DNA of 64,000 nt. It comes from Candidatus Poribacteria bacterium. Its GTDB lineage: Bacteria > Poribacteria > WGA-4E > WGA-3G. A program made the position numbers and the translations under genes. The notes under the pieces are model-generated. The model saw nothing but the letters and a program-made list of their open reading frames with translations, did no database searches and was not told the DNA's origin. This document shows positions 1-64,000 of this stretch, piece by piece. The stretch lies in NCBI GenBank assembly GCA_003635195.1, contig PYIY01000082.1, positions 20,533 to 84,532 on the forward strand. Direction: 5' to 3'. Numbering within the stretch: position 1 is the first letter of the stretch; every line of letters starts with the position of its first letter.

Positions 1-39
1 TATTGGTACTGTTCTTTCAACGAGTGTCTCATCTTTATC

Positions 40-3000
40 GTTTCAATCTCGTAATCGAGATACTTTTCTTTTCAAGTCCGGGAATTCTGTTTACATCATC
101 GAACGCGATCTGTTTCAATCTCGTAATCGAGATACTTTTCTTTTTAAGTAGAAAATTGAGCGGGTGTTGACGTTCTTTACCGAAATGTTTCAATCTCGTA
201 ATCGAGATACTTTTCTTTTCAAGGCTCACACGCCCCTGCCCTCTTTATTCGCCTATCAAGTTTCAATCTCGTAATCGAGATACTTTTCTTTTCAAGTTAC
301 AAGCAATAGGATAGGTTGGGTTTACGAAATCACTGTTTCAATCTCGTAATCGAGATACTTTTCTTTTCAAGCAAAGCAATCTCAACCGTCCTATCGCTTG
401 ACCCTGTAGTTTCAATCTCGTAATCGAGATACTTTTCTTTTCAAGAACTTTACCGCTGGATTCAATAAAACCTGTCGGGTCTGAGTTTCAATCTCGTAAT
501 CGAGATACTTTTCTTTTCAAGACTGTCCCGGAAGTAGTTAGGCGTGCCGTCATAGAAGTTTCAATCTCGTAATCGAGATACTTTTCTTTTCAAGTAGGAC
601 TTCAGCAAAGGGGTCAGAGAACGACAAGGTAGGTTTCAATCTCGTAATCGAGATACTTTTCTTTTCAAGATCCGAAGTCACCACTGCTCGACCAGAACAA
701 CTACGTTTCAATCTCGTAATCGAGATACTTTTCTTTTCAAGTTAGGAGGTATTTATATGATAGGTTTCTTTGATCTCGAGTTTCAATCTCGTAATCGAGA
801 TACTTTTCTTTTCAAGTGAATTGTAAAAGTGCTGGTGTCCCGTATTTCTTTAGTTTCAATCTCGTAATCGAGATACTTTTCTTTTCAAGTCTTTGCTCAA
901 CGGGGATACGTCTTGTATCTGTTTGGTTTCAATCTCGTAATCGAGATACTTTTCTTTTCAAGCAGGGACTTTGGATACGGCAGGTGCAGCCGTAGGAATG
1001 TTTCAATCTCGTAATCGAGATACTTTTCTTTTCAAGTGTGTATCCATTCTCGATAATGGAATATGCTTTCGCTGTTTCAATCTCGTAATCGAGATACTTT
1101 TCTTTTCAAGTTGTGGACGACATTCCATTACCTGTTCCCGCACGTGTTGTTTCAATCTCGTAATCGAGATACTTTTCTTTTCAAGTGCAGGCAAGAATCA
1201 CCAGATGGAAAACGCTATCCGAGTTTCAATCTCGTAATCGAGATACTTTTCTTTTCAAGAAACATTTGGAGCTATAAGAAGGGCTGCACATGGCACGTTT
1301 CAATCTCGTAATCGAGATACTTTTCTTTTCAAGTGCTATAACCCGACCACTCGGATACAGGATAAATCTATGTTTCAATCTCGTAATCGAGATACTTTTC
1401 TTTTCAAGACAACAATTGTCGCTGAACCGACGCACACATTCCTGCGTTTCAATCTCGTAATCGAGATACTTTTCTTTTCAAGCATGTATCTCAAGGGAGA
1501 GGTGTGATACAGTTTCTCAGTTTCAATCTCGTAATCGAGATACTTTTCTTTTCAAGCCGATAGCGATGATGTACCGTATGCATCTATCGTTGGTTTCAAT
1601 CTCGTAATCGAGATACTTTTCTTTTCAAGGCAAGCAAAGCAAAGCGGAGCAACGCGAACAGGAAAAGTTTCAATCTCGTAATCGAGATACTTTTCTTTTC
1701 AAGGATAGCGTGACAGCGTCTTTGACTTCAAAGCGTAAAAGTTTCAATCTCGTAATCGAGATACTTTTCTTTTCAAGTGACGTAGCAGGCTTTGTTACCC
1801 ACGCCAGCAGGTTGTTTCAATCTCGTAATCGAGATACTTTTCTTTTCAAGATTTTCAGACCACTGATGAACAACACAGGATCGGTAAGTTTCAATCTCGT
1901 AATCGAGATACTTTTCTTTTCAAGAAACGGATGTTATCAACCGTAACGGTAGCGAATTTCTGTTTCAATCTCGTAATCGAGATACTTTTCTTTTCAAGTT
2001 CTGCGCGAAGTCGTTACCGCGGATAGGATTCAAGTTTCAATCTCGTAATCGAGATACTTTTCTTTTCAAGTTTTTCTTTAGGTATCATGCAACCCTTATT
2101 GTTTAAGTTTCAATCTCGTAATCGAGATACTTTTCTTTTCAAGGGGGTTATCATTCTCTCAATCTGTTTCGCTTATTGCTGTTTCAATCTCGTAATCGAG
2201 ATACTTTTCTTTTCAAGCCTCGTCTGGTATGCTCGTGAGAATAATATCGAATTGTTTCAATCTCGTAATCGAGATACTTTTCTTTTCAAGCATCTTCAAA
2301 CACTATATCATACAAATAGTAAGTAGTTTCAATCTCGTAATCGAGATACTTTTCTTTTCAAGAACGGATCCGCATCTAATGCACCTTCCTTTCGTTCTGT
2401 TTCAATCTCGTAATCGAGATACTTTTCTTTTCAAGACTGGATGCGACACAGAAGCATACTGCAGAATTCTTGTTTCAATCTCGTAATCGAGATACTTTTC
2501 TTTTCAAGTCAAATGCTTAGTATAGATCGTTTCATGACAGTCTGGTTTCAATCTCGTAATCGAGATACTTTTCTTTTCAAGTGGTTATTCTGAGGATGTT
2601 CTTTTTCCGTTTGATTAGTTTCAATCTCGTAATCGAGATACTTTTCTTTTCAAGCTATTGTTTACCCTACGACTGAGTGTTCTGATTACCGATGTTTCAA
2701 TCTCGTAATCGAGATACTTTTCTTTTCAAGCGAATAAGTTGCGAATTCGCAACCCTGTCGTCCTACACGCAGTTTCAATCTCGTAATCGAGATACTTTTC
2801 TTTTCAAGCTCACTGAAATACCAGCAGTTCAAACCCGGTGTACGAGTTTCAATCTCGTAATCGAGATACTTTTCTTTTCAAGCTTATTAACGCTTACAAC
2901 GACTTCACACTTGACAGGTTTCAATCTCGTAATCGAGATACTTTTCTTTTCAAGGAAAATGTTTCAGTTGGTGGTGAATTGAAATCTGTGGAGTTTCAAT

Positions 3001-5855
3001 CTCGTAATCGAGATACTTTTCTTTTCAAGCACATCATCAATGACACTCCAATAAAAGAAACACCTTTAAGTTTCAATCTCGTAATCGAGATACTTTTCTT
3101 TTCAAGCCAATGACCTTTTTGGTGTAATAGACAGAGCTAATGTTTCAATCTCGTAATCGAGATACTTTTCTTTTCAAGCACTACGCCTTCATTTGCCTTC
3201 AGCGCAATTGACGTGTTTCAATCTCGTAATCGAGATACTTTTCTTTTCAAGTAATGAGGTCCCACCGCATGTGCATAAAGACCAGCATGTTTCAATCTCG
3301 TAATCGAGATACTTTTCTTTTCAAGGAAGTCGCCATATTTATTAGCGACCGCCAAGCTTTGGAGTTTCAATCTCGTAATCGAGATACTTTTCTTTTCAAG
3401 AACGACTTGCGGGGTTGGAGCAGGAATCGGCACGCGGTTTCAATCTCGTAATCGAGATACTTTTCTTTTCAAGGGTAATGGAGGTAGTATAGGGTATTTA
3501 TAGTTTAACAGTTTCAATCTCGTAATCGAGATACTTTTCTTTTCAAGGTTGCAATCGTGCTTGGATAGACCACCCTTTCAGGAATAGTTTCAATCTCGTA
3601 ATCGAGATACTTTTCTTTTCAAGCACCGACCTATGAATTTTGCAACACCGTCTGCTTTCTCGTTTCAATCTCGTAATCGAGATACTTTTCTTTTCAAGGC
3701 AAGCACTTCGTTGGAAACTTTGGTAAACTTCATAGTTTCAATCTCGTAATCGAGATACTTTTCTTTTCAAGTACAGGGAAAACGCCCTGCGCGTCTACTT
3801 GCGATTTTGTTTCAATCTCGTAATCGAGATACTTTTCTTTTCAAGAATGATTTAGGAGATGACATGTTATATTTAATCAACCGTTTCAATCTCGTAATCG
3901 AGATACTTTTCTTTTCAAGCGATTCCTATGTATTTGCATAGGTTGCGAAATTCGCGTTTCAATCTCGTAATCGAGATACTTTTCTTTTCAAGCGAACCAC
4001 AGGAAGATTTAAACAACTGGCAATGGCTGTTTCAATCTCGTAATCGAGATACTTTTCTTTTCAAGAGTTTCAGGTGTTGTCGGTGCTTTTGCGTAAGCAT
4101 CGTTTCAATCTCGTAATCGAGATACTTTTCTTTTCAAGCCAGCAACGCCGAGCGCAAAGGCGCAAAGAGAACAGTTTCAATCTCGTAATCGAGATACTTT
4201 TCTTTTCAAGAGGGCGCAAAAATAACGGTACATCATGGTCAACCCACGTTTCAATCTCGTAATCGAGATACTTTTCTTTTCAAGACTGTTATGGCGAAAA
4301 GGGCTGAGGAGGTCTCGTTCTTGTTTCAATCTCGTAATCGAGATACTTTTCTTTTCAAGTATGGTGTTTTTCAACTCCGAGACACGCCTCGCAAAGTTTC
4401 AATCTCGTAATCGAGATACTTTTCTTTTCAAGTCAGGAGAAATACAACCTACACTACATCGAACCCGAATTGTTTCAATCTCGTAATCGAGATACTTTTC
4501 TTTTCAAGCAACGTGTCATCATCCGCCTCAAAAACCCAATCAGAGTTTCAATCTCGTAATCGAGATACTTTTCTTTTCAAGTTTGGTGCTATAACAAACC
4601 GAGATGTAGAGTCTTTATGTTTCAATCTCGTAATCGAGATACTTTTCTTTTCAAGAAGACTGCACCCTTTTCCATTTTCTCGATAACACCTGTTTCAATC
4701 TCGTAATCGAGATACTTTTCTTTTCAAGCTGGCGATATCCAGTCCGCCGCGGAAGTACTTACGCAGAGTTTCAATCTCGTAATCGAGATACTTTTCTTTT
4801 CAAGCCAGATAGGGTCATCTATGCGGTAAGGGTTATCATGTTTCAATCTCGTAATCGAGATACTTTTCTTTTCAAGCGACATCGGTGAATAACGCTTGTT
4901 ATGGGAGCATAAAATGGTTTCAATCTCGTAATCGAGATACTTTTCTTTTCAAGAAGTCAAGAATTTGACCTTCATAGAGACGGATCACGTTATGTTTCAA
5001 TCTCGTAATCGAGATACTTTTCTTTTCAAGAGTGTGGTTACATCGGTTCCCAACGACAGTAGACGCGTTTCAATCTCGTAATCGAGATACTTTTCTTTTC
5101 AAGGAACGACCATGTGGTAGAAGCAGATATAAATGACCATATGTTTCAATCTCGTAATCGAGATACTTTTCTTTTCAAGACCTATTTTTCGTTACCCGTG
5201 CCGACATTATCCTGGCGAAGTTTCAATCTCGTAATCGAGATACTTTTCTTTTCAAGTCTCCGCACAAATCACGTAGGGCAGTGTGGATATGCTTTCGTTT
5301 CAATCTCGTAATCGAGATACTTTTCTTTTCAAGTCGGCAAGCAGTCAAAACGTATAAAAACTATTATCGCAGTTTCAATCTCGTAATCGAGATACTTTTC
5401 TTTTCAAGAGTGACAACAGAAGGTTGGAGCGCAGGAAATTTCTCTATGTTTCAATCTCGTAATCGAGATACTTTTCTTTTCAAGCACCAGTTAAATATCG
5501 GCGCACCGAACACGGTTCTGTTTCAATCTCGTAATCGAGATACTTTTCTTTTCAAGGTGGCAAGCGATTGACGCTACACAATTCCAAAAGACCAGTTTCA
5601 ATCTCGTAATCGAGATACTTTTCTTTTCAAGCCATTGCATCGCAGCGCGTTTATCTGCGTCTGACCACTTGTTTCAATCTCGTAATCGAGATACTTTTCT
5701 TTTCAAGGACCCACTGGGGTGGGCAATCTTGATAATCACTTTTATGTTTCAATCTCGTAATCGAGATACTTTTCTTTTCAAGGAGGTTGAACGGCTACGT
5801 CGCGATCTATGAGCAGATGTTTCAATCTCGTAATCGAGATACTTTTCTTTTCAAG
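40..5855 (-). CRISPR. Type I-D CRISPR array, at least 79 repeats
   Basis: I count 79 copies of a 37-bp repeat, the first at 40-76 and the last at 5819-5855, starting every 72-78 bp, so the spacers are 35-41 nt. Bases 1-39 look like another spacer, so the array continues beyond the left edge. Read on the minus strand the repeat ends in ATTGAAAC, the usual 8-nt crRNA 5' handle, and contains a hairpin (ATCTCG, loop ATTA, CGAGAT). Transcription is therefore inferred to run right to left with the leader at the high-coordinate end. The copy at 112-148 has a C-to-T change at repeat position 33 (plus strand), and divergence is expected at the old, trailer-distal end. The array directly follows the type I-D cas operon on the same strand. 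The many short reading frames across the array are only repeat translations. Confidence 0.98.
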
Positions 5856-6193
5856 AGCCGCCCACCAGAACCCTTGCCGCACGTGCCTCAATTATAGGCA
5901 TTTCTGTGCGCGAGGTATTTTGTCGTAACCACAAACGCCAGAAATATACCAATGGAAGTACAAAAGCACGAGTCATAAGGGTTTTCACCTCTCTATGAGG
6001 GACAAGGGTTTTTCGATCCCTTTCCGATCATAGAAATAATCTTTTAGGACTTACGCACAACGCAGATATTGAAGCGTGAAGGGACGGAAGGAAGGGAAGG
6101 ATGGAAGACCTCCCTCCACGCTTCCACGCTTCCACGCTTCCAATCCCGAAGAAACGAAAGGATTTTGCACAAGTCCTATCCTTTTTGTCAATT
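5856..6193 (-). promoter_or_regulatory. CRISPR leader
   Basis: This stretch lies between the cas2 stop and the first repeat and holds no gene. On the minus strand it contains a TATAAT box (5891-5896) about 35 bp upstream of the first repeat, with no convincing -35 box. Two copies of AAAACCCTT lie further upstream (around 5970-6015). By position and repeat orientation this is the leader that drives pre-crRNA transcription and receives new spacers. The upstream half is occupied by a small MITE-like element, so the functional leader is probably the ~190 bp at 5856-6044. Confidence 0.7.
6045..6178. repeat. MITE-like element in the leader region
   Basis: A 134-bp segment is bounded by imperfect terminal inverted repeats: TAGGACTTACGCACAA at the left, and TAGGACTTGTGCAAAA when the right end is read in reverse complement (13 of 16 identical). 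The inside is purine-rich, then pyrimidine-rich, with three tandem copies of CCACGCTTC-like sequence and no coding potential. A single related end (TAGGACTTACGGAC) occurs near 19629. It is probably a non-autonomous transposon remnant. The name is an inference from the ends only. Confidence 0.5.
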
Positions 6194-6466
6194 TTACACG
6201 ATGTATGACTGTTCGTCAAGTCCTTTTTTTACGCCGATCCGGTTAATCTGTTTTTCACAGGCTCCACAGAGATGGTAAAATGTAATCGTATCCTCACTGA
6301 AATCGATCACCTTCTCCAATCGGTTCTGCAAGCGTAATAGGGCACGGCGATCCGTGTTGCACTCAAAGACACTAAACTGGATACGATTCCCAAAATCCTT
6401 CAGAATCTTGGCGACCTTGTTTCGACGTTTGTCATCGGTTATATCATAAGCGACTGTATAATGCAT
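6194..6466 (-). CDS. cas2: CRISPR-associated endoribonuclease-fold protein Cas2
   Basis: This is a small protein of about 90 residues starting MHYTVAYDITDDKRR, with the Cas2 ferredoxin-fold beta1 strand and its conserved Asp (YDI). It continues with the typical RIQFSVFEC segment of the second half. Cas2 forms the integration complex with Cas1 that inserts new spacers next to the leader. I chose the start at 6466 because GAGGAG lies 6 nt upstream; a longer in-frame start exists nine codons earlier but has no support. It is the last gene of the cas operon, separated from cas4-cas1 by about 230 bp that contain a transposon-end remnant. Confidence 0.95.
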   Translation of the reverse strand: MHYTVAYDITDDKRRNKVAKILKDFGNRIQFSVFECNTDRRALLRLQNRLEKVIDFSEDTITFYHLCGACEKQINRIGVKKGLDEQSYIV

Positions 6467-6479
6467 TGGTAACTCCTCA

Positions 6480-6660
6480 GTCAAGGTACCCACTACCTAA
6501 AGGTAGGGGCTTGTGCTTCATAGCAGTAAGCGTTTTTCTCTGAGAGAAACCCGTCTGACAACTGCTCCACAATAGCGGCCAAGCCAGCTATGCACCGAAG
6601 TGCCTGATCTTATACGGCATGTGATTTGTCAACGAGTGCGGACGTTACTCCTGCTACTCT
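6480..6660 (-). repeat. IS200/IS605-type right-end (omega-RNA-like) remnant
   Basis: On the minus strand this intergenic stretch contains GGCACTTCGGTGC, then a purine-rich linker, GAAGCACAAGCCCC and the hairpin CTACCTTTAGGTAG. This order resembles the 3' end of the guide RNA and right end of IS200/IS605 (TnpB) elements. No tnpA or tnpB coding sequence remains, so I regard it as a decayed end inserted between cas4-cas1 and cas2 and read in the same direction as the operon. The identification rests on general motif resemblance, not on an alignment. Confidence 0.4.
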
Positions 6661-6697
6661 ATCCATACTCTTCCTCGGATGTTTACGGGTTTTGGTC

Positions 6698-8338
6698 TTA
6701 TCGAACCGTCAATGGCGTATATTGATCGATTTCACCTGTTAGGTATTTCGCCAAGAGCCGTACTTGCAATTCCATTGCACGCCGAAATGTGAGTTTATAC
6801 TTAAAAAGCGGATGCGTAATCGTCTCGTTTTTCCGCGTTTCGTAAGCCGTATAAAACACCTTCCGACGATGATCCTTGAGATACCAGCCACCGTGAGACT
6901 GCGTGAAATCATCAATCTTGATCCGCCGGTTATTGATGAGCGTAATCACGACGGAGTCCGCAATAATAGGACGGAATTCCTCCATCAAATCAAGGGCAAG
7001 GCACGGTTTGCCGTATTTCAACTGATGAAAGAAACCGACATAAGGATCCAACCCGACCGTCTGTATGGCTGAGATGATATCCGCTGTCAGCAGTGAATAC
7101 GCGAAACTTAACAGCGCATTCGTCGCATCCGCGGGTGGACGCCGACTTCGCCGTTGGAAATCAAAACCCATCTCTGATTTGAGCATAAAGTTGAATGCCC
7201 CGAAATATGCAGCAGAAGCGTTGCCTTCTATGCCCAGTAACCCTGAAAGTTCAGTCGCCTTGTCAATACGCTTCTCCATCGCTTGTATTGCCTTAATATT
7301 AGCGAGCAACGGTTCCAATGCTGAATCTGTGCTGTCTGGAGATTGCCATTTCCGGCGTTGGAGCATCATCCGCATGTTCGCCACTTTTCCGCGCACAAAC
7401 GCTTTCGAGAGGTCAAGGCAGGCATCTGGACTATTCGCGACTTTGTGTTGGGCACACCGCAACAACGAATTTCGGGACACTTGCGGGGTCAACGCGCCAT
7501 GATACCGTCCATAAGCAGAAAGAAACACAACAGGGATGCCCTCATGCAAGAGGGTCTGCATCGCAGGTGTGGTGAGGTTAACGTTGCCAGAGATAACGAC
7601 TTGGCCGAGATGGATAATCGGAATATCTCTAATAATCTCGTTTTCCCTCGCGACAAGGATACGTTCACCTGTCTTTTTGATAGCACATCCCGGTTCATCA
7701 ACATAAAGCACATTATCGACACCAAGCGCAGGTTTGATCCGTTTTGGACGCTCGTCTAACTCGTGGAGATAGGCGACTTCATCAGGGAGGCAGATTGGAC
7801 GGACACTACAACCGTTGCATCGATTATCATGAACCGGTTTCGGAATCTTTCTCGAATCCAAGAGCGAGCGTGCCTCTGCTACATAACGCAGCGTTGTCTC
7901 TCGGAGTTCGCTATCAAAAGGGACCTTCCGTCGCCGCTTAGAACCGATGTAGAAAACATAGCCGTGTGGAATCGAGATTCCTGTTTTCTCCTCTAATAAG
8001 AGTCCTTGTAAGCAGAGTTGTACTTGATCGTTTAGCCAATCGCCGGTGCCTGCTTTTTTGAATTCAATTGGATATGGGATGCCGTCTCTTTCTTCAACGA
8101 GGTCGGTGTAGCCGGAGACACCGAGTGCATCGGAGGCGAGGTATTGTCGGCGCGAAATGGTTTTGTCTCCTTTTTTCCGATCGGTCACGGCTGTATGGAC
8201 ATGCTCATGCTTGATTTTGCCTTCTTCAACGTGGTCGTTGACGACTTGATGCCCTTCAATCGATTCATAATAAAACCGTCGAGGACAAAACACGTAAGTA
8301 TTTACTTGTGAAAGTGGGATATAATTCTTCTCAGACAT
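6698..8338 (-). CDS. cas4-cas1: Cas4-Cas1 fusion protein
   Basis: This 546-residue protein joins two adaptation proteins. Residues about 1-195 are Cas4: a first cysteine in VFCPRRFYY, a RecB-like PIEFKK nuclease motif, and a terminal cluster CNGCSVRPIC for a 4Fe-4S centre. Residues about 205-546 are Cas1: the N-terminal beta domain (LYVDEPG) and the metal-binding triad in GIEGNASAAYF (Glu), GFFHQLKYG (His) and DLMEEFRP (Glu). Cas4 selects PAM-containing prespacers and Cas1 with Cas2 integrates them, so the fusion couples the two steps. GGAGCGG lies just upstream of the start codon. Both domains look intact. Cas4-Cas1 fusions are known from several type I systems. Confidence 0.96.
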   Translation of the reverse strand: MSEKNYIPLSQVNTYVFCPRRFYYESIEGHQVVNDHVEEGKIKHEHVHTAVTDRKKGDKTISRRQYLASDALGVSGYTDLVEERDGIPYPIEFKKAGTGDWLNDQVQLCLQGLLLEEKTGISIPHGYVFYIGSKRRRKVPFDSELRETTLRYVAEARSLLDSRKIPKPVHDNRCNGCSVRPICLPDEVAYLHELDERPKRIKPALGVDNVLYVDEPGCAIKKTGERILVARENEIIRDIPIIHLGQVVISGNVNLTTPAMQTLLHEGIPVVFLSAYGRYHGALTPQVSRNSLLRCAQHKVANSPDACLDLSKAFVRGKVANMRMMLQRRKWQSPDSTDSALEPLLANIKAIQAMEKRIDKATELSGLLGIEGNASAAYFGAFNFMLKSEMGFDFQRRSRRPPADATNALLSFAYSLLTADIISAIQTVGLDPYVGFFHQLKYGKPCLALDLMEEFRPIIADSVVITLINNRRIKIDDFTQSHGGWYLKDHRRKVFYTAYETRKNETITHPLFKYKLTFRRAMELQVRLLAKYLTGEIDQYTPLTVR

Positions 8339-8377
8339 GCTAACCGCTCCTTTTTTCCAATCTTCTATCCTGTCAAT

Positions 8378-9208
8378 CTACTGTATTCTTCTTGTTTGTC
8401 CCATCCCCATTGTTGTCTTATAGCCCGTGCCGCAATAGAATGCAAAGGCTGCTAAGCAATTGACGGTTCGGAGCAGCTCTGTATCCAGCGAATCTTCGGG
8501 ATAGAAAACACAAGCATAGGTGCCGACCCACCCAGATTCAATATGCTTTCCGAAGTGGAGTCTCTTCGATTTAGCATCGACGCTGGTCACCTGTCCATAC
8601 TCCGTAACGAATTCCAAGATTTCGGTTTTATCAAGTTTTATAGGTGCGAAGGCGTTCCACTTGTTAACCCAACTCTGATAGCACCGGACGATATCTACAT
8701 AATCCTCGTTGCGGGTTTTCTGACCGCGCGGGGTCATCCTACGGAAGGCGGTCGGCGAATAGAAACGGAAACTCATCCGGGTATCCGTTTTTGCGGATTG
8801 AACGAGTTCGGCGTAGGTTTCGCTTTTGCCCCAGCTGCGTTCCTCTGTAGCATGTGAGACCATCTGTCTTACCTGAAAGACTGCTTCTCCCAAGCGAATA
8901 GGCGGCATCGCCAGTGTCAAGAATGCTTTCCCGAAGTGTTGAAATAGCTCATCATCAAGAAAGGTGAATCGGAGTTTGCACTCGGTGCCTGCCCTGATAT
9001 GAAGTAGGTTATTACGTTTTTTCGCTTCAGCAATGAGCGGCGAAACGGTAAAAGGTTTTTGTGCTGCGTGGGCATGAACGGCTTCCGCAACCTCTGGATT
9101 GCTCTCTTTAAGGATAGAGAGGAACGCTGCGTGGGCATAATGTCCCATCGTTGGACGGAGTGTAACATCGGTTTCGGGTATGAGTGAGATGTGTGTGCTG
9201 ATCGGCAT
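8378..9208 (-). CDS. cas6: CRISPR pre-crRNA endoribonuclease Cas6
   Basis: This protein of about 276 residues sits between cas3' and cas4-cas1. The C-terminus ends in a glycine-rich segment (CGTGYKTTMGMGQTRR), the G-loop signature of Cas6-type RAMP proteins that bind and cut the repeat hairpin. The central region contains SFRFYSPTAFRR, also typical of Cas6. I place the start at 9208 (MPISTHISL) because GGAG lies 8 nt upstream; the longer frame would overlap the end of cas3'. It should cut the repeat RNA to leave the ATTGAAAC handle. The catalytic residue cannot be assigned from sequence alone, since Cas6 active sites vary. Confidence 0.9.
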   Translation of the reverse strand: MPISTHISLIPETDVTLRPTMGHYAHAAFLSILKESNPEVAEAVHAHAAQKPFTVSPLIAEAKKRNNLLHIRAGTECKLRFTFLDDELFQHFGKAFLTLAMPPIRLGEAVFQVRQMVSHATEERSWGKSETYAELVQSAKTDTRMSFRFYSPTAFRRMTPRGQKTRNEDYVDIVRCYQSWVNKWNAFAPIKLDKTEILEFVTEYGQVTSVDAKSKRLHFGKHIESGWVGTYACVFYPEDSLDTELLRTVNCLAAFAFYCGTGYKTTMGMGQTRRIQ

Positions 9209-9222
9209 GAGTGGGTCTCCTT

Positions 9223-11529
9223 TTACGTGGCAGCAGTTTGATCTTTCTCTTTCCATTTGCCTTGCAACTCTGCATGAATTAGAAACGCTTGGGATCCGAG
9301 AATTAATTGATACTCCTGTTGTCCATCATTAAAGGTTACATTCAGTGGATAGGAAAATTGTCCTCTCGTTTCAAGTATGTTGTTAAGGGCGTACTGATTT
9401 TCTCGCTTCGATAAAAGACATGTAATGTACCCTTTTTTCTTCAGAGCATCCTGCATTTCAAGCGGAACAGATTCCAATCGTAAGCCTTTTAATGCGGTGG
9501 GTCCCCAACAGTGTTGACGTTCAAAGGACTCTCGATCAATCCCACCAGCATCGTAATTGAATTGAACACGGGTTGGTGGCGTTTTTAAACGATTCGCCTG
9601 CACGAAAAATTCGCAATAATTTCCCCAATCTCCTGTGAGTTCATGATACTTTTCCTTTGTCGGAATAATGATAAACTCATAATGTGATAGAACATGAAAC
9701 AGGTCATATTCGGTGTGTTTTGCAGTATTCTGGAACAGATGATTCGGGTCATAGATACCGCAACGAATGCCGATGTCCGAACCGCGAAAGTTAAAGAGCG
9801 ACTGAATAGGGGTGTATTTCTGCTCCGCGTACGCAACAATTTCCGAGCGGTTGTTTTTGAGAAGTGTCGCAAGTATTACTTTCTCCTTTTCTTTTGGTAA
9901 CTGTTCAAAGGTTTCCAGTTCCCCTTTCATCCATGCTTGGTATCGACAGTAACTCCACGCAGTGCGTTCCCATTGATGTCGGATATAATCGTTGTAGGTA
10001 TTGTCTTTGAAAGCATTAATGACAATTTCATAGGTAACATGCCACTGAATTTTTTTAAACATTTCCTCAAATGTTGTGTCGCTCTGTGGTGCGAAAACCT
10101 GTTGGATTGTCTCAAAGAGTTCTTTAATTCTGTCTTGCCGTTCTTCAAGTGTTCGCCTATAAAGTTCGTAAAGCGGATAGAATGCCTCAAGCACTGCATA
10201 GGACTGAATGTAGTGGTAAAACTGGTTATCCTCTCCTAGCGACTCTTTAACGAGTGTTGCAAATTCTCGGCGGTCATAAGTTTTCTCTGGCTGTAATTGT
10301 GTGTGAAGTTTTCCTTGTACAAATGCGTGCGCAATGCTGGCGTGCGTGGTGTCATCCTTACCGAGCAATCTACCTGTCCGTCCAATCCGCTGTGTGAATT
10401 CTGATCCGTAAAGTGCGTCAAAACAGACGAAATCAATGTTCTGTCGTGATTTATCCATTTTTTTGAAATTATACCCGATGTCCACTGTAGGCGTTGCGAG
10501 AACAAGTGGAAACGACTCTGTTGCCTTACGTCTCTCATCTGTCGCGACTGCACCGGTGATCAATCCGATTTTTTCTCTCAATCCTGCCGCTTGTAGTGTC
10601 TGTTTAATTTCATTAATGGTTCGGAGAAAACTACTGATAATCGCGCCTTCTTTTCCTAAATGCAGCGGATCACTAATCCATTCAGGGTGCGCCTTAAGTA
10701 GATTCTGCATTTTGCCACTGTGTATTGTCAATTCAACTTCAGAAAGTGTCTGTATCTTTTCATAACTGTTGCTTTCAATTGGTTCATTGTTTGGGCTGAT
10801 GCTCTCATACTTTAACCCAATTGTGTCAAGATAAGCGAGTACCTTCTCATCGGGTGTTGCCGAAAGCAGGCAGACCTTCCGTTTGTTATTATCAAAGTAA
10901 CCAAATTCCTTAGACAGAATGAAAAACATCAGAAAGTTGGCGATCTGTTTGGCGTTGTAGTAGTGAAACTCGTCAACGACGATGTAGTTGAAATCTTGTA
11001 AGAAATGATGGAATAGGTTAGCCGTATCCAGTTTCGAGTAAACGCTGTAAAAGCAGAGGTAAAAAATATCGGGGTTTGTGACGAAAATTAAGGGAGCTTG
11101 CCGTGTTACCTTGGGAAAATAGGCACTCGGATTTTGGATCAATTCGTGCAGTTTTCTCGGATTTCTAAGACGATAACCGGGGTCATCAATGACTTCCCAT
11201 TCACGGAGTTTCTGACCCGTGACTTCAGCAACATAGAAATCCAATCCGTGTTCCTCAACAAACTCTCGAATGTCGTTTGCGTGTTGATGAATCAACTCGT
11301 TCGTCGGTGCGATGAACAAAACGTTATCGTTTTTCAAATCGAAAAGCTGGAGCAACGCAGCACGAGTTTTTCCTGTTCCTGTGTTGTAGGTGTTGATGAC
11401 AAGATCGTTTGTCTTGAGGGCATCATAGGTGCGTTGCTGATGGTAGAGTGGTGGGTGTTTTAAGCCAAGCTCATTTGTTGGACTAATTTTTTCATAGCCC
11501 GCGTTTAGATTAATCGTGATCTCTGACAT
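9223..11529 (-). CDS. cas3: Cas3' helicase of type I-D (no HD domain)
   Basis: This 768-residue superfamily 2 helicase has Walker A in TGTGKTRAAL, a DEFH box (VVDEFHYY), SATP motif III, ATPTVDIGYNF and the motif VI arginines in QRIGRTGR. There is no N-terminal HD nuclease domain. That is the hallmark of type I-D, where the HD nuclease is on Cas10d and the helicase acts alone as Cas3'. I place the start at 11529 (MSEITINLN), preceded by AGAGG; the upstream extension runs through an intergenic palindrome. It lies between csc1 and cas6 in the operon. It would be recruited after R-loop formation to unwind target DNA. Confidence 0.95.
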   Translation of the reverse strand: MSEITINLNAGYEKISPTNELGLKHPPLYHQQRTYDALKTNDLVINTYNTGTGKTRAALLQLFDLKNDNVLFIAPTNELIHQHANDIREFVEEHGLDFYVAEVTGQKLREWEVIDDPGYRLRNPRKLHELIQNPSAYFPKVTRQAPLIFVTNPDIFYLCFYSVYSKLDTANLFHHFLQDFNYIVVDEFHYYNAKQIANFLMFFILSKEFGYFDNNKRKVCLLSATPDEKVLAYLDTIGLKYESISPNNEPIESNSYEKIQTLSEVELTIHSGKMQNLLKAHPEWISDPLHLGKEGAIISSFLRTINEIKQTLQAAGLREKIGLITGAVATDERRKATESFPLVLATPTVDIGYNFKKMDKSRQNIDFVCFDALYGSEFTQRIGRTGRLLGKDDTTHASIAHAFVQGKLHTQLQPEKTYDRREFATLVKESLGEDNQFYHYIQSYAVLEAFYPLYELYRRTLEERQDRIKELFETIQQVFAPQSDTTFEEMFKKIQWHVTYEIVINAFKDNTYNDYIRHQWERTAWSYCRYQAWMKGELETFEQLPKEKEKVILATLLKNNRSEIVAYAEQKYTPIQSLFNFRGSDIGIRCGIYDPNHLFQNTAKHTEYDLFHVLSHYEFIIIPTKEKYHELTGDWGNYCEFFVQANRLKTPPTRVQFNYDAGGIDRESFERQHCWGPTALKGLRLESVPLEMQDALKKKGYITCLLSKRENQYALNNILETRGQFSYPLNVTFNDGQQEYQLILGSQAFLIHAELQGKWKEKDQTAAT

Positions 11530-11549
11530 AGCAAAACCTCTAAAGAACT

Positions 11550-11595
11550 TGTAGGGTGTGCTTGCAATTGTTCCATAGGCACGACACACCCTACA
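11550..11595. repeat. Intra-operon palindrome between csc1 and cas3'
   Basis: Inverted repeats TGTAGGGTGTG and CACACCCTACA (11-bp arms, 24-nt loop) lie between the csc1 stop and the cas3' start. A second, different palindrome lies between csc2 and csc1. Both resemble dispersed palindromic elements of this genome. They could act as mRNA-processing or attenuation hairpins in the operon, which is an inference. Confidence 0.7.
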
Positions 11596-11610
11596 GAAAT
11601 TTAGTTCAGT

Positions 11611-12327
11611 CTAAAAATCGGTGTAAAATTGCATCTGTGCTGGTAGTAGCGTTTTATCACCATCCGCCAGTTCATAGAAATCCCCAGACAATTGGACTTG
11701 GCGAATTAGCGGTGCCGGGCGGATATTGAGCAGGTCGAACATGCCAATTTGTGTTTCAGACGGTAGATCGTTTGGATTCAGATAATCTCGGTAAGGCACG
11801 TCTTGGGCATGGACTTCGCGATAGTGCTGCTTGTAAGCAGAGATTTTCGCTTTGCTCATGAACTTACCGAGGCGGATATAACGCGGCACTCGAAATTCGT
11901 TACGGCTAGTGAGATAGAAAACCCCTTTGTTGCCTATAGACAGCAGCTTCAACCTTCCAATCTGTGGGAAATTCGTCGCCCGTGCCTTCAAGCGTGGATT
12001 GAAAATGCGTTCCCGATCGACTGAGATCGCGTTCTGTTCCATCTGATACCAATATGAATCAGAAAGGGCGTTGAATCGCGTGACCGTGAAACGTGGTTTT
12101 TCAGTCAATGTGCCGGGTGTAACATAGATACCCGCCTCGTTGAGTTTTTCCAAATCCTGAGCGTAGGTGATTTCAGCGTCGTTATGGTAACTTGCACTGC
12201 ACAATCCAAGCGCATAGGCGAGAGCGTAATTACCGATGACCGCTTCTGTCTGAAAGAAGTTGTTTACCTCGCGGCTGGCGAAAAAGAGATTTTCCATGAG
12301 TTGAAACTCACAACGATAAATATGCAT
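11611..12327 (-). CDS. csc1: Csc1, Cas5-like subunit of type I-D Cascade
   Basis: This protein of about 238 residues starts MHIYRCEFQLMENLFFASRE and then reads GNYALAYALGLC, the typical opening of Csc1/Cas5d RAMP proteins. In type I-D it caps the crRNA 5' handle and contributes to PAM-proximal contacts in the effector. I chose 12327 as the start because GGAGG lies 6 nt upstream; a longer frame of 15 more codons crosses a palindrome. It follows csc2 by 46 bp and precedes cas3' by about 80 bp on the same strand. The assignment rests on the start sequence, the size and the strict I-D gene order. Confidence 0.92.
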   Translation of the reverse strand: MHIYRCEFQLMENLFFASREVNNFFQTEAVIGNYALAYALGLCSASYHNDAEITYAQDLEKLNEAGIYVTPGTLTEKPRFTVTRFNALSDSYWYQMEQNAISVDRERIFNPRLKARATNFPQIGRLKLLSIGNKGVFYLTSRNEFRVPRYIRLGKFMSKAKISAYKQHYREVHAQDVPYRDYLNPNDLPSETQIGMFDLLNIRPAPLIRQVQLSGDFYELADGDKTLLPAQMQFYTDF

Positions 12328-12341
12328 AAGATACCTCCAAT

Positions 12342-12365
12342 GTAGGATAGGGTTACCTATCCTAC
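12342..12365. repeat. Intra-operon palindrome between csc2 and csc1
   Basis: Perfect 10-bp arms (GTAGGATAGG and CCTATCCTAC) flank the loop GTTA in the 46-bp gap between the csc2 stop and the csc1 start, just upstream of the csc1 Shine-Dalgarno sequence. There is no T-run, so it is not a classical terminator. It may adjust the ratio of csc2 to the downstream genes, or it may simply be a dispersed palindromic repeat. Confidence 0.75.
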
Positions 12366-12373
12366 GTTTCACG

Positions 12374-13345
12374 CTAGCGATAGAGTTCTGTAATGCTATC
12401 TAACAGCCCTTTCACCTCATCTGACGACGCGAATTTTTGCTGAATTTCACTAATTAAGGCAGTTATGTCAGACTCAGTGAGCGGTTGCACCGTGCCTATC
12501 ACTTCACCCGTTAACGCTCTAACCGCATCGGTAATCACTGATTCAACCTTGTTTTCGTCAAGTGGAAACTGTCTACCCTCTGGACCGAGACGGTCATAAA
12601 CACACTGCGTTAACTCCAAATTACTGAAGATCTCACAATCACTGAAAATGGCACCGACAAGGGTGTTCCGCATCTTGCCAAGCCGCGAGGAGATAGCCCC
12701 GTAACGACGACTCCGCAACACGTTCGCTATGACGTAGTGGATCTCGTCCACTGTCAAATCTTTGAGGGTCTGCATGTCAACGAACAGTGTTTCCGGCTTG
12801 ACATACTCATCCTCTTGAATGCTTGAGGATGCCTGTCCAGTAACCGGATCGCGCATTGTGTTGTTATCATATAGCGCGTTGAATGTCCGCTTTGCTGTGA
12901 CGGTTTGGTAGGGTAAAACGCTGAAGGCATCGTCCGTGATGACGCGAGATTTTTGCGCGCCACCGCCCCCGACAGCATAACCGTAAATCATGCAGTCAGC
13001 ACACTGTGCACATGGGTTGTTGCGATTGAGCGCGCAAATGTTTTCCTCTGTTGCGTCTCCAGTGTAGAATAGTAAGGCATGCTGTCGCAGGAGTTCGCGA
13101 CCTGTGCGCCGTTCAACAGCAGTCTGTTTACGTTTGCTAATCGTCACGCGAGAGATGGGATCGCGGTTTTCCTCCTCAAGTCCAGCGTGGACTGTATCTC
13201 GGCTTAACCCTTCACCAGAACCCTCTGTGCGGAAGATCATCTCTGATTCTGCCTTCCGTAACACAATTAGCGTCAGATAACGGCTCTGTGGAAAGTTTTC
13301 GTATTCATCGACTATAAAGTCAGTGTATTTATCAAGCGTACTCAT
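12374..13345 (-). CDS. csc2: Csc2, Cas7 backbone subunit of type I-D Cascade
   Basis: This 323-residue protein shows Csc2 features: YLTLIVLRKAESEMIFRTEG near the N-terminus, a four-cysteine cluster in NPCAQCADCMIYGYAVGGGGAQ that probably binds zinc, and RYGAISSRLGKMRNT near residue 230. Csc2 polymerises along the crRNA spacer to form the effector backbone. The start codon overlaps the cas10d stop in an ATGA junction with AGGAGG upstream, so the two are translationally coupled. Multiple copies of this subunit are needed per complex. Nothing in the sequence looks damaged. Confidence 0.95.
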   Translation of the reverse strand: MSTLDKYTDFIVDEYENFPQSRYLTLIVLRKAESEMIFRTEGSGEGLSRDTVHAGLEEENRDPISRVTISKRKQTAVERRTGRELLRQHALLFYTGDATEENICALNRNNPCAQCADCMIYGYAVGGGGAQKSRVITDDAFSVLPYQTVTAKRTFNALYDNNTMRDPVTGQASSSIQEDEYVKPETLFVDMQTLKDLTVDEIHYVIANVLRSRRYGAISSRLGKMRNTLVGAIFSDCEIFSNLELTQCVYDRLGPEGRQFPLDENKVESVITDAVRALTGEVIGTVQPLTESDITALISEIQQKFASSDEVKGLLDSITELYR

Positions 13346-16224
13346 GATTGTTGTTCCTCCTTGTCTCTATCGCGTTTTGGAATCATTTCGGTAATAAAAT
13401 AAAGATATCCAGAACGAATCCGTTTTCGGTTTTCAAGCAAGTTAAGCAAATTGCCTTGATAAACGCCTTTGTAGATATGATCAAAAAGAACGGTGACAAA
13501 TTGCGAGATGTTCTCCAATTTTTTCGCGCCAAAGAACCGCTTATCAAGACGCTCAATCGCTCGAGCGACCTCTTTAGACATAATAGCCCGCGCCTCTTCT
13601 TCGGTTTCATGCTCCGACTGCCAGCGTTCAAGGCTGTCAAAGGCAACATCAAGTGGTTTGGCGAGTGAATTATCTTTGAGACTGTCGCCCTTCAACTGCC
13701 CTTCCCACGCAATACGAGCGAGTTCTTTAATGTGAGACATAATCGTATCTCCTCCTTTCTGTGCCACGACATCGGCAATAAGTTGCACAGTGTCGCGGAC
13801 GGTTACGAACTGTCGCGGTTCATTTCCGGCTTGTTCGCGTTTAATCATTCGGTGGGTTACATAGTAGAGTTCAAGTACATCGTAATTTAAACTCCGAATC
13901 AAACGTACCAGATCATCCGTGTCAATACTTCCGATTTTCGATCGGATAGTATGCAACTTGAGCAGTTGTTCAAATACTTGTTGAGTTATATCATGGTTGA
14001 GATTGTTATCCGGCAACCATCCCCGAAATGCGGGAGGGATATGGTCGATGAAAAGGTGGCTGAATTCATCGCTGGAAAAGAGTGGAATCGACGAATCGGT
14101 CAGCACTGCCCGGCACCCTAAAAAGCGTTGATATAACAAAGCATTTTCAATGGCAAATAAAATATTCTCTGTATGATTGTTCCCAGGCGTATTAACCGGA
14201 ATCGTTAAAATGTTTCCAAGTGCCTCCGAGAACTTCGGCAGTGGATTTCCGTTGACTTTCGTTCGTGAAAACGTTAATTCCAACTGTGTCCTTTCCTGAT
14301 AACTCCGGAGAACATCGTCTGTCTTGAGAAACACGGACGGAAAATCAGGATTGTGGAATTTTTCCTGTGCTCGTTGAAAAGCTCGAATAAAAACATCAGT
14401 AAAAAAGGAAATTGGGTACAGATGGATAAAAAACGTCGCTGTGCTACCGCCGACATTGTAACAGAGTTTGTTAAGCATGTATTGGGTTCGGCATACACTA
14501 CAGACGCGGCGTTTCGGCTCACGTGATGATCCACCTTCAAGCCGATTGGAAAACTGTTGCACCTTGATATTCGCTGGTACATCTGGTTTCATCCACAATG
14601 CTGTATCAAATTCGGAACCGCAGGTACTACACTGAACGTGGTTATCCTCAACATAACGTTTTAGGTTTATGTCAAAACCTCGTTTCCTATCAGCAACAAA
14701 GTTGAAATCAACGTATTTGAGAACGTAATCGACCAACAGTCCAAATTCGCTTTCGGTTTCTAAAGTCCCTAACAATTGGGTGCCGTCTTGGACAATCAAC
14801 GCGTAAATCTCATCAAACTCACGACCGGCATTGTGAAGATCGCGTCCGATGATGTAGCCGCGGTCCCAAAGGGCATTAAATAATGCATATCGCTCACGAT
14901 AGGCTGTATCCTCAGCATTCAATGGCAATTCAAGCAGTCCGTAGATATGTAACCACGCGTCGGTGACGGTCTCAGAGAAATGCTTATTCAGGAAGATATA
15001 GTATGTTCTCACCAACTCCCCGATCCGCATAGCGTCATCATCGGGGGGTAGCCGGTAGGTTTCCGTATCTAAGATTTCACCGAGCAGCGTCCGCTGTCCA
15101 ACCGTTCCTTCTGGGGTAAAAAGAGGTGGTTGTTCACCTTGCTGCTCAACGGCATTCGGATCCGGCTCGCCCAATTTATCTCGAATTCCCTCAAGTCTTT
15201 CCCGACACTTTATGTTCATGGCATCCACTTTCGCGTTTGCGACGTACTTGCGCTCGCTGATGATATTTCGGACTTCATTCCAAATTTCTGCGAAAGATAC
15301 GCCGAGTGCAATACACTTTTCATCAACTTTTATACCGGCGGGGCTGCCTTGAATAAACTTGATGAATTCTCCACGAGTTTTTGACTCAATAGTATGGACA
15401 ACAGCGTTTCCAATTTCAGCAATTTCATCAGTTGTGATGTGGATGTCGCGTTCCCGATCAACAAGATACGCTACACCATCAGGATAATAAAGCAGCGGTA
15501 GCAAATCTTTTTCCGATTCCAGATACTTCACAATCTCGTTGTGTATAAGGTTCGTCAGAATACCGCGCTGTTCGCTTACTTTATGGTATACGAATTTGTA
15601 CTGAACATCACAGATACTGTTGATTTCCAAAAGAAAATCTCGTTTCTTTGGACGTTCCTCAAGCGTTTTCGAGAGGTCAATCACATCTATCGCTCGGATG
15701 ATCGGGACCAGGTAGTTTAGGAGTCTGTCTTTATCCAGCGAATATGGATCGTAACGCTGATCAAGGGTTTCACCGTAGGTGTTATGGAAGCGTGAATGGG
15801 CACGGACCAGGACCTCAATATCCTTCAAATAATCTTGCCATTCCGGGAAGAAGTGATCTATCTCAAGATCCGCCAATACGCCACTAATGTTTTCAGCGTT
15901 TGCCAAATAGTTAAACGAACGCTTTGTTTCCTGAAATTCTTCAAGCTTGTTCAGATCGTGGACGCTGAAAGCACCGAATAGAACCTGGATCTCAAAGTCT
16001 GTCAAATCCAAAATTGGACGTAACCGTTCCAAGACACAAATCCCGTTAAGAATGTGGAGGTAGAGCGATTCACCAGCTTTCGCGCCATATTGGATAATTT
16101 CCTGATAGGCACGCAATTTTCGGTTGGCGATTTTGTCCATATAACTTTGAAAGAGGTTCTCCGTATCCGAATCAATTCCAAAGGTAAATAATAAATCTTC
16201 AATTTCGGATTTCCGTTTTGCCAT
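13342..16224 (-). CDS. cas10d: Cas10d (Csc3), large subunit and HD nuclease of type I-D
   Basis: This protein of about 960 residues is the first gene of the cas operon. An HD motif sits at residues 89-90 (FSVHDLNKLEEF), consistent with the type I-D arrangement in which the nuclease is on Cas10d instead of Cas3. Mid-protein there are two CxxC pairs (CSTCGSEFD and CSVCRTQY), probably a zinc site. No GGDD cyclase motif is visible, as expected for I-D. I chose the start at 16224 because AGGAG lies 6 nt upstream, whereas the longer frame (16293) extends into the promoter region. It forms the large subunit and probably recognises the PAM with Csc1. Confidence 0.95.
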   Translation of the reverse strand: MAKRKSEIEDLLFTFGIDSDTENLFQSYMDKIANRKLRAYQEIIQYGAKAGESLYLHILNGICVLERLRPILDLTDFEIQVLFGAFSVHDLNKLEEFQETKRSFNYLANAENISGVLADLEIDHFFPEWQDYLKDIEVLVRAHSRFHNTYGETLDQRYDPYSLDKDRLLNYLVPIIRAIDVIDLSKTLEERPKKRDFLLEINSICDVQYKFVYHKVSEQRGILTNLIHNEIVKYLESEKDLLPLLYYPDGVAYLVDRERDIHITTDEIAEIGNAVVHTIESKTRGEFIKFIQGSPAGIKVDEKCIALGVSFAEIWNEVRNIISERKYVANAKVDAMNIKCRERLEGIRDKLGEPDPNAVEQQGEQPPLFTPEGTVGQRTLLGEILDTETYRLPPDDDAMRIGELVRTYYIFLNKHFSETVTDAWLHIYGLLELPLNAEDTAYRERYALFNALWDRGYIIGRDLHNAGREFDEIYALIVQDGTQLLGTLETESEFGLLVDYVLKYVDFNFVADRKRGFDINLKRYVEDNHVQCSTCGSEFDTALWMKPDVPANIKVQQFSNRLEGGSSREPKRRVCSVCRTQYMLNKLCYNVGGSTATFFIHLYPISFFTDVFIRAFQRAQEKFHNPDFPSVFLKTDDVLRSYQERTQLELTFSRTKVNGNPLPKFSEALGNILTIPVNTPGNNHTENILFAIENALLYQRFLGCRAVLTDSSIPLFSSDEFSHLFIDHIPPAFRGWLPDNNLNHDITQQVFEQLLKLHTIRSKIGSIDTDDLVRLIRSLNYDVLELYYVTHRMIKREQAGNEPRQFVTVRDTVQLIADVVAQKGGDTIMSHIKELARIAWEGQLKGDSLKDNSLAKPLDVAFDSLERWQSEHETEEEARAIMSKEVARAIERLDKRFFGAKKLENISQFVTVLFDHIYKGVYQGNLLNLLENRKRIRSGYLYFITEMIPKRDRDKEEQQS

Positions 16225-16303
16225 GATGTCTCCTTTCCAATTGCGTTGATTTGGGCTGATGTATAATCGCGCAAACCGGCAATTGATTTTCAATCTTCCT
16301 TAA

Positions 16304-16335
16304 ATTATACCATATAAAATTAGTGTTTTACACAA
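16304..16335 (-). promoter_or_regulatory. Probable cas operon promoter region
   Basis: On the minus strand a perfect TATAAT lies at 16304-16309, about 80 bp upstream of the cas10d start. The -35 region is poor. A GTGT-AAA-ACAC palindrome lies at about 16324-16334, where a regulator could bind. The weak -35 suggests that the operon depends on an activator or is kept low. Confidence 0.5.
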
Positions 16336-16418
16336 ATTTCAAAAAATTCGACCTAAAAATGCAGAAATCCAGTCTTTTTTGGTCTTTTTTGAAAAAAATC
16401 AGAAATTGCGAAAATTCC

Positions 16419-16447
16419 TTGACTTTTTGTGTAAGAGAGGTTATACT
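16419..16447 (+). promoter_or_regulatory. Sigma-70 promoter of structured-RNA cassette 1
   Basis: TTGACT at 16419-16424 and TATACT at 16442-16447 are separated by exactly 17 bp. The sequence upstream (from GACCTAAAAATGCAGAAA) is conserved in front of the second cassette, which argues that the promoter is duplicated and functional. Transcription should start near 16454, directed away from the cas operon. Confidence 0.8.
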
Positions 16448-16453
16448 TCTATT

Positions 16454-16566
16454 GTGTAATCACTTGCAGAAGTAAAGTAGCAGCCGAAAACTGTTGCGTA
16501 TGCCGAGCTGCTTATCGACCAGTCGGTAAGATAGGTTGCCCACCTTTTCACCAAGGTGGTTTTCTG
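16454..16566 (+). ncRNA. Structured RNA unit A (cassette 1)
   Basis: The core is 16468-16566, one of four paralogous ~100-nt units. Conserved blocks are AGAAGTAAA, GCAGCCGAAAACT, a palindromic hairpin (CTTATCGACC with AGTCGGTAAG), the block ATAGGTTGCCC, and a terminal hairpin CCACCTT / AAGGTGG followed by TTTTCTG. GCAGCC can pair with the invariant GGTTGC to close a junction. It starts downstream of a strong promoter. I do not recognise the family. Conservation of hairpin pairing, not of codons, between the four copies marks it as RNA. Confidence 0.75.
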
Positions 16567-16603
16567 CCGGAGAACAGACATCTAAAAACATTAGATGAGA
16601 ATC

Positions 16604-16703
16604 AGAAGTAAAATCGCAGCCGAAAACTGTTGCGTATGCCATGTTGCCTGTTAAGCCGGTTAGCAGGCTAGGTTGCCCACCCTCTCACCAAGGTGGTTTT
16701 CTG
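16604..16703 (+). ncRNA. Structured RNA unit B (cassette 1)
   Basis: This is the second copy in cassette 1, after a 37-bp linker that carries a small hairpin (CATCTAA / TTAGATG). The variable hairpin here is CCTGTTAA with TTAGCAGG, different in sequence from unit A but still paired, which is compensatory change. The terminal hairpin is CCACC / GGTGG plus TTTTCTG. It is probably co-transcribed with unit A, since no promoter is visible in the linker. Confidence 0.72.
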
Positions 16704-16862
16704 TAGTTTGTTTAGTAGGGTGGGGTTGTGTGCTCTGCCCTATTTACATATACACCGTGGGACGCGGTCCCAAGCGTTTTACACGAAAGACAGAAAAATT
16801 GACCTAAAAATGCAGAAAATTCGGTCTTTTTTTCAAAAAAAATCAAATATCACGCAAATTTC
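16704..16862. other. Spacer between the two RNA cassettes
   Basis: No gene is visible here. From about 16776 the sequence repeats the segment that begins near 16324 (GTTTTACAC, then GACCTAAAAATGCAG and a poly-T/poly-A stretch), so the duplicated unit is about 450 bp long and includes its upstream region. A short GGGACGCGGTCCC palindrome lies at 16758-16770. Confidence 0.6.
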
Positions 16863-16891
16863 TTGACTTTTTACGCAAAATTGGGTATACT
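16863..16891 (+). promoter_or_regulatory. Sigma-70 promoter of structured-RNA cassette 2
   Basis: TTGACT at 16863-16868 and TATACT at 16886-16891 are separated by 17 bp, an exact counterpart of the cassette 1 promoter. The 17-bp spacer has diverged between the two copies while both boxes are identical, which is good evidence for function. The expected transcription start is near 16898. Confidence 0.8.
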
Positions 16892-16897
16892 TTATTG

Positions 16898-17010
16898 GAT
16901 AATTCACTTGCAGAAGTAAAGTAGCAGCCGAAAACTATTGCGTAGGCTGAGCTGCCTACCGACCGGTCGGTAGGATAGGTTGCCCACCTTCTCGCTAAGG
17001 TGGTTTTCTG
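16898..17010 (+). ncRNA. Structured RNA unit C (cassette 2)
   Basis: The core is 16912-17010. The variable hairpin is the perfect palindrome CTACCGACCGGTCGGTAG. The terminal hairpin is CCACCTT / AAGGTGG plus TTTTCTG. The blocks GCAGCCGAAAACT and ATAGGTTGCCC match the other three copies. It is the first unit downstream of promoter 2. Confidence 0.75.
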
Positions 17011-17019
17011 TCGGTTCCC

Positions 17020-17118
17020 AGAAGTAAAATCGCAGCCGAAAACTATTGCGTAGGCTGAGTTGTCTCCTGGCCGGCTGGGAGAATAGGTTGCCCACTCTCT
17101 GACGAGGGTGGTTTTCTG
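17020..17118 (+). ncRNA. Structured RNA unit D (cassette 2)
   Basis: This is the fourth copy, starting only 10 bp after unit C. The variable hairpin is CTCCTGGCCGGCTGGGAG, again self-complementary with changed bases. The terminal hairpin is CCACTCT / AGGGTGG, with changes on both arms relative to units A-C, followed by TTTTCTG. It ends right at the stop codon of the convergent DUF3800 gene, so its hairpin could serve as terminator for both strands. Confidence 0.72.
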
Positions 17119-17120
17119 TT

Positions 17121-17720
17121 TTAAAGTTCAACAAGACTACCGCGTTGCTTTGCCTCCGAAAAAAGTGTCTCAAGATCAGGAGCTTGGTGCTTAAGCAATT
17201 CCCCTGCAGCACCAGCTAGGGCATCGGCTAATCGGATGAGAGGTTCATTTTCATCTTTTGAAACTCGAATTACCTTTTTTACCGGAAAGCCGAGTTGACG
17301 TAAGCCCGTTTTATAAGCACTACGTTTGGCTTTTGCCAGACCGTCAACATAAACGTACACATGAGAATTAGAAGGGCTTAACCTGAGTATTGCTTTCGCA
17401 ATACCATCAATTGTTGCAGCATCGTAATCTGTCCTTTTACGGAAGACACTATAAAACAACGTGACGTTGAGAGTGGCCGCCTTTTGAATCACAGCACGTA
17501 GGTAGTCCAAACGTCTACTTCTTTCTGAAGATGCCCACTTCTTTTTTCTCTTGCCCGAAGTTTCTTCAAAAGATTCACAAAGTTGACGAAGTTTATCACT
17601 GTCCTCTACCGCTACCACAGCGACGATGAACAATCGGCCTCTTGTATCTTGTCCAGATTCGTCAATGTAGAGGTCCACGCGTTTTTGATTTGCAACCACT
17701 GGTTTGGTGTTGCTGCCCAT
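17121..17720 (-). CDS. DUF3800 protein, putative target of a CRISPR-guided repressor
   Basis: This 199-residue protein shows DUF3800 features: LYIDESGQ near the N-terminus, HVYVYVDGLAK mid-protein and RLADALAGAAGELLK near the C-terminus, with acidic residues arranged as in RNase H-like folds. DUF3800 proteins are widespread, often near mobile or defence genes, and their activity is mostly unknown; a nuclease role is plausible but not shown. The start at 17720 has no good Shine-Dalgarno sequence. It has its own near-consensus promoter, and its transcription start overlaps a protospacer-like site matched by the crRNA-like gene just upstream. It may be a toxin or backup effector released when the CRISPR complex fails. 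That role is an inference. Confidence 0.85.
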   Translation of the reverse strand: MGSNTKPVVANQKRVDLYIDESGQDTRGRLFIVAVVAVEDSDKLRQLCESFEETSGKRKKKWASSERSRRLDYLRAVIQKAATLNVTLFYSVFRKRTDYDAATIDGIAKAILRLSPSNSHVYVYVDGLAKAKRSAYKTGLRQLGFPVKKVIRVSKDENEPLIRLADALAGAAGELLKHQAPDLETLFSEAKQRGSLVEL

Positions 17721-17744
17721 TCCATTCTATCTCATTTTTTTGTT

Positions 17745-17765
17745 GCATACGAAAACACTAATAAC
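17745..17765 (-). promoter_or_regulatory. Protospacer-like site with GTT PAM at DUF3800 transcription start
   Basis: On the minus strand GTT (17763-17765) is followed by ATTAGTGTTTTCGTATGC (17745-17762). The pseudo-spacer of the upstream crRNA-like gene begins ATTAGAGTTTTCGTATGC. The two agree at 17 of 18 positions, and the single mismatch is at guide position 6, which type I complexes flip out and do not read. GTN is the reported type I-D PAM. Beyond position 18 the match breaks down (3 of the next 11), which would favour binding without full cleavage. Confidence 0.8.
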
Positions 17766-17772
17766 ATAATAT

Positions 17773-17801
17773 AGTATAACTGCATTTTGTGGAAATGTCA
17801 A
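17773..17801 (-). promoter_or_regulatory. Strong sigma-70 promoter of the DUF3800 gene
   Basis: TTGACA (17796-17801) and TATACT (17773-17778) on the minus strand are separated by exactly 17 bp. The expected start is at about 17765-17767, giving a 5' leader of about 45 nt. The protospacer-like site starts at this position, so a bound Cascade would block initiation or early elongation. Confidence 0.85.
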
Positions 17802-17802
17802 A

Positions 17803-17910
17803 TTTTTTATCTCGTAATCGAGAATCTTTTTGTTAAAATGTCGAAATGCGGCATACGAAAACTCTAATTTTTCAATCTCGCCCTCAAGAATCTTATTTGC
17901 CACAATCGTA
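17803..17910 (-). ncRNA. Stand-alone crRNA-like gene (CreA/CreR-type) with degenerate repeats
   Basis: Two degenerate copies of the array repeat lie in array orientation: the first at 17869-17905 (22 of 37 identical) and the second at 17803-17839 (27 of 37). They flank a 29-nt pseudo-spacer at 17840-17868. The first copy ends CGAGATTGAAAA, so the 5' handle is kept except for its last base, and its hairpin is kept through a G-U pair (TCTTG / CGAGA). The second copy keeps the full CTCGATTACGAG hairpin. Cas6 could therefore process it to one crRNA. A perfect promoter places the RNA start about 5 nt before the first repeat. CreA antitoxin RNAs and CreR autoregulators have this layout in other type I systems. 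Confidence 0.82.
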
Positions 17911-17916
17911 CATAAT

Positions 17917-17945
17917 ATTATATATCGCTGAGATTGGTCTGTCAA
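17917..17945 (-). promoter_or_regulatory. Consensus promoter of the crRNA-like gene
   Basis: On the minus strand TTGACA (17940-17945) and TATAAT (17917-17922) are separated by exactly 17 bp, a perfect consensus sigma-70 promoter. Transcription would begin near 17909-17911, just ahead of the first degenerate repeat. No other gene could use this promoter without first transcribing the repeats. Confidence 0.88.
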
Positions 17946-18007
17946 GGCAAAAAACTAAAACTTTCAGGACAAGTTCAATTTCTTATACTCCGTTGAACTA
18001 TGAAACT

Positions 18008-19027
18008 TTACAAATCCTCAGCGTAGATTCCATGCATCCGGCGTACAATCTCGCCAAATTCCGCCCGGAATTCTGGTGGGTCCAAGACCTCTACCGCATC
18101 GCCGAGACTCAATACCCAAAATGTGAAGTCTTCTTTCGGGACCTCATAACGGACAATCACAGATCCATCTGGGCACCGTTCTATAATCTCTTGTGACCGA
18201 TGCCGTTCCTTTTCCGTAATGAGATACGCTTTGTGTGCCGCGATTTTGAGCGTCACGGTAATCGGATCCCCGCTAAAGAGTTCCCATCGAGAATCCAAAT
18301 TTTCGGACAATGAGAAATCTGGAGGGGGCTCAAACGTTTCCTCTGTCAATTCAACTTCCTGAAAGCGGAGGATTTTGAAGGTAAGAGACACATTCTCTGA
18401 TAAATTAGAGTGCGCCTCAAGATACCAATCATCTTTACGGAAAAAGATAGCATACGGGTGGAGCATATGTTCAATAGGGTCTGTTTTCCCACCCGGTAGA
18501 TAACTTGCACGCACCGCCCTTCGAGTTAGAAGTGCTTTCTCCAGCACGCCAAAATATCCATCACTCTCAGTGTGAAATCTATCTGATTTAAGCTGGATTG
18601 AGACGCTGTCGCTTTGGAGATAGTCCGATTCTGCCTCACGAAGAGTGTTTGCTTCCTTTTCTTGTAGTGCCTTTTCAATGTACCTCGCAAGTGGTGGGTG
18701 CAGTCTTTCCAAAAGGCTTTTGAGAGACTTGGAAAAACGCTGCTGCTTTGCAAGGGGTGAAGCCTCAATCACCAATTTCAGATTCCGAGCTTCTTCCTTT
18801 GTAATACGAGGGGAAGGCATCTTGCGTTGCCCACGAATTCTATAGAAGCTCTGCCTTTTTTCCACAATGTAGTACTCTTCCAGAATCTTCAGATCGCTAT
18901 AGATACGGCTTTGATCAACATCATACAATCTTGCTAATGTAGCAACCTTCATGCCTGAAGATCTTTCCAGCGTCCTGACTAGATCCAAGATACGCTGTAC
19001 CTGTTTTCTACCATCACTATATCCCAT
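18008..19027 (-). CDS. WYL-domain transcriptional regulator
   Basis: This protein of about 339 residues has an N-terminal winged-helix segment (VATLARLYDVDQSRIYSDLKILEEYY) and a C-terminal WYL domain (RRAVRASYLPGGKT...LHPYAIFFRKDDWYLEAHS), then a WCX-like C-terminus. WYL proteins bind small or nucleic acid ligands and often regulate CRISPR-Cas and other defence genes. One is known next to CRISPR loci in cyanobacteria. I place the start at 19027 (MGYSDGRKQ), with AGGAG 6 nt upstream. It sits just upstream of the crRNA-like gene, the DUF3800 gene and the cas operon on the same strand, so it probably controls one or more of them. Confidence 0.88.
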   Translation of the reverse strand: MGYSDGRKQVQRILDLVRTLERSSGMKVATLARLYDVDQSRIYSDLKILEEYYIVEKRQSFYRIRGQRKMPSPRITKEEARNLKLVIEASPLAKQQRFSKSLKSLLERLHPPLARYIEKALQEKEANTLREAESDYLQSDSVSIQLKSDRFHTESDGYFGVLEKALLTRRAVRASYLPGGKTDPIEHMLHPYAIFFRKDDWYLEAHSNLSENVSLTFKILRFQEVELTEETFEPPPDFSLSENLDSRWELFSGDPITVTLKIAAHKAYLITEKERHRSQEIIERCPDGSVIVRYEVPKEDFTFWVLSLGDAVEVLDPPEFRAEFGEIVRRMHGIYAEDL

Positions 19028-19090
19028 ATCTTTCTCCTTTTGAATAGCTGTCAGAACCTCTCCAGCCAAACGGAAACAATCAGATATAAC

Positions 19091-19126
19091 TATGTTAAGC
19101 ATAACATAAGAAAATATCCAATGCAA
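19091..19126 (-). promoter_or_regulatory. Promoter and palindromic operator candidate of the WYL gene
   Basis: On the minus strand TTGCAT (19121-19126) and TATGCT (19098-19103) are separated by 17 bp. A perfect inverted repeat, TATGTTA / TAACATA with a 4-nt spacer (19091-19108), covers the -10 box. This is a natural site for autorepression. The same half-site TATGTTA occurs between the -10 box and start of the DUF3800 promoter (17762-17768). Confidence 0.55.
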
Positions 19127-19141
19127 ATACCTCTTAGCCAA

Positions 19142-20766
<1,625 letters not shown>

Positions 20767-20767
20767 A

Positions 20768-22162
20768 ATGGATACCGCTATTGTTCTCGCTGCAGGATTA
20801 GGACGCAAGGTATGGCCCTATGGTGAATTTCGGCAGAAATGCACAATCCCTGTCGCCAATAAGCCGATTGTTCGCCGAGTCGTAGAAAATTTGCTTGAGG
20901 CAGGCTATCAGCGCATTGTTGTTGTGGTAGGGCATCACGCGCAACAGGTGCGCGGCGCACTTGCCGATATACCGAACACTGTTTTCGTTACGCAGCATTC
21001 GCTTGAAGGCACCGCAAGTGCGGTGCTAACAGCACTCGAACATCTCGAAGATCAACCCTATCTCGTCGTTTACGGTGACACCGTAACCACTGCTGATAAT
21101 CTCCGTAACTTTACTAAAGAATTCCGATCATACAACGTAGAAGCCGCGGCACTCGTGCAAGCACTCGGAGACGAAGACGCAAGCGACTGGCTTTGCGCCG
21201 GTATCGGGACGGAGGAGGTCGAAAACAGGCGTGTTTTAAAACTTAACGGTATTGAGGGACACCCACGCGGCGGCTCACATCGGCTTTGTGGCGTATACGC
21301 TTTCAAGAGTTGCGCGACAACCTACCTCTTAAGCAACCCCGGCATCGTTACACGTGTACCCGTAGGTGGCATGCCGCCACCTGAATCCGAAATCGCACAA
21401 TCCTTACAACTGATGGTGGACGACGGAAGGACTGTATTAGCGGTTCAGGCAGAGGATTTCTTCGTTGATGTCGATAAGCCGTGGCACGTGCTGGAAGCGA
21501 ACAATCGGCTCGTCGATTATCTCACGAAACAGGTTACAGAAGATCAAATAGCAGATGGCGCGAAAATCTCGGATGCCGCTGAAATTAATGGACACGTTGT
21601 GTTGGGAAAAAATAGCGTGATCGGACCCCGTGTCGTCGTCAACGGCACCCTTATCGCAGGCGCGAATAACAACATCACAAACGGTGCGATTCTACACGGG
21701 AATATCTTCGTCGGAGACCAGTGTAGAATCAGCGATTATTGCGATGTCGGCAGTAGTGCCATCGGAAATCGGTGTATCATCGGGCACGGTGCCGAAATGG
21801 CGGGTGTCTTGTTCGATAAGGTCTATCTTTATCATTACTGTGAGATGTCCGGCGTTTTCGGGTGCGCTACCGATATCGGTGCAGCAACGGTATGCGGGAC
21901 GCTCCGGTTCGATGATAAGGATACCCCAATACAAGTGGAAGGACGTTACGAAATCCCGCCCTACGGCGCGAATGCGACCTACATGGGTGACTATTGCCGG
22001 ACCGGGGTGAATGCCATAATTATGCCGGGGCGGCGGATCGGGGCTTATAGTGTTGTTGGCCCGGGGGTTATTTTATACGACGATGTACCGAGCAAAACTA
22101 TGGTGATGGCGAAACAGGAATTAATTACCAAACCGTGGGGACCGGAACGTTATGGATGGTAA
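20768..22162 (+). CDS. GlmU-like bifunctional sugar nucleotidyltransferase
   Basis: This 464-residue protein starts with the nucleotidyltransferase signature IVLAAGLGRKVWPYGEFRQKCTIPVANKPI, though the usual GxGTR is changed to GLGRKVWP. It has VVYGDTV for metal binding. From about residue 255 it carries a left-handed beta-helix of hexapeptide repeats ending in GVILYDDVPSKTMVMAKQ. It resembles archaeal-type bifunctional sugar-1-phosphate nucleotidyltransferase/acetyltransferases that make activated sugars for envelope polymers. The exact sugar is unclear. It starts 1 bp after the bioD stop, so the two are probably co-transcribed although their functions are unrelated. Confidence 0.8.
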   Translation: MDTAIVLAAGLGRKVWPYGEFRQKCTIPVANKPIVRRVVENLLEAGYQRIVVVVGHHAQQVRGALADIPNTVFVTQHSLEGTASAVLTALEHLEDQPYLVVYGDTVTTADNLRNFTKEFRSYNVEAAALVQALGDEDASDWLCAGIGTEEVENRRVLKLNGIEGHPRGGSHRLCGVYAFKSCATTYLLSNPGIVTRVPVGGMPPPESEIAQSLQLMVDDGRTVLAVQAEDFFVDVDKPWHVLEANNRLVDYLTKQVTEDQIADGAKISDAAEINGHVVLGKNSVIGPRVVVNGTLIAGANNNITNGAILHGNIFVGDQCRISDYCDVGSSAIGNRCIIGHGAEMAGVLFDKVYLYHYCEMSGVFGCATDIGAATVCGTLRFDDKDTPIQVEGRYEIPPYGANATYMGDYCRTGVNAIIMPGRRIGAYSVVGPGVILYDDVPSKTMVMAKQELITKPWGPERYGW

Positions 22163-22211
22163 ATGTCTCTTCGCAGTAGGAGCGAGCTGTGCTCGCGATA
22201 TTTCTAAAACA

Positions 22212-22598
22212 CTAACCCGTAAGGAGTTCCTTAAGCAGATTTGTCAATTCCTCATTGTCAGCAGCGAGTTCAAAGACGCGTTTAATTTTGTCTGCACGGG
22301 CCCCTTCGGATTCGGAGGTCTCATCTGGAGACCAGAGCACTTCAAGTTTCTTCGGGTTAAGTCGGTCGTATGTAACCTTGACAAGCGTAAAGGGATAATT
22401 CTCAGGGATAATGACGATCCAATCAATAGTTTCACCACGGGCGGAGTATTGTCTATCTACAATTAGTTTTGAGTCTTGATGCGGTACGTTCTTTTTAACC
22501 CACTGCTTACGATCAAGGGTGTCTGTTTCAAAATGACCGACTTCTAACCAATTGCGTCCTGCGCCGTTCGGTTTGGTGGTAACTTCAATGCGTTGCAT
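22212..22598 (-). CDS. Hypothetical protein
   Basis: A 128-residue protein that I do not recognise. It is polar, without signal peptide or membrane segment, and is rich in charged residues, with the N-terminal strand MQRIEVTTKPNG and a helical C-terminus (RVFELAADNEELTNLLKELL). It is convergent with the GlmU-like gene. The coding character looks real: balanced composition, no overlap on the other strand. Confidence 0.65.
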   Translation of the reverse strand: MQRIEVTTKPNGAGRNWLEVGHFETDTLDRKQWVKKNVPHQDSKLIVDRQYSARGETIDWIVIIPENYPFTLVKVTYDRLNPKKLEVLWSPDETSESEGARADKIKRVFELAADNEELTNLLKELLTG

Positions 22599-22927
22599 GG
22601 CTGTCTGTTCTCCGTTCCGTATTTAGATTTTCCCGCAATCCGCGCGGTTAAAAAGTTTTCGTAAAAGATTCTAACACGCTGAACCCAAAAAGTCAAGCGT
22701 CTGAATGACAAAGGCGGGGTTATTTAGTTTTATGAAATATTTCGACATGCCGGAGTTAATCTCGAAAACACGAAAAAGTGATAAAATATGACTAAATGTG
22801 GGTTTTAAGTAAAATTAATTTGCATTTTTTCTGAAAAAACAGTATAATTGTAAAAGGGGATAGTATTTTCGCGCGGTATGCGCGAAATTTGCATTTAATT
22901 GCGTCAGGCTGAAGGGACACCCTTGAC
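22599..22927. other. Intergenic region upstream of larA-like gene
   Basis: No gene is visible. The region is AT-rich in its second half, where the larA-like promoter should lie, but I see no clear -35/-10 pair. A GCGCGGTATGCGCG palindrome lies at about 22872-22885. Confidence 0.5.
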
Positions 22928-24205
22928 ATGAAAGTCGAAATGAGATATGGAACCGGCACATTACCGATTGAAATTCCTGATAAGAACGTTGCCGGCGTTC
23001 TTGAAATTTCGGAAAGTGTTCCGCTATCGGATGAAGATGGCGCGGTTCGAGAGGCGATTGCGCAACCGATTGCATCGCCACCGTTGGTCGAGCTTGCAAA
23101 GGGTCGCGAGTCGGCATGTATTGTTATCTCTGATGTGACCCGCCCGGTGCCAAATAAGGTCATCCTCCCACCCATACTGGAAGCACTCAAACGATCCGGG
23201 ATTCCACGCGAAAAGATTACTATCCTGATCGCGACCGGCATCCACCGTCCTAATGTCGGTGAAGAACTCGAACAGATGGTTGGACGCACTATTATGGATA
23301 CATACCGTATTGTCAACCATTTTTCGCAGAAGCCAGAAACCCACGCATATTTAGGTAAGACGCAGAACGGGACACCGGTTCACATTGATAAAACCTATCT
23401 CGAATCGGACCTGAAAATCACGACAGGATTGATTGAACCACACCTGATGGCTGGATATTCTGGCGGCCGGAAGGCGGTCTGTCCGGGTGTTGCTTCTGTT
23501 GAGACAATGAAAGTGATGCACGGGCCTGAACTCATGGAACACCCGAAGTCGGCAGTTGGCATTTTAGAGGGAAATCCGTTTCACATAGAAGCAACCGAAA
23601 TCGCTCTAATGGCGGGTGTTGATTTCAACCTGAACGTTGCGATCGACAAGCAACGTCAAATCACTGGCGTATTCGCGGGCGATATGGTTGAATCCCATCT
23701 TGTCGGTGCGCAATTTGTGGAAAGAGAGGCGAAGGTTACACTCCCTACGCCAGCGGATGCAGTCGTCGTCTCCAGCGCGGGCTCTCCCTTGGACACAACG
23801 TTTTACCAAGCAATCAAAGGTTTACTTACGGCTGTTGAAATAGTGAAGCAGGGCGGTAGTATTTTGCTCGTTGCGGCGTGCAGTGAGGGCATCGGCAGCA
23901 AACCGTTTACTGACCTCATTTTTAAGACTGATGATTTAACTGCGTTTGTACAGGGACTTTACAATCCAGCAAACTTTGTTATTGATCAGTGGCAACTTGA
24001 AGAATTAGCGAAAGTTGCCCGGAAAGCAGATATCTATTTTTATACCGACGGAATTCCGTACCACCAACGGGCAAAGCTCTTCGTGCATCCGTTGAAAAGT
24101 GCACAGGAAGGCATTGACGAAATTTTAGCCCGCTACGGGGCAGATGTCCAAATCGCTGCGATTCCTGAAGGTCCATACGTTTTAGCGCAGTTGGAAAAGG
24201 CTTAA
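22928..24205 (+). CDS. larA: LarA-family nickel-pincer racemase
   Basis: This 425-residue protein matches the LarA family: SDVTRPVP, TGIHRPN (His106), and PHLMAGYSGGRKAVCPG with His172 and Lys182, the residues that in lactate racemase hold the nickel-pincer cofactor covalently (Lys) and act in hydride transfer (His). Characterised LarA interconverts D- and L-lactate; many relatives act on other 2-hydroxy acids, so the substrate is open. The cofactor-making genes larB, larC and larE are not in the window. It stands alone between a hypothetical gene and minC. Confidence 0.88.
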   Translation: MKVEMRYGTGTLPIEIPDKNVAGVLEISESVPLSDEDGAVREAIAQPIASPPLVELAKGRESACIVISDVTRPVPNKVILPPILEALKRSGIPREKITILIATGIHRPNVGEELEQMVGRTIMDTYRIVNHFSQKPETHAYLGKTQNGTPVHIDKTYLESDLKITTGLIEPHLMAGYSGGRKAVCPGVASVETMKVMHGPELMEHPKSAVGILEGNPFHIEATEIALMAGVDFNLNVAIDKQRQITGVFAGDMVESHLVGAQFVEREAKVTLPTPADAVVVSSAGSPLDTTFYQAIKGLLTAVEIVKQGGSILLVAACSEGIGSKPFTDLIFKTDDLTAFVQGLYNPANFVIDQWQLEELAKVARKADIYFYTDGIPYHQRAKLFVHPLKSAQEGIDEILARYGADVQIAAIPEGPYVLAQLEKA

Positions 24206-24283
24206 TCCCAAACGGAAATTAGCATCGAAACTCTCGCCACCGAGGGAAACCGCAATAATACCGAAGTTGAGATAAATAGCAAA

Positions 24284-24955
24284 ATGGCAAATTCTATTGT
24301 GGCACTCAGAGCTTATGGGGATGGTTTACACTTAATCATTAGGCCCCACTTATCGATAGCAGAAGTTGAGGCTGCGATTCAGCAGGAGATATCGCGCATG
24401 AATCGCTCTTTAGCTGGGACATCGGTGCAAATTGATCTTAAGTCTCCAACCTTGAAAGAGGAGGAGATCGAGCTGCTCAGCTCGAAACTCCAGGAAACCT
24501 ACGATCTCACAGTACGTGGTGTCGAAGTCGCTGATGAGCCGATCGCGCCACCCATCGCTGCCGCGCCAACAACGCATATCATATCGCAAACGACAGATAC
24601 CCGTCCCTCGCGAGACAGTGAACTGTCCCGGATTGTACCGAACACAATTCGTTCTGGCCAAACAGAGGAATTTCCACAAGGGAGTCTTATTATTTACGGC
24701 GATGTTAACTCGGGTGGTGAAGTAAAAGCAGGCGGGGACATCGTTGTGCTTGGTACGCTGCGTGGGAGTGCTTACGCTGGCATGAATGGTAGGTTATCCG
24801 CCGTGATTATCGCAATGGATTTCGCGCCCTTAAAACTTCAGATAGGAAATTATGTGAACCGTTCATCGGTTAATCAGCAACCCCGAGGTTATCCAGAGAT
24901 TGCCCGCATCGGGGCAGAAGACGTAATTATTGTTGAGAAATTTGTTAAATTTTAG
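24284..24955 (+). CDS. minC: Septum site-determining protein MinC
   Basis: This 223-residue protein has an N-terminal domain of about 90 residues, a Pro/Thr-rich linker and a C-terminal beta-helix domain (SGQTEEFPQGSLIIYGDVNSGGEVKAGGDIVVLGTLRGSAYAG). That C-terminal run is the classical MinC signature for dimerisation and MinD binding. It ends close to the FtsZ-inhibitor family length. MinC blocks FtsZ ring assembly away from mid-cell. It is 17 bp upstream of minD in the same orientation. Confidence 0.95.
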   Translation: MANSIVALRAYGDGLHLIIRPHLSIAEVEAAIQQEISRMNRSLAGTSVQIDLKSPTLKEEEIELLSSKLQETYDLTVRGVEVADEPIAPPIAAAPTTHIISQTTDTRPSRDSELSRIVPNTIRSGQTEEFPQGSLIIYGDVNSGGEVKAGGDIVVLGTLRGSAYAGMNGRLSAVIIAMDFAPLKLQIGNYVNRSSVNQQPRGYPEIARIGAEDVIIVEKFVKF

Positions 24956-24972
24956 GATAGGAGGTTCCGGTT

Positions 24973-25767
24973 ATGGGAAAAGTGATCGTAGTGACATCAG
25001 GAAAGGGAGGTGTCGGCAAAACAACCTCTACAGCCAACTTAGGGACAGCACTTGCACTCCTGGGTAAAACCGTTGTAGTTGTTGACGCGGATGTCGGGCT
25101 TCGGAATCTCGATATCGTGATGGGACTTGAGAGCCGGATTGTTTATACTTCGATGGATGTCATTGAGAAGCAGTGTGAACTCAGTAAAGCACTCGTTAGA
25201 GATCGTCGCGTTGATGGGCTGATGCTGCTCGCAGCCTCGCAGAAAAATAACAAAGACGATATCCAACCAGAACAGATGAAAGCCATCTGCGACAAACTCC
25301 GGACTGCGCACGATTTCGTCCTGGTGGACTCGCCTGCCGGCATTGAGCGCGGTTTTAGTAATGCCTCTGCTGGCGCGGACGAAGCCATCGTCGTTACAAC
25401 CCCGGATGTCTCTGCTATTCGGGATGCCGATAGGATTATCGGTTTGCTCCAAAACGCGAGGATTGAACCGATCAACCTTGTCCTCAATCGCTTCTCCCCA
25501 GAACTGGTAGGGAATGGGAGCATGATGGATCAAGCCGACGTGTTGGATATCCTGAATATTAACCTCATCGGCGTTGTGCCAGAAGACAGTGGGGTCATCA
25601 CCTCTACAAACCGAGGCATCCCGCTTGTATATGAAGACGGTTCACCCGGTGCTCAAGCGTACATGCGTATTGCACGGCGACTGACCGGACAACGCATCCC
25701 AATCCATGATTTTGAACAGAAAGGCTTATTCAGCAATATTTTAAACTGGTTCACGAGAAAGAGGTGA
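24973..25767 (+). CDS. minD: Septum site-determining ATPase MinD
   Basis: This 264-residue protein has the deviant Walker A motif GKGGVGKTT near the N-terminus, DADVGLRNLD, the switch motif DSPAGIERGF, and a C-terminal amphipathic membrane-targeting helix (GLFSNILNWFTRKR). It recruits MinC to the membrane and oscillates with MinE. AGGAGG lies upstream of the start. The stop is followed at once by an insertion that separates it from minE. Confidence 0.97.
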   Translation: MGKVIVVTSGKGGVGKTTSTANLGTALALLGKTVVVVDADVGLRNLDIVMGLESRIVYTSMDVIEKQCELSKALVRDRRVDGLMLLAASQKNNKDDIQPEQMKAICDKLRTAHDFVLVDSPAGIERGFSNASAGADEAIVVTTPDVSAIRDADRIIGLLQNARIEPINLVLNRFSPELVGNGSMMDQADVLDILNINLIGVVPEDSGVITSTNRGIPLVYEDGSPGAQAYMRIARRLTGQRIPIHDFEQKGLFSNILNWFTRKR

Positions 25768-25769
25768 TA

Positions 25770-26221
25770 GACCTCGCCCTAAAGGGCGAGGCTTCCGCAA
25801 AGTTTTTTGATTTGCGAAAGCATTTGTGGCTTCAAACGACATCGCGATTGATTTGAGAATGCCAAAAGCAACCGTCTTACTATGCCTAAGCACAACGGAC
25901 GCTAACCCGACCCCGCACCGAGGTACCTTGCGCACATTTTGATGTGTGTTAGAAGCTATTAACTTCTTTACATTCTCGTGAGATTCGCCATTACGCGTCT
26001 TTCTCTAACACATGTCGAGCATATTTTAGATATTTATAAGGTGTATAAGCTTTTACGTAGTTGACTCAATATCAAGCAATATACCAATGCATCAACTCAC
26101 AACCAATGCCGAATACGCTATTATTATACCACATTTTTTCAACAATGTTAAGTTTTTTTTTGGACACAACCCAAAGAACCGCCACGACACTCCCGCTCTA
26201 AAGAGCGAGGTTTTGTAGCGG
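25770..26221. mobile_element. 452-bp insertion with two IS605-like ends, splitting minD-minE
   Basis: The 11-bp sequence AAGAGGTGATA occurs on both sides (25759-25769 at the minD stop and 26222-26232 before minE), so the 452 bp between look inserted. Removing them would put minE 12 bp after minD. Both ends carry similar hairpins in the same orientation: CTCGCCCTAAAGGGCGAG followed by GCTTCCGC at the left, and GCTCTAAAGAGC followed by GAGGTTTTG at the right. On the minus strand they look like the terminal hairpin of IS200/IS605 right ends and their guide RNA. No transposase gene is present. It is a non-autonomous derivative or a decayed pair of elements. Confidence 0.65.
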
Positions 26222-26243
26222 AAGAGGTGATAAGGAGTTTCTG

Positions 26244-26516
26244 ATGAATATCAGCATAAAACAGTTGTTCGGGCGCAAACCGAAATCGAGTAGTATCGCT
26301 AAACAGCGCCTGAAACTGGTCATCACACAAGATAGGTTAGATGTTGATGACCGGGTTATGACAAGGTTACATCATGAATTAGCAGAGGTGCTGGCAAAAT
26401 ATTTTGAATTTTCAGCCAGCTCTGTTAAGATGGACTTGAAACAGGAGGGAAATTCCTACATCCTTGTCGCGGATTTTCCTTATACGAAATTCCACGATAC
26501 GGGTATGAGACAATAA
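26244..26516 (+). CDS. minE: Cell division topological specificity factor MinE
   Basis: This 90-residue protein has the MinE layout: an N-terminal membrane-binding helix (MNISIKQLFGRKP), a MinD-contact segment (IAKQRLKLVITQDR), and a C-terminal dimerisation domain. GGAG lies 6 nt upstream of the start. MinE stimulates MinD ATPase and drives its oscillation. It is now 476 bp from minD because of the inserted element, so its expression may no longer be strictly coupled. Confidence 0.93.
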   Translation: MNISIKQLFGRKPKSSSIAKQRLKLVITQDRLDVDDRVMTRLHHELAEVLAKYFEFSASSVKMDLKQEGNSYILVADFPYTKFHDTGMRQ

Positions 26517-26578
26517 TCGGTGGGTGAGAGATTTATGCGTTTTGAAAGCGTGTCCGCGAGTTCTAAGGGTTTTCTGCG

Positions 26579-27379
26579 TCAAAGAATCAATTCCCAAATC
26601 GCCTTCGCAACCCCGTTATCGTCATTCGTTGTTGTGATGAAGTCGGCACAAGCCCGAATCGGTGGCACCGCGTTTGCCATGGCTATCCCGAAACCTGCCG
26701 TTTGGAGTAGACTCTCATCGTTGTAACTATCGCCAAAAGCAACAACCGTATCCATGGGGATGTTGAACCCGTTGGCGAGTGCTGTCAGTGCGCGTCCTTT
26801 AGTGACCTCCGGATTCATAAATTCAATATATTCTGCTTGGGTCTGCGTAACATAAAGCTTCTCTGCGTAATTGGTTTGAAAACGCCTTAGGAGGGGTTGC
26901 AACTTTTCAGGTGTATGGATAATAAGCAACTTCGTTGGCGTTTCATCTGCGAACTGACGTAGGTCTCCGATAGGCATCGCTGGAACCCCCGTTCGTGCTT
27001 CATAAAGGTCGCTCCATGCGTTCCGCTCGGCGACATAGAGTTCGTCGTTCAGACAGAAATTGAGATGTAATCCCTGCTCGATGCAGTCATTGACAACCGC
27101 CATCGCGTAATCCGATGGAACAGGCGTGTGATGATAGACCTCGGCAGTCGTGGCATGTCGTACCATCCCCCCGTTGTAAGAGATAATAGGATTTTCAAGC
27201 CCGATCTGATCGCTAATCGGTTGGATAGAACGGTGCATCCTGCCAGAAACTAATACCACGAGTATATCGTTTGCCGCGAGTGCTTGGAGTGCCTCGCGGT
27301 TTTTCTCTGACAACTTATGATCACTGCTTAGGAGCGTTCCATCTAAGTCGAAAGCCGCTAAGCGACACGGTATTTTCAT
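26579..27379 (-). CDS. Cof-type HAD-superfamily phosphatase
   Basis: This 266-residue protein has HAD motif I DLDGTLL near the N-terminus, motif II VLVSGR, a C2-type cap domain, motif III lysine (EVTKGRAL) and motif IV GDSYNDESLL. The Cof/YidA subfamily dephosphorylates sugar phosphates or flavin and cofactor phosphates; the substrate cannot be told. It is convergent with minE and followed by a repeat-rich gap, then a sugar-ABC ATPase gene. Confidence 0.9.
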   Translation of the reverse strand: MKIPCRLAAFDLDGTLLSSDHKLSEKNREALQALAANDILVVLVSGRMHRSIQPISDQIGLENPIISYNGGMVRHATTAEVYHHTPVPSDYAMAVVNDCIEQGLHLNFCLNDELYVAERNAWSDLYEARTGVPAMPIGDLRQFADETPTKLLIIHTPEKLQPLLRRFQTNYAEKLYVTQTQAEYIEFMNPEVTKGRALTALANGFNIPMDTVVAFGDSYNDESLLQTAGFGIAMANAVPPIRACADFITTTNDDNGVAKAIWELIL

Positions 27380-27532
27380 TTTTTAATGTATTACTCCTAT
27401 GCTAAAGAAACGCCCAATCAAAAACCCTTCCACTTCGTTTCAGGCAGGTTTTTGGTTAATGCACCACTGGATTCGGATATTGGTTCGCTATTTACTTACT
27501 GATGGCTGATGGCTGACTGCCGACAGCCATTT
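27380..27532. repeat. Intergenic repeats
   Basis: It contains a copy of a dispersed element (AAGAAACGCCCAATCAAAAA) related to those near 19665 and 45240. Near the ABC gene lies a short-period repeat built on GCTGATGGCTGATGGCTGAC, related to sequences at 28652-28845 and 32588-32625. No gene is visible. Confidence 0.55.
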
Positions 27533-28651
27533 TCACCAAACTGCCTGTTCCGTCTCTCGGTCAAAGAGATGCATTTCTGATTCATCAAAATCTAACCAAA
27601 CAGTATCCCCCACTGTAACCCGAAACGTTGGATGTGTTCTCATCCGAAGTAAGATAGGGTCCTGCGTCTCCGAATGGGTGCCGAGACGGATGTCAAGAAT
27701 ATTGACTGCTCCGAGCGGTTCAATGAGATGCACCTGAGCAGAAATACTACGTTCATTGGGGTGACGCATCGCTGTGATATGCTCAGGACGCACGCCAAAC
27801 ACCAAACCGCTTTTTTCGGTGCCTGAAGGGATCGCTGCCTGCCGTTCTGGCGAGAGGCGAAGATGGACATCGGTGTGACTGAGATGTAGTACGGATTCCC
27901 CTTCCTTGAGCGTAAGTTCCGCATCAAGGAGGTTCATGGTCGGCATACCCATAAACCCAGCAACAAAGAGGCTCTGAGGTTTATTGTAAATTTCATGCGG
28001 GGTCCCGATCTGTTGTAGGATTCCTTGGTGGATCACAGCGATTCTGTCTGCAAGGGACATCGCTTCAACTTGGTCATGTGTCACAAAGATGGTCGTCGCG
28101 CCGATTTCATGTTGGAGGCGTTTAATTTCGGCGCGCGTGTCAACGCGAATCTTCGCATCTAAATTCGCCATAGGTTCATCAAGGAGATAAACCTTGGGTT
28201 GTCGGACCATTGCGCGTCCGAGCGCGACGCGTTGCATCTCGCCACCGCTGAGAACACTCGGTTTCCTATTTAACATGTCAGATATTTGTAGAATCTCTGC
28301 AACACGTTTGACTTGGGTGTCAATCTCCGATTTGGAGATATTTACCGCTTTGAGTGGAAAAGCGATGTTATCGTAGACATTCAGATGTGGGTAGAGCGCG
28401 TAAAATTGAAAGACAAAAGCGATGTCCCGGTCAGCAGGCGAAAGATCGTTGACACGTTCCCCGTCAATGAAGATGTCGCCTTCTTCAGGATTTTCTAAGC
28501 CTGCGATGAGACGGAGCGTTGTTGTTTTACCACAGCCAGAGGGACCGAGAAAAACGACGAACTCTTTGTCCTCAACTTCGAGGTTAAAATCTTTGACAGC
28601 GACGACATCGCCAAAGCGTTTTACAACGTTTTCAAGTTTAATATGCGCCAT
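27533..28651 (-). CDS. Sugar ABC transporter ATP-binding protein (UgpC/MsmX type)
   Basis: This 372-residue ATPase has Walker A GPSGCGKTT, signature LSGGEMQR, Walker B VYLLDEPMANLD, an H-loop THDQ and a C-terminal TOBE/regulatory domain (VFGVRPEHI). Such ATPases energise importers for sugars or glycerol phosphate and are often shared by several permeases. No permease is adjacent; the only sugar permease and binding protein in the window are at 45407-47841, so it may serve them in trans. Confidence 0.93.
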   Translation of the reverse strand: MAHIKLENVVKRFGDVVAVKDFNLEVEDKEFVVFLGPSGCGKTTTLRLIAGLENPEEGDIFIDGERVNDLSPADRDIAFVFQFYALYPHLNVYDNIAFPLKAVNISKSEIDTQVKRVAEILQISDMLNRKPSVLSGGEMQRVALGRAMVRQPKVYLLDEPMANLDAKIRVDTRAEIKRLQHEIGATTIFVTHDQVEAMSLADRIAVIHQGILQQIGTPHEIYNKPQSLFVAGFMGMPTMNLLDAELTLKEGESVLHLSHTDVHLRLSPERQAAIPSGTEKSGLVFGVRPEHITAMRHPNERSISAQVHLIEPLGAVNILDIRLGTHSETQDPILLRMRTHPTFRVTVGDTVWLDFDESEMHLFDRETEQAVW

Positions 28652-28845
28652 AATATTAGTTGTCAGTTGTCAGTTATCGGTTATCAGAGGAATGGCTTTC
28701 AGCAATCAGCCGTCGGTTTTCAGGAAGATGGCTGTCGGCTATCGGAGACCATTGGCTATCAGTAACAAGAGGCTTCTGATGAACAGAAGGGAAATACCCA
28801 AGCAAAAACACCCGCTTTGCTGATTGCTGACGGCTGACGGCTACT
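28652..28845. repeat. Low-complexity intergenic repeat tract
   Basis: The gap is filled with short imperfect repeats of the type TTGTCAGTTGTCAGTTATCGG and GGCTATCGG/GGCTGACGG, on both strands. It also has a partial copy of the AAGCAAAAAC dispersed element (28800-28812). No gene is visible. Such tracts recur at several junctions in this window. Confidence 0.55.
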
Positions 28846-29406
28846 TTACATTAGAAAGTGCATCACTGCCCCCGAAACGAGCGGGACGGTGAGATTGTCG
28901 TCAATCGGGAAAGGCATGAGTTCCACGATTGTCGCCACCAAAGCACCGATGATCGCTATAACAGGGTTTAACTTGATTAAAGCGACTGCGGCACAGACAA
29001 CGAAACACGCAGCACTCCCCTCCAAACTTTTTTTGCCGAGAAGTTTCGTCCGTCCCCACTTTTTGCCCACGAGTGCGGCTGCCATATCCCCTAATACCAT
29101 AAAAAAGATACAGACAATCGCAAGCGTCTTAGCAAACAAAAAAATACACAGGAACGCACTGATTAGATAGTAGGTCGCGCCTGTTACTGCGCCTTTACGT
29201 TCATGTCTACGGAGGAGAGGTTTAAAAATTCGGAAAAAGAACTCGCCGAAATGTGGGGAACACCATTTCACCAATTCCACGGCAAGCGCGAAGCCAGTCA
29301 GTATCCCCATTAAAATCAACATCGTCGGTTTATCCAGGAAGAGATAGATAACCGGTAGGGTGAGTCCTGATAAATGAATGCTTTTCCGGAGCAGCTCGCC
29401 TATCAT
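28846..29406 (-). CDS. SEC59/DGK1/VTE5-type CTP-dependent lipid kinase homologue
   Basis: This membrane protein of about 186 residues has five to six hydrophobic segments. It carries RKSIHLSGL near the start, and GDMAAALVGKKWGRTKLLGKKSLEGSAAC in the middle, the signature of dolichol, phytol or diacylglycerol kinases that use CTP. In bacteria it may phosphorylate an isoprenoid alcohol or diacylglycerol. The start at 29406 has GGAGG 8 nt upstream; a longer frame starts 23 codons earlier. It is separated from its neighbours by repeat-rich gaps. Confidence 0.8.
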   Translation of the reverse strand: MIGELLRKSIHLSGLTLPVIYLFLDKPTMLILMGILTGFALAVELVKWCSPHFGEFFFRIFKPLLRRHERKGAVTGATYYLISAFLCIFLFAKTLAIVCIFFMVLGDMAAALVGKKWGRTKLLGKKSLEGSAACFVVCAAVALIKLNPVIAIIGALVATIVELMPFPIDDNLTVPLVSGAVMHFLM

Positions 29407-29706
29407 CGCTTTGCCCTCCACACAATCCAATAATATCCGCCTAATTATTATAGGATTTACAAGAGAAAATATCAAGGGAATAGTAACCAGTGGCCAGTAA
29501 CCAGTGGCCAGTTAAGAGGGTTCCGATTCATCAACAATCTCTTTTCTGGAAACTGGAAACTCCTAAAACTGACGACTTTTTCTACTTTTTGACAAAAAAA
29601 ACACACATTTTTGTTGCATTCAGAGATTATAATTTTTTTACTATTCAAACAATATTAAAAATCTACGAGAGGATTTCAAGTTTGCCCAAAGGGATAAAAA
29701 TATAAA
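29407..29706. other. Intergenic region before the TonB receptor
   Basis: No gene is visible. The left part has a short tandem repeat (AGTAACCAGTGGCC twice at about 29480-29510). The right part is AT-rich with TATAAT near 29628-29633, which could serve the receptor gene; I see no good -35 box at the right distance. Confidence 0.45.
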
Positions 29707-32580
29707 ATGAGAGGACTTCTTAATATAGGTTTACAGGTTCCACCTTTCCGTGGACGGCTTCGTATCGGATACCTGTTGCTTTTGTTAATTGGCGCAGCAC
29801 TCACATTCTGCGAAGTAGGGGCTGATAACCATGAAACGCAACAGCTCGTCAAAATAACTGGTATTGTTGTAGATAGCGATACCGAGGCACCGCTGTTAGA
29901 TGTAACAATTCGGGTTACTGATACCCAAATCCGTGTAAAGACTGATGAGACAGGCGCGTTTTCGCTGGAATTACCGATCGGCACTTATAAAATCCATGCA
30001 AGCGCGTCGTTTTATAACACCTATGCTATCACCGATTTTCAAGTAAAAGCAGGAGAAACACCGGAACCGCTGCGCATACAATTGGTAGCACAGGTGGTGA
30101 AACTTGATGCGATTAAGATGCCAGTCCAGCTGAGCCAGTCCAGCGAACGTGGGCTGCTTGAAAAACGGATGCGCAGCTCCCGAATTGAGGACAGCATCAG
30201 TACGGAAGAAATTAGCCGACTCCCCGCATCGTCTGCGGGTGAGGCGATTAAACGGGTGACCGGTGTCAGTATCGTTGGTGGACGTTATGTGTTCGTCCGG
30301 GGATTAGGAGAACGTTACAGTAACACGCTCCTTAATAATGTTGAAATTCCGAGCCCTGAACCGAACAGACGGGTTGTACCTATGGATATTTTTCCGGCAA
30401 GCCTACTCGCGAGTCTACAGACAGTAAAGACTTTCTCCCCTGACCAACCGGGCGGTTTCGCTGGCGGTTCCGTCCAAGTGTTTACGAAAGACTTTCCTGA
30501 AGATTTGACGATGTCGTTATCCATGTCAACGGGTTTCAACACACAAGCAACAGGAGAAGACGGTTTAACTTATCCGGGTGGCGATTTTGATTTCTTAGGA
30601 TTTGACGACGGTTCGCGTAAACTACCGAATATCATTCGAGATGAGGCAGCGGATGTGCCTATCCGGGAGCGTGGACGTTTTACACCCGCTGGCTTTACGC
30701 CCAAAGAAATTCAAACCTTCGGACAATCGTTTGAAAACGTCTGGTCACCTGAACGACAGTCTCTGCCGGTCAATCAAGGTTATAAATTTAGCCTCGGTAA
30801 TAGCAATCCCCTTTTCGGTAAAGATTTCGGCTATTTGGGGGTCATCTCTTATGGTAACAGGCACAGTTACGGAACACAAGTTCGCAACGCCTTCCGTATC
30901 GGTCTGAATGAGACGCTTTCACCTGTTACCTCATATAATATTGAACGGAGTGGTAACGAAGTAGACTGGGGTACTGTTTTAAATACCAGCCTGCGCTTCT
31001 CAACGCAACATCAAGTCAGCCTACGGTCGCTTTTCACGCACACTGCTGAAGATGAAACCCGAACGTGGGAAGGCTTCAATGCCGACAGAAACACAGATAT
31101 GCGAAGCACTCGCCTCCGATACGTTGAACGCCAACTGTTCTCTGGACAGTTGGCAGGTATGCATGATTTCAACTTTGGTGAACCGGATCCGGAGTTAGAA
31201 GTCCCGGAGGCACCTGAGGTCTCTATGGAGTGGCGACTGACCTATTCGCGTGCGTCGCGCGATGAACCCGACACGCGTGAGAATATCTACGAAGATAGAG
31301 GCGATGGCACATACACATTCCGTGATGTCACACAAAGTGGAAGCCGATTTTTCTTTGATCTCGAGGACGACGAATATAACGCCCGCGCCGATTGGAAAGT
31401 TCGGATTGGTCCAGAAGGGCTTTTCAAATTTGGAGGGTTACTCCGAGATAGAGCACGGACATTCGATGTCCGTAGATTTAGATTCCTGCCTTCTGATCGA
31501 GTGGACGCTGCCGTCAATCTATCCGACCCACCGGAAATACTTTTCCAAACCCGAAACATAGCACCGCGCGTCTTTGAATTGCGCGAATCGACGCGTTCTA
31601 CCGATAACTACTTGGCGGATCATAATATTTATTCAGGTTACCTGATGCTTGATCTCCCGCTTTCTGCCAAATGGCAGGTTATGACCGGGGTCCGATTGGA
31701 ATCTTCCGATCAAAAGGTAACCACCTACGATCCATTCGCTGCCTCTCGCAAGGAAATTGAAGCGAATTTGCAGACTCTTGATTGGCTGCCGGGGCTGAAT
31801 GTCACATATCGTCTAACGGAGCGGATGAATTTGCGTCTCGCAGCATCCCGGACGATAACACGTCCAGATTTCCGTGAACTCGCCCCATTTGAGTTCACAG
31901 ATTTCGTCGGCGGCAGGACGATTCTTGGTAACCCGGACTTGGAACGGACGCAGATCAACAATTTCGATTTCCGTTGGGAAGTCTTTCCGCAGATAGGCGG
32001 TATCTTGGCTGTCAGTGCATTCTATAAACGGTTCCAAAAACCGATTGAACAAATTGTCCAACCCCAAGCAGAAGTCCGAATTACCTATGAAAACGCTGAG
32101 GGTGCCCACAATTACGGATTGGAGTTAGAGGCACGCCAGCATCTCGGTGTCCTTACAGATGCGTTGCGTAACTTTTCGATTAACACGAACACTGCCCTGA
32201 TTTCCTCGCAAGTCGTCCTACCGGGGGATGTCGGCATCCAGACTTCTTCGGAGCGACCCCTCCAGGGACAGTGTCCGTACATTGTTAACTTGTCCATCGG
32301 TTATGAAGAACCCAACTGGGGTATTTCAAGCGCGATTGCGTATAACATCTTTGGACGTAGACTCTCTGAGGTGGGTAATCACGGGGCACCAGATGTTTAC
32401 GAGCAGCCCCGTGGCCAATTGGATGTAAGTTTCAGCCGAATCGTTGCAAATTATTTCAAATTCAGCGTTTCGGCGAAAAATCTACTTGATCCCTACGTCC
32501 ATTATAAGATAGGAGAAGCAACCTATCTTGCGTACAAACTTGGTCGATCGTTCTCGTTTGGGATAAGTTACAATTTGTAG
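29707..32580 (+). CDS. TonB-dependent outer-membrane receptor
   Basis: This 957-residue protein has a hydrophobic N-terminal segment (about residues 19-40), a carboxypeptidase-regulatory-like beta-sandwich (about 50-130: VKITGIVVDSDTEAPLLDVTIRV), a plug domain (about 160-290: SAGEAIKRVTGVSIVGGRYVFVRGLG) and a C-terminal barrel ending in aromatic residues (SFGISYNL). It should import a large or scarce nutrient across the outer membrane using TonB energy. A lipoprotein, a second lipoprotein and a TonB gene follow in the same direction, so substrate binding and energising parts are encoded together. The substrate cannot be read from the sequence. Confidence 0.93.
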   Translation: MRGLLNIGLQVPPFRGRLRIGYLLLLLIGAALTFCEVGADNHETQQLVKITGIVVDSDTEAPLLDVTIRVTDTQIRVKTDETGAFSLELPIGTYKIHASASFYNTYAITDFQVKAGETPEPLRIQLVAQVVKLDAIKMPVQLSQSSERGLLEKRMRSSRIEDSISTEEISRLPASSAGEAIKRVTGVSIVGGRYVFVRGLGERYSNTLLNNVEIPSPEPNRRVVPMDIFPASLLASLQTVKTFSPDQPGGFAGGSVQVFTKDFPEDLTMSLSMSTGFNTQATGEDGLTYPGGDFDFLGFDDGSRKLPNIIRDEAADVPIRERGRFTPAGFTPKEIQTFGQSFENVWSPERQSLPVNQGYKFSLGNSNPLFGKDFGYLGVISYGNRHSYGTQVRNAFRIGLNETLSPVTSYNIERSGNEVDWGTVLNTSLRFSTQHQVSLRSLFTHTAEDETRTWEGFNADRNTDMRSTRLRYVERQLFSGQLAGMHDFNFGEPDPELEVPEAPEVSMEWRLTYSRASRDEPDTRENIYEDRGDGTYTFRDVTQSGSRFFFDLEDDEYNARADWKVRIGPEGLFKFGGLLRDRARTFDVRRFRFLPSDRVDAAVNLSDPPEILFQTRNIAPRVFELRESTRSTDNYLADHNIYSGYLMLDLPLSAKWQVMTGVRLESSDQKVTTYDPFAASRKEIEANLQTLDWLPGLNVTYRLTERMNLRLAASRTITRPDFRELAPFEFTDFVGGRTILGNPDLERTQINNFDFRWEVFPQIGGILAVSAFYKRFQKPIEQIVQPQAEVRITYENAEGAHNYGLELEARQHLGVLTDALRNFSINTNTALISSQVVLPGDVGIQTSSERPLQGQCPYIVNLSIGYEEPNWGISSAIAYNIFGRRLSEVGNHGAPDVYEQPRGQLDVSFSRIVANYFKFSVSAKNLLDPYVHYKIGEATYLAYKLGRSFSFGISYNL

Positions 32581-32802
32581 TGGGAATTAGCTATCAGCCA
32601 TCAGCTGTCAGCGATCAGGAAGAAAAATCTGCAAAGCAGAAAAAATCATAACATTGTCAACTTTTCGCAACAATTTATCGGTATCCTTATAGTAGCGACG
32701 GAAAAATTAATAATAATGTACATCGTTAAATCACTCTTATCATTGCCTGTTCGCTATAGCGATTAGGCATACGAAAAAACAATAAAGGAGCTTAGATCGC
32801 TA
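32581..32802. other. Gap between receptor and lipoprotein genes
   Basis: It starts with a short repeat of the CAGCCATCAGCTGTCAG type and has a small hairpin TCTGCAAAGCAGA. An AT-rich stretch follows and then AAGGAG upstream of the lipoprotein gene. No gene is visible. Confidence 0.5.
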
Positions 32803-34173
32803 ATGTTAAATATTGGCTCCACTCCTGTATCCACGAAGAAAAGGGATTTGTATCAGAATTGGCTGTTTCAGTTAATAGCGATTTTCGCCGTTGGCATAGC
32901 GTTGGCTTTCGTCGGATGTGGTACCGATGAAGAAGAGACCGACGAAACGGATGAAGCACTCGTCCCAGAAGAAACTGTTATTGATATTGACGGCCGCCAA
33001 GTGGTCATTCTTGAAGGCAAATTGAATGCCGATAAAACGCTTTCAGCGGCTTACGATTATCTCCTACGCGGTGCCGTATTTGTTGAAGGCGGCGCAACGT
33101 TAACGATTGAACCCGGTGTCAAAATTTTCGGGGAACAGGCAAGCAACGGCACACTCATTATTGCACAAGGTTCTAAGATTATGGCAGACGGTACCGCTGA
33201 CGCACCAATCGTTATGTCGAGTGATGCCTTTGAAGGTTCCCGCGCACGTGGACAGTGGGGTGGTTTGATTGTCAACGGTTCTGCCCCTACAAACCAAGGT
33301 CTAACTTTCGGTGAAGGCGACACGGGCGCGTTCGGTGGAAATAACCCCGCTGACAGCAGCGGCGTGCTTCGTTACGTCCGTATTGAATACGCAGGTATCG
33401 AATTTAGCCCCGATAACGAATTGAACGGCATCGCCTTCCAAGGTGTTGGATCTGGGACTGTTGTAGATCACGTCCAAGTACACATGAACCAAGATGATGG
33501 CATTGAGATGTTCGGCGGCACCGTCAACCTTAAATATGCCCTCGTGACGGGTGCACGCGACGATTCTTTTGACTGGACAGACGGTTGGACAGGTAAGGGA
33601 CAATTCTGGGTCGCACAACAGTATGGGGATGACGCAGATAACGGCTTTGAAGTCGATAACAGCAGTAAAGATAACGAAGCGACACCCCGTTCCGCTGCGA
33701 CGATCTTCAACGTAACGCTCGTCGGTGATCCATCCGGTCCTGAAAGCGACAACGGTATGTTGATTCGTGAAGGCGCGGCTGGTATGTATGCCAACTTCAT
33801 TGTTACCGGATTTAACAAAGTCGGACTTGATATCAATAACGAAGCGACACATGCCCAAGCAGATAACGGTAAATTGGTTGTCAAGAATAGCATTTTCTTT
33901 GAAAATGGAAAAGGCAATTTTGGAGACGAAAAGGACGACGACGGATTTGATGAAGCCGCTTTTGCTACCAAAAATGGGAACATGGAAACTGACCCGAACT
34001 TGGCAGATCCGTTCAACAAGAACGCACCGAACTTCACCCCGGGCGCAGGTGCCAAAGCAGTATCGCCAGCACCGCCACCTTCTGACGGCTTCTTTGAACC
34101 CGCTGACTTTATCGGTGGTGTGAGTCCGTCCAACAACTGGACAACAGGATGGACAACGAGTGCGCAGAAGTAG
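32803..34173 (+). CDS. Beta-helix surface lipoprotein
   Basis: This 456-residue protein has a hydrophobic signal segment ending in the lipobox FVGCG (Cys near residue 39) and then an acidic linker rich in Asp/Glu. The body (residues about 80-430) is parallel beta-helix-like: GATLTIEPGVKIFG, APIVMSSD, GQWGGLIVNG, repeated short strands with Gly turns. Similar proteins occur beside TonB receptors in other phyla, where they may bind the substrate at the surface. It follows the receptor and overlaps the next gene by 14 bp. Confidence 0.8.
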   Translation: MLNIGSTPVSTKKRDLYQNWLFQLIAIFAVGIALAFVGCGTDEEETDETDEALVPEETVIDIDGRQVVILEGKLNADKTLSAAYDYLLRGAVFVEGGATLTIEPGVKIFGEQASNGTLIIAQGSKIMADGTADAPIVMSSDAFEGSRARGQWGGLIVNGSAPTNQGLTFGEGDTGAFGGNNPADSSGVLRYVRIEYAGIEFSPDNELNGIAFQGVGSGTVVDHVQVHMNQDDGIEMFGGTVNLKYALVTGARDDSFDWTDGWTGKGQFWVAQQYGDDADNGFEVDNSSKDNEATPRSAATIFNVTLVGDPSGPESDNGMLIREGAAGMYANFIVTGFNKVGLDINNEATHAQADNGKLVVKNSIFFENGKGNFGDEKDDDGFDEAAFATKNGNMETDPNLADPFNKNAPNFTPGAGAKAVSPAPPPSDGFFEPADFIGGVSPSNNWTTGWTTSAQK

Positions 34174-34690
34174 TGTACCCACTGTTCACACATCTTACCT
34201 GCTTTTAACTGTCCTGTTGGTTTACAGCAGTTTGGTAGGTTGTGAGAAACCGAAGTGTAGGGGTTGGGTTACCCAACCCCTACACTCGCCAGACCAACTC
34301 GGTCTGGCAGTCGTTGACGCACTTAACCGAAAAGATATTGAGCACTTGAACCGATTGCGTGTGCAACGTGAAGCGTTTATAGATTGGATTTGGCCCGCGT
34401 TCCCCGCAAGCCGCCCACCGAGCAATTTTCCGGGTGATTTCGCGTGGTCAAACATGAATAAGAAATGTAATACAGGTATGAAAAAGTGGATCGCCCGTTA
34501 TGGAGGATACAATCTGAAATTCGTGGCTATCCGCTTTGATCGACCGTCAGAAACTTACGACGGATTCCAACTTTTACGTGGGACCGTTTTGACGTTACAG
34601 AACGCCGCTGGCGAAAAACGGGAATTGAAGATTCTCGGTTCGGTAGTTGTTAAAAACGGCAGATATAAGTTACTGAGTTACGAAGACTAA
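34160..34690 (+). CDS. Small lipoprotein with an in-frame palindromic insertion
   Basis: This 176-residue protein has a signal segment (SYLLLTVLLVYSSLVGC) with a clear lipobox Cys at residue 29. Right after it the sequence KPKCRGWVTQPLHSP is encoded by a 33-bp perfect palindrome that looks inserted in frame. The rest (helical, then LKFVAIRFDRPSETYDGFQLLRG, a beta-rich end) is not recognised; it may be NTF2-like. It overlaps the preceding lipoprotein gene and precedes tonB, so it is probably part of the same uptake system. Confidence 0.75.
   Translation: MRRSSVPTVHTSYLLLTVLLVYSSLVGCEKPKCRGWVTQPLHSPDQLGLAVVDALNRKDIEHLNRLRVQREAFIDWIWPAFPASRPPSNFPGDFAWSNMNKKCNTGMKKWIARYGGYNLKFVAIRFDRPSETYDGFQLLRGTVLTLQNAAGEKRELKILGSVVVKNGRYKLLSYED
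34254..34286. repeat. 33-bp perfect palindrome inside a coding region
   Basis: The 16-bp arms AGTGTAGGGGTTGGGT and ACCCAACCCCTACACT surround a single T. It lies in frame just after the lipobox cysteine codon of the small lipoprotein. Related palindromes built on GTAGG lie between cas genes (11550-11595, 12342-12365). Confidence 0.85.
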
Positions 34691-34742
34691 TTACCGATAT
34701 AGCACGCTCACAGCGTGCTGAAAGGAGCGAGGATAGAAGGGT

Positions 34743-35618
34743 ATGATGACAATTGCCGATGTTCAGCGGCAGAACCGAGAAGCCGCCCAAAAACGGAAAA
34801 AGAAAGCGATCCGAATCGCATGGAGTTTCGCAATCGGATTGCACGTTATCGGGATTATCGCTGGAGGTGTTTACTTTATTCGGAAAACAGTGTTAGAGAA
34901 ACACGACGACAAAGTAGATAGCGTCGTCTTGGAGGCATCAAAACCACAGCCGAAACGCCGCACACCCCCGCGTACAACACGAAAACCGAAAAAACCGAAG
35001 TTTTCTAAGGTTCGGGTCCCTAAAGGACAACCTGTCACGACGAGTGCTAAAATTCCGATGGGCAACGCACGCTTCACACTGCCGACGAGTGATGTTCCGA
35101 CCCGTCGTGTAATGGCACCGAGCATGGCAGGGATCGGCAAAAACCTGTTCAAAGCAACGCAACAACAGGCAAATATCGTTACAACGATGCCGAAGTTTGA
35201 GGTGCCAAAGTTTGAAAGCACCAGTTTGGTGTCGAGAATGGATATGGGAACAAATCTTGCACAAACGGAATTCGACGATCCGGGGAACTTAGAACTCGCT
35301 TCAGTCAACATAGGCGACGCGAAACAGTCGTTTAACGATTTCTTAAAAGCGGTACGGGACCGGATCAAAGATGTCCAACGTTTTCCACCACGCGTGCGGA
35401 ATCTCGACGACGGGACAACAACGACAGTTCGGTTCACGCTTTTCAAAAATGGAACCATTCAGAATCCAGTCGTCAGCGATTCTTCTGGCTCCAAAGTACT
35501 TGACAGTGCTGCAATTGCCGCAGTTCAAAACGCTGTGCCGTACCCGCCTTTCCCTGAAGGACAAGAAGGGAACAGCCTGCGACTTGAGATACCCATTATT
35601 TTCGAGTTGACGAATTAA
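34743..35618 (+). CDS. tonB: TonB family energy transducer
   Basis: This 291-residue protein has one N-terminal transmembrane helix (about residues 24-47: IAWSFAIGLHVIGIIAGGVYFI), a long Pro/Lys/Arg-rich periplasmic linker (PKRRTPPRTTRKPKKPK), and a C-terminal TonB-like domain (TTTVRFTLFKNGTIQNPVVSDSSGSKVLDSAAIAAVQNAVPYPPFP). It transmits the proton motive force to the receptor at 29707. The start may be the first or second of two adjacent ATG codons. It is the last gene of the cluster, followed by a strong terminator. Confidence 0.9.
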   Translation: MMTIADVQRQNREAAQKRKKKAIRIAWSFAIGLHVIGIIAGGVYFIRKTVLEKHDDKVDSVVLEASKPQPKRRTPPRTTRKPKKPKFSKVRVPKGQPVTTSAKIPMGNARFTLPTSDVPTRRVMAPSMAGIGKNLFKATQQQANIVTTMPKFEVPKFESTSLVSRMDMGTNLAQTEFDDPGNLELASVNIGDAKQSFNDFLKAVRDRIKDVQRFPPRVRNLDDGTTTTVRFTLFKNGTIQNPVVSDSSGSKVLDSAAIAAVQNAVPYPPFPEGQEGNSLRLEIPIIFELTN

Positions 35619-35679
35619 GTTAGGTATTTGTAGGCGCGCTTCGGAAACACACCAATTTTGCCAAGATAGCGTAACGTAG

Positions 35680-35708
35680 AAAGGGACGACCTTGTGTCGT
35701 CCCTTTTT
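35680..35708 (+). terminator. Rho-independent terminator after tonB
   Basis: A perfect hairpin (AAAGGGACGAC, loop CTTGT, GTCGTCCCTTT) is followed by more T residues. It is symmetric enough to work on both strands. It marks the end of the uptake operon, 60 bp after the tonB stop. Confidence 0.9.
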
Positions 35709-35720
35709 ATTCATTTTCAA

Positions 35721-35749
35721 TTGACATCTGTGTGTTAATATGCTATAGT
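35721..35749 (+). promoter_or_regulatory. Sigma-70 promoter of the restriction-methylation gene
   Basis: TTGACA at 35721-35726 and TATAGT at 35744-35749 are separated by 17 bp, directly after the terminator. The leader before the start codon at 35842 would be about 85 nt. The strength of this promoter suggests the downstream gene is well expressed. Confidence 0.8.
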
Positions 35750-35841
35750 AATGTTAAGCGAAATTGATATTGTATATTGTAAGGTATTAACTTACGAAAG
35801 GGAGTTTCTGTATTTCTCTTTCACTCGTATAAAGAGAACCT

Positions 35842-38748
35842 ATGAATCGAGAACACACCAACAGCGAAGATACCATTACCACTCTATTCGTCGAAATCCT
35901 AATGCCAATGAGCGCAACATGGAATATCTACGAACAGACAACAAAACCACTCGTGGAAAATCGGAGGAAGCCGGATGTCATCATCCGTACAGTTGAACGA
36001 TATCCGATAGCAGTTGAAGTAAAGGTTGACTACAAGCGCGGCCCCAATGAAACCGGTGAGAGTCAGGCACGCGAACGTTACTTAGGCAAGACCCTCCGCA
36101 CGACAGGCGAAAAAATTGCCAGTGCAATAGCGATCCGCCTTCCATACAGATTTCGCAACATGCCACGCGACGAAATCCGCGAGAATTTAGAAGTATCAAA
36201 AAACTTCGCGTATGCGCTGCTTAACCTTGAGGAACCACACAGATTCCCAGAGAAAGGCTGGCTCTATGGCAGCATTGCCGACATTGCAACTGCTATCCGC
36301 ATTGGTGCAACACCCATCACCAAGATTGAGAGGGCTGCCGAAGTACTGGAACAAGGTATCCATAATGCTGCTGTCATCGTCAATAGCGCAATTCAACACC
36401 GACCGCATATCGGTAAGAGAATTGGTGAACTCCTTGTCCAAGAACCTGGGGAACAGACAACGCAGATGGCAATGCTGATTATCAGCAACGCCTTGGTGTT
36501 CCAGAGTTCCCTCGCCCGTAAGCCGGACTTGGAAACCGTCCCATCGCTCAGTGAACTCACCGCTGATTACGGGCAACTCGATTCAGACGAGGTCCTCAGC
36601 GCATGGCGAGAAATTCAAAAGGTTAACTACGCCCCGATTTTCAACGTCGCCTATAATCTCGTCGAAACGCTCGCTGCCGATGATAAATTCGTCGGTGAGA
36701 TTTTGAGCGTGCTACGCGATACCGCCCGCGAATTGGAGAGAATGGGACTCGCCCAAGAACATGAACTCGCTGGTATTGTGTTCCAGAAACTCATTGACAA
36801 TCGGAAAATTCTCAAGGCGAACTATACCCGCCCTGAATCCTCTGCACTCCTCTGTGCCCTTGCCTTACCAGAACTCAAAACGGATCCGAAAAAACTGAAA
36901 ATTGCAGACTTCGCTTGCGGCACCGGTTCACTCCTCAACGGTGTTTATCAACGCTTACTGATGCTTTACGAGCAGGCGGGCGATAAAGGCGAAGTCATCC
37001 ATCAGGACATGATGGAGAATAATCTTGTCGGGTGTGACATTCTGCCGAACGCAGCACACCTGACCGCCTCTATTATTGCCAGTACCTATCCTGATGTCCG
37101 CATCGGTGGCACGCGCATCCACACAATGCCTTACGGCACCCCGCGTGCAGATGGACTTTACGCTATCGGTGCCCTCAACCTGCTCAGTGACCCGACAGGG
37201 ACGCTCCCGTTGACCTTAGATACAACGGAAACCGCCACCGGACAAGGGACTGAAACGACTGATCTTAGGGATGCATTCAGACATGGCGAATTTGACATCG
37301 TTATCCAAAATCCACCCTATACCCGTAGTGGTGCGGATAGTAACTCTAACCTGCCTAAGAGCATTTTCGCCGACAAAAAGGACGCAGCGGCAATGCAAGC
37401 ATCACGAAGGGCACAGGGCCGTCGGCTTGGTGGCAATAATCCTGGAGCGGGTCCCGACTTTGTCGATCTCGCTGACAGAATGCTGAAACGCAATGGCAAA
37501 ATGGCATTTGTGTTACCTGTCACAGCGATCGCAGGAAGTAGTTGGCAAAACGTGCGAAAGTTGTGGGCAGAGGAATATCATGATATTCTTGTCATCACGA
37601 TTGCTGATGCTCTCACTCAGAATTGTGCATTCTCGGCGGATACCAACATGGCAGAGTGTCTCGTTATCGCAACGAAGGGAAAATCAAAGAACACTGGGCG
37701 TGCGTTATTTGTATGCCTTGAACGTTGTCCTGATGGTGAACTGGAAGCCCAAGAAATCGCAAAGGTTATTTTTTCGGTCAACGATGTTCGCCAACTTGAG
37801 GATGGTATTAACAGAGGCAATCCTATTCATGTTGGGGATGACGTTATCGGGTTTGTCATTTCTGCACCTTTGACCTCCGGGGCAGTAGGATGGCCTATAG
37901 CCCGCGTTAGAAACATAACGACGATTCAATCGGCATACCAACTCACCAATGGACGGTTGCAACTGCCTCGACAGAAAGCCGTTATCGACTTACCAATCTG
38001 TTCTCTCTCAGATATTGCTCAATTTGGAGCGGATCATCGCGATATCCATGATCCGGGAAAGCGCGGTGCTTTTGACATTGAGGACGGATGTCCTGATACT
38101 GCGGAATATCCGTGCTTGTGGCATCTCAATAGCAATGTGCAGCGGTCAATGGTTGTATTGCCCGATGCTCACGCGTTCATTCGTCCGCATGCGGAAGTGA
38201 AGGCACGGGAGATACTCAAACGCAATAGTAGGGCCCATTTCAATATAGACTTGCGATTCAATTCACACTCCTTGTTAGTGGCTTGTACAGAGCAGGAGAC
38301 TATCGGTGTTGATTCAATGCCAAACATCGTTTTTAAAAAGAAACGGATTTATGATTACGTTTGGGCCTTATGGGGTAATTCTACATTAGGTCTATTATGC
38401 TATTGGTTAATTTGTGGGAAGCAACAAGCAGGACGAGGTAGAAGTTCAAAAGCGGCCTTGGAATCAATGTCCACGTTGAATGTCCGCGAACTCTCCAAGG
38501 AAGCATTGACAAATGCTGAGCGGATTTTCAACGAACTGAAGGATCAAAAAATGCTACCGTTCAACCAGATGGATGAGGACCCAGTGCGTCATAAACTGGA
38601 TCGGTTGTTGTTATCAGAGGTGTTAGGCATCACGGAGGCAGAGCGTCCAGATGTGCATGAAGGACTTGCGCTGCTTCGCAAAATGTTATGCCAAGAGCCG
38701 AGTATTCACGGTGGGAAGAAGTCGAGGGTTAAGTTGGATGCCGCTTAG
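35842..38748 (+). CDS. Type IIG-like restriction enzyme and N6-adenine methyltransferase
   Basis: This 968-residue protein has an N-terminal PD-(D/E)xK-like nuclease segment (RRKPDVIIR at about residues 40-47, then AVEVKVD near 57-62). The methyltransferase core follows: FACGTGSLLNG (AdoMet motif I, about residues 356-366) and NPPY (motif IV, about 490-493), which marks an amino-methyltransferase for N6-adenine. The C-terminal part, about 300 residues, is probably the target-recognition domain. Single-chain proteins of this kind both methylate and cut. It is expressed from its own promoter and followed by other unusual genes, suggesting a defence island. It could instead be a methyltransferase of another phage-resistance system. 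Confidence 0.85.
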   Translation: MNREHTNSEDTITTLFVEILMPMSATWNIYEQTTKPLVENRRKPDVIIRTVERYPIAVEVKVDYKRGPNETGESQARERYLGKTLRTTGEKIASAIAIRLPYRFRNMPRDEIRENLEVSKNFAYALLNLEEPHRFPEKGWLYGSIADIATAIRIGATPITKIERAAEVLEQGIHNAAVIVNSAIQHRPHIGKRIGELLVQEPGEQTTQMAMLIISNALVFQSSLARKPDLETVPSLSELTADYGQLDSDEVLSAWREIQKVNYAPIFNVAYNLVETLAADDKFVGEILSVLRDTARELERMGLAQEHELAGIVFQKLIDNRKILKANYTRPESSALLCALALPELKTDPKKLKIADFACGTGSLLNGVYQRLLMLYEQAGDKGEVIHQDMMENNLVGCDILPNAAHLTASIIASTYPDVRIGGTRIHTMPYGTPRADGLYAIGALNLLSDPTGTLPLTLDTTETATGQGTETTDLRDAFRHGEFDIVIQNPPYTRSGADSNSNLPKSIFADKKDAAAMQASRRAQGRRLGGNNPGAGPDFVDLADRMLKRNGKMAFVLPVTAIAGSSWQNVRKLWAEEYHDILVITIADALTQNCAFSADTNMAECLVIATKGKSKNTGRALFVCLERCPDGELEAQEIAKVIFSVNDVRQLEDGINRGNPIHVGDDVIGFVISAPLTSGAVGWPIARVRNITTIQSAYQLTNGRLQLPRQKAVIDLPICSLSDIAQFGADHRDIHDPGKRGAFDIEDGCPDTAEYPCLWHLNSNVQRSMVVLPDAHAFIRPHAEVKAREILKRNSRAHFNIDLRFNSHSLLVACTEQETIGVDSMPNIVFKKKRIYDYVWALWGNSTLGLLCYWLICGKQQAGRGRSSKAALESMSTLNVRELSKEALTNAERIFNELKDQKMLPFNQMDEDPVRHKLDRLLLSEVLGITEAERPDVHEGLALLRKMLCQEPSIHGGKKSRVKLDAA

Positions 38749-38901
38749 CCTTGTAAAATATTGAATTTTTTCGTTAAGATTATGTTATACTAAAAGTGTG
38801 AGGTTAACCGTAATAGATAATCCCTTTGTGCTTTCTACTAACCCAGAAAACTTGCTCGATTTGGAAGATCTGTAGCACGAATGAAACTGATGTAGGAATT
38901 C

Positions 38902-39540
38902 ATGCAATCAATTCACTATAATGACAACGTGTTTATCAATTGTCCATTTGATTCAGCTTACAAGCACTTGTTTGATGCAATGGTATTCGCAATACACGAT
39001 TGCGGTTTTATCCCGCGTTGTGCACTTGAAGAAGAAGACGCGAGCCAAGTTCGGATTGATAAAATTTATAGCATTATTGCAGACTGCCGTTATGGAATTC
39101 ACGATATATCCAGAACGGAATTAGACAGGGATTCAGATCTTCCGCGATTTAATATGCCTTTGGAATTGGGAATTTTTCTTGGAGCAAAGAAATTCGGTAT
39201 AGAAGAACAGAAAGGGAAAAAGTGCCTAATACTGGATACCGAACGGTAGCGGTATCAACAGTTTATCTCTGACATTGCCGGTCAAGATATTCAAGCACAC
39301 AACGACACACCTGAAGCAATTGTAAAAGTTGTCCGCAATTGGCTCCGCAGTGCATCAAGAAGTGAAACAATTCCAGGGGGCAGCATCATTTGGAGACGTT
39401 ACCAAGATTTTAGAAGGGATTTGCCTCAAACAGCTCGAGAATGTCAGTTAACGGTTGAAGACCTGATTTTTAATGATTATACTTTGGTGGTTACGCGATG
39501 GTTAAAAACTGAGGCGAATAGTTTATCGCAATATGTTTGA
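38902..39540 (+). pseudogene. TIR-like/Rossmann-fold gene interrupted by an in-frame TAG
   Basis: The frame reads NDNVFINCPFDSAYKHLFDA and CRYGIHDISRTELD, then NMPLELGIFLGAKKFG, and meets TAG at 39247-39249. After it the same frame stays open for 96 more codons (RYQQFISDIAGQDIQAHND and onwards) to TGA at 39538. Both halves look like one protein of about 212 residues of a TIR-like or deoxyribosyltransferase-like fold, which I cannot name with certainty. TAG ends other genes here, so recoding is unlikely; a nonsense mutation or a sequencing error is more likely. AGGAA lies upstream of the start. Confidence 0.7.
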
Positions 39541-39553
39541 AGGAGGGCTTAAC

Positions 39554-41338
39554 GTGGCACAAGGAAGAATCATCAAAGATACGCCCAAACGAGGGAAACT
39601 CACCAAAAGTCAAGTTAAACGAGCGGTAGAGAAAGTTGTACTCGGTAAACCCAGTGATGGAGAGACAATCTCTTCTGCACAATATAGTAAAACGCGATTG
39701 CGCTTGAGTATCCCTGGAATAGAACTTCAAAATCCAGAGATGTTACAAGCCTTTATTGAAACAGGCTTACTACTGCCTGATGTACCACTAACGAATCATT
39801 CCGTGGAACTTCGACTTTGGGTGCCCTGGCCAGCAGACAGAACAGATTTTTCGCTATATAAAATTGATCCAAATACAGGTCAGGTATATGATGATTCAGG
39901 TTTCATGATGGAGGTCGAGCACACGAAAACTAACTTTTGCCCCCAACTTCCTGATAGCGTCTGGGAAAACGCGCCTCGCGTTCACTGGGAAACATTCTCC
40001 GAACATGTTGAAGACTTGATAAAAATCATTATCCGAACGCAACAGAGGCGACAGTGGAACTGGCCCCTTCTGCCTGAGGGGGATTCCCACTGGGTTGCCT
40101 ACTTCAACGAATTTTTAGAACACTTTGAATTCCAAAAACAGAAATTCGCAACGCTAAATCCCCAACGTGTCCTTTTAGTCTGCATCGGAGGTTTATCGTC
40201 CCCAGTCGAGATGCTAACGCAATGCCTTCATAAGAATCTTGATCGGAATTCAAACATCACCGAGATAACGATGGTTGTTGAGGATTGTGTTGATTTTGAA
40301 ATGGGAGAACTTACGGAGTTAATTGCGAATTCTCTTACCCCTATCAAACTAGATATTAACGTTGCTTCTTTGGATGTGATTGCTGAAATACTCAAGCATC
40401 ACCGCGCTGCAGGAAAAAGTTTGTCCCAAATACTGCCCACAAGAAATAGAACTGATATGTTAAAGAGTTTTCGCGCTACCTATATTGATTATCTCGCCCA
40501 CTTAAAAAACGGTGATCGCGAATTGCGGGCAGATATACTTGGTGCCATTCAGCGTGACTGTGACGCTCGTATTGAAAGATGGGATCGGTTTCTTCACATT
40601 GGCATTGACTTCGCTTTTTCGGAAGATGATTTAGAGAGGTTCATTGATTTTGATAGGGACCTACTTAATGCCATAGACATGGATGATGGTATATCTGAAA
40701 CCATATCTAACGCGATTGAAACTCTGGAGAAAATGCTCGGCCGGGAAAGCCGTCAAAAACACTCCAGCCATAGTGAAAACCTTTCTCAAAACCGCACAGT
40801 AAAAACAGTTCTCCTATCATCAGATTTGAAAGAAGTTGCCGATCAATTCATGCGGGAGTATGAGTCTTTTGATAATTCGGATGAGGCGAGACAATTTCAA
40901 ATGTCGGTGCAGTACCTTGAAGAAGCAGTAAATAAAGAAAAAAGTAACCAGCAAATTAGAATTTTGTTGCGTAGATGTCGTGTTAGTTTTCAGGATTTCG
41001 TGGATGCTGAAAAATGGAAAAAACCTTTGGAAATCCTTGAAGCGTTTTTGCAATTGGAAGGTGCAGAAGAGTTCATAGCAAGTTGCAAGGTTCCTAAAGC
41101 AGACGGAAGCATTAGACCTCTCCAAGTCGAGATTGAAGAATTTAGTACCTTAGTTGAAGTTTTGAAGGAGTACAACGAACTTAGATCAGTTGGTGTAGGA
41201 CCAAATAGAGAGCAAATAGAACAATGGGAAGCGAAATTCAAATCGATTGTATTGAGATTGTTTGCCGATCCACAATCTCAGAAAGTCATTCAATTTCTTA
41301 CAGAGGAAGTTATTGAGCATATTAAGAGTGCATTTTGA
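39554..41338 (+). CDS. Unrecognised 594-residue protein
   Basis: I do not recognise this protein. It is soluble, with no signal peptide or membrane segment. Around residues 90-200 it has aromatic-rich motifs (ELRLWVPWPADRTDFSLYKID, RRQWNWPLLPEGDSHW), then LLVCIGG, and helical, charged stretches towards the end. I chose the GTG start at 39554 because GGAGGG lies 6 nt upstream; an ATG 7 codons earlier lacks one and overlaps the previous frame. It starts 14 bp after the TIR-like frame ends, so the two were probably one transcription unit. Its position after a restriction gene and a TIR-like gene suggests a defence role, which is unproven. Confidence 0.75.
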   Translation: MAQGRIIKDTPKRGKLTKSQVKRAVEKVVLGKPSDGETISSAQYSKTRLRLSIPGIELQNPEMLQAFIETGLLLPDVPLTNHSVELRLWVPWPADRTDFSLYKIDPNTGQVYDDSGFMMEVEHTKTNFCPQLPDSVWENAPRVHWETFSEHVEDLIKIIIRTQQRRQWNWPLLPEGDSHWVAYFNEFLEHFEFQKQKFATLNPQRVLLVCIGGLSSPVEMLTQCLHKNLDRNSNITEITMVVEDCVDFEMGELTELIANSLTPIKLDINVASLDVIAEILKHHRAAGKSLSQILPTRNRTDMLKSFRATYIDYLAHLKNGDRELRADILGAIQRDCDARIERWDRFLHIGIDFAFSEDDLERFIDFDRDLLNAIDMDDGISETISNAIETLEKMLGRESRQKHSSHSENLSQNRTVKTVLLSSDLKEVADQFMREYESFDNSDEARQFQMSVQYLEEAVNKEKSNQQIRILLRRCRVSFQDFVDAEKWKKPLEILEAFLQLEGAEEFIASCKVPKADGSIRPLQVEIEEFSTLVEVLKEYNELRSVGVGPNREQIEQWEAKFKSIVLRLFADPQSQKVIQFLTEEVIEHIKSAF

Positions 41339-41501
41339 GGAACTTCTTATTGAAAGTTGGATGAACGGAAATATACTGAACCCCTATCTTCCAACGTGGA
41401 ACTTCACACATATCCACCGGAAAATTGAACGAATTTGTCGCGAGACAGGCTATCCGGGACCTCGTGTAAACTTGCCAAAGGCGATAATGGAGGAACTTTA
41501 A
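41328..41501 (+). CDS. Small hypothetical protein
   Basis: A 57-residue frame overlaps the end of the preceding gene by 11 bp if it starts at GTG 41328 (HFEELLIESWMNGNILNPYL). An alternative ATG start lies at 41361. It ends in TAA overlapping the ATG of the next small gene (TAATG), so the two look translationally coupled. The segment HIHRKIERICRETGYPGPRVNLPKA is basic. No family is recognised. Confidence 0.45.
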   Translation: MHFEELLIESWMNGNILNPYLPTWNFTHIHRKIERICRETGYPGPRVNLPKAIMEEL

Positions 41502-41683
41502 TGTGTAAGGACCCAGTGGAAGACATTCGACAAGCAAAAGCACGTCTCGTCGCCATCTTCGGGGACTTGGAAACCTATATGGAATTTATGATGCGGCGAC
41601 AGAAAAAGCGAATGAAACAAGGCGTGAAATACGCCGATTTCTGCACATCTCGTAACAAGAAACCCAAAATGCCTACCTCCTAA
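41501..41683 (+). CDS. Small hypothetical protein
   Basis: A 60-residue protein starting MCKDPVEDIRQAKARLVAIF and ending in a very basic tail (NKKPKMPTS). Its ATG overlaps the previous stop. It has a helical middle with FGDLETYMEFMMRRQKKRMKQ. No family is recognised; size and coupling would fit a small accessory or antitoxin-like protein. Confidence 0.45.
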   Translation: MCKDPVEDIRQAKARLVAIFGDLETYMEFMMRRQKKRMKQGVKYADFCTSRNKKPKMPTS

Positions 41684-41694
41684 GCATTGCCAAG

Positions 41695-41925
41695 TCACTT
41701 TTCTTGATGTAACACCGCGCTCATATACGCAAGGCAGGCGCGAATGTCCTCTTGCACAATGTGAGGATAATTCTCAAGAATCTCTGCCTCAGTCCAACCG
41801 TGTCCTAACAAACCAATGATGAATTCAACGGCTAATCGTGTGCCTTTAATCACTGGTTTTCCGGTGAGAATATTCTCGTCACAGACGATCCGTTCTGCTA
41901 ATGTCCGAGGGATATAACCTGGCAT
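41695..41925 (-). CDS. DUF433 antitoxin-like protein
   Basis: This 76-residue protein matches DUF433: RIVCDENILTGKPVIKGTRLAVEFIIGLLGHGWTEAEILENYPHI, a short helix-turn-helix fold. DUF433 proteins are usually the antitoxin of a pair whose toxin is a PIN-like DUF5615 protein. No such toxin gene is adjacent here, so it may be an orphan, or the neighbour has been lost. GGGGGAAC precedes the start. It is convergent with the small gene at 41501. Confidence 0.85.
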   Translation of the reverse strand: MPGYIPRTLAERIVCDENILTGKPVIKGTRLAVEFIIGLLGHGWTEAEILENYPHIVQEDIRACLAYMSAVLHQEK

Positions 41926-42181
41926 AATGTTCCCCCTTCCGTGCTATCAATAATTAAGACTGTATGCAGCTACGATCATTTCTGCCAGACCACGACGCGA
42001 TGTTAACGATAAACAGATGCGTACTTGCTGCTTCTACTGCATCAATAGATATTTCCATTATACCACGCTTCTCTATGAATGTCAAACGACGAGTGAAAGG
42101 AAAACCGAAAATTTCTTGACATTTCTCCCAACTTCTGATAGGATAGATGGCGCGACACAAAAAATGGAAGGAGCAAATTCA

Positions 42182-43219
42182 GTGGCACAAGAAACAGTTA
42201 AAGTCGGTATTATCGGTGCAGGTGGGAATACGAGATCCCGGCATATTCCGGGACTGCAAGCGATTGAAGGCGTTGAGATCATTGGGGTCTGCAATCGGAG
42301 TCAGGAATCCTCACAACGGGTGGCAGACGAGTTCGGTATCCCGAAAACCTACGGCAATTGGCAAGACGCAATCGGCGATCCAGATACGAACGCGATTGTC
42401 ATCGGGACATGGCCCTATATGCATTGCCGCGCAACAGTGGCAGCACTTCGGGCAAATAAACACGTGATGTGCGAGGCGCGGATGGCTATGAACGCCAGAG
42501 AAGCACATATCATGCGGATGGCATCGCGTCAAAAAACACATCTCATCGCACAGATTGTCCCATCGCCGATGACGCTCCGAGTCGATAACACGATAAAACG
42601 ACTCATCGCTGAAGGCTATATCGGTGATGTGCTTGCTATAGAAGCACGCGCAGGTGGCGCGTTTCTGGACAGCGAATCAGCACTTCAGTGGCGACAAGAT
42701 TTCGACCTCAGTGGACTCAACATCATGAGTATGGGGATCTGGTACGAAGCGTTGATGCGTTGGGTCGGAGAAGCGACACGGATTATGGCGATGGGCAAAA
42801 CCTTCGTCAAAATGCGTCCGGATGCTGAAGGTGTGATGCGTTCCGTGCGGATACCGGAACATATTGATGTCGTTGGGGATCTCGCATGCGGTGCGCAGCT
42901 GCATATACAGGTCTCTAATGTCGCGGGGTTGGCAGGCGCACCAGAGGTCTATGTCTTCGGGAGCAATGGAACTTTACGCTTTTCTATGAATAAACTCTAC
43001 GGTGGACAGAAAGATGATACTGAGCTGAGCGAAATTGATATACCGGATACAGAGGCAGGCGGATGGCGAGTGGAGGAAGAATTTGTCAACGCTATCCGTG
43101 GCGGTGAGGTGATTACGCACACCGACTTCGATACAGGTGTAAAATACATGGAGTTTACAGAGGCGGTCACGCGGAGCATGCAGTCAGGGACAGCGATTAC
43201 GTTGCCGCTTCATGTTTAG
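42182..43219 (+). CDS. Gfo/Idh/MocA family oxidoreductase
   Basis: This protein of about 345 residues has the N-terminal Rossmann motif VGIIGAGGNTRSRHIPGL and the helix IEGVEIIGVCNRS. The catalytic region usually reads EKP; here it reads CEARMAMN, with Arg at the position of the usual Lys-Pro. The C-terminal domain is alpha/beta. Such enzymes oxidise sugar or inositol derivatives with NAD(P). I chose GTG 42182, with AAGGAG 8 nt upstream; the frame is open further upstream. The altered EKP motif makes ordinary dehydrogenase activity less certain. Confidence 0.85.
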   Translation: MAQETVKVGIIGAGGNTRSRHIPGLQAIEGVEIIGVCNRSQESSQRVADEFGIPKTYGNWQDAIGDPDTNAIVIGTWPYMHCRATVAALRANKHVMCEARMAMNAREAHIMRMASRQKTHLIAQIVPSPMTLRVDNTIKRLIAEGYIGDVLAIEARAGGAFLDSESALQWRQDFDLSGLNIMSMGIWYEALMRWVGEATRIMAMGKTFVKMRPDAEGVMRSVRIPEHIDVVGDLACGAQLHIQVSNVAGLAGAPEVYVFGSNGTLRFSMNKLYGGQKDDTELSEIDIPDTEAGGWRVEEEFVNAIRGGEVITHTDFDTGVKYMEFTEAVTRSMQSGTAITLPLHV

Positions 43220-43246
43220 CGTCGGTTACGGAGAACCCAACGGCGT

Positions 43247-43819
43247 GTGCCTACTACTTTGGGAAGGAAGAAACGATTGACATTAGGAGAACTCTTTGAT
43301 CTTTGTCAGGACATTGAACTGCGACAAGCCAAACTCTACGCATCGCTTTCGCTGCTTTTGGGGAGTGTTGATGAAAGAATCGCACGCTTTTGGGAACAGA
43401 TGAGCACTGAAGAGTGGCAGCACTATATCCTCGTGGATTTCGGACGTTCTTTATGCATTAATGCGTTTGGCGTGGATTCACCTGTGACGGAGTTGTCGGA
43501 TATTCCAGTTCAGCAAATTACGGACGCGCTGGATGCACACGAGCGAAAGGTCGATAGTGGCGAGATTGCACTTGATGAAGCCTTTGAAATTGCCATTGCA
43601 ATTGAGGGCAGCGAAGCCGATACGATCTATATGCACCTGCTTTCTATTATGCGAAAAGCGATTGAGCAGAGCGATCAACCTTATCTGATTGATCGTATAG
43701 TGCAGGTGGAGAAAGATATGATTTCGCATGTGGGTGGGTTGGTTCAGGCGACACAAAGGTTTGCGAAAGATCCCGATCTAATTCGCAAGGCACATCGCTT
43801 AAAAGCAGAGCACAGTTAA
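43247..43819 (+). CDS. Ferritin-like four-helix protein
   Basis: This 190-residue helical protein has ferritin-like pairs of Glu/His spaced for a di-iron site: IELRQAKLYASL, STEEWQHYILV, AIAIEGSEADTIYMHLL and VEKDMISHVGG. Rubrerythrin-like proteins act in peroxide or iron handling. The start is GTG at 43247 or TTG at 43277, the latter with GGAAGGA upstream. It follows the oxidoreductase gene by 27 bp on the same strand. Confidence 0.7.
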   Translation: MPTTLGRKKRLTLGELFDLCQDIELRQAKLYASLSLLLGSVDERIARFWEQMSTEEWQHYILVDFGRSLCINAFGVDSPVTELSDIPVQQITDALDAHERKVDSGEIALDEAFEIAIAIEGSEADTIYMHLLSIMRKAIEQSDQPYLIDRIVQVEKDMISHVGGLVQATQRFAKDPDLIRKAHRLKAEHS

Positions 43820-43860
43820 GATGTCGGGGCGGTTTGGGACCTTGATATTGTAGATATGCG

Positions 43861-44808
43861 CTACGAATGTTGTGCATTACACAAGAGATTGCCTGCTTGT
43901 TCGCATGCGACCTGTTCTAACTGCAGCGTGGTATGGTTGATGCCGAAATGTGCTTGCAATTCACCGTTGATCTGTTTAAGAATCCGATCAGGTGCTAAGG
44001 TGGTGTTTTCGTCAACCACAACATGTGCACTCAGCGCACAGTAGTTGGAACACAGCGACCAGATATGTAAGTCGTGGATGTCTTTGACGGGTTCTAAACT
44101 GCGGAGATGTGTGGCAACGGTATCAGCGTCTGCGTTTCGTGGTGAATTTTCGAGCAGGATGTGCACCGCCTCTTTCGTTACATTTACAGCACCGAAGAGA
44201 ATAATGCCACCGATCAGGAAACTCAGGATCGCATCAATCGGATACCATTGCGTCCAAAAAATAATCGCACCTCCAATAACGACAGCCACCGAAGAGAGTG
44301 TATCCCCTATCACATGGAGCATCGCGCTTCGGACGTTGAGATTTCCGTGACTCTCACCGTGCAATTTCCATAAGATGAGCAGATTCCCCACAAAGCCAAG
44401 ACACGCCACGATGAACATCCCTGTGACTTTTATTTCTCTCGGTGCCATGTATCTGTGATATGCTGCGTAGAAAATCCAACCGGAGATCACGATGAGTGAT
44501 ACGCCATTCACAAAAGCGGCGAAAACCTCGGCGCGGTGATACCCGTAAGTCCGGGAAGAGGTGGCAGGACGTGTGGAGAGATAGATCGCCAACCAACTGA
44601 TGAGGAGCGAGGCAACATCCGAAAACACATGCGCCGCATCGCTTAGCAGCGCAAGGCTACCCGACCAAATGCCGCCAATGAGTTCACCAAGGAAGACGCA
44701 AAATGTCACAAGCACAGCAAACATGAATTTCTTCTGTAGGTGTTTTTGATGGCTATGCTCGTGTGCTTCGCCGTGATGGTGATGATGCTGATGGCTATGA
44801 TTGTGCAA
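43861..44808 (-). CDS. CDF-family zinc/cation exporter
   Basis: This 315-residue inner-membrane protein has a His-rich cytosolic N-terminus (MHNHSHQHHHHHGEAHEHSHQ), six transmembrane helices, and the metal-site pairs HxxxD in SDAAHVFSDV (TM2) and HVIGDTLSS (TM5). A C-terminal cytosolic domain follows. It matches the ZitB/CzcD type that uses proton antiport to export zinc or cadmium. It is convergent with the ferritin-like gene and precedes fmdB. Confidence 0.94.
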   Translation of the reverse strand: MHNHSHQHHHHHGEAHEHSHQKHLQKKFMFAVLVTFCVFLGELIGGIWSGSLALLSDAAHVFSDVASLLISWLAIYLSTRPATSSRTYGYHRAEVFAAFVNGVSLIVISGWIFYAAYHRYMAPREIKVTGMFIVACLGFVGNLLILWKLHGESHGNLNVRSAMLHVIGDTLSSVAVVIGGAIIFWTQWYPIDAILSFLIGGIILFGAVNVTKEAVHILLENSPRNADADTVATHLRSLEPVKDIHDLHIWSLCSNYCALSAHVVVDENTTLAPDRILKQINGELQAHFGINHTTLQLEQVACEQAGNLLCNAQHS

Positions 44809-44844
44809 AGCGTCTCCCTGTAGGCGGAACGGGACTGTTTTTGC

Positions 44845-45159
44845 TTAGTCCGAGTCGGTAGACTTGTTCTTTGATTCCGCACTTGTATCGGTTTTCTTCT
44901 CTTTTTTCTCGCCTTTGTCTGATGAACTTTTATCCGACGACTCGTCTTTATCTTTCTTCGCTGATTCTTTGTAACCTTCACTTCGGTAGTCGGTAGCATA
45001 GAATCCTGATCCTTTGAAAATCAGACCTGCTCCTGCCCCGATGAGCCGTTTGACTTTCCCGCCGCACTCAGGACATTCCTCAATTGCGGGTGCCGTGATG
45101 CCTTGAAACTTTTCAAATCGGCCATCACACGCGAGACACTTATAGTCGTATGTGGGCAT
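44845..45159 (-). CDS. FmdB-family zinc-ribbon protein
   Basis: This 104-residue protein has two CxxC pairs in CLACDGRFEKFQ and CPECGGKVKRLIG, followed by LIFKGSGFYATDYRS, the standard FmdB signature. The tail is a run of Lys/Ser/Asp repeats. I chose 45159 as the start, with AGGAGG 8 nt upstream. FmdB proteins are putative regulatory or metal-binding proteins of unknown exact role. It is the upstream neighbour of the CDF gene on the same strand. Confidence 0.9.
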   Translation of the reverse strand: MPTYDYKCLACDGRFEKFQGITAPAIEECPECGGKVKRLIGAGAGLIFKGSGFYATDYRSEGYKESAKKDKDESSDKSSSDKGEKKEKKTDTSAESKNKSTDSD

Positions 45160-45229
45160 GCTCGGTTTCCTCCTTTTCATGTTTTTTGCGAGCAGATCAA
45201 CTTGTAGGAGCGAGTATTTTTGCTGGAGG

Positions 45230-45280
45230 TCTTTGCTTAGAAGAAACACCCAAGCAAAAACGGTGTTTCAGCGGATTTCT
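45230..45280. repeat. Dispersed repeat copy (AAGCAAAAACGGTGTTTC type)
   Basis: The segment GAAACACCCAAGCAAAAACG with flanking GGTGTTTC also occurs in reverse orientation at about 19665-19705. A shorter version lies near 27400 and a partial one near 28800. It is not coding. The function is unknown. Confidence 0.55.
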
Positions 45281-45406
45281 TGTCGCTCGCGATTCCTTAT
45301 GATTTGCGTCGCAGTAAAAAGTTGGTTGATAAAAAGCCTATATTCTGATAAATTTTAATCGTTGCATGTGTAAAAGTCAAGTCAAATTTTGTATCTGGAG
45401 TTTTTT

Positions 45407-46765
45407 ATGTTTCGTCTTCCCATTGATGTTGAAGGCTTTCCACTCGGTAAAGGACCGATGGTAATGCTGGTGCTCTTTCTCATCTCCACGCTTTTCATCT
45501 TCGGACGTTCCGAGGAACAGGGTGAAGATCTGGAATTTTGGATTTTTGCGAACACGCACTACGAAGAATACCAGCCACGCGTGCCAATTTTTGAGGCACA
45601 GCATCCGGGAGTCAACGTCCGGCTCATCAATTTCGGTGGTACGATGCACGATAAACTCCTCGCTGCGATGTTGTCCAATTTCGGTGCACCGGATCTCGTT
45701 GAGGTAGAGATTACATCCATCGGTCGGTTTCTCAAAGGCGCGATTGATGAGGTCGGATTTGTCGATCTACGTCCGCGTTTAGAAAGCGAAGGGTGGATGG
45801 ACAAGTTGGTCGTCAGTCGGTTCACACCGTGGTCTTATCGCGGACGGATTTACGGTATCCCGCACGACTTACACCCCGTTGTGCTGCTTTACCGAGATGA
45901 CCTCTTTAAAGCGGCAGGCGTTGAGATGACAGCGGTTGAAACCTGGGACGACTTCATCGCTGCTGGGAAAAAAGCGACGCGCGATCTTGATGGCGATGGC
46001 GAGGTCGACCAGTACGCGATTGTCTTAGATCGACGCACGGAAAGCGACTATTTTAGCCTGCTCCTCCAACAAGGGGGTGGCTTTTTTGATGAGGACGGCA
46101 ACGTTATTATTGACAGTGAACTCGCCATTGAGACTTTAGAATTTTTTACAGCACTATTCAACGAACATAAAATCGCGACCCCAGTATACGGTACGTGGCA
46201 CGGCGATCCGAGCAACTTTGCCGCGATGCAGGACGGCAAGATTCTCTCTATTCTTTCACCCGATTGGTACGTCGGTATTCTTAAAAGTCAGGTGCCGCAG
46301 ATGTCTGGCAAATGGAAAGCAATCGGCATGCCAGCGTGGTATCCTGGTGGTAGACGGACGACGACGCGCGGCGGCACGATGGTCGGGATTACAAAGCAGT
46401 GCGAAAACCTTGACCGCGCATGGGAACTTCTCAAGTTTACTTATTTTGATAGACCCGGTCTTATAAACCGATATGAGACGACACGGATTATTCCGCCTCT
46501 CAAATCCGCGTGGGATGCTCCTGTCTTCAGGGAACCTGATGTTTACTTGGGTGGACAACCGCTTGGTGAGTTATTTATTCAGCTGGCTCCGGATTTACCG
46601 CCACGCTATCAGAACCCTTATTGGTCGGAGGCAGCAGACCTGCTCAACGATGCGATCTTTGCTGCGGTAACAGAAAAACAGACCCCAAGAGCGGCGTTGA
46701 CAGACCTTGCTAAAAAAGTGCGCGCCCTTATGGCGAAAGATATGGATAGATGGGGAGAGATGTAG
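45407..46765 (+). CDS. Extracellular solute-binding protein of a sugar ABC importer
   Basis: This protein of about 452 residues has an N-terminal hydrophobic segment (MVMLVLFLISTLFIF) for export or anchoring, and a family 1 solute-binding core (LEFWIFANTHYEEYQPRVPIFEAQHPGVNV...YGIPHDLHPVVLLYRDDLFKAAGVE...WDDFIAAGKKAT). It should bind sugars in the periplasm. The ORF was given a start at 45407 because TGGAG lies about 6 nt upstream. The only permease following is at 46918; the usual second permease is missing here, so partners may lie elsewhere. Confidence 0.88.
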   Translation: MFRLPIDVEGFPLGKGPMVMLVLFLISTLFIFGRSEEQGEDLEFWIFANTHYEEYQPRVPIFEAQHPGVNVRLINFGGTMHDKLLAAMLSNFGAPDLVEVEITSIGRFLKGAIDEVGFVDLRPRLESEGWMDKLVVSRFTPWSYRGRIYGIPHDLHPVVLLYRDDLFKAAGVEMTAVETWDDFIAAGKKATRDLDGDGEVDQYAIVLDRRTESDYFSLLLQQGGGFFDEDGNVIIDSELAIETLEFFTALFNEHKIATPVYGTWHGDPSNFAAMQDGKILSILSPDWYVGILKSQVPQMSGKWKAIGMPAWYPGGRRTTTRGGTMVGITKQCENLDRAWELLKFTYFDRPGLINRYETTRIIPPLKSAWDAPVFREPDVYLGGQPLGELFIQLAPDLPPRYQNPYWSEAADLLNDAIFAAVTEKQTPRAALTDLAKKVRALMAKDMDRWGEM

Positions 46766-46867
46766 TTTTCTCAAACAGCATTGACTAAAGAAAGCAGTAT
46801 TAAAACCGGACATATCCTCAACTCGGCTGCGATTCACCGAAAACTATGAAGCCTAATAATTAAAAAA

Positions 46868-46963
46868 TAGAAAACGCAGCCTGAAACGAAGTGGAAGGCG
46901 ACTCTACGGAGACAAACGTGAAAAATCCAACCAACTTCACCGAACCGCAAGGAATAATTAAAA
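46868..46963 (+). repeat. Dispersed 5'-leader repeat, copy 1
   Basis: This copy ends in CACCGAACCGCAAGGAATAA and is fused in frame with the permease N-terminus. The family shares CGTAGTGGA-like sequence, a TACGGAG block and the end ACCGAACCGCAAGGAAAATT. Related copies are at 47856, 48050 and 56160. It supplies a purine-rich AAGGA but here it lies inside the coding region. Confidence 0.65.
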
Positions 46964-47841
46964 ATCTGTTCTGGAACCGACAACAAAAAATCGCGCCTTA
47001 TCTGTTTATTGCGCCGTTTTACTTGCTTTTTGTTGTCTTTATGGGGTATCCGCTCATTTCATCACTCGTGATGAGCCTCTATGAGATGCGCGGGTTCCAA
47101 AGCCGAATATTTGTCGGTTTCGGTAACTTCACAGACCTGTTCCGCGACCCTATCTTTTGGAAATCACTTCGGAATACCGCCTATTTTGCTGTAGGCACCC
47201 TCACACTCCAGTTGCCGATTGCTTTATTGTTGGCGATTCTGCTCAATTCTAAGTATGTTAAGGGGAAAAATTTTCTACGCCTCGCGTTTTTTGCACCGGT
47301 ATTGGTTGCTGGTGTCTTCGTCGCTATCATTTTCAACCTTGTCTATGACCAGCGTGCAGGCTTAGTCAACCAAGAATTCGTTCTCTTTGGCAAGGAGATT
47401 GGCTGGCTAAACGAGGAGAATTATGTGATGCCAGCTGTCATTCTAACCGGCGTTTGGCAGTGGGCAGGGTTCAACATGATCTATTTCTTGGCGGGTTTAC
47501 AAGGGATCCGGCAGGAGTTGTATGAAGCCGCAGCGGTTGACGGCGCGAACTGGTGGCAGGCATTCGTTCATATCACGCTGCCTTCACTCCGACCTGTGAT
47601 AGCCTTTGTTGTCGTTGTGTCGATGATTGGATCGCTTCAGCTCTTTGATCTCCCGTTCATTTTGACAAATGGGGGTGAGCCTGCGGATGCGGGTTCAACA
47701 ATCGTGATGTATCTCTATAAAAACGGTTTTCAGTTCATGCGCCTCGGTTATGCAGCGACAATCGGCTGGGTGCTGTTTTTCATTATTGCTGTTATATCAA
47801 TCGTACAATTGAAATTACTCGGTATCTTCCGAGATGAGTAA
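46918..47841 (+). CDS. Sugar ABC transporter permease (MalF/UgpA type)
   Basis: This protein of about 307 residues has six transmembrane segments, starting KIAPYLFIAPFYLLFVVFMGYPL. The ABC-interacting EAA loop reads YEAAAVDGANWWQAFVHITLPSL. It forms the membrane channel of a sugar importer with the binding protein upstream. The start could be GTG 46891 or GTG 46918; I chose the second, which corresponds to the ATG of the related repeat copies. Its first 14 codons derive from the dispersed leader repeat. No second permease follows. Confidence 0.85.
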   Translation: MKNPTNFTEPQGIIKNLFWNRQQKIAPYLFIAPFYLLFVVFMGYPLISSLVMSLYEMRGFQSRIFVGFGNFTDLFRDPIFWKSLRNTAYFAVGTLTLQLPIALLLAILLNSKYVKGKNFLRLAFFAPVLVAGVFVAIIFNLVYDQRAGLVNQEFVLFGKEIGWLNEENYVMPAVILTGVWQWAGFNMIYFLAGLQGIRQELYEAAAVDGANWWQAFVHITLPSLRPVIAFVVVVSMIGSLQLFDLPFILTNGGEPADAGSTIVMYLYKNGFQFMRLGYAATIGWVLFFIIAVISIVQLKLLGIFRDE

Positions 47842-47855
47842 ATAAACTAAGGTGT

Positions 47856-47945
47856 GTAGCTCGTAATGGAATGGAGAGCGGGTATACGGAGAGGAACTTT
47901 CATGACCCCAACCTGCTTCATCGAACCGCAGGGAAAATTAAAAAA
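47856..47945 (+). repeat. Dispersed 5'-leader repeat, copy 2
   Basis: This copy is nearly identical over about 90 bp to copy 3 (48050). It contains a 45-codon open frame starting ATG GAA TGG AGA at 47868 (reading EWRAGIRRGTFMTPTC and FIEPQGKLK) that ends in TAA at about 48005, with no recognisable gene after it. It may be a leftover after loss of a downstream gene such as the second permease. Confidence 0.65.
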
Positions 47946-48049
47946 AGTTTTTAACTATGTGCTCTTGGACTGTGCTCCACTACGTTACACGCAGGTTTCT
48001 GGTTAAGTCTTAACTATGTTTGAGGATTTGAAAAAATAAAATACAGCGC

Positions 48050-48139
48050 GTAGCTCGTAATGAAATGGAGAGCGGGTATACGGAGAGGAACTTTCATAAC
48101 CCCAACCTGCTTCATCGAACCGCAAGGAAAATTAAAAAT
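48050..48139 (+). repeat. Dispersed 5'-leader repeat, copy 3 (upstream of hisA)
   Basis: It matches copy 2 almost base for base and ends in CCGCAAGGAAAATTAAAAAT just before the hisA start codon, so AAGGAAA is the hisA Shine-Dalgarno sequence. The repeat frame is open and in frame with hisA, giving a possible 27-residue extension. Confidence 0.7.
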
Positions 48140-48140
48140 A

Positions 48141-48845
48141 ATGCAGATATTACCGGCGATTGATCTTCGTGACGGAAAATGTGTGAATTTAGTGCAGGGT
48201 ATAGCGACACAAGAGACGGTTTTCTCGGACGCGCCTGTAGAGATGGCGCAACGATGGCAAGCGGAAGGCGCGGAATACTTACATCTCGTGGATTTAGATG
48301 GTGCGTTTCAAGGCGAATCAGCGAACCTCCATATCGTTAGCGAGATCGTCGCTGCGCTTGATATACCTGTTCAACTTGGCGGCGGCATCCGTAGCATGGA
48401 GCGGTTGGAAACGGTTTTGGCGTTAGGCGTGGATCGCGCAATTTTAGGTACGGTTGCCCTCAAACAGCCGGATTTGGTGAAGCAGGCGTGTGCGAAGTAT
48501 GGCACACGTATTGCTGTCGGTATTGATGCGAGAGACGGAAGGGTCGCGACGGACGGATGGTTAGAAGTGTCTCAGAAGCCTGCTGTTGAATTCGCACAAG
48601 AGATGCCAGACGTGCAAACATTTATTTACACCGACATCAAGAGCGACGGCATGCTCAAGGGGCCGAATGTTAATGCGACAGCGGCTATTATTAATACTGT
48701 TCCTGCGAAGGTAATTGCTTCGGGAGGTGTCACGTCGCTCACTGACGTAACCGCTTTGAAGCAGATCGGTGCCAGCGGTGTGATTATAGGGCGGGCATTG
48801 TATACTGGTGACCTTGCGCTACGAGATGCTATCGCTGCAGGATGA
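48141..48845 (+). CDS. hisA: Phosphoribosylformimino-AICAR ribotide isomerase HisA
   Basis: This 234-residue TIM-barrel protein starts MQILPAIDLRDGKCVNL, with the HisA catalytic Asp in AIDLRDG. Further marks are LHLVDLDGAF, LGGGIRS, the second catalytic Asp in GIDARDG, YTDIKSDGM and ASGGV phosphate-binding strands. It performs the Amadori rearrangement, the fourth step of histidine synthesis. I start it at 48141 and not at the in-frame ATG 48060, whose extra residues come from the repeat. No other his gene is in the window. Confidence 0.93.
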   Translation: MQILPAIDLRDGKCVNLVQGIATQETVFSDAPVEMAQRWQAEGAEYLHLVDLDGAFQGESANLHIVSEIVAALDIPVQLGGGIRSMERLETVLALGVDRAILGTVALKQPDLVKQACAKYGTRIAVGIDARDGRVATDGWLEVSQKPAVEFAQEMPDVQTFIYTDIKSDGMLKGPNVNATAAIINTVPAKVIASGGVTSLTDVTALKQIGASGVIIGRALYTGDLALRDAIAAG

Positions 48846-48929
48846 GAAGGGTAGGCGCGGTTTGATAAAGTTTAATTATCTGTAATCCACTCCAACTATT
48901 TTTAGTCACAAACGAGGGGAAGATTTTTC

Positions 48930-49760
48930 ATGGGAAGATTAGAGGGTAAAGTCGCCATCGTAACAGGGGCTGGTAGAGGGCATGCTGAGGCAGTCGCGCG
49001 GAGATTCGCAAAGGAAGGCGCAGCAGTTTCTATCTGTGATGTGATTCCAGTGCAGGAATTAGAGGCGAAGGTAGGTTCAGAGATCAGAGCCATCGGTGGA
49101 GATGTCCTCTGCTTTGAGACCGATGTTTCACAAGAAGCACCTGTCAATGAGATGGTCGCTGCTACTATTGAAAAATTCGGCACCGTCGATATACTTGCCA
49201 ATGTTGTTGGTATCGCTGGACCAACAAAAGATGTCTGGGATATGAGTTTGGAAGAATGGCGACGCACGCTTGAAGTCAATCTCGATTCGTTGTTTATTTG
49301 TTCTAAAGCCGTTCTACCGGAAATGATCCGCAAGAAGTACGGAAAGATCATAAACTTCAGTTCTGGAACAGGCAAACAGCCGCTTTCACATAGAGCACCT
49401 TATGCGACCTCAAAGATGGGAGTCATCGGTTTCACACGGACGCTCGCTGCGGATGTCGGGCGCTACAATATCAACGTCAACGCTATCTGTCCCGGTTGGC
49501 ATACGGAGAGAAGCTTGGAACTTGCGAGAGGCAGAGCCGAATATATGAACAAACCCTTTGACGAAGCGGCGTTACGTGATAGATATGAACAGGAAAACCC
49601 GAAAAGTGTCATCGCTGGCAGGTGGTGTGCAGATGAAGGCTATAAGGATAAAGGTTCGCGATCTGAGGATGCCGCTGCATTAGCCGTCTTCCTTGCCTCA
49701 GACGAGTCTGCGAACATGACAGGACAAGACATCAACACTGGCGGGACAGTCATGTGGTAG
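48930..49760 (+). CDS. Short-chain dehydrogenase/reductase
   Basis: This 276-residue SDR protein has VAIVTGAGRGHAEAVARRF as cofactor motif (the usual GxGIG is altered to GRGHA), an NVVG segment after beta4, a catalytic Ser in NFSSG, and YATSKMG (Tyr-Lys). The end GQDINTGGTVMW is typical. It reduces or oxidises a hydroxy compound; the substrate is unknown. GAGGGG lies about 9 nt upstream. Confidence 0.9.
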   Translation: MGRLEGKVAIVTGAGRGHAEAVARRFAKEGAAVSICDVIPVQELEAKVGSEIRAIGGDVLCFETDVSQEAPVNEMVAATIEKFGTVDILANVVGIAGPTKDVWDMSLEEWRRTLEVNLDSLFICSKAVLPEMIRKKYGKIINFSSGTGKQPLSHRAPYATSKMGVIGFTRTLAADVGRYNINVNAICPGWHTERSLELARGRAEYMNKPFDEAALRDRYEQENPKSVIAGRWCADEGYKDKGSRSEDAAALAVFLASDESANMTGQDINTGGTVMW

Positions 49761-49866
49761 TTAGGAACCGCTGCGGTTTTGTGGTGTACTCGCCCCGACG
49801 ACTCTCACTGTGAGGCGAAACGCGCATTCGGCGTTGATTCATGCGATCTGCATTGCCAACTTTTTT

Positions 49867-51180
49867 TCAGAATGCAAACCTATCCCTATCTGCTTTCGCC
49901 TTCGCCTCATTCACAAACCCTAACAGGATCAACCCAGCAATAAAGAAAATCATCAATGAAATAATGGCAAGACGGGCACTGCCGGTGAGCTGTTCGATAA
50001 CACCGAACGTTACGGGTCCCCAAATTGAGGAAAACTTGCTGAAGACAGAATAGAATCCGTAAAACTCCGCACTTGCCTGCTCTGGAATCATCGCCCCATA
50101 AAAGGAACGGCTCAACGCCTGTGTCCCACCGAGGACCACACCAACAACTATTCCCAAAACAAAAAATTCTGTTGCGGTATGAATGAAGTATCCATACGTA
50201 ACAACCCCACTCCATAAAACTAAGGCGAACATCACGGAGCGTTTCGCACCGATACGATTTGCGAGCCGACTGAAGATCAGCGCGCCGCCTATTGCAACGA
50301 CTTGCACGAGGAGAAGCGTCACCATGAGTTCCGTTGTCGAAAGATTTAATTCTTCTGTGCCGTAAATTGTCGCCATACTGGTAACGGTGTGGATACCGTC
50401 GTTGTAAATCATATAGGCGATAAGGAAGAGGGTGAGGTGTTTAAAGCGTCCGACCCGTTTCGCGGTTGAAAGCGTCCGACTGATGCCGAGGATGAGGTAG
50501 GCGATAGGTTTGGGTTTGTTGCGGTGTGCCTCTGGAAGTTGATACGACGTTTTTTCCTCTTTTAGGTATTTCAGCGTCAACAAGGTCCACCCTGCCCACC
50601 AGAGCCCCGTCATCGCCATCCCGATGCGTGCCGCCATCGCTTGGCCTTCCGGTGTCTTTTGCGTGGCGACGAGTCCAAGTGCAATCGCAAATTGGAGCGA
50701 CCCTCCGATGTATCCGAACGCGTAGCCTCTGGCAGAAACGGCATCCATTTTGTCCTCAGAGGCGATCTGTGGTAAGAACGCATCGTAGAAAACATTACCG
50801 CCGACAAAACAAATTTGAGAACCGAGAAATAGCACGATCGTCAATCCGACATCACCGGAGCCGCAAAAATAGAGCATTGTCGCGAAGATACTGCCCATAT
50901 ACGCGAACCCCATAAGAAACCGTTTTTTTGCGGCAGAGAAATCGGCAATGGCGCCAAGCACGGGTGCAAAGAGGAACACGCAGAACGCCGCGGTTCCCAA
51001 CATATAGCCCCACAACGCCGTCGCACTCACATTCATGCCGAGAATGTCCACACCTGCTTCGCCTACAATGGCTTTCGCAAAATAATTTGGCAATATGGCT
51101 GCGATCACAGTGGTGATATAGGCTGAATTCGCGCAGTCATACATGCACCAACCGAAGATCGTTTTCTTATCGTTTTTCAT
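49867..51180 (-). CDS. MFS transporter of the UMF1 (Atg22-like) family
   Basis: This 437-residue protein has 11-12 transmembrane segments. It starts MKNDKKTIFGWCMYDCANSAYITTV, a near-perfect UMF1 family opening (WxxYDxANSAY), and has PVLGAIADFSAAKKRFL. The UMF1 family includes yeast Atg22, which exports amino acids from the vacuole; bacterial substrates are unknown. It is convergent with the SDR gene. Confidence 0.9.
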   Translation of the reverse strand: MKNDKKTIFGWCMYDCANSAYITTVIAAILPNYFAKAIVGEAGVDILGMNVSATALWGYMLGTAAFCVFLFAPVLGAIADFSAAKKRFLMGFAYMGSIFATMLYFCGSGDVGLTIVLFLGSQICFVGGNVFYDAFLPQIASEDKMDAVSARGYAFGYIGGSLQFAIALGLVATQKTPEGQAMAARIGMAMTGLWWAGWTLLTLKYLKEEKTSYQLPEAHRNKPKPIAYLILGISRTLSTAKRVGRFKHLTLFLIAYMIYNDGIHTVTSMATIYGTEELNLSTTELMVTLLLVQVVAIGGALIFSRLANRIGAKRSVMFALVLWSGVVTYGYFIHTATEFFVLGIVVGVVLGGTQALSRSFYGAMIPEQASAEFYGFYSVFSKFSSIWGPVTFGVIEQLTGSARLAIISLMIFFIAGLILLGFVNEAKAKADRDRFAF

Positions 51181-51451
51181 AGTTCTCCTGCCTGTGAGAT
51201 GATCAGGATGAGATTTTCAGTGTATTTTCTCATGTTTTCGGAAGGAAATCAACAAGATTCGTGATTGGCAGTCAGCGGATAAATTGTCTGAATCGCGGAT
51301 TACGCGGATTGCGCGGATTACACGGAGCGGAGATATTTCTGTCTGAATCAGGATTTACAGGATTCAAGGATTTTCAGGATATAGATCGAATTGGGGGGTG
51401 GCAGTGAGAGCGTGAGGGTTCCACGCTCTCACTGCCGTTACTTCGCCGAGA
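51181..51451. repeat. Intergenic repeats and a hairpin downstream of katG
   Basis: Two short-period repeats fill most of the gap: GGATTACGCGGATTGCGCGG (about 51295-51330) and CAGGATTTACAGGATTCAAG (about 51348-51380). At about 51401-51437 a hairpin with 15-bp arms (GGCAGTGAGAGCGTG) lies just after the katG stop and may work as its terminator, although no T-run follows. No gene is visible. Confidence 0.6.
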
Positions 51452-53903
<2,452 letters not shown>

Positions 53904-56117
53904 ATGGATTATCTATGTAGATGGCTATCAATTTTACTTCTCTTTTCCATCGGTGTTGGTGCCAATGCCGAAACTGAGGAACTTCAAGCAGAAGCGTACC
54001 GCACATACGAAAGTGTTGAGATCGATGGTGAACTGACAGAGTCTGACTGGCAGAAAGCAACGCCTATCCGTCAATTTATTCAATATGAACCCGATGCGGG
54101 TGCCCCTTTAACAGAAGCAACAGAGGTGCGTATCCTTTATGATGACAAATACATCTATTTCGGTTTTGTTTGCAGTGAATCTGACCGCTCTAAGATTATT
54201 GCCAACAAGATGCGCCGCGATACGATGTTATGGGATAACGACAACGTCTTTGTGCTGTTAGATACTTATAATGACCGGCGCAGTGGGTTCTTTTTCCGTG
54301 TGAATCCGTTGGGTGCGCGAGAAGATGTGGCGATAATGGACAGCGGCGACAGCCGAAACGAGAACTGGAATGCCGTTTGGGACAGCAAGGGAAAAATTAA
54401 TAGCGATAATTGGACAACAGAAATTGCGATTCCGTTCAGTCAACTTAGGTTTAAAGACGAAGCAGCGTTAACATGGGGTTTGAACCTTGGACGTACAATT
54501 CAGAAAAATCAGGAAGAAGGCACGTGGGCACCCGTGCCAGCAGCATATACTTTTTTGGCGCGCTATCGGACGACGAGCTTAGGCACACTTACCGGTTTAT
54601 CCGAGGTTTCACAACGCCGGAATATCGAGGTTCTGCCGTATCTACTCCCTGGTGTCGCCCGGACAGAAGAAGAAGGGACAGTGGGTGTGCTCGACTTCGG
54701 GGCAGATATGAAAGTGAGCCTCACCTCAAACCTGACCGCTGATCTCACAGTCAATACAGACTTCGCGCAGGTTGAAGCGGATCGGGAACAGGCAAATTTA
54801 ACACGGTTTAGTCTCTTTTTTCCAGAAAAACGCCAATTTTTCTTGGAAGGCGCAGGTTTGTTGGATTTCGGTATTCCACGCACGAGTTTCAATGCGCCAC
54901 CACCGCTTCTACTTTTCTACAGTCGTCGCATCGGTATTGAAGAAGGACATGCTATCCCGATTCTGGGGGGTGGCAAGGTTACAGGTAAGGTCGGAGGCTT
55001 CGGCGTAGGGTTGCTGAATGTTCTCACCAATAAGTATGCAGCCGATGCGACAGAAAATTTGGACGCAGTTGATGTGGATAGGACAAACTATTCAGTGCTG
55101 CGGATTAAGCGCGATCTGTTCACTGGGTCGAGTCTCGGTATGATTGCGGTTAATAAGCAAGGTCTTGACACGCATAATCGCGCCACTGGCGTTGATTTTA
55201 TCTACCGTCCCACCGGTAGTATGAATTTTCGAGGCCTCTGGGCACGCACCTTTGATCCAGACGGCACCCAAGACGATCCCATCAACGCGCAACAAAGACC
55301 CGAAAACACGAATGCGTTGTATTTCGGTGGCAATTGGCAGAGCGAAGTCGCACGCGTGAACGCTTCCTATACAGACATCGGTGAGGATTTCAACCCTGAA
55401 GTCGGCTACGTATATCGCACCGGTTCACGTTGGCTCCGAGGTGAAGTCCGCGGAACACCTTATCTTCATTGGTACGGTTTCCGGCGGATGTGGATTGGAC
55501 CTGAGATTGATATTATCCTCAATTCGGACAACGAATTGGAGACGCGAACTTTTATCTGGAGCACGTGGCTTGAATTGGAAACCAACGGTTGGGGCGGCCT
55601 CCGAATCTACCGGAATTTTGAGAACCTGACCGAGGACTTTGAAATTCGCGAAGGGATTATCATTCCAAAAGGTCAGTACAGTTACAACAACTACAGTCTT
55701 ATGCTCAATGCTGAAGGCAATGTTTTTAACGGACGTCTGGGGTTTAACATTGGAAATTTCTATAACGGTACCCGACGTGGATTTGAGCTTCGACTCGATC
55801 TCCGACTCACTGGACGCTTCAGTTTGGAACCGAGATACGAGTTTAACCGCATCACACTGCCAGACGGTTCGTTTGACACTAACGTTTTCGGAGGGCGCGT
55901 CGGTTATTCTTTCTCCACGGACCTTTTTACGAAACTCTACGTACAATGGAACAGCGACCGAAATCTGGTTACCACGAATTTCTTAGTCAATTACATCTAC
56001 AGCCCCGGTAGTGATTTCTATTTCGTTTTCAATCAGACGTATGGAACAGACAGCGTGACATCGGGGTTAATGGATACAACTGTGGTTGGTAAAGTAACGT
56101 ATTGGTGGAATCCGTGA
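53904..56117 (+). CDS. DUF5916 outer-membrane protein with CBM9-like domain
   Basis: This 737-residue protein has a signal peptide (LCRWLSILLLFSIGVGANAE). A family 9 carbohydrate-binding-like domain follows (VEIDGELTESDWQKATPIRQFIQYEPDAG...), then a long beta-barrel-like C-terminal part with alternating strands ending in TYWWNP. This is the layout of DUF5916 proteins, thought to be outer-membrane channels that handle glycans. The ATG at 53904 is chosen; an in-frame TTG lies 3 codons upstream. It stands between katG and the enolase-superfamily gene. Confidence 0.85.
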   Translation: MDYLCRWLSILLLFSIGVGANAETEELQAEAYRTYESVEIDGELTESDWQKATPIRQFIQYEPDAGAPLTEATEVRILYDDKYIYFGFVCSESDRSKIIANKMRRDTMLWDNDNVFVLLDTYNDRRSGFFFRVNPLGAREDVAIMDSGDSRNENWNAVWDSKGKINSDNWTTEIAIPFSQLRFKDEAALTWGLNLGRTIQKNQEEGTWAPVPAAYTFLARYRTTSLGTLTGLSEVSQRRNIEVLPYLLPGVARTEEEGTVGVLDFGADMKVSLTSNLTADLTVNTDFAQVEADREQANLTRFSLFFPEKRQFFLEGAGLLDFGIPRTSFNAPPPLLLFYSRRIGIEEGHAIPILGGGKVTGKVGGFGVGLLNVLTNKYAADATENLDAVDVDRTNYSVLRIKRDLFTGSSLGMIAVNKQGLDTHNRATGVDFIYRPTGSMNFRGLWARTFDPDGTQDDPINAQQRPENTNALYFGGNWQSEVARVNASYTDIGEDFNPEVGYVYRTGSRWLRGEVRGTPYLHWYGFRRMWIGPEIDIILNSDNELETRTFIWSTWLELETNGWGGLRIYRNFENLTEDFEIREGIIIPKGQYSYNNYSLMLNAEGNVFNGRLGFNIGNFYNGTRRGFELRLDLRLTGRFSLEPRYEFNRITLPDGSFDTNVFGGRVGYSFSTDLFTKLYVQWNSDRNLVTTNFLVNYIYSPGSDFYFVFNQTYGTDSVTSGLMDTTVVGKVTYWWNP

Positions 56118-56159
56118 TATTTTTTGATTGCAATTTTCGCTTCTATCCGCCAGAAAACC

Positions 56160-56247
56160 GTAGCCCGTAACGTAGTGGAGGGCGGATCTACGGAGTGGCA
56201 CTTTATTCATCAAACTGACTCGACCGAACCGCAAGGAAAGTTAAAAA
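56160..56247 (+). repeat. Dispersed 5'-leader repeat, copy 4 (upstream of the dehydratase)
   Basis: It begins CGTAACGTAGTGGAGGGCGG and ends ACCGAACCGCAAGGAAAGTT just before the dehydratase start, supplying its Shine-Dalgarno AAGGAAA. Its own reading frame (VEGGSTEWHFIHQTDSTEPQ) is open and ends in TGA overlapping the downstream ATG (ACATGA), which would couple translation. Confidence 0.65.
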
Positions 56248-56248
56248 C

Positions 56249-57367
56249 ATGAAGATTGTTGATGTGAAAACTTATCTCGTTGATGTCCCGCCACCGCATT
56301 GGGGTGGAAGACGTTGGATTTTCGTCAAACTGGTGACCGATGAAGGCATTGAGGGTGTAGGCGAATGTACCTACCACACGCAACTCAATCATGTCGTCGT
56401 TGAACTCATCAAAGACTGGGGCGAGCGTTTCTTGATTGGCGCGGATCCGTTTCGGATTGAAAGAATCTGGACAACGCTCTATGAAGGTCCCTGCGTACGG
56501 CACTCCGGCCCGTTGACGACACCCGCGATGAGCGCGATTGAGATGGCGTGTTGGGACATCGTTGGAAAGGCGTTGAATCAACCGATTTACAACCTGTTAG
56601 GCGGCATGTTCCATGAGAAATTGCGCGCCTACTCCTATCTCTTGCAATGGCGGCGCGGCGATTCTCCAGAACAGACAGGCGAACTCGCGCTCTCTTACGT
56701 CGAAAAGGGATTTACTGCCGTCAAGTTTGATCCGGTAGACGCAAGGACTGCCGATAGGTTAGAGACGCTCAACTACGCAGAGAGCGTCATCCGAGGGATT
56801 CGCGATGCTGTGGGTGATAGATGCGATATTCTGATCGGGACGCACGGGCAGTTCAACACGAACAGTGCAATCCGGTTCGCGAAACGCGTCGAACAGTATG
56901 ATCCACTCTGGTTTGAGGAACCGATACCACCGGAAAATATCAAGGAGATGGCACGCGTCGCCCAATCAACAAGCATCCCGATTGCGACTGGAGAACGGTT
57001 GCTGACGAAATACGAGTTCGCGGATCTGCTCGAACAACAGGCAGCGTCTATTCTGCAGATGGATTTGACGATTACAGGCGGTATCCTTGAGGCGAAGAAG
57101 ATTGCATCTATGGGTGAAGCACACTACGCGCAGATCGCACCACATCTGTATGGCGGTCCGATTGGCGGTGCAGCGAATATCCAGCTGGATGTCTGTAGCC
57201 CGAATTTCTTGATTCAGGAAGGTATCCATACGTGGGAGGGTTTCCATGCCGATATTCTTAAGGAACCGTTGCAGTGGGAAGATGGCTATATCATCCCGTC
57301 AACGAAGCCCGGACTCGGTGTCGAATTGAACGACGCGGTTTTAGAGAAGCATTCGGTCGTGGTTTGA
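56249..57367 (+). CDS. Enolase-superfamily (mandelate racemase/dehydratase) enzyme
   Basis: This 372-residue protein has the N-terminal capping domain and a TIM barrel. Metal-binding acids are in DILIGTHGQFN (the first position, usually Asp, is followed by His), WFEEPIPPEN, and ATGERLLTKYEF; a C-terminal YAQIAPHLYGG carries the general base His. It resembles galactonate dehydratase-type enzymes that dehydrate sugar acids. The precise substrate cannot be told. A dispersed leader repeat provides its ribosome-binding site. Confidence 0.9.
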   Translation: MKIVDVKTYLVDVPPPHWGGRRWIFVKLVTDEGIEGVGECTYHTQLNHVVVELIKDWGERFLIGADPFRIERIWTTLYEGPCVRHSGPLTTPAMSAIEMACWDIVGKALNQPIYNLLGGMFHEKLRAYSYLLQWRRGDSPEQTGELALSYVEKGFTAVKFDPVDARTADRLETLNYAESVIRGIRDAVGDRCDILIGTHGQFNTNSAIRFAKRVEQYDPLWFEEPIPPENIKEMARVAQSTSIPIATGERLLTKYEFADLLEQQAASILQMDLTITGGILEAKKIASMGEAHYAQIAPHLYGGPIGGAANIQLDVCSPNFLIQEGIHTWEGFHADILKEPLQWEDGYIIPSTKPGLGVELNDAVLEKHSVVV

Positions 57368-57457
57368 AGGATATTGTTTAACTGAATTGTTCAGCGAAAA
57401 ATGGGTTAAAGAGCATTAACGCGTTGATTGGAAATCCAGCAGATAAGGATATTTGCT

Positions 57458-57679
57458 ATGTACTTGATTTGTTATTCATGTAGGCACGGCTATGGCGTGC
57501 ATCAAGAAAGTATTGATTTTGTTAAGAAACAGACCTGCTCAAATGGGCATGTTCACGATATACGGTGCAGGTGTGGTCGGAAGATATATGCCGTCCAACG
57601 TGTCGATTCGAGGCGTTGGAAATCTATCGACCGCAAAGTCCTTTGGAAATACCCGGACGAACGCACACCCGGGAAGTAA
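57458..57679 (+). CDS. Small cysteine-rich (zinc-ribbon-like) protein
   Basis: A 73-residue protein with two CxxC-like pairs: LICYSCRHGYGVH and then CSNGHVHDIRCRCGRKIY. This suits a small zinc ribbon. The C-terminal half is basic. AAGGA lies 9 nt upstream of the start, and it precedes the ABC exporter gene by 21 bp, so it is probably co-transcribed. Function unknown. Confidence 0.6.
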   Translation: MYLICYSCRHGYGVHQESIDFVKKQTCSNGHVHDIRCRCGRKIYAVQRVDSRRWKSIDRKVLWKYPDERTPGK

Positions 57680-57700
57680 GCACGGAGGCACAAAGAAGGC

Positions 57701-60028
57701 ATGTCAATTGCAGAGACACCAACGGGCACGCTTGACGCGATGCCTGATTCACTCGAACAAACATTACAAAGCCTGAATATACCGACAGGACAAATCCGAT
57801 TTGCTGTTCAAAGCGATATAAGTTCATCTGGTAGTTACGGCGAAGAGTGGTTCGTGCTGACAGATGCTGCGATATTTACCGTAACGGGTGAGGGTGAGGT
57901 GCTGCACTATATCCCTTATAAAAGTGTGTTGGGTATCCGTGCCGAAGTCGTAGTAGATGCCGGTCTCTTGGTGCTGGAAACACAAGAAGGCACAGTTGAC
58001 CTTATCCGTTATTCAAACGGTTGCGCGGCGAAATTCGGGTTTGTCGCGCGATTCATCGGGGACGAGATTGAGTTCCGAGACGGTAAACGCGATGAAGCCC
58101 CGATTTGGGACTATAAGCCTGAGGATCACTCCTGTAAAAGTTGTGGACTCCTGTTACCAGACGAGTTCTCACCTTGTCCGGCATGCACCAAAAAGCACAA
58201 GGTGATGTTACGGATTTTGACCTACATACGACCATATCGCGGTAGGGCAATCCTCTATACTATATTCCTTATCGTTGGAACGCTCATTGCATTAGCCCCT
58301 CCGTATTTCACACGCATCTTTGTTGATGATATCTTGATGTTGAGCGAAGCCCCTAACGCCGTGCCAGAAGCATCAGAGACGTGGTTGGGTGAAATATTCA
58401 GGGGTATTCAACCGCTCACTGTCGCTTTATCTATGGCTGTAGGCATGCTGTTAGCGATAATGGTTACCAGCACAATTTTTTCAATTTTCCAACAACGCCT
58501 GGGGGCTTGGCTGACGTTCCGTATCGCTGCAAATATCCGGGCACATGTTTACCAACATCTTCACAATCTATCCATCCGATTTTTCGACAAGCGCACAACG
58601 GGGACGGTTATCTCACACGTTACTGAGGATAGCGAGAGACTTCAGGACTTCATGTTAGAAGGACTTTCGTTTCTCAGCGTGCAGCTGTTTATGTTCTTTG
58701 GGATTGGGGGTATGCTCTTCTTGATGAATTGGAAATTGGCATGCTTTATCTTAATTCCAATTCCGATAATCGTCTTGGGTGCGGGTTGGTTTTGGAAGAA
58801 AGTGCGAAGCCTTTGGCATCGCGCTTGGCGTCGCCGCTCAAAACTCTTCGATGTCGTCAATGACTCCGTATCCGGTATTCGGGTTGTCCGCGCCTTCGGA
58901 CAACAACGGGGTGAGGTTAACCGATTTGGGACTGCTAATGTAGATACACGGGACTATGAGACCTATGCTGAGATGGTTTGGGCAACTTATTATCCGCCTT
59001 TGTTGTTTGCTATCCAGTTCGGAACGCTCATCGTTTGGTATGTCGGCGGACTTGATGTCCTCGCCGGGCCCGAGTCGATGAAACTCGGAACCTTATTCGC
59101 TTTTCTCGGTTACCTTGGTATGTTTTATCAACCGTTGCGCTATTTTAGTCCGCTTATCAATTGGGCTTCGCGCGCAATGACAGCGGCGGAACGACTCTTT
59201 GAGGTCATAGACTCGCAACCGGAGCAGTTAGATGATGGTAGCCTTAAAGCGATGCCGAACATCACGGGTGAGGTTAAATTCCATAACGTGACTTTCGGTT
59301 ATGAATCACACAAGCCGGTACTCAAGGACATTAACTTACATGTCCAACCCGGAGAGATGATCGGACTTGTCGGTCATTCTGGTGCGGGGAAGTCAACGCT
59401 TATTAATCTGATTTGTCGGTTCTATACACCGGATTCTGGGCAATTAGAAATCGATGGTGAGGATACTAAGCAGATTAACCTTAAGGATTTGCGCCAACAG
59501 ATCGGGGTCGTGCTACAGGATCCGTACCTGTTCAGTGGCACCATCGCCGAGAACATCGCCTACGCGCATCCAGATGCCTCTATGGAGGACATCATCGCAG
59601 CAGCGAAAGCGGCGAATGCACACGAATTTATTGTCAAGTTCCCAGACGGTTATGATACCGAAGTCGGTGAACGCGGTGGAAGCCTGTCCGGCGGTGAACG
59701 GCAACGCGTCTCAATTGCACGGGCAATTTTGCACAATCCACGCATCCTGATTCTTGATGAAGCCACCTCGTCCGTGGATGTAGAGACAGAGAAAAAGATT
59801 CAACAAGCGATTGATAGACTCGTGCAAAATCGGACGACATTTGCGATTGCGCACCGACTTTCAACACTCCGAAACGCCGACCGACTTTTCGTGATTGAAA
59901 AAGGTAAAGGTGTTGAATGTGGCTCTCATGAGGAACTCATGGAGAAGAAGGGTATCTATTACAAACTTGTAGAGACACAACGCGAAGCCGCCAACGTCCG
60001 TGCGGAAGCACAAGTCGTGGAAAGGTAA
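57701..60028 (+). CDS. ABC exporter with N-terminal PH-like and zinc-ribbon segments
   Basis: This 775-residue protein starts with a beta-rich domain of about 140 residues (WFVLTDAAIFTV, GLLVLETQEGTVDLI). A CxxC...CPAC zinc ribbon follows (SCKSCGLLLPDEFSPCPACTKKH). Then come six transmembrane segments (about 175-490) and an ATPase domain: Walker A GHSGAGKST near residue 557, signature LSGGERQR, Walker B ILILDEATSS and H-loop AHRLS. It would work as a homodimeric exporter. The next gene, DUF1854, starts 2 bp later; this pair has been linked with cyanophycin metabolism by family naming. Confidence 0.92.
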   Translation: MSIAETPTGTLDAMPDSLEQTLQSLNIPTGQIRFAVQSDISSSGSYGEEWFVLTDAAIFTVTGEGEVLHYIPYKSVLGIRAEVVVDAGLLVLETQEGTVDLIRYSNGCAAKFGFVARFIGDEIEFRDGKRDEAPIWDYKPEDHSCKSCGLLLPDEFSPCPACTKKHKVMLRILTYIRPYRGRAILYTIFLIVGTLIALAPPYFTRIFVDDILMLSEAPNAVPEASETWLGEIFRGIQPLTVALSMAVGMLLAIMVTSTIFSIFQQRLGAWLTFRIAANIRAHVYQHLHNLSIRFFDKRTTGTVISHVTEDSERLQDFMLEGLSFLSVQLFMFFGIGGMLFLMNWKLACFILIPIPIIVLGAGWFWKKVRSLWHRAWRRRSKLFDVVNDSVSGIRVVRAFGQQRGEVNRFGTANVDTRDYETYAEMVWATYYPPLLFAIQFGTLIVWYVGGLDVLAGPESMKLGTLFAFLGYLGMFYQPLRYFSPLINWASRAMTAAERLFEVIDSQPEQLDDGSLKAMPNITGEVKFHNVTFGYESHKPVLKDINLHVQPGEMIGLVGHSGAGKSTLINLICRFYTPDSGQLEIDGEDTKQINLKDLRQQIGVVLQDPYLFSGTIAENIAYAHPDASMEDIIAAAKAANAHEFIVKFPDGYDTEVGERGGSLSGGERQRVSIARAILHNPRILILDEATSSVDVETEKKIQQAIDRLVQNRTTFAIAHRLSTLRNADRLFVIEKGKGVECGSHEELMEKKGIYYKLVETQREAANVRAEAQVVER

Positions 60029-60030
60029 AC

Positions 60031-60600
60031 ATGCAGAGCGAAAATGGCGTTAAACAGGACACATCCTGCACAGACGATACGGCAAAACCGGAGTCGTCTG
60101 AAATAGATGACTTCACACCGCGCTATCTGGATGCAGCGGTACTCAGGTTTACGCGTTCAGAAGTCGGGACAGCACGACTCGAAATTCAGAATGAGGTTTG
60201 CCATCTGCGTGTAGTGGTGCGACAACTGATGCCACTCAGCAATCCTGAAGCATACATTTCACTCGGTGCCGACGAGGATACTGAAATCGGTATCCTTGTG
60301 AACCCGTCGGAACTTGCATCGGAGAGCCTGAAAATCGTACAAGAGGAATTGGATAAACGGTATTTCACACCGACAATTCAGAAGATTTATCATGTGAAGG
60401 AACATTTCGGTATCCATGAATGGGAAGTTGAAACGGAACGCGGACGTATAACGTTCTCGGTGCGTGGGTTGAATCAGAACATCAAACAGGTACCGCCAGC
60501 ACGCCTTTTTGTAACGGATGTACGCGGGAATCGGTACGATATTCCGGACTATCGGGAGTTAGATGCGCAGAGTTATCAGCAAATTCAGCGGCATCTGTAA
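60031..60600 (+). CDS. DUF1854 family protein, partner of the ABC exporter
   Basis: This 189-residue soluble protein matches DUF1854: AYISLGADEDTEIGILVNPSEL, RYFTPTIQKIYHVKEHFGIHEWEVETERG and FVTDVRGNRYDIPDYREL. The gene starts 2 bp after the ABC exporter stop, and family naming links DUF1854 to an ABC transporter of this type. No cyanophycin synthetase is in the window. The start of the next gene overlaps its end region. Confidence 0.9.
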   Translation: MQSENGVKQDTSCTDDTAKPESSEIDDFTPRYLDAAVLRFTRSEVGTARLEIQNEVCHLRVVVRQLMPLSNPEAYISLGADEDTEIGILVNPSELASESLKIVQEELDKRYFTPTIQKIYHVKEHFGIHEWEVETERGRITFSVRGLNQNIKQVPPARLFVTDVRGNRYDIPDYRELDAQSYQQIQRHL

Positions 60601-60607
60601 AAATAAA

Positions 60608-61927
60608 ATGAAACAGAGACGTTTTCACGCAGTCATTGCTTCAATTGGATTACATCTGCTCTTTGCCCTAATTGTGGCGTTGTTGCTATCTGAACAGAGA
60701 ATATTAGATAACGAAGCGTTTGAGGCGACACTTGTTAAACTCAATCCTACCAAAACAGAGATGGAAATCCGTCCGACCCATCGAACTATCAACATCAATC
60801 CCACACTCACAACAGAGACTTCTACACCTCGCACGCCGACGCAAGTATCGCATATACAGCAGCTTCCGAAACAACAGACAGCAGTCGTTCGAGAAGTGCC
60901 AAAGTTTGATGACGCGTTGGATCCTATAGAAGTAGCAGATGTTCCTACACTGTCTAATGTCGAGACGCCGAACGCTTCATCGGCGCATTCATCTGTTGCC
61001 TCTACAGGAGCGGTACCGACAATCAAAAGAACCGCGTCGCCTACAGTTAGAAGCAGAGGAATCGCAGATACTGGATTCACGGAATTTCTTGACGAAGCTT
61101 TGCCAACCGGCGGATTAGACGACGGGGCTGATATCACGTTGCGACATTCTGTGAAAATACCGAAAGAAAAATTGGGTGGTATTCTTAAAGGGACAGGAAA
61201 CGAAATTCGGGGACACATTCGACTGATTCGACTCAAACACTCGCTTTCGGATTGGTGGCAGGACCCAACCGCGATCCCCTCACTCATCAAATGGTTAGAG
61301 GATCACACCCCGATTCGCGCGGATATGGATTTCGCAGGTGGCGCGCTACAACTTACCGATCCTGAGATCCTGGATGCACCGCTTATTATTATGACAGGGC
61401 ATGATAAAGATATTACTGTAAGCCGTCAGCTTGCAAAAGACGGTCCATTGCAGACGGGTTTTACGTCAGAAGAACGCGCTGCGCTTCGGGAATATATCGT
61501 TGAGAAGGGGGGTATGCTGTTTTTCGACGACTGCGGTTTCAACGGGCTTTTCGCACACATTGTCGCTGATGAACTCAGGCAAATTTTTCCAGAATACCCA
61601 CTTGAGATTCTACCGCACGATCATGAAATCTATAGTATCCATTACCATCTGCCGAAACCACCGACCGGCGGCGACGTGTTCTGGGGAAATGAGAACAACG
61701 CACAACCGACGCAATTCCGTTATCAGAAAGGGATTATTATCGACAATCGGTTGGCTGTGGTTTATAATCGCAAGGACTACCTGTGTGCGATGGAGACTGC
61801 CGAGATCGAGAGCCGCACGATGTTACGGCTTCGGCGTTCCACGGATGTCTATCGGTTCATGTCAAACTTACTGATTTATGCGCTGAAGTATGGCGGGAAT
61901 ACGGATAGAACGGGGTATCAGAAATAG
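60608..61927 (+). CDS. DUF4159 protein with N-terminal membrane anchor
   Basis: This protein of about 439 residues has one N-terminal transmembrane segment (HAVIASIGLHLLFALIVALLL), a long low-complexity Thr/Pro/Ser linker (about residues 40-150) and a C-terminal DUF4159 domain (LIIMTGHDKDITVS...GGMLFFDDCGFNG...ILPHDHEIYSIHYHL). DUF4159 has a glutamine amidotransferase-like fold and often sits in gene sets with MoxR and BatA. The linker and anchor resemble TonB. I chose 60608 (MKQRRFHAV). It is not clear what it does here. Confidence 0.85.
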   Translation: MKQRRFHAVIASIGLHLLFALIVALLLSEQRILDNEAFEATLVKLNPTKTEMEIRPTHRTININPTLTTETSTPRTPTQVSHIQQLPKQQTAVVREVPKFDDALDPIEVADVPTLSNVETPNASSAHSSVASTGAVPTIKRTASPTVRSRGIADTGFTEFLDEALPTGGLDDGADITLRHSVKIPKEKLGGILKGTGNEIRGHIRLIRLKHSLSDWWQDPTAIPSLIKWLEDHTPIRADMDFAGGALQLTDPEILDAPLIIMTGHDKDITVSRQLAKDGPLQTGFTSEERAALREYIVEKGGMLFFDDCGFNGLFAHIVADELRQIFPEYPLEILPHDHEIYSIHYHLPKPPTGGDVFWGNENNAQPTQFRYQKGIIIDNRLAVVYNRKDYLCAMETAEIESRTMLRLRRSTDVYRFMSNLLIYALKYGGNTDRTGYQK

Positions 61928-61945
61928 ACACCGTCGCGGAAAAAA

Positions 61946-62293
61946 TTATACGATGCTGGTTATTGCCTCTGTGAGGTTCTTCGGGAAGTCGAAAAGTGAT
62001 GTCAGATTCGTCCGGATCATCATCCGTTTGATACCTTTATTGACGTTAACAAGCAATGTTTGCCCTCCGTTTTGACGGATCTGGGTGCTGGTAGTAATAA
62101 ACACACCTAAGCCTGCACTATCCATTGTCTGAGCTTTCGACATGTCAAAAATTAGGGTGGGCGTTCCACCTTGTGCCTCAAGTTCTTGAATATGTTCCTC
62201 AAGCATGGTTTTGAGCACGAGTGCATCTTGCCCGATAACTCTTCCTTGAATCTCCAAAAGTGTGAAATTTTTGTTCTGAATATTGACTTGCAT
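61946..62293 (-). CDS. STAS-domain anti-sigma factor antagonist
   Basis: This 115-residue protein matches SpoIIAA/RsbV: MQVNIQNKNFTLLEIQGRVIGQDA, then the conserved phosphorylation segment MDSAGLGVFITTS with the Ser acceptor. It would bind an anti-sigma kinase when unphosphorylated and free a sigma factor. No kinase is adjacent. It is convergent with the DUF4159 gene. Confidence 0.9.
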   Translation of the reverse strand: MQVNIQNKNFTLLEIQGRVIGQDALVLKTMLEEHIQELEAQGGTPTLIFDMSKAQTMDSAGLGVFITTSTQIRQNGGQTLLVNVNKGIKRMMIRTNLTSLFDFPKNLTEAITSIV

Positions 62294-62437
62294 AAGTTTC
62301 CCTTGCTATTTTCGCTTACCAAATTTTCACGAGCGTTCCAACTATCTGTAATACTTGATTTACTGTATCATTAGGCATATCTCCAGCGTATCTCGCGCCT
62401 CTTTCCAACCAATCAAGGCTAATGTACATAGTGAAGT

Positions 62438-62668
62438 TTACCAGACCCCCTCACCCACCGGCTGTCCTGTGTCTACTTCACTGGAAGAACCCGGCTCTGG
62501 CCCTTCGGAACTGGGTTCTGGTATGTTTTCGAGGAGTTCCTCGAGTGTATAATTCGGGGGAGGCACGGGCCCCTTCTTTTTTTTAGAAGGCGGGACATCG
62601 CTCGCTGCGACGGTTACCTTCTTATCAGACGCATCGGGTTTTAGGGATTTTGATGATTTCTTTTTCAT
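62438..62668 (-). CDS. Small low-complexity hypothetical protein
   Basis: A 76-residue protein, Lys/Ser-rich at the start and Pro/Glu/Ser-rich at the end, with PNYTLEELLENIPEP in between. That segment resembles short recognition tails of antitoxins (YTLEELL). No fold can be assigned. It lies between the STAS gene and the IS3 element and may be real, but confidence is limited. Confidence 0.4.
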   Translation of the reverse strand: MKKKSSKSLKPDASDKKVTVAASDVPPSKKKKGPVPPPNYTLEELLENIPEPSSEGPEPGSSSEVDTGQPVGEGVW

Positions 62669-62879
62669 TATGACATTTTCCTTTTCTCAGCAGGAAAGGT
62701 CCGCAAAATAACTCTCTCCTTTTACGACCTTTCTCGGTGATTCTCATTACTTAGTTGAATCATGTTCGGACTTAAACAGATACATAAATTTGGGTAAGTC
62801 TTAAATGTTTTGCACCATTAGAAATTGTAGCATAGAATTGAACTGAATATCAAGAAATATGAAGTGCATACGCTTATTT
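62669..62879. other. Gap before the IS3 element
   Basis: No gene is visible. AT-rich, with no clear promoter. The right end of the IS3 element probably lies near 62870-62880, but I cannot find a clean inverted repeat because its other end is outside the window. Confidence 0.4.
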
Positions 62880-62898
62880 AGACCACAATTTCGCAAAG

Positions 62899-63702
62899 TT
62901 AAGATAAGGTTCTTCGTTGAAATTCCATAGGTGTCAAATACCCTAACGCTGAATGTGGGCGTTTCTGATTATAGACTTGTGTGATAAACTGTCCGATGCG
63001 ATCTCTCGCCTCGGTGATGTTTTGATACTCATTGATGTCAACTTCTTCCTCTTTGAGCGTGCGGATGAGTCTTTCAGCATATCCGTTCTCCCAAGGCCGT
63101 CCGCGACGGGCGACGGAAATCTCAACACCATGTGCTTGGAGTGTTGCGATATAAGTTTTTGAAAGATACTGCACGCCTTGATCGGAATGATGAATCTCCG
63201 GGACGCTGTGGCATAATGCCTCTTTCAGCGGTTTGAGCGTCAGAGATTGGGTCAAGTGCTGACTGATCTGCCACGCTTTGATCATCCGAGTGAAAACATC
63301 CATGAGCAGGCAGAGGTAGATGAAACGTCCCTTGAGACGCACATAGGTAATATCTGCCACCCAGACCTGATCCTGATGAGAGACCTCAAGGGTTTCAAGC
63401 AGGTTGCGCCACGGTTTCTCCCCTTGAAGCGATCTTGTTGTTCGACACGCACGCTTCACGGAGACCAAGAGATCATTGTCTTTCATCAACCGAGCGACGC
63501 GTCGGGTGCCAACGCTGTATCCCTGACGCACGAGGAGCTGTGTGATACGTCTATACCCGTATCTCGGATACGCGCCAGCAAGTTTCTCTATTTCAGCGCG
63601 CAGAACCGCTTCGGATGGATCCGCTTTCGGTTGATAATAGAAACTGCTCCGGTTGATGCCGAGGATTTCACAAATATCTCGCACGGAATGCTCCTTGCGC
63701 AA
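62899..63702 (-). CDS. IS3-family transposase OrfB (catalytic)
   Basis: This protein of about 267 residues has the helix-turn-helix-like HTH_21 segment (RAEIEKLAGAYPRYGYRRITQLL) and a retroviral-type integrase core with the DDE triad: WVADITYVRL, HHSDQGVQYLS and ENGYAERLIRTLKEEEVD. It would be made as a fusion with OrfA by -1 frameshifting; the frame is open upstream of 63702 through QKKTIDGVGLTLSEKRCYIS. It moves the IS by copy-out/paste-in transposition. Confidence 0.92.
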   Translation of the reverse strand: MRKEHSVRDICEILGINRSSFYYQPKADPSEAVLRAEIEKLAGAYPRYGYRRITQLLVRQGYSVGTRRVARLMKDNDLLVSVKRACRTTRSLQGEKPWRNLLETLEVSHQDQVWVADITYVRLKGRFIYLCLLMDVFTRMIKAWQISQHLTQSLTLKPLKEALCHSVPEIHHSDQGVQYLSKTYIATLQAHGVEISVARRGRPWENGYAERLIRTLKEEEVDINEYQNITEARDRIGQFITQVYNQKRPHSALGYLTPMEFQRRTLS

Positions 63703-63734
63703 TGCCGAAATGTAGCATCGCTTCTCAGATAGCG

Positions 63735-64000
63735 TTAGTCCAACTCCGTCAATAGTTTTTTTTGGATGTCTAAAGCCACCGCCATCCTCCCAACGAGCTG
63801 CTCAAGGTGGGCGATACGCTTCTCAGCATCACTCGACTGCTTATCCGTAGACTCAAATAACGAGGACGCATTTTCAAGGAGGTGTCGCTTCCACTCTGAG
63901 AGTTGATTTTCGTTGAGATTATGTCGCCTACAGACTTCTGCTTGGGAAGTCGCACCACTGAGGACTTCAAAAACAAGTTCCGCTTTAAACTCAGGGGTGA
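63735..64000 (-). CDS. IS3-family OrfA (partial, DNA-binding)
   Basis: The visible 88 codons read FKAELVFEVLSGATSQAEVC and onwards (helix-turn-helix), then a leucine-zipper-like coiled coil (EKRIAHLEQLVGRMAVALD), ending ...KKLLTELD at TAA 63735-63737. The 5' end is cut by the window. OrfA binds the IS ends and is the first part of the frameshift product. Confidence 0.88.
   Translation of the reverse strand, partial: TPEFKAELVFEVLSGATSQAEVCRRHNLNENQLSEWKRHLLENASSLFESTDKQSSDAEKRIAHLEQLVGRMAVALDIQKKLLTELD

What the first reader, a model, noticed from the sequence alone, without database searches (positions are those of the whole stretch)
17745..17868. The pseudo-spacer seed matches the DUF3800 start site with an I-D PAM and a mismatch only at guide position 6
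Seen in sequence: guide bases 1-18 (ATTAGAGTTTTCGTATGC) match minus-strand 17745-17762 at 17 of 18 positions, and the match begins exactly at spacer base 1. GTT sits at the PAM position; GTN is the reported I-D PAM. The lone mismatch is at position 6, which type I complexes do not pair. After position 18 the match falls to 3 of 11. Partial, seed-limited pairing is what represses without destroying the host chromosome in CreTA and CreR. The site overlaps the start of a strong promoter. Inference: the I-D effector represses DUF3800. A local duplication might be the origin of the spacer but does not explain the PAM or the exact boundary.
Basis: partly seen in the sequence, partly recalled or inferred. 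Interest (0 to 1): 0.95.

Follow-up and report, generated by a model that had tools for sequence, protein, structure and literature searches.

The report
CRISPR-guided off-switch for nuclease-like gene
Beside a bacterial CRISPR system lies a tiny two-repeat CRISPR-like element whose spacer matches the predicted promoter region of a neighbouring gene for a predicted RNase-H-type nuclease, and spacer and target have changed together in related bacteria, so the CRISPR complex likely holds that gene off and would release it when CRISPR is disabled.

Summary
In detail: guide bases 1-18 match 17745-17762 (minus) at 17 of 18 beside GTT, with the one mismatch at position 6. The site starts 10 nt after the -10 box of an 11/12 sigma-70 match. 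In 12 loci (two in this genome; every named record is Poribacteria), guide bases 1-5 and 7-11 match the target at 117 of 120 positions. Seed positions 3, 4, 7 and 9 change in guide and target together, while positions 6 and 12 match in only 5 and 4 of 12. The PAM is GTN in 11 of 12. This is the published CreA pairing rule, so it works like a CreA antitoxin. The regulated gene is a DUF3800 protein with an RNase HII-like predicted fold, not an RNA toxin (CreTA) or a KilA-N protein (CrePA). The element persists beside three effector sets (two divergent I-D, one I-B) and two DUF3800 subfamilies. Full-length DUF3800 is present in 9 of 12 loci with the guide and 0 of 12 assessable WYL-linked loci without it, but DUF3800 genes do exist elsewhere without a guide. 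Repression, nuclease activity, toxicity and trigger are inferred.

The parts
17917..17945 (-). predicted sigma-70 promoter of the mini-array (TTGACA-17-TATAAT, 12/12)
17869..17905 (-). degenerate first repeat (22/37) keeping a pairable stem and the handle ATTGAAAA
17840..17868 (-). pseudo-spacer (guide), 29 nt; bases 1-18 are 17851-17868
17803..17839 (-). degenerate second repeat (27/37) keeping the stem TCTCGATTACGAGA but not the handle
17773..17801 (-). predicted DUF3800 promoter (TTGACA-17-TATACT, 11/12)
17763..17765 (-). PAM GTT
   Evidence: GTN as I-D PAM from passages of PMC10212523 and PMC9123187
17745..17762 (-). target: 17 of 18 match to the guide, mismatch at position 6
17121..17720 (-). 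DUF3800 gene, 199 aa, RNase HII-like predicted fold
   Evidence: PF12686 E 3.9e-9; model pLDDT 90.4; best PDB match RNase HII, E 5.5e-6, TM 0.55
16467..16566 (+). structured RNA copy 1
16603..16703 (+). structured RNA copy 2
16911..17010 (+). structured RNA copy 3
17019..17118 (+). structured RNA copy 4
13342..16293 (-). csc3/cas10d (longest ORF; the true start may lie further in)
12374..13345 (-). csc2/cas7d
11611..12372 (-). csc1/cas5d
9223..11589 (-). cas3d helicase
8378..9256 (-). cas6
6698..8338 (-). cas4-cas1 fusion
6194..6493 (-). presumed cas2, named by position; conserved at the same place in relatives, not scanned against a library
40..5855 (-). main CRISPR array, 79 repeats (78 identical, one with a single change)
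18008..19141 (-). WYL-domain regulator gene

Best explanation
A mini-array of two degenerate CRISPR repeats carries a spacer whose bases 1-5 and 7-11 match DNA just upstream of the DUF3800 gene beside a GTT motif, and since spacer and target co-vary in relatives, the type I effector loaded with the predicted guide RNA likely sits there and represses DUF3800. Pairing that stops near base 18 would be too short to trigger destruction of the host DNA (inferred from CreTA). If the effector is lost, blocked by an anti-CRISPR protein or drawn away by other crRNAs, the strong predicted promoter would be freed and DUF3800, predicted to be an RNase H-type nuclease, would be made; by analogy with CreTA and CrePA it would then arrest or kill the cell, or act as a back-up defence (inferred, untested). 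Shown: anatomy, seed match, PAM, co-variation, position relative to promoter-like sequence, loss pattern. Inferred: transcription and Cas6 processing of the guide, effector binding, repression, nuclease activity, toxicity and trigger.
For: (1) 12 loci: guide 1-5 and 7-11 match the target at 117 of 120 positions; reassigning guides to targets gives mean 106.5 and at most 115 in 20,000 trials. Positions 3, 4, 7 and 9 co-vary (five double changes, counting the two sister loci at position 7 once); positions 6 and 12 match in 5 and 4 of 12. Published mutants of haloarchaeal CreA give the same rule, with 6 and 12 free (PMC8501985, passages). (2) PAM GTT in 9, GTG, GTC and GCT in one each; GTN is the reported I-D PAM (PMC10212523 and PMC9123187, passages). 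(3) In 12 of 12 loci the mini-array and the target each have a sigma-70-like promoter scoring 9-12 of 12, with guide base 1 lying 9-15 nt after the -10 box. (4) The first-repeat stem pairs 4/4 in 10 of 12 loci, with compensated arms CTCG/CGAG, CTTG/CAAG and CTCA/TGAG. (5) The element is kept while effectors are exchanged: I-D set 1 in 4 loci, I-D set 2 in 4, I-B in 2, unknown in 2, and with two DUF3800 subfamilies (10 and 2 loci). (6) Full-length DUF3800 ORF in 9 of 12 loci with the guide and 0 of 12 assessable WYL-linked loci without it, p 3e-4 uncorrected for ancestry. (7) dN/dS 0.10-0.24 in 9 pairs compared, several with saturated dS.
Against: No expression, binding or toxicity data. L004 has PAM GCT and L010 only 8 of 10 seed matches, a score that 47 of 300 shuffles of its own downstream DNA reach (L006: 9 of 10, 10 of 300). 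Targets were located as the best seed match to their own guide, which favours the true pairing somewhat. DUF3800 is disrupted in 2 of the 12 guide-bearing loci (L005, L008). Intact DUF3800 genes exist without a guide or cas genes in the stretches held, in G047 and G011:C26, as do more distant DUF3800 genes with no mini-array seen upstream, so the protein need not be toxic as such. In one published transposon screen a DUF3800 gene itself scored as essential, not as a toxin would (PMC7811196, passage). A single deletion can remove guide and DUF3800 together, so the loss pattern is weaker than it looks. The PAM of this system could not be checked from protospacers. Sequences come mostly from metagenome assemblies.
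Confidence: 0.72

Rival explanations
1. The repression is real, but DUF3800 is not a toxin: it would be an accessory nuclease (in crRNA metabolism or a second line of defence) whose level the effector adjusts.
For: DUF3800 proteins are encoded in some type V and VI CRISPR loci and have been suggested to act in interference or crRNA metabolism (PMC10910872 and PMC12669027, passages). DUF3800 genes are tolerated without a guide elsewhere, and one scored essential in a transposon screen (PMC7811196, passage).
Against: No assessable WYL-linked locus without the guide keeps an intact DUF3800 (0 of 12), which a harmless accessory gene does not predict.
Confidence: 0.2
2. The guide-target match is a local duplication, kept alike by gene conversion, without function.
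For: The two copies lie about 100 nt apart, and a spacer taken from the promoter could be the origin.
Against: Matching stays at 12 of 12 for positions 1-5 and 7-9 but falls to 5 and 4 of 12 at positions 6 and 12; conversion cannot skip single bases. The match starts at spacer base 1 with GTN beside it in 11 of 12 loci.
Confidence: 0.03
3. The guide is a CreR-type regulator of the cas operon, and DUF3800 is only the first gene on its way.
For: It lies upstream of the cas operon on the same strand; CreR RNAs act on cas promoters in I-B, I-E and V-A systems (PMC13131331, passage).
Against: The only exact PAM-plus-seed site in the window is the DUF3800 promoter (one further one-mismatch site at 5972-5985). 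About 830 bp with opposing RNA genes lie between the end of DUF3800 and the csc3 ORF. Outside the window the genome has 3 exact seed sites on other contigs, against 2 for the reversed control.
Confidence: 0.05

Closest known systems
CreTA (type VIII toxin-antitoxin; CreA guide RNA)
   Same: Guide between two degenerate repeats next to a cas operon; seed 1-5 and 7-11; positions 6 and 12 free; PAM beside the target; target in the promoter of the neighbouring gene.
   Different: The regulated gene is a conserved protein of about 200 aa, not a small RNA toxin; effectors are I-D or I-B; toxicity unknown.
CrePA (protein toxin CreP repressed by CreA)
   Same: A protein-coding gene under a crRNA-like guide (known to me only from section 3.3 of the review PMC12737573; the original paper was not readable).
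   Different: DUF3800 with an RNase HII-like predicted fold instead of KilA-N; structured RNA copies beside the gene; exchange of effectors.
CreR (guide RNA that represses cas genes)
   Same: crRNA-like guide with limited pairing to a promoter.
   Different: The matched promoter belongs to DUF3800, not to cas genes.
DUF3800 proteins with neighbouring ncRNAs (Rfam DUF3800 motifs) and in V-A2 and VI-F loci
   Same: DUF3800 beside a structured RNA, or beside cas genes (passages).
   Different: The RNA here reaches no Rfam family's gathering score; the CRISPR type is I-D or I-B; a guide matches the gene's promoter.

Membership tests
CreTA | spacer-like guide between two degenerate CRISPR repeats | tested here: met
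   22/37 and 27/37 to the array repeat; two stems and a handle in relatives (the script missed the second stem of L015)
CreTA | seed 1-5 and 7-11 paired to a promoter beside a PAM, positions 6 and 12 free | tested here: met
   117 of 120; 5 and 4 of 12 at positions 6 and 12; GTN in 11 of 12
CreTA | the repressed toxin is a small RNA | tested here: not met
   199-aa DUF3800 ORF, dN/dS 0.10-0.24 in 9 pairs
CreTA | Cas6-processed guide, repression by the effector, toxicity on effector loss | not testable with these tools
   needs RNA and growth data
CrePA | a protein gene is the repressed partner | tested here: met
   full-length DUF3800 ORF in 9 of 12 loci, one more open to the end of held DNA
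CrePA | toxin with KilA-N domain | tested here: not met
   the only Pfam match is DUF3800
CrePA | release of the toxin by anti-CRISPR proteins | not testable with these tools
   needs an experiment
CreR | guide pairs to the cas promoter | tested here: not met
   one exact PAM-plus-seed site in the window, at DUF3800
DUF3800 RNase H-fold proteins | DUF3800 profile and RNase H fold | tested here: met
   PF12686; RNase HII best match, E 5.5e-6, TM 0.55
DUF3800 RNase H-fold proteins | nuclease activity | not testable with these tools
   needs an assay
type III toxin-antitoxin (tandem RNA antitoxin) | tandem structured RNA that binds and silences the neighbouring protein | tested here: inconclusive
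   tandem, covarying RNA beside DUF3800, but convergent with its own promoter-like sites; binding not testable

The most novel reading that the evidence does not exclude
A transferable CRISPR dead-man switch: one crRNA-like guide, read by three different effector complexes (two divergent I-D sets and I-B), holds down an interchangeable DUF3800-plus-structured-RNA defence unit and sets free a nuclease with its own RNA partner when the effector fails.
Probability: 0.45. Interest if true: 0.92.

Novelty: new variant of a known kind. Interest (0 to 1): 0.83.

Why it matters
If true, it extends CRISPR-guided repression of cellular genes to type I-D, to a new protein family and to an uncultured phylum, with natural co-variation showing the pairing rule (1-5 and 7-11; 6 and 12 free) that had been mapped by mutation in haloarchaea. 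It gives the unexplained DUF3800 family, and the RNAs beside it, a condition under which they would act: failure of CRISPR. The exchange of effectors around a constant guide, cas6 and cas4-cas1 suggests what such a switch needs. It can be tested with a reporter in laboratory E. coli.

Tried and rejected
Duplication or gene conversion: rejected because positions 6 and 12 are free. cas-promoter target: no second exact site in the window. A first target search over 18 bases picked other places in 4 loci (L006, L008, L010, L015), whose targets carry an extra base after about position 11; it was replaced by a search on bases 1-11. Rfam: none at gathering score, four hits at E up to 10 far below their families' cut-offs. 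PAM from spacers: 524 spacers collected from the fetched loci gave only 3 short non-array hits of 16-20 nt, and the array has no match in the phage collection. Of the 30 loci, 10 were read as mini-arrays; the other 20 were taken for main-array repeats or chance hits from their matched ranges and were not opened one by one, and that call had more matches than it listed. Loci without a guide were judged from 800 nt downstream of WYL and a pattern scan that finds 10 of the 12 known mini-arrays and misses L007 and L008. G037 (contig end) was left out of the loss count. L047 has no WYL in the DNA held but is counted among the 12 guide-bearing loci.

Full report
What is there. The window carries a type I-D cas operon on the minus strand (csc3, csc2, csc1, cas3d, cas6, cas4-cas1) and downstream of it an array with 79 repeats in the window. 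Upstream of the operon lie four copies of a structured RNA on the plus strand, then, on the minus strand, DUF3800, a two-repeat mini-array and a WYL gene. The mini-array has its own promoter-like sequence with 12 of 12 consensus bases, a degenerate first repeat that keeps a stem and the handle ATTGAAAA, a 29-nt spacer, and a degenerate second repeat that keeps the stem but not the handle. The promoter-like sequence before DUF3800 begins where the second repeat ends. Guide base 1 of the target lies 10 nt after its -10 box, so a bound complex would cover the expected transcription start.

Is it chance? With up to 3 mismatches the 18-mer occurs at two places in the window (0.01 expected); in the genome, with up to 2 mismatches, the only other place is a second pseudo-spacer on contig C29. 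The C29 locus (L002, L033) has the same layout with another DUF3800 (215 aa) and the remains, to the contig end, of a second I-D effector set. Its guide reads ATTAGAATTTTCGTATGC and its target GTG-ATTAGTATTTTAGTATAA: mismatches at 6, 12, 17 and 18, and position 7 changed on both sides.

Co-variation. A search of 145 related genomes with the mini-array gave 10 mini-arrays on reading. A search of 84 genomes of the phylum with DUF3800 added L058. Targets in these 12 loci were located mechanically as the best match to guide 1-11 in the 240 nt downstream. Positions 1-5 and 7-9 match in all 12, position 10 in 11, position 11 in 10, positions 6 and 12 in 5 and 4. Four seed positions co-vary in five double changes (position 3 in L058; 4 in L009 and in L015; 7 in the sister loci L003 and L004; 9 in L010). 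Guides reassigned to other targets never reach the observed 117 of 120 (maximum 115 in 20,000). The PAM is GTT in 9, GTG, GTC and GCT in one each. Shuffles of each locus's downstream DNA reach its seed score in 0 or 1 of 300 for ten loci, 10 of 300 for L006 and 47 of 300 for L010. The same pairing rule was found by mutation for haloarchaeal CreA (PMC8501985, abstract, passages and one section).

Interchangeable parts. In 10 of the 12 loci effector genes are held: I-D set 1 in 4 (window, L034, L037, L041), I-D set 2 in 4 (L033, L035, L039, L040), I-B in 2 (L038, L133); L006 and L047 end before them. In the aligned parts csc3 is 22-29% identical between the sets, while in the 8 relatives where they are held cas6 is 62-89% and cas4-cas1 82-94% identical to the window's. 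The window's DUF3800 subfamily is present in 10 loci, the other in 2 (L026, L006).

Loss pattern. Of the 12 guide-bearing loci, 9 have a full-length DUF3800 ORF, one is open to the end of the DNA held (L047), and two are disrupted (L005, L008). One search found WYL relatives in 23 of 84 genomes; 13 of these loci show no mini-array and 12 could be assessed (G015, G005, G004, G032, G019, G025, G018, G012, G016:C111, G038 and the more distant G075 and G064). None has an intact DUF3800 there: G004 and G038 keep shortened genes, G012 a C-terminal remnant, G019 a tail that I read by eye. Fisher for 9/12 against 0/12 gives p 3e-4, without correction for ancestry or for single deletions that take both. 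Against a strict addiction reading, intact DUF3800 genes without a guide exist outside CRISPR in G047 and G011:C26. In G027 the PAM is GCT, the -35 box TTGGCA, and Glu21, invariant in the 43-sequence alignment, is Lys; repression and active site may have decayed together, but this is one case.

The protein. The model (43 sequences, mean pLDDT 90.4) matches RNase HII best (E 5.5e-6, TM 0.55, rmsd 5.5), a moderate fold match. The DESG motif resembles the DEAG motif of RNase HII as I recall it; no residue-level superposition was made. dN/dS is 0.10-0.24 in the 9 pairs compared, with dS saturated in several.

The neighbouring RNA. Thirty-five distinct copies of 98-111 nt were found in the DNA fetched; 11 of 27 consensus pairs have at least one compensated change. 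A model built from them finds it in 24 of 84 genomes under stricter filters. In the loci opened it lies beside DUF3800 or beside WYL or cas genes, except one copy in G056 with no recognised neighbour in 3.1 kb. It also stays in loci that lack DUF3800, so its role is open. DUF3800 had been linked to RNAs before (PMC10910872 and PMC11701678, passages).

What is known. In the library searched, DUF3800 with CRISPR appears in 2 papers and DUF3800 in 11; in the passages read of 5 of these none describes guide control. Searches on CreTA, CreR, CrePA and type I-D showed no I-D example in listings or passages seen. The original CrePA and CreR papers were not read; CrePA is taken from section 3.3 of a review (PMC12737573). 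Other papers were seen in passages only: PMC12669027, PMC13131331, PMC9458426, PMC10212523, PMC9123187, PMC7657543, PMC7811196. The element works like a CreA system, fails the RNA-toxin feature of CreTA and the KilA-N feature of CrePA, and is filed as a new variant of CRISPR-guided repression.

Noticed in passing
16467-16566, 16603-16703, 16911-17010, 17019-17118 (+): Four copies of an undescribed structured RNA of about 100 nt, in two pairs each behind a sigma-70-like promoter (16419 and 16863), converging on DUF3800; found in 24 of 84 Poribacteria genomes.
   Followed up: partly
L033-L041, L133, L134, L137: Poribacteria exchange whole type I effector sets (two I-D sets whose csc3 is 22-29% identical, and I-B) while cas6, cas4-cas1 and the position of WYL are kept.
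   Followed up: partly
L002, L083, L094, L135: The second DUF3800 subfamily, or its remnant, is followed by a different short conserved RNA-like hairpin (GCAGGACTGAACCC...GGCCCTGC).
   Followed up: no
L064, L066, L074: More distant DUF3800 genes (34-38% identity) are also followed by another conserved RNA-like stretch.
   Followed up: no
L079, L080 (G015, G005): WYL and the structured RNA lie beside another HTH/WYL-like gene, and the cas6 search finds no cas6 in these two genomes.
   Followed up: no
L004, L034 (G027): PAM GCT, -35 box TTGGCA and a Glu21Lys change in DUF3800 occur together.
   Followed up: partly
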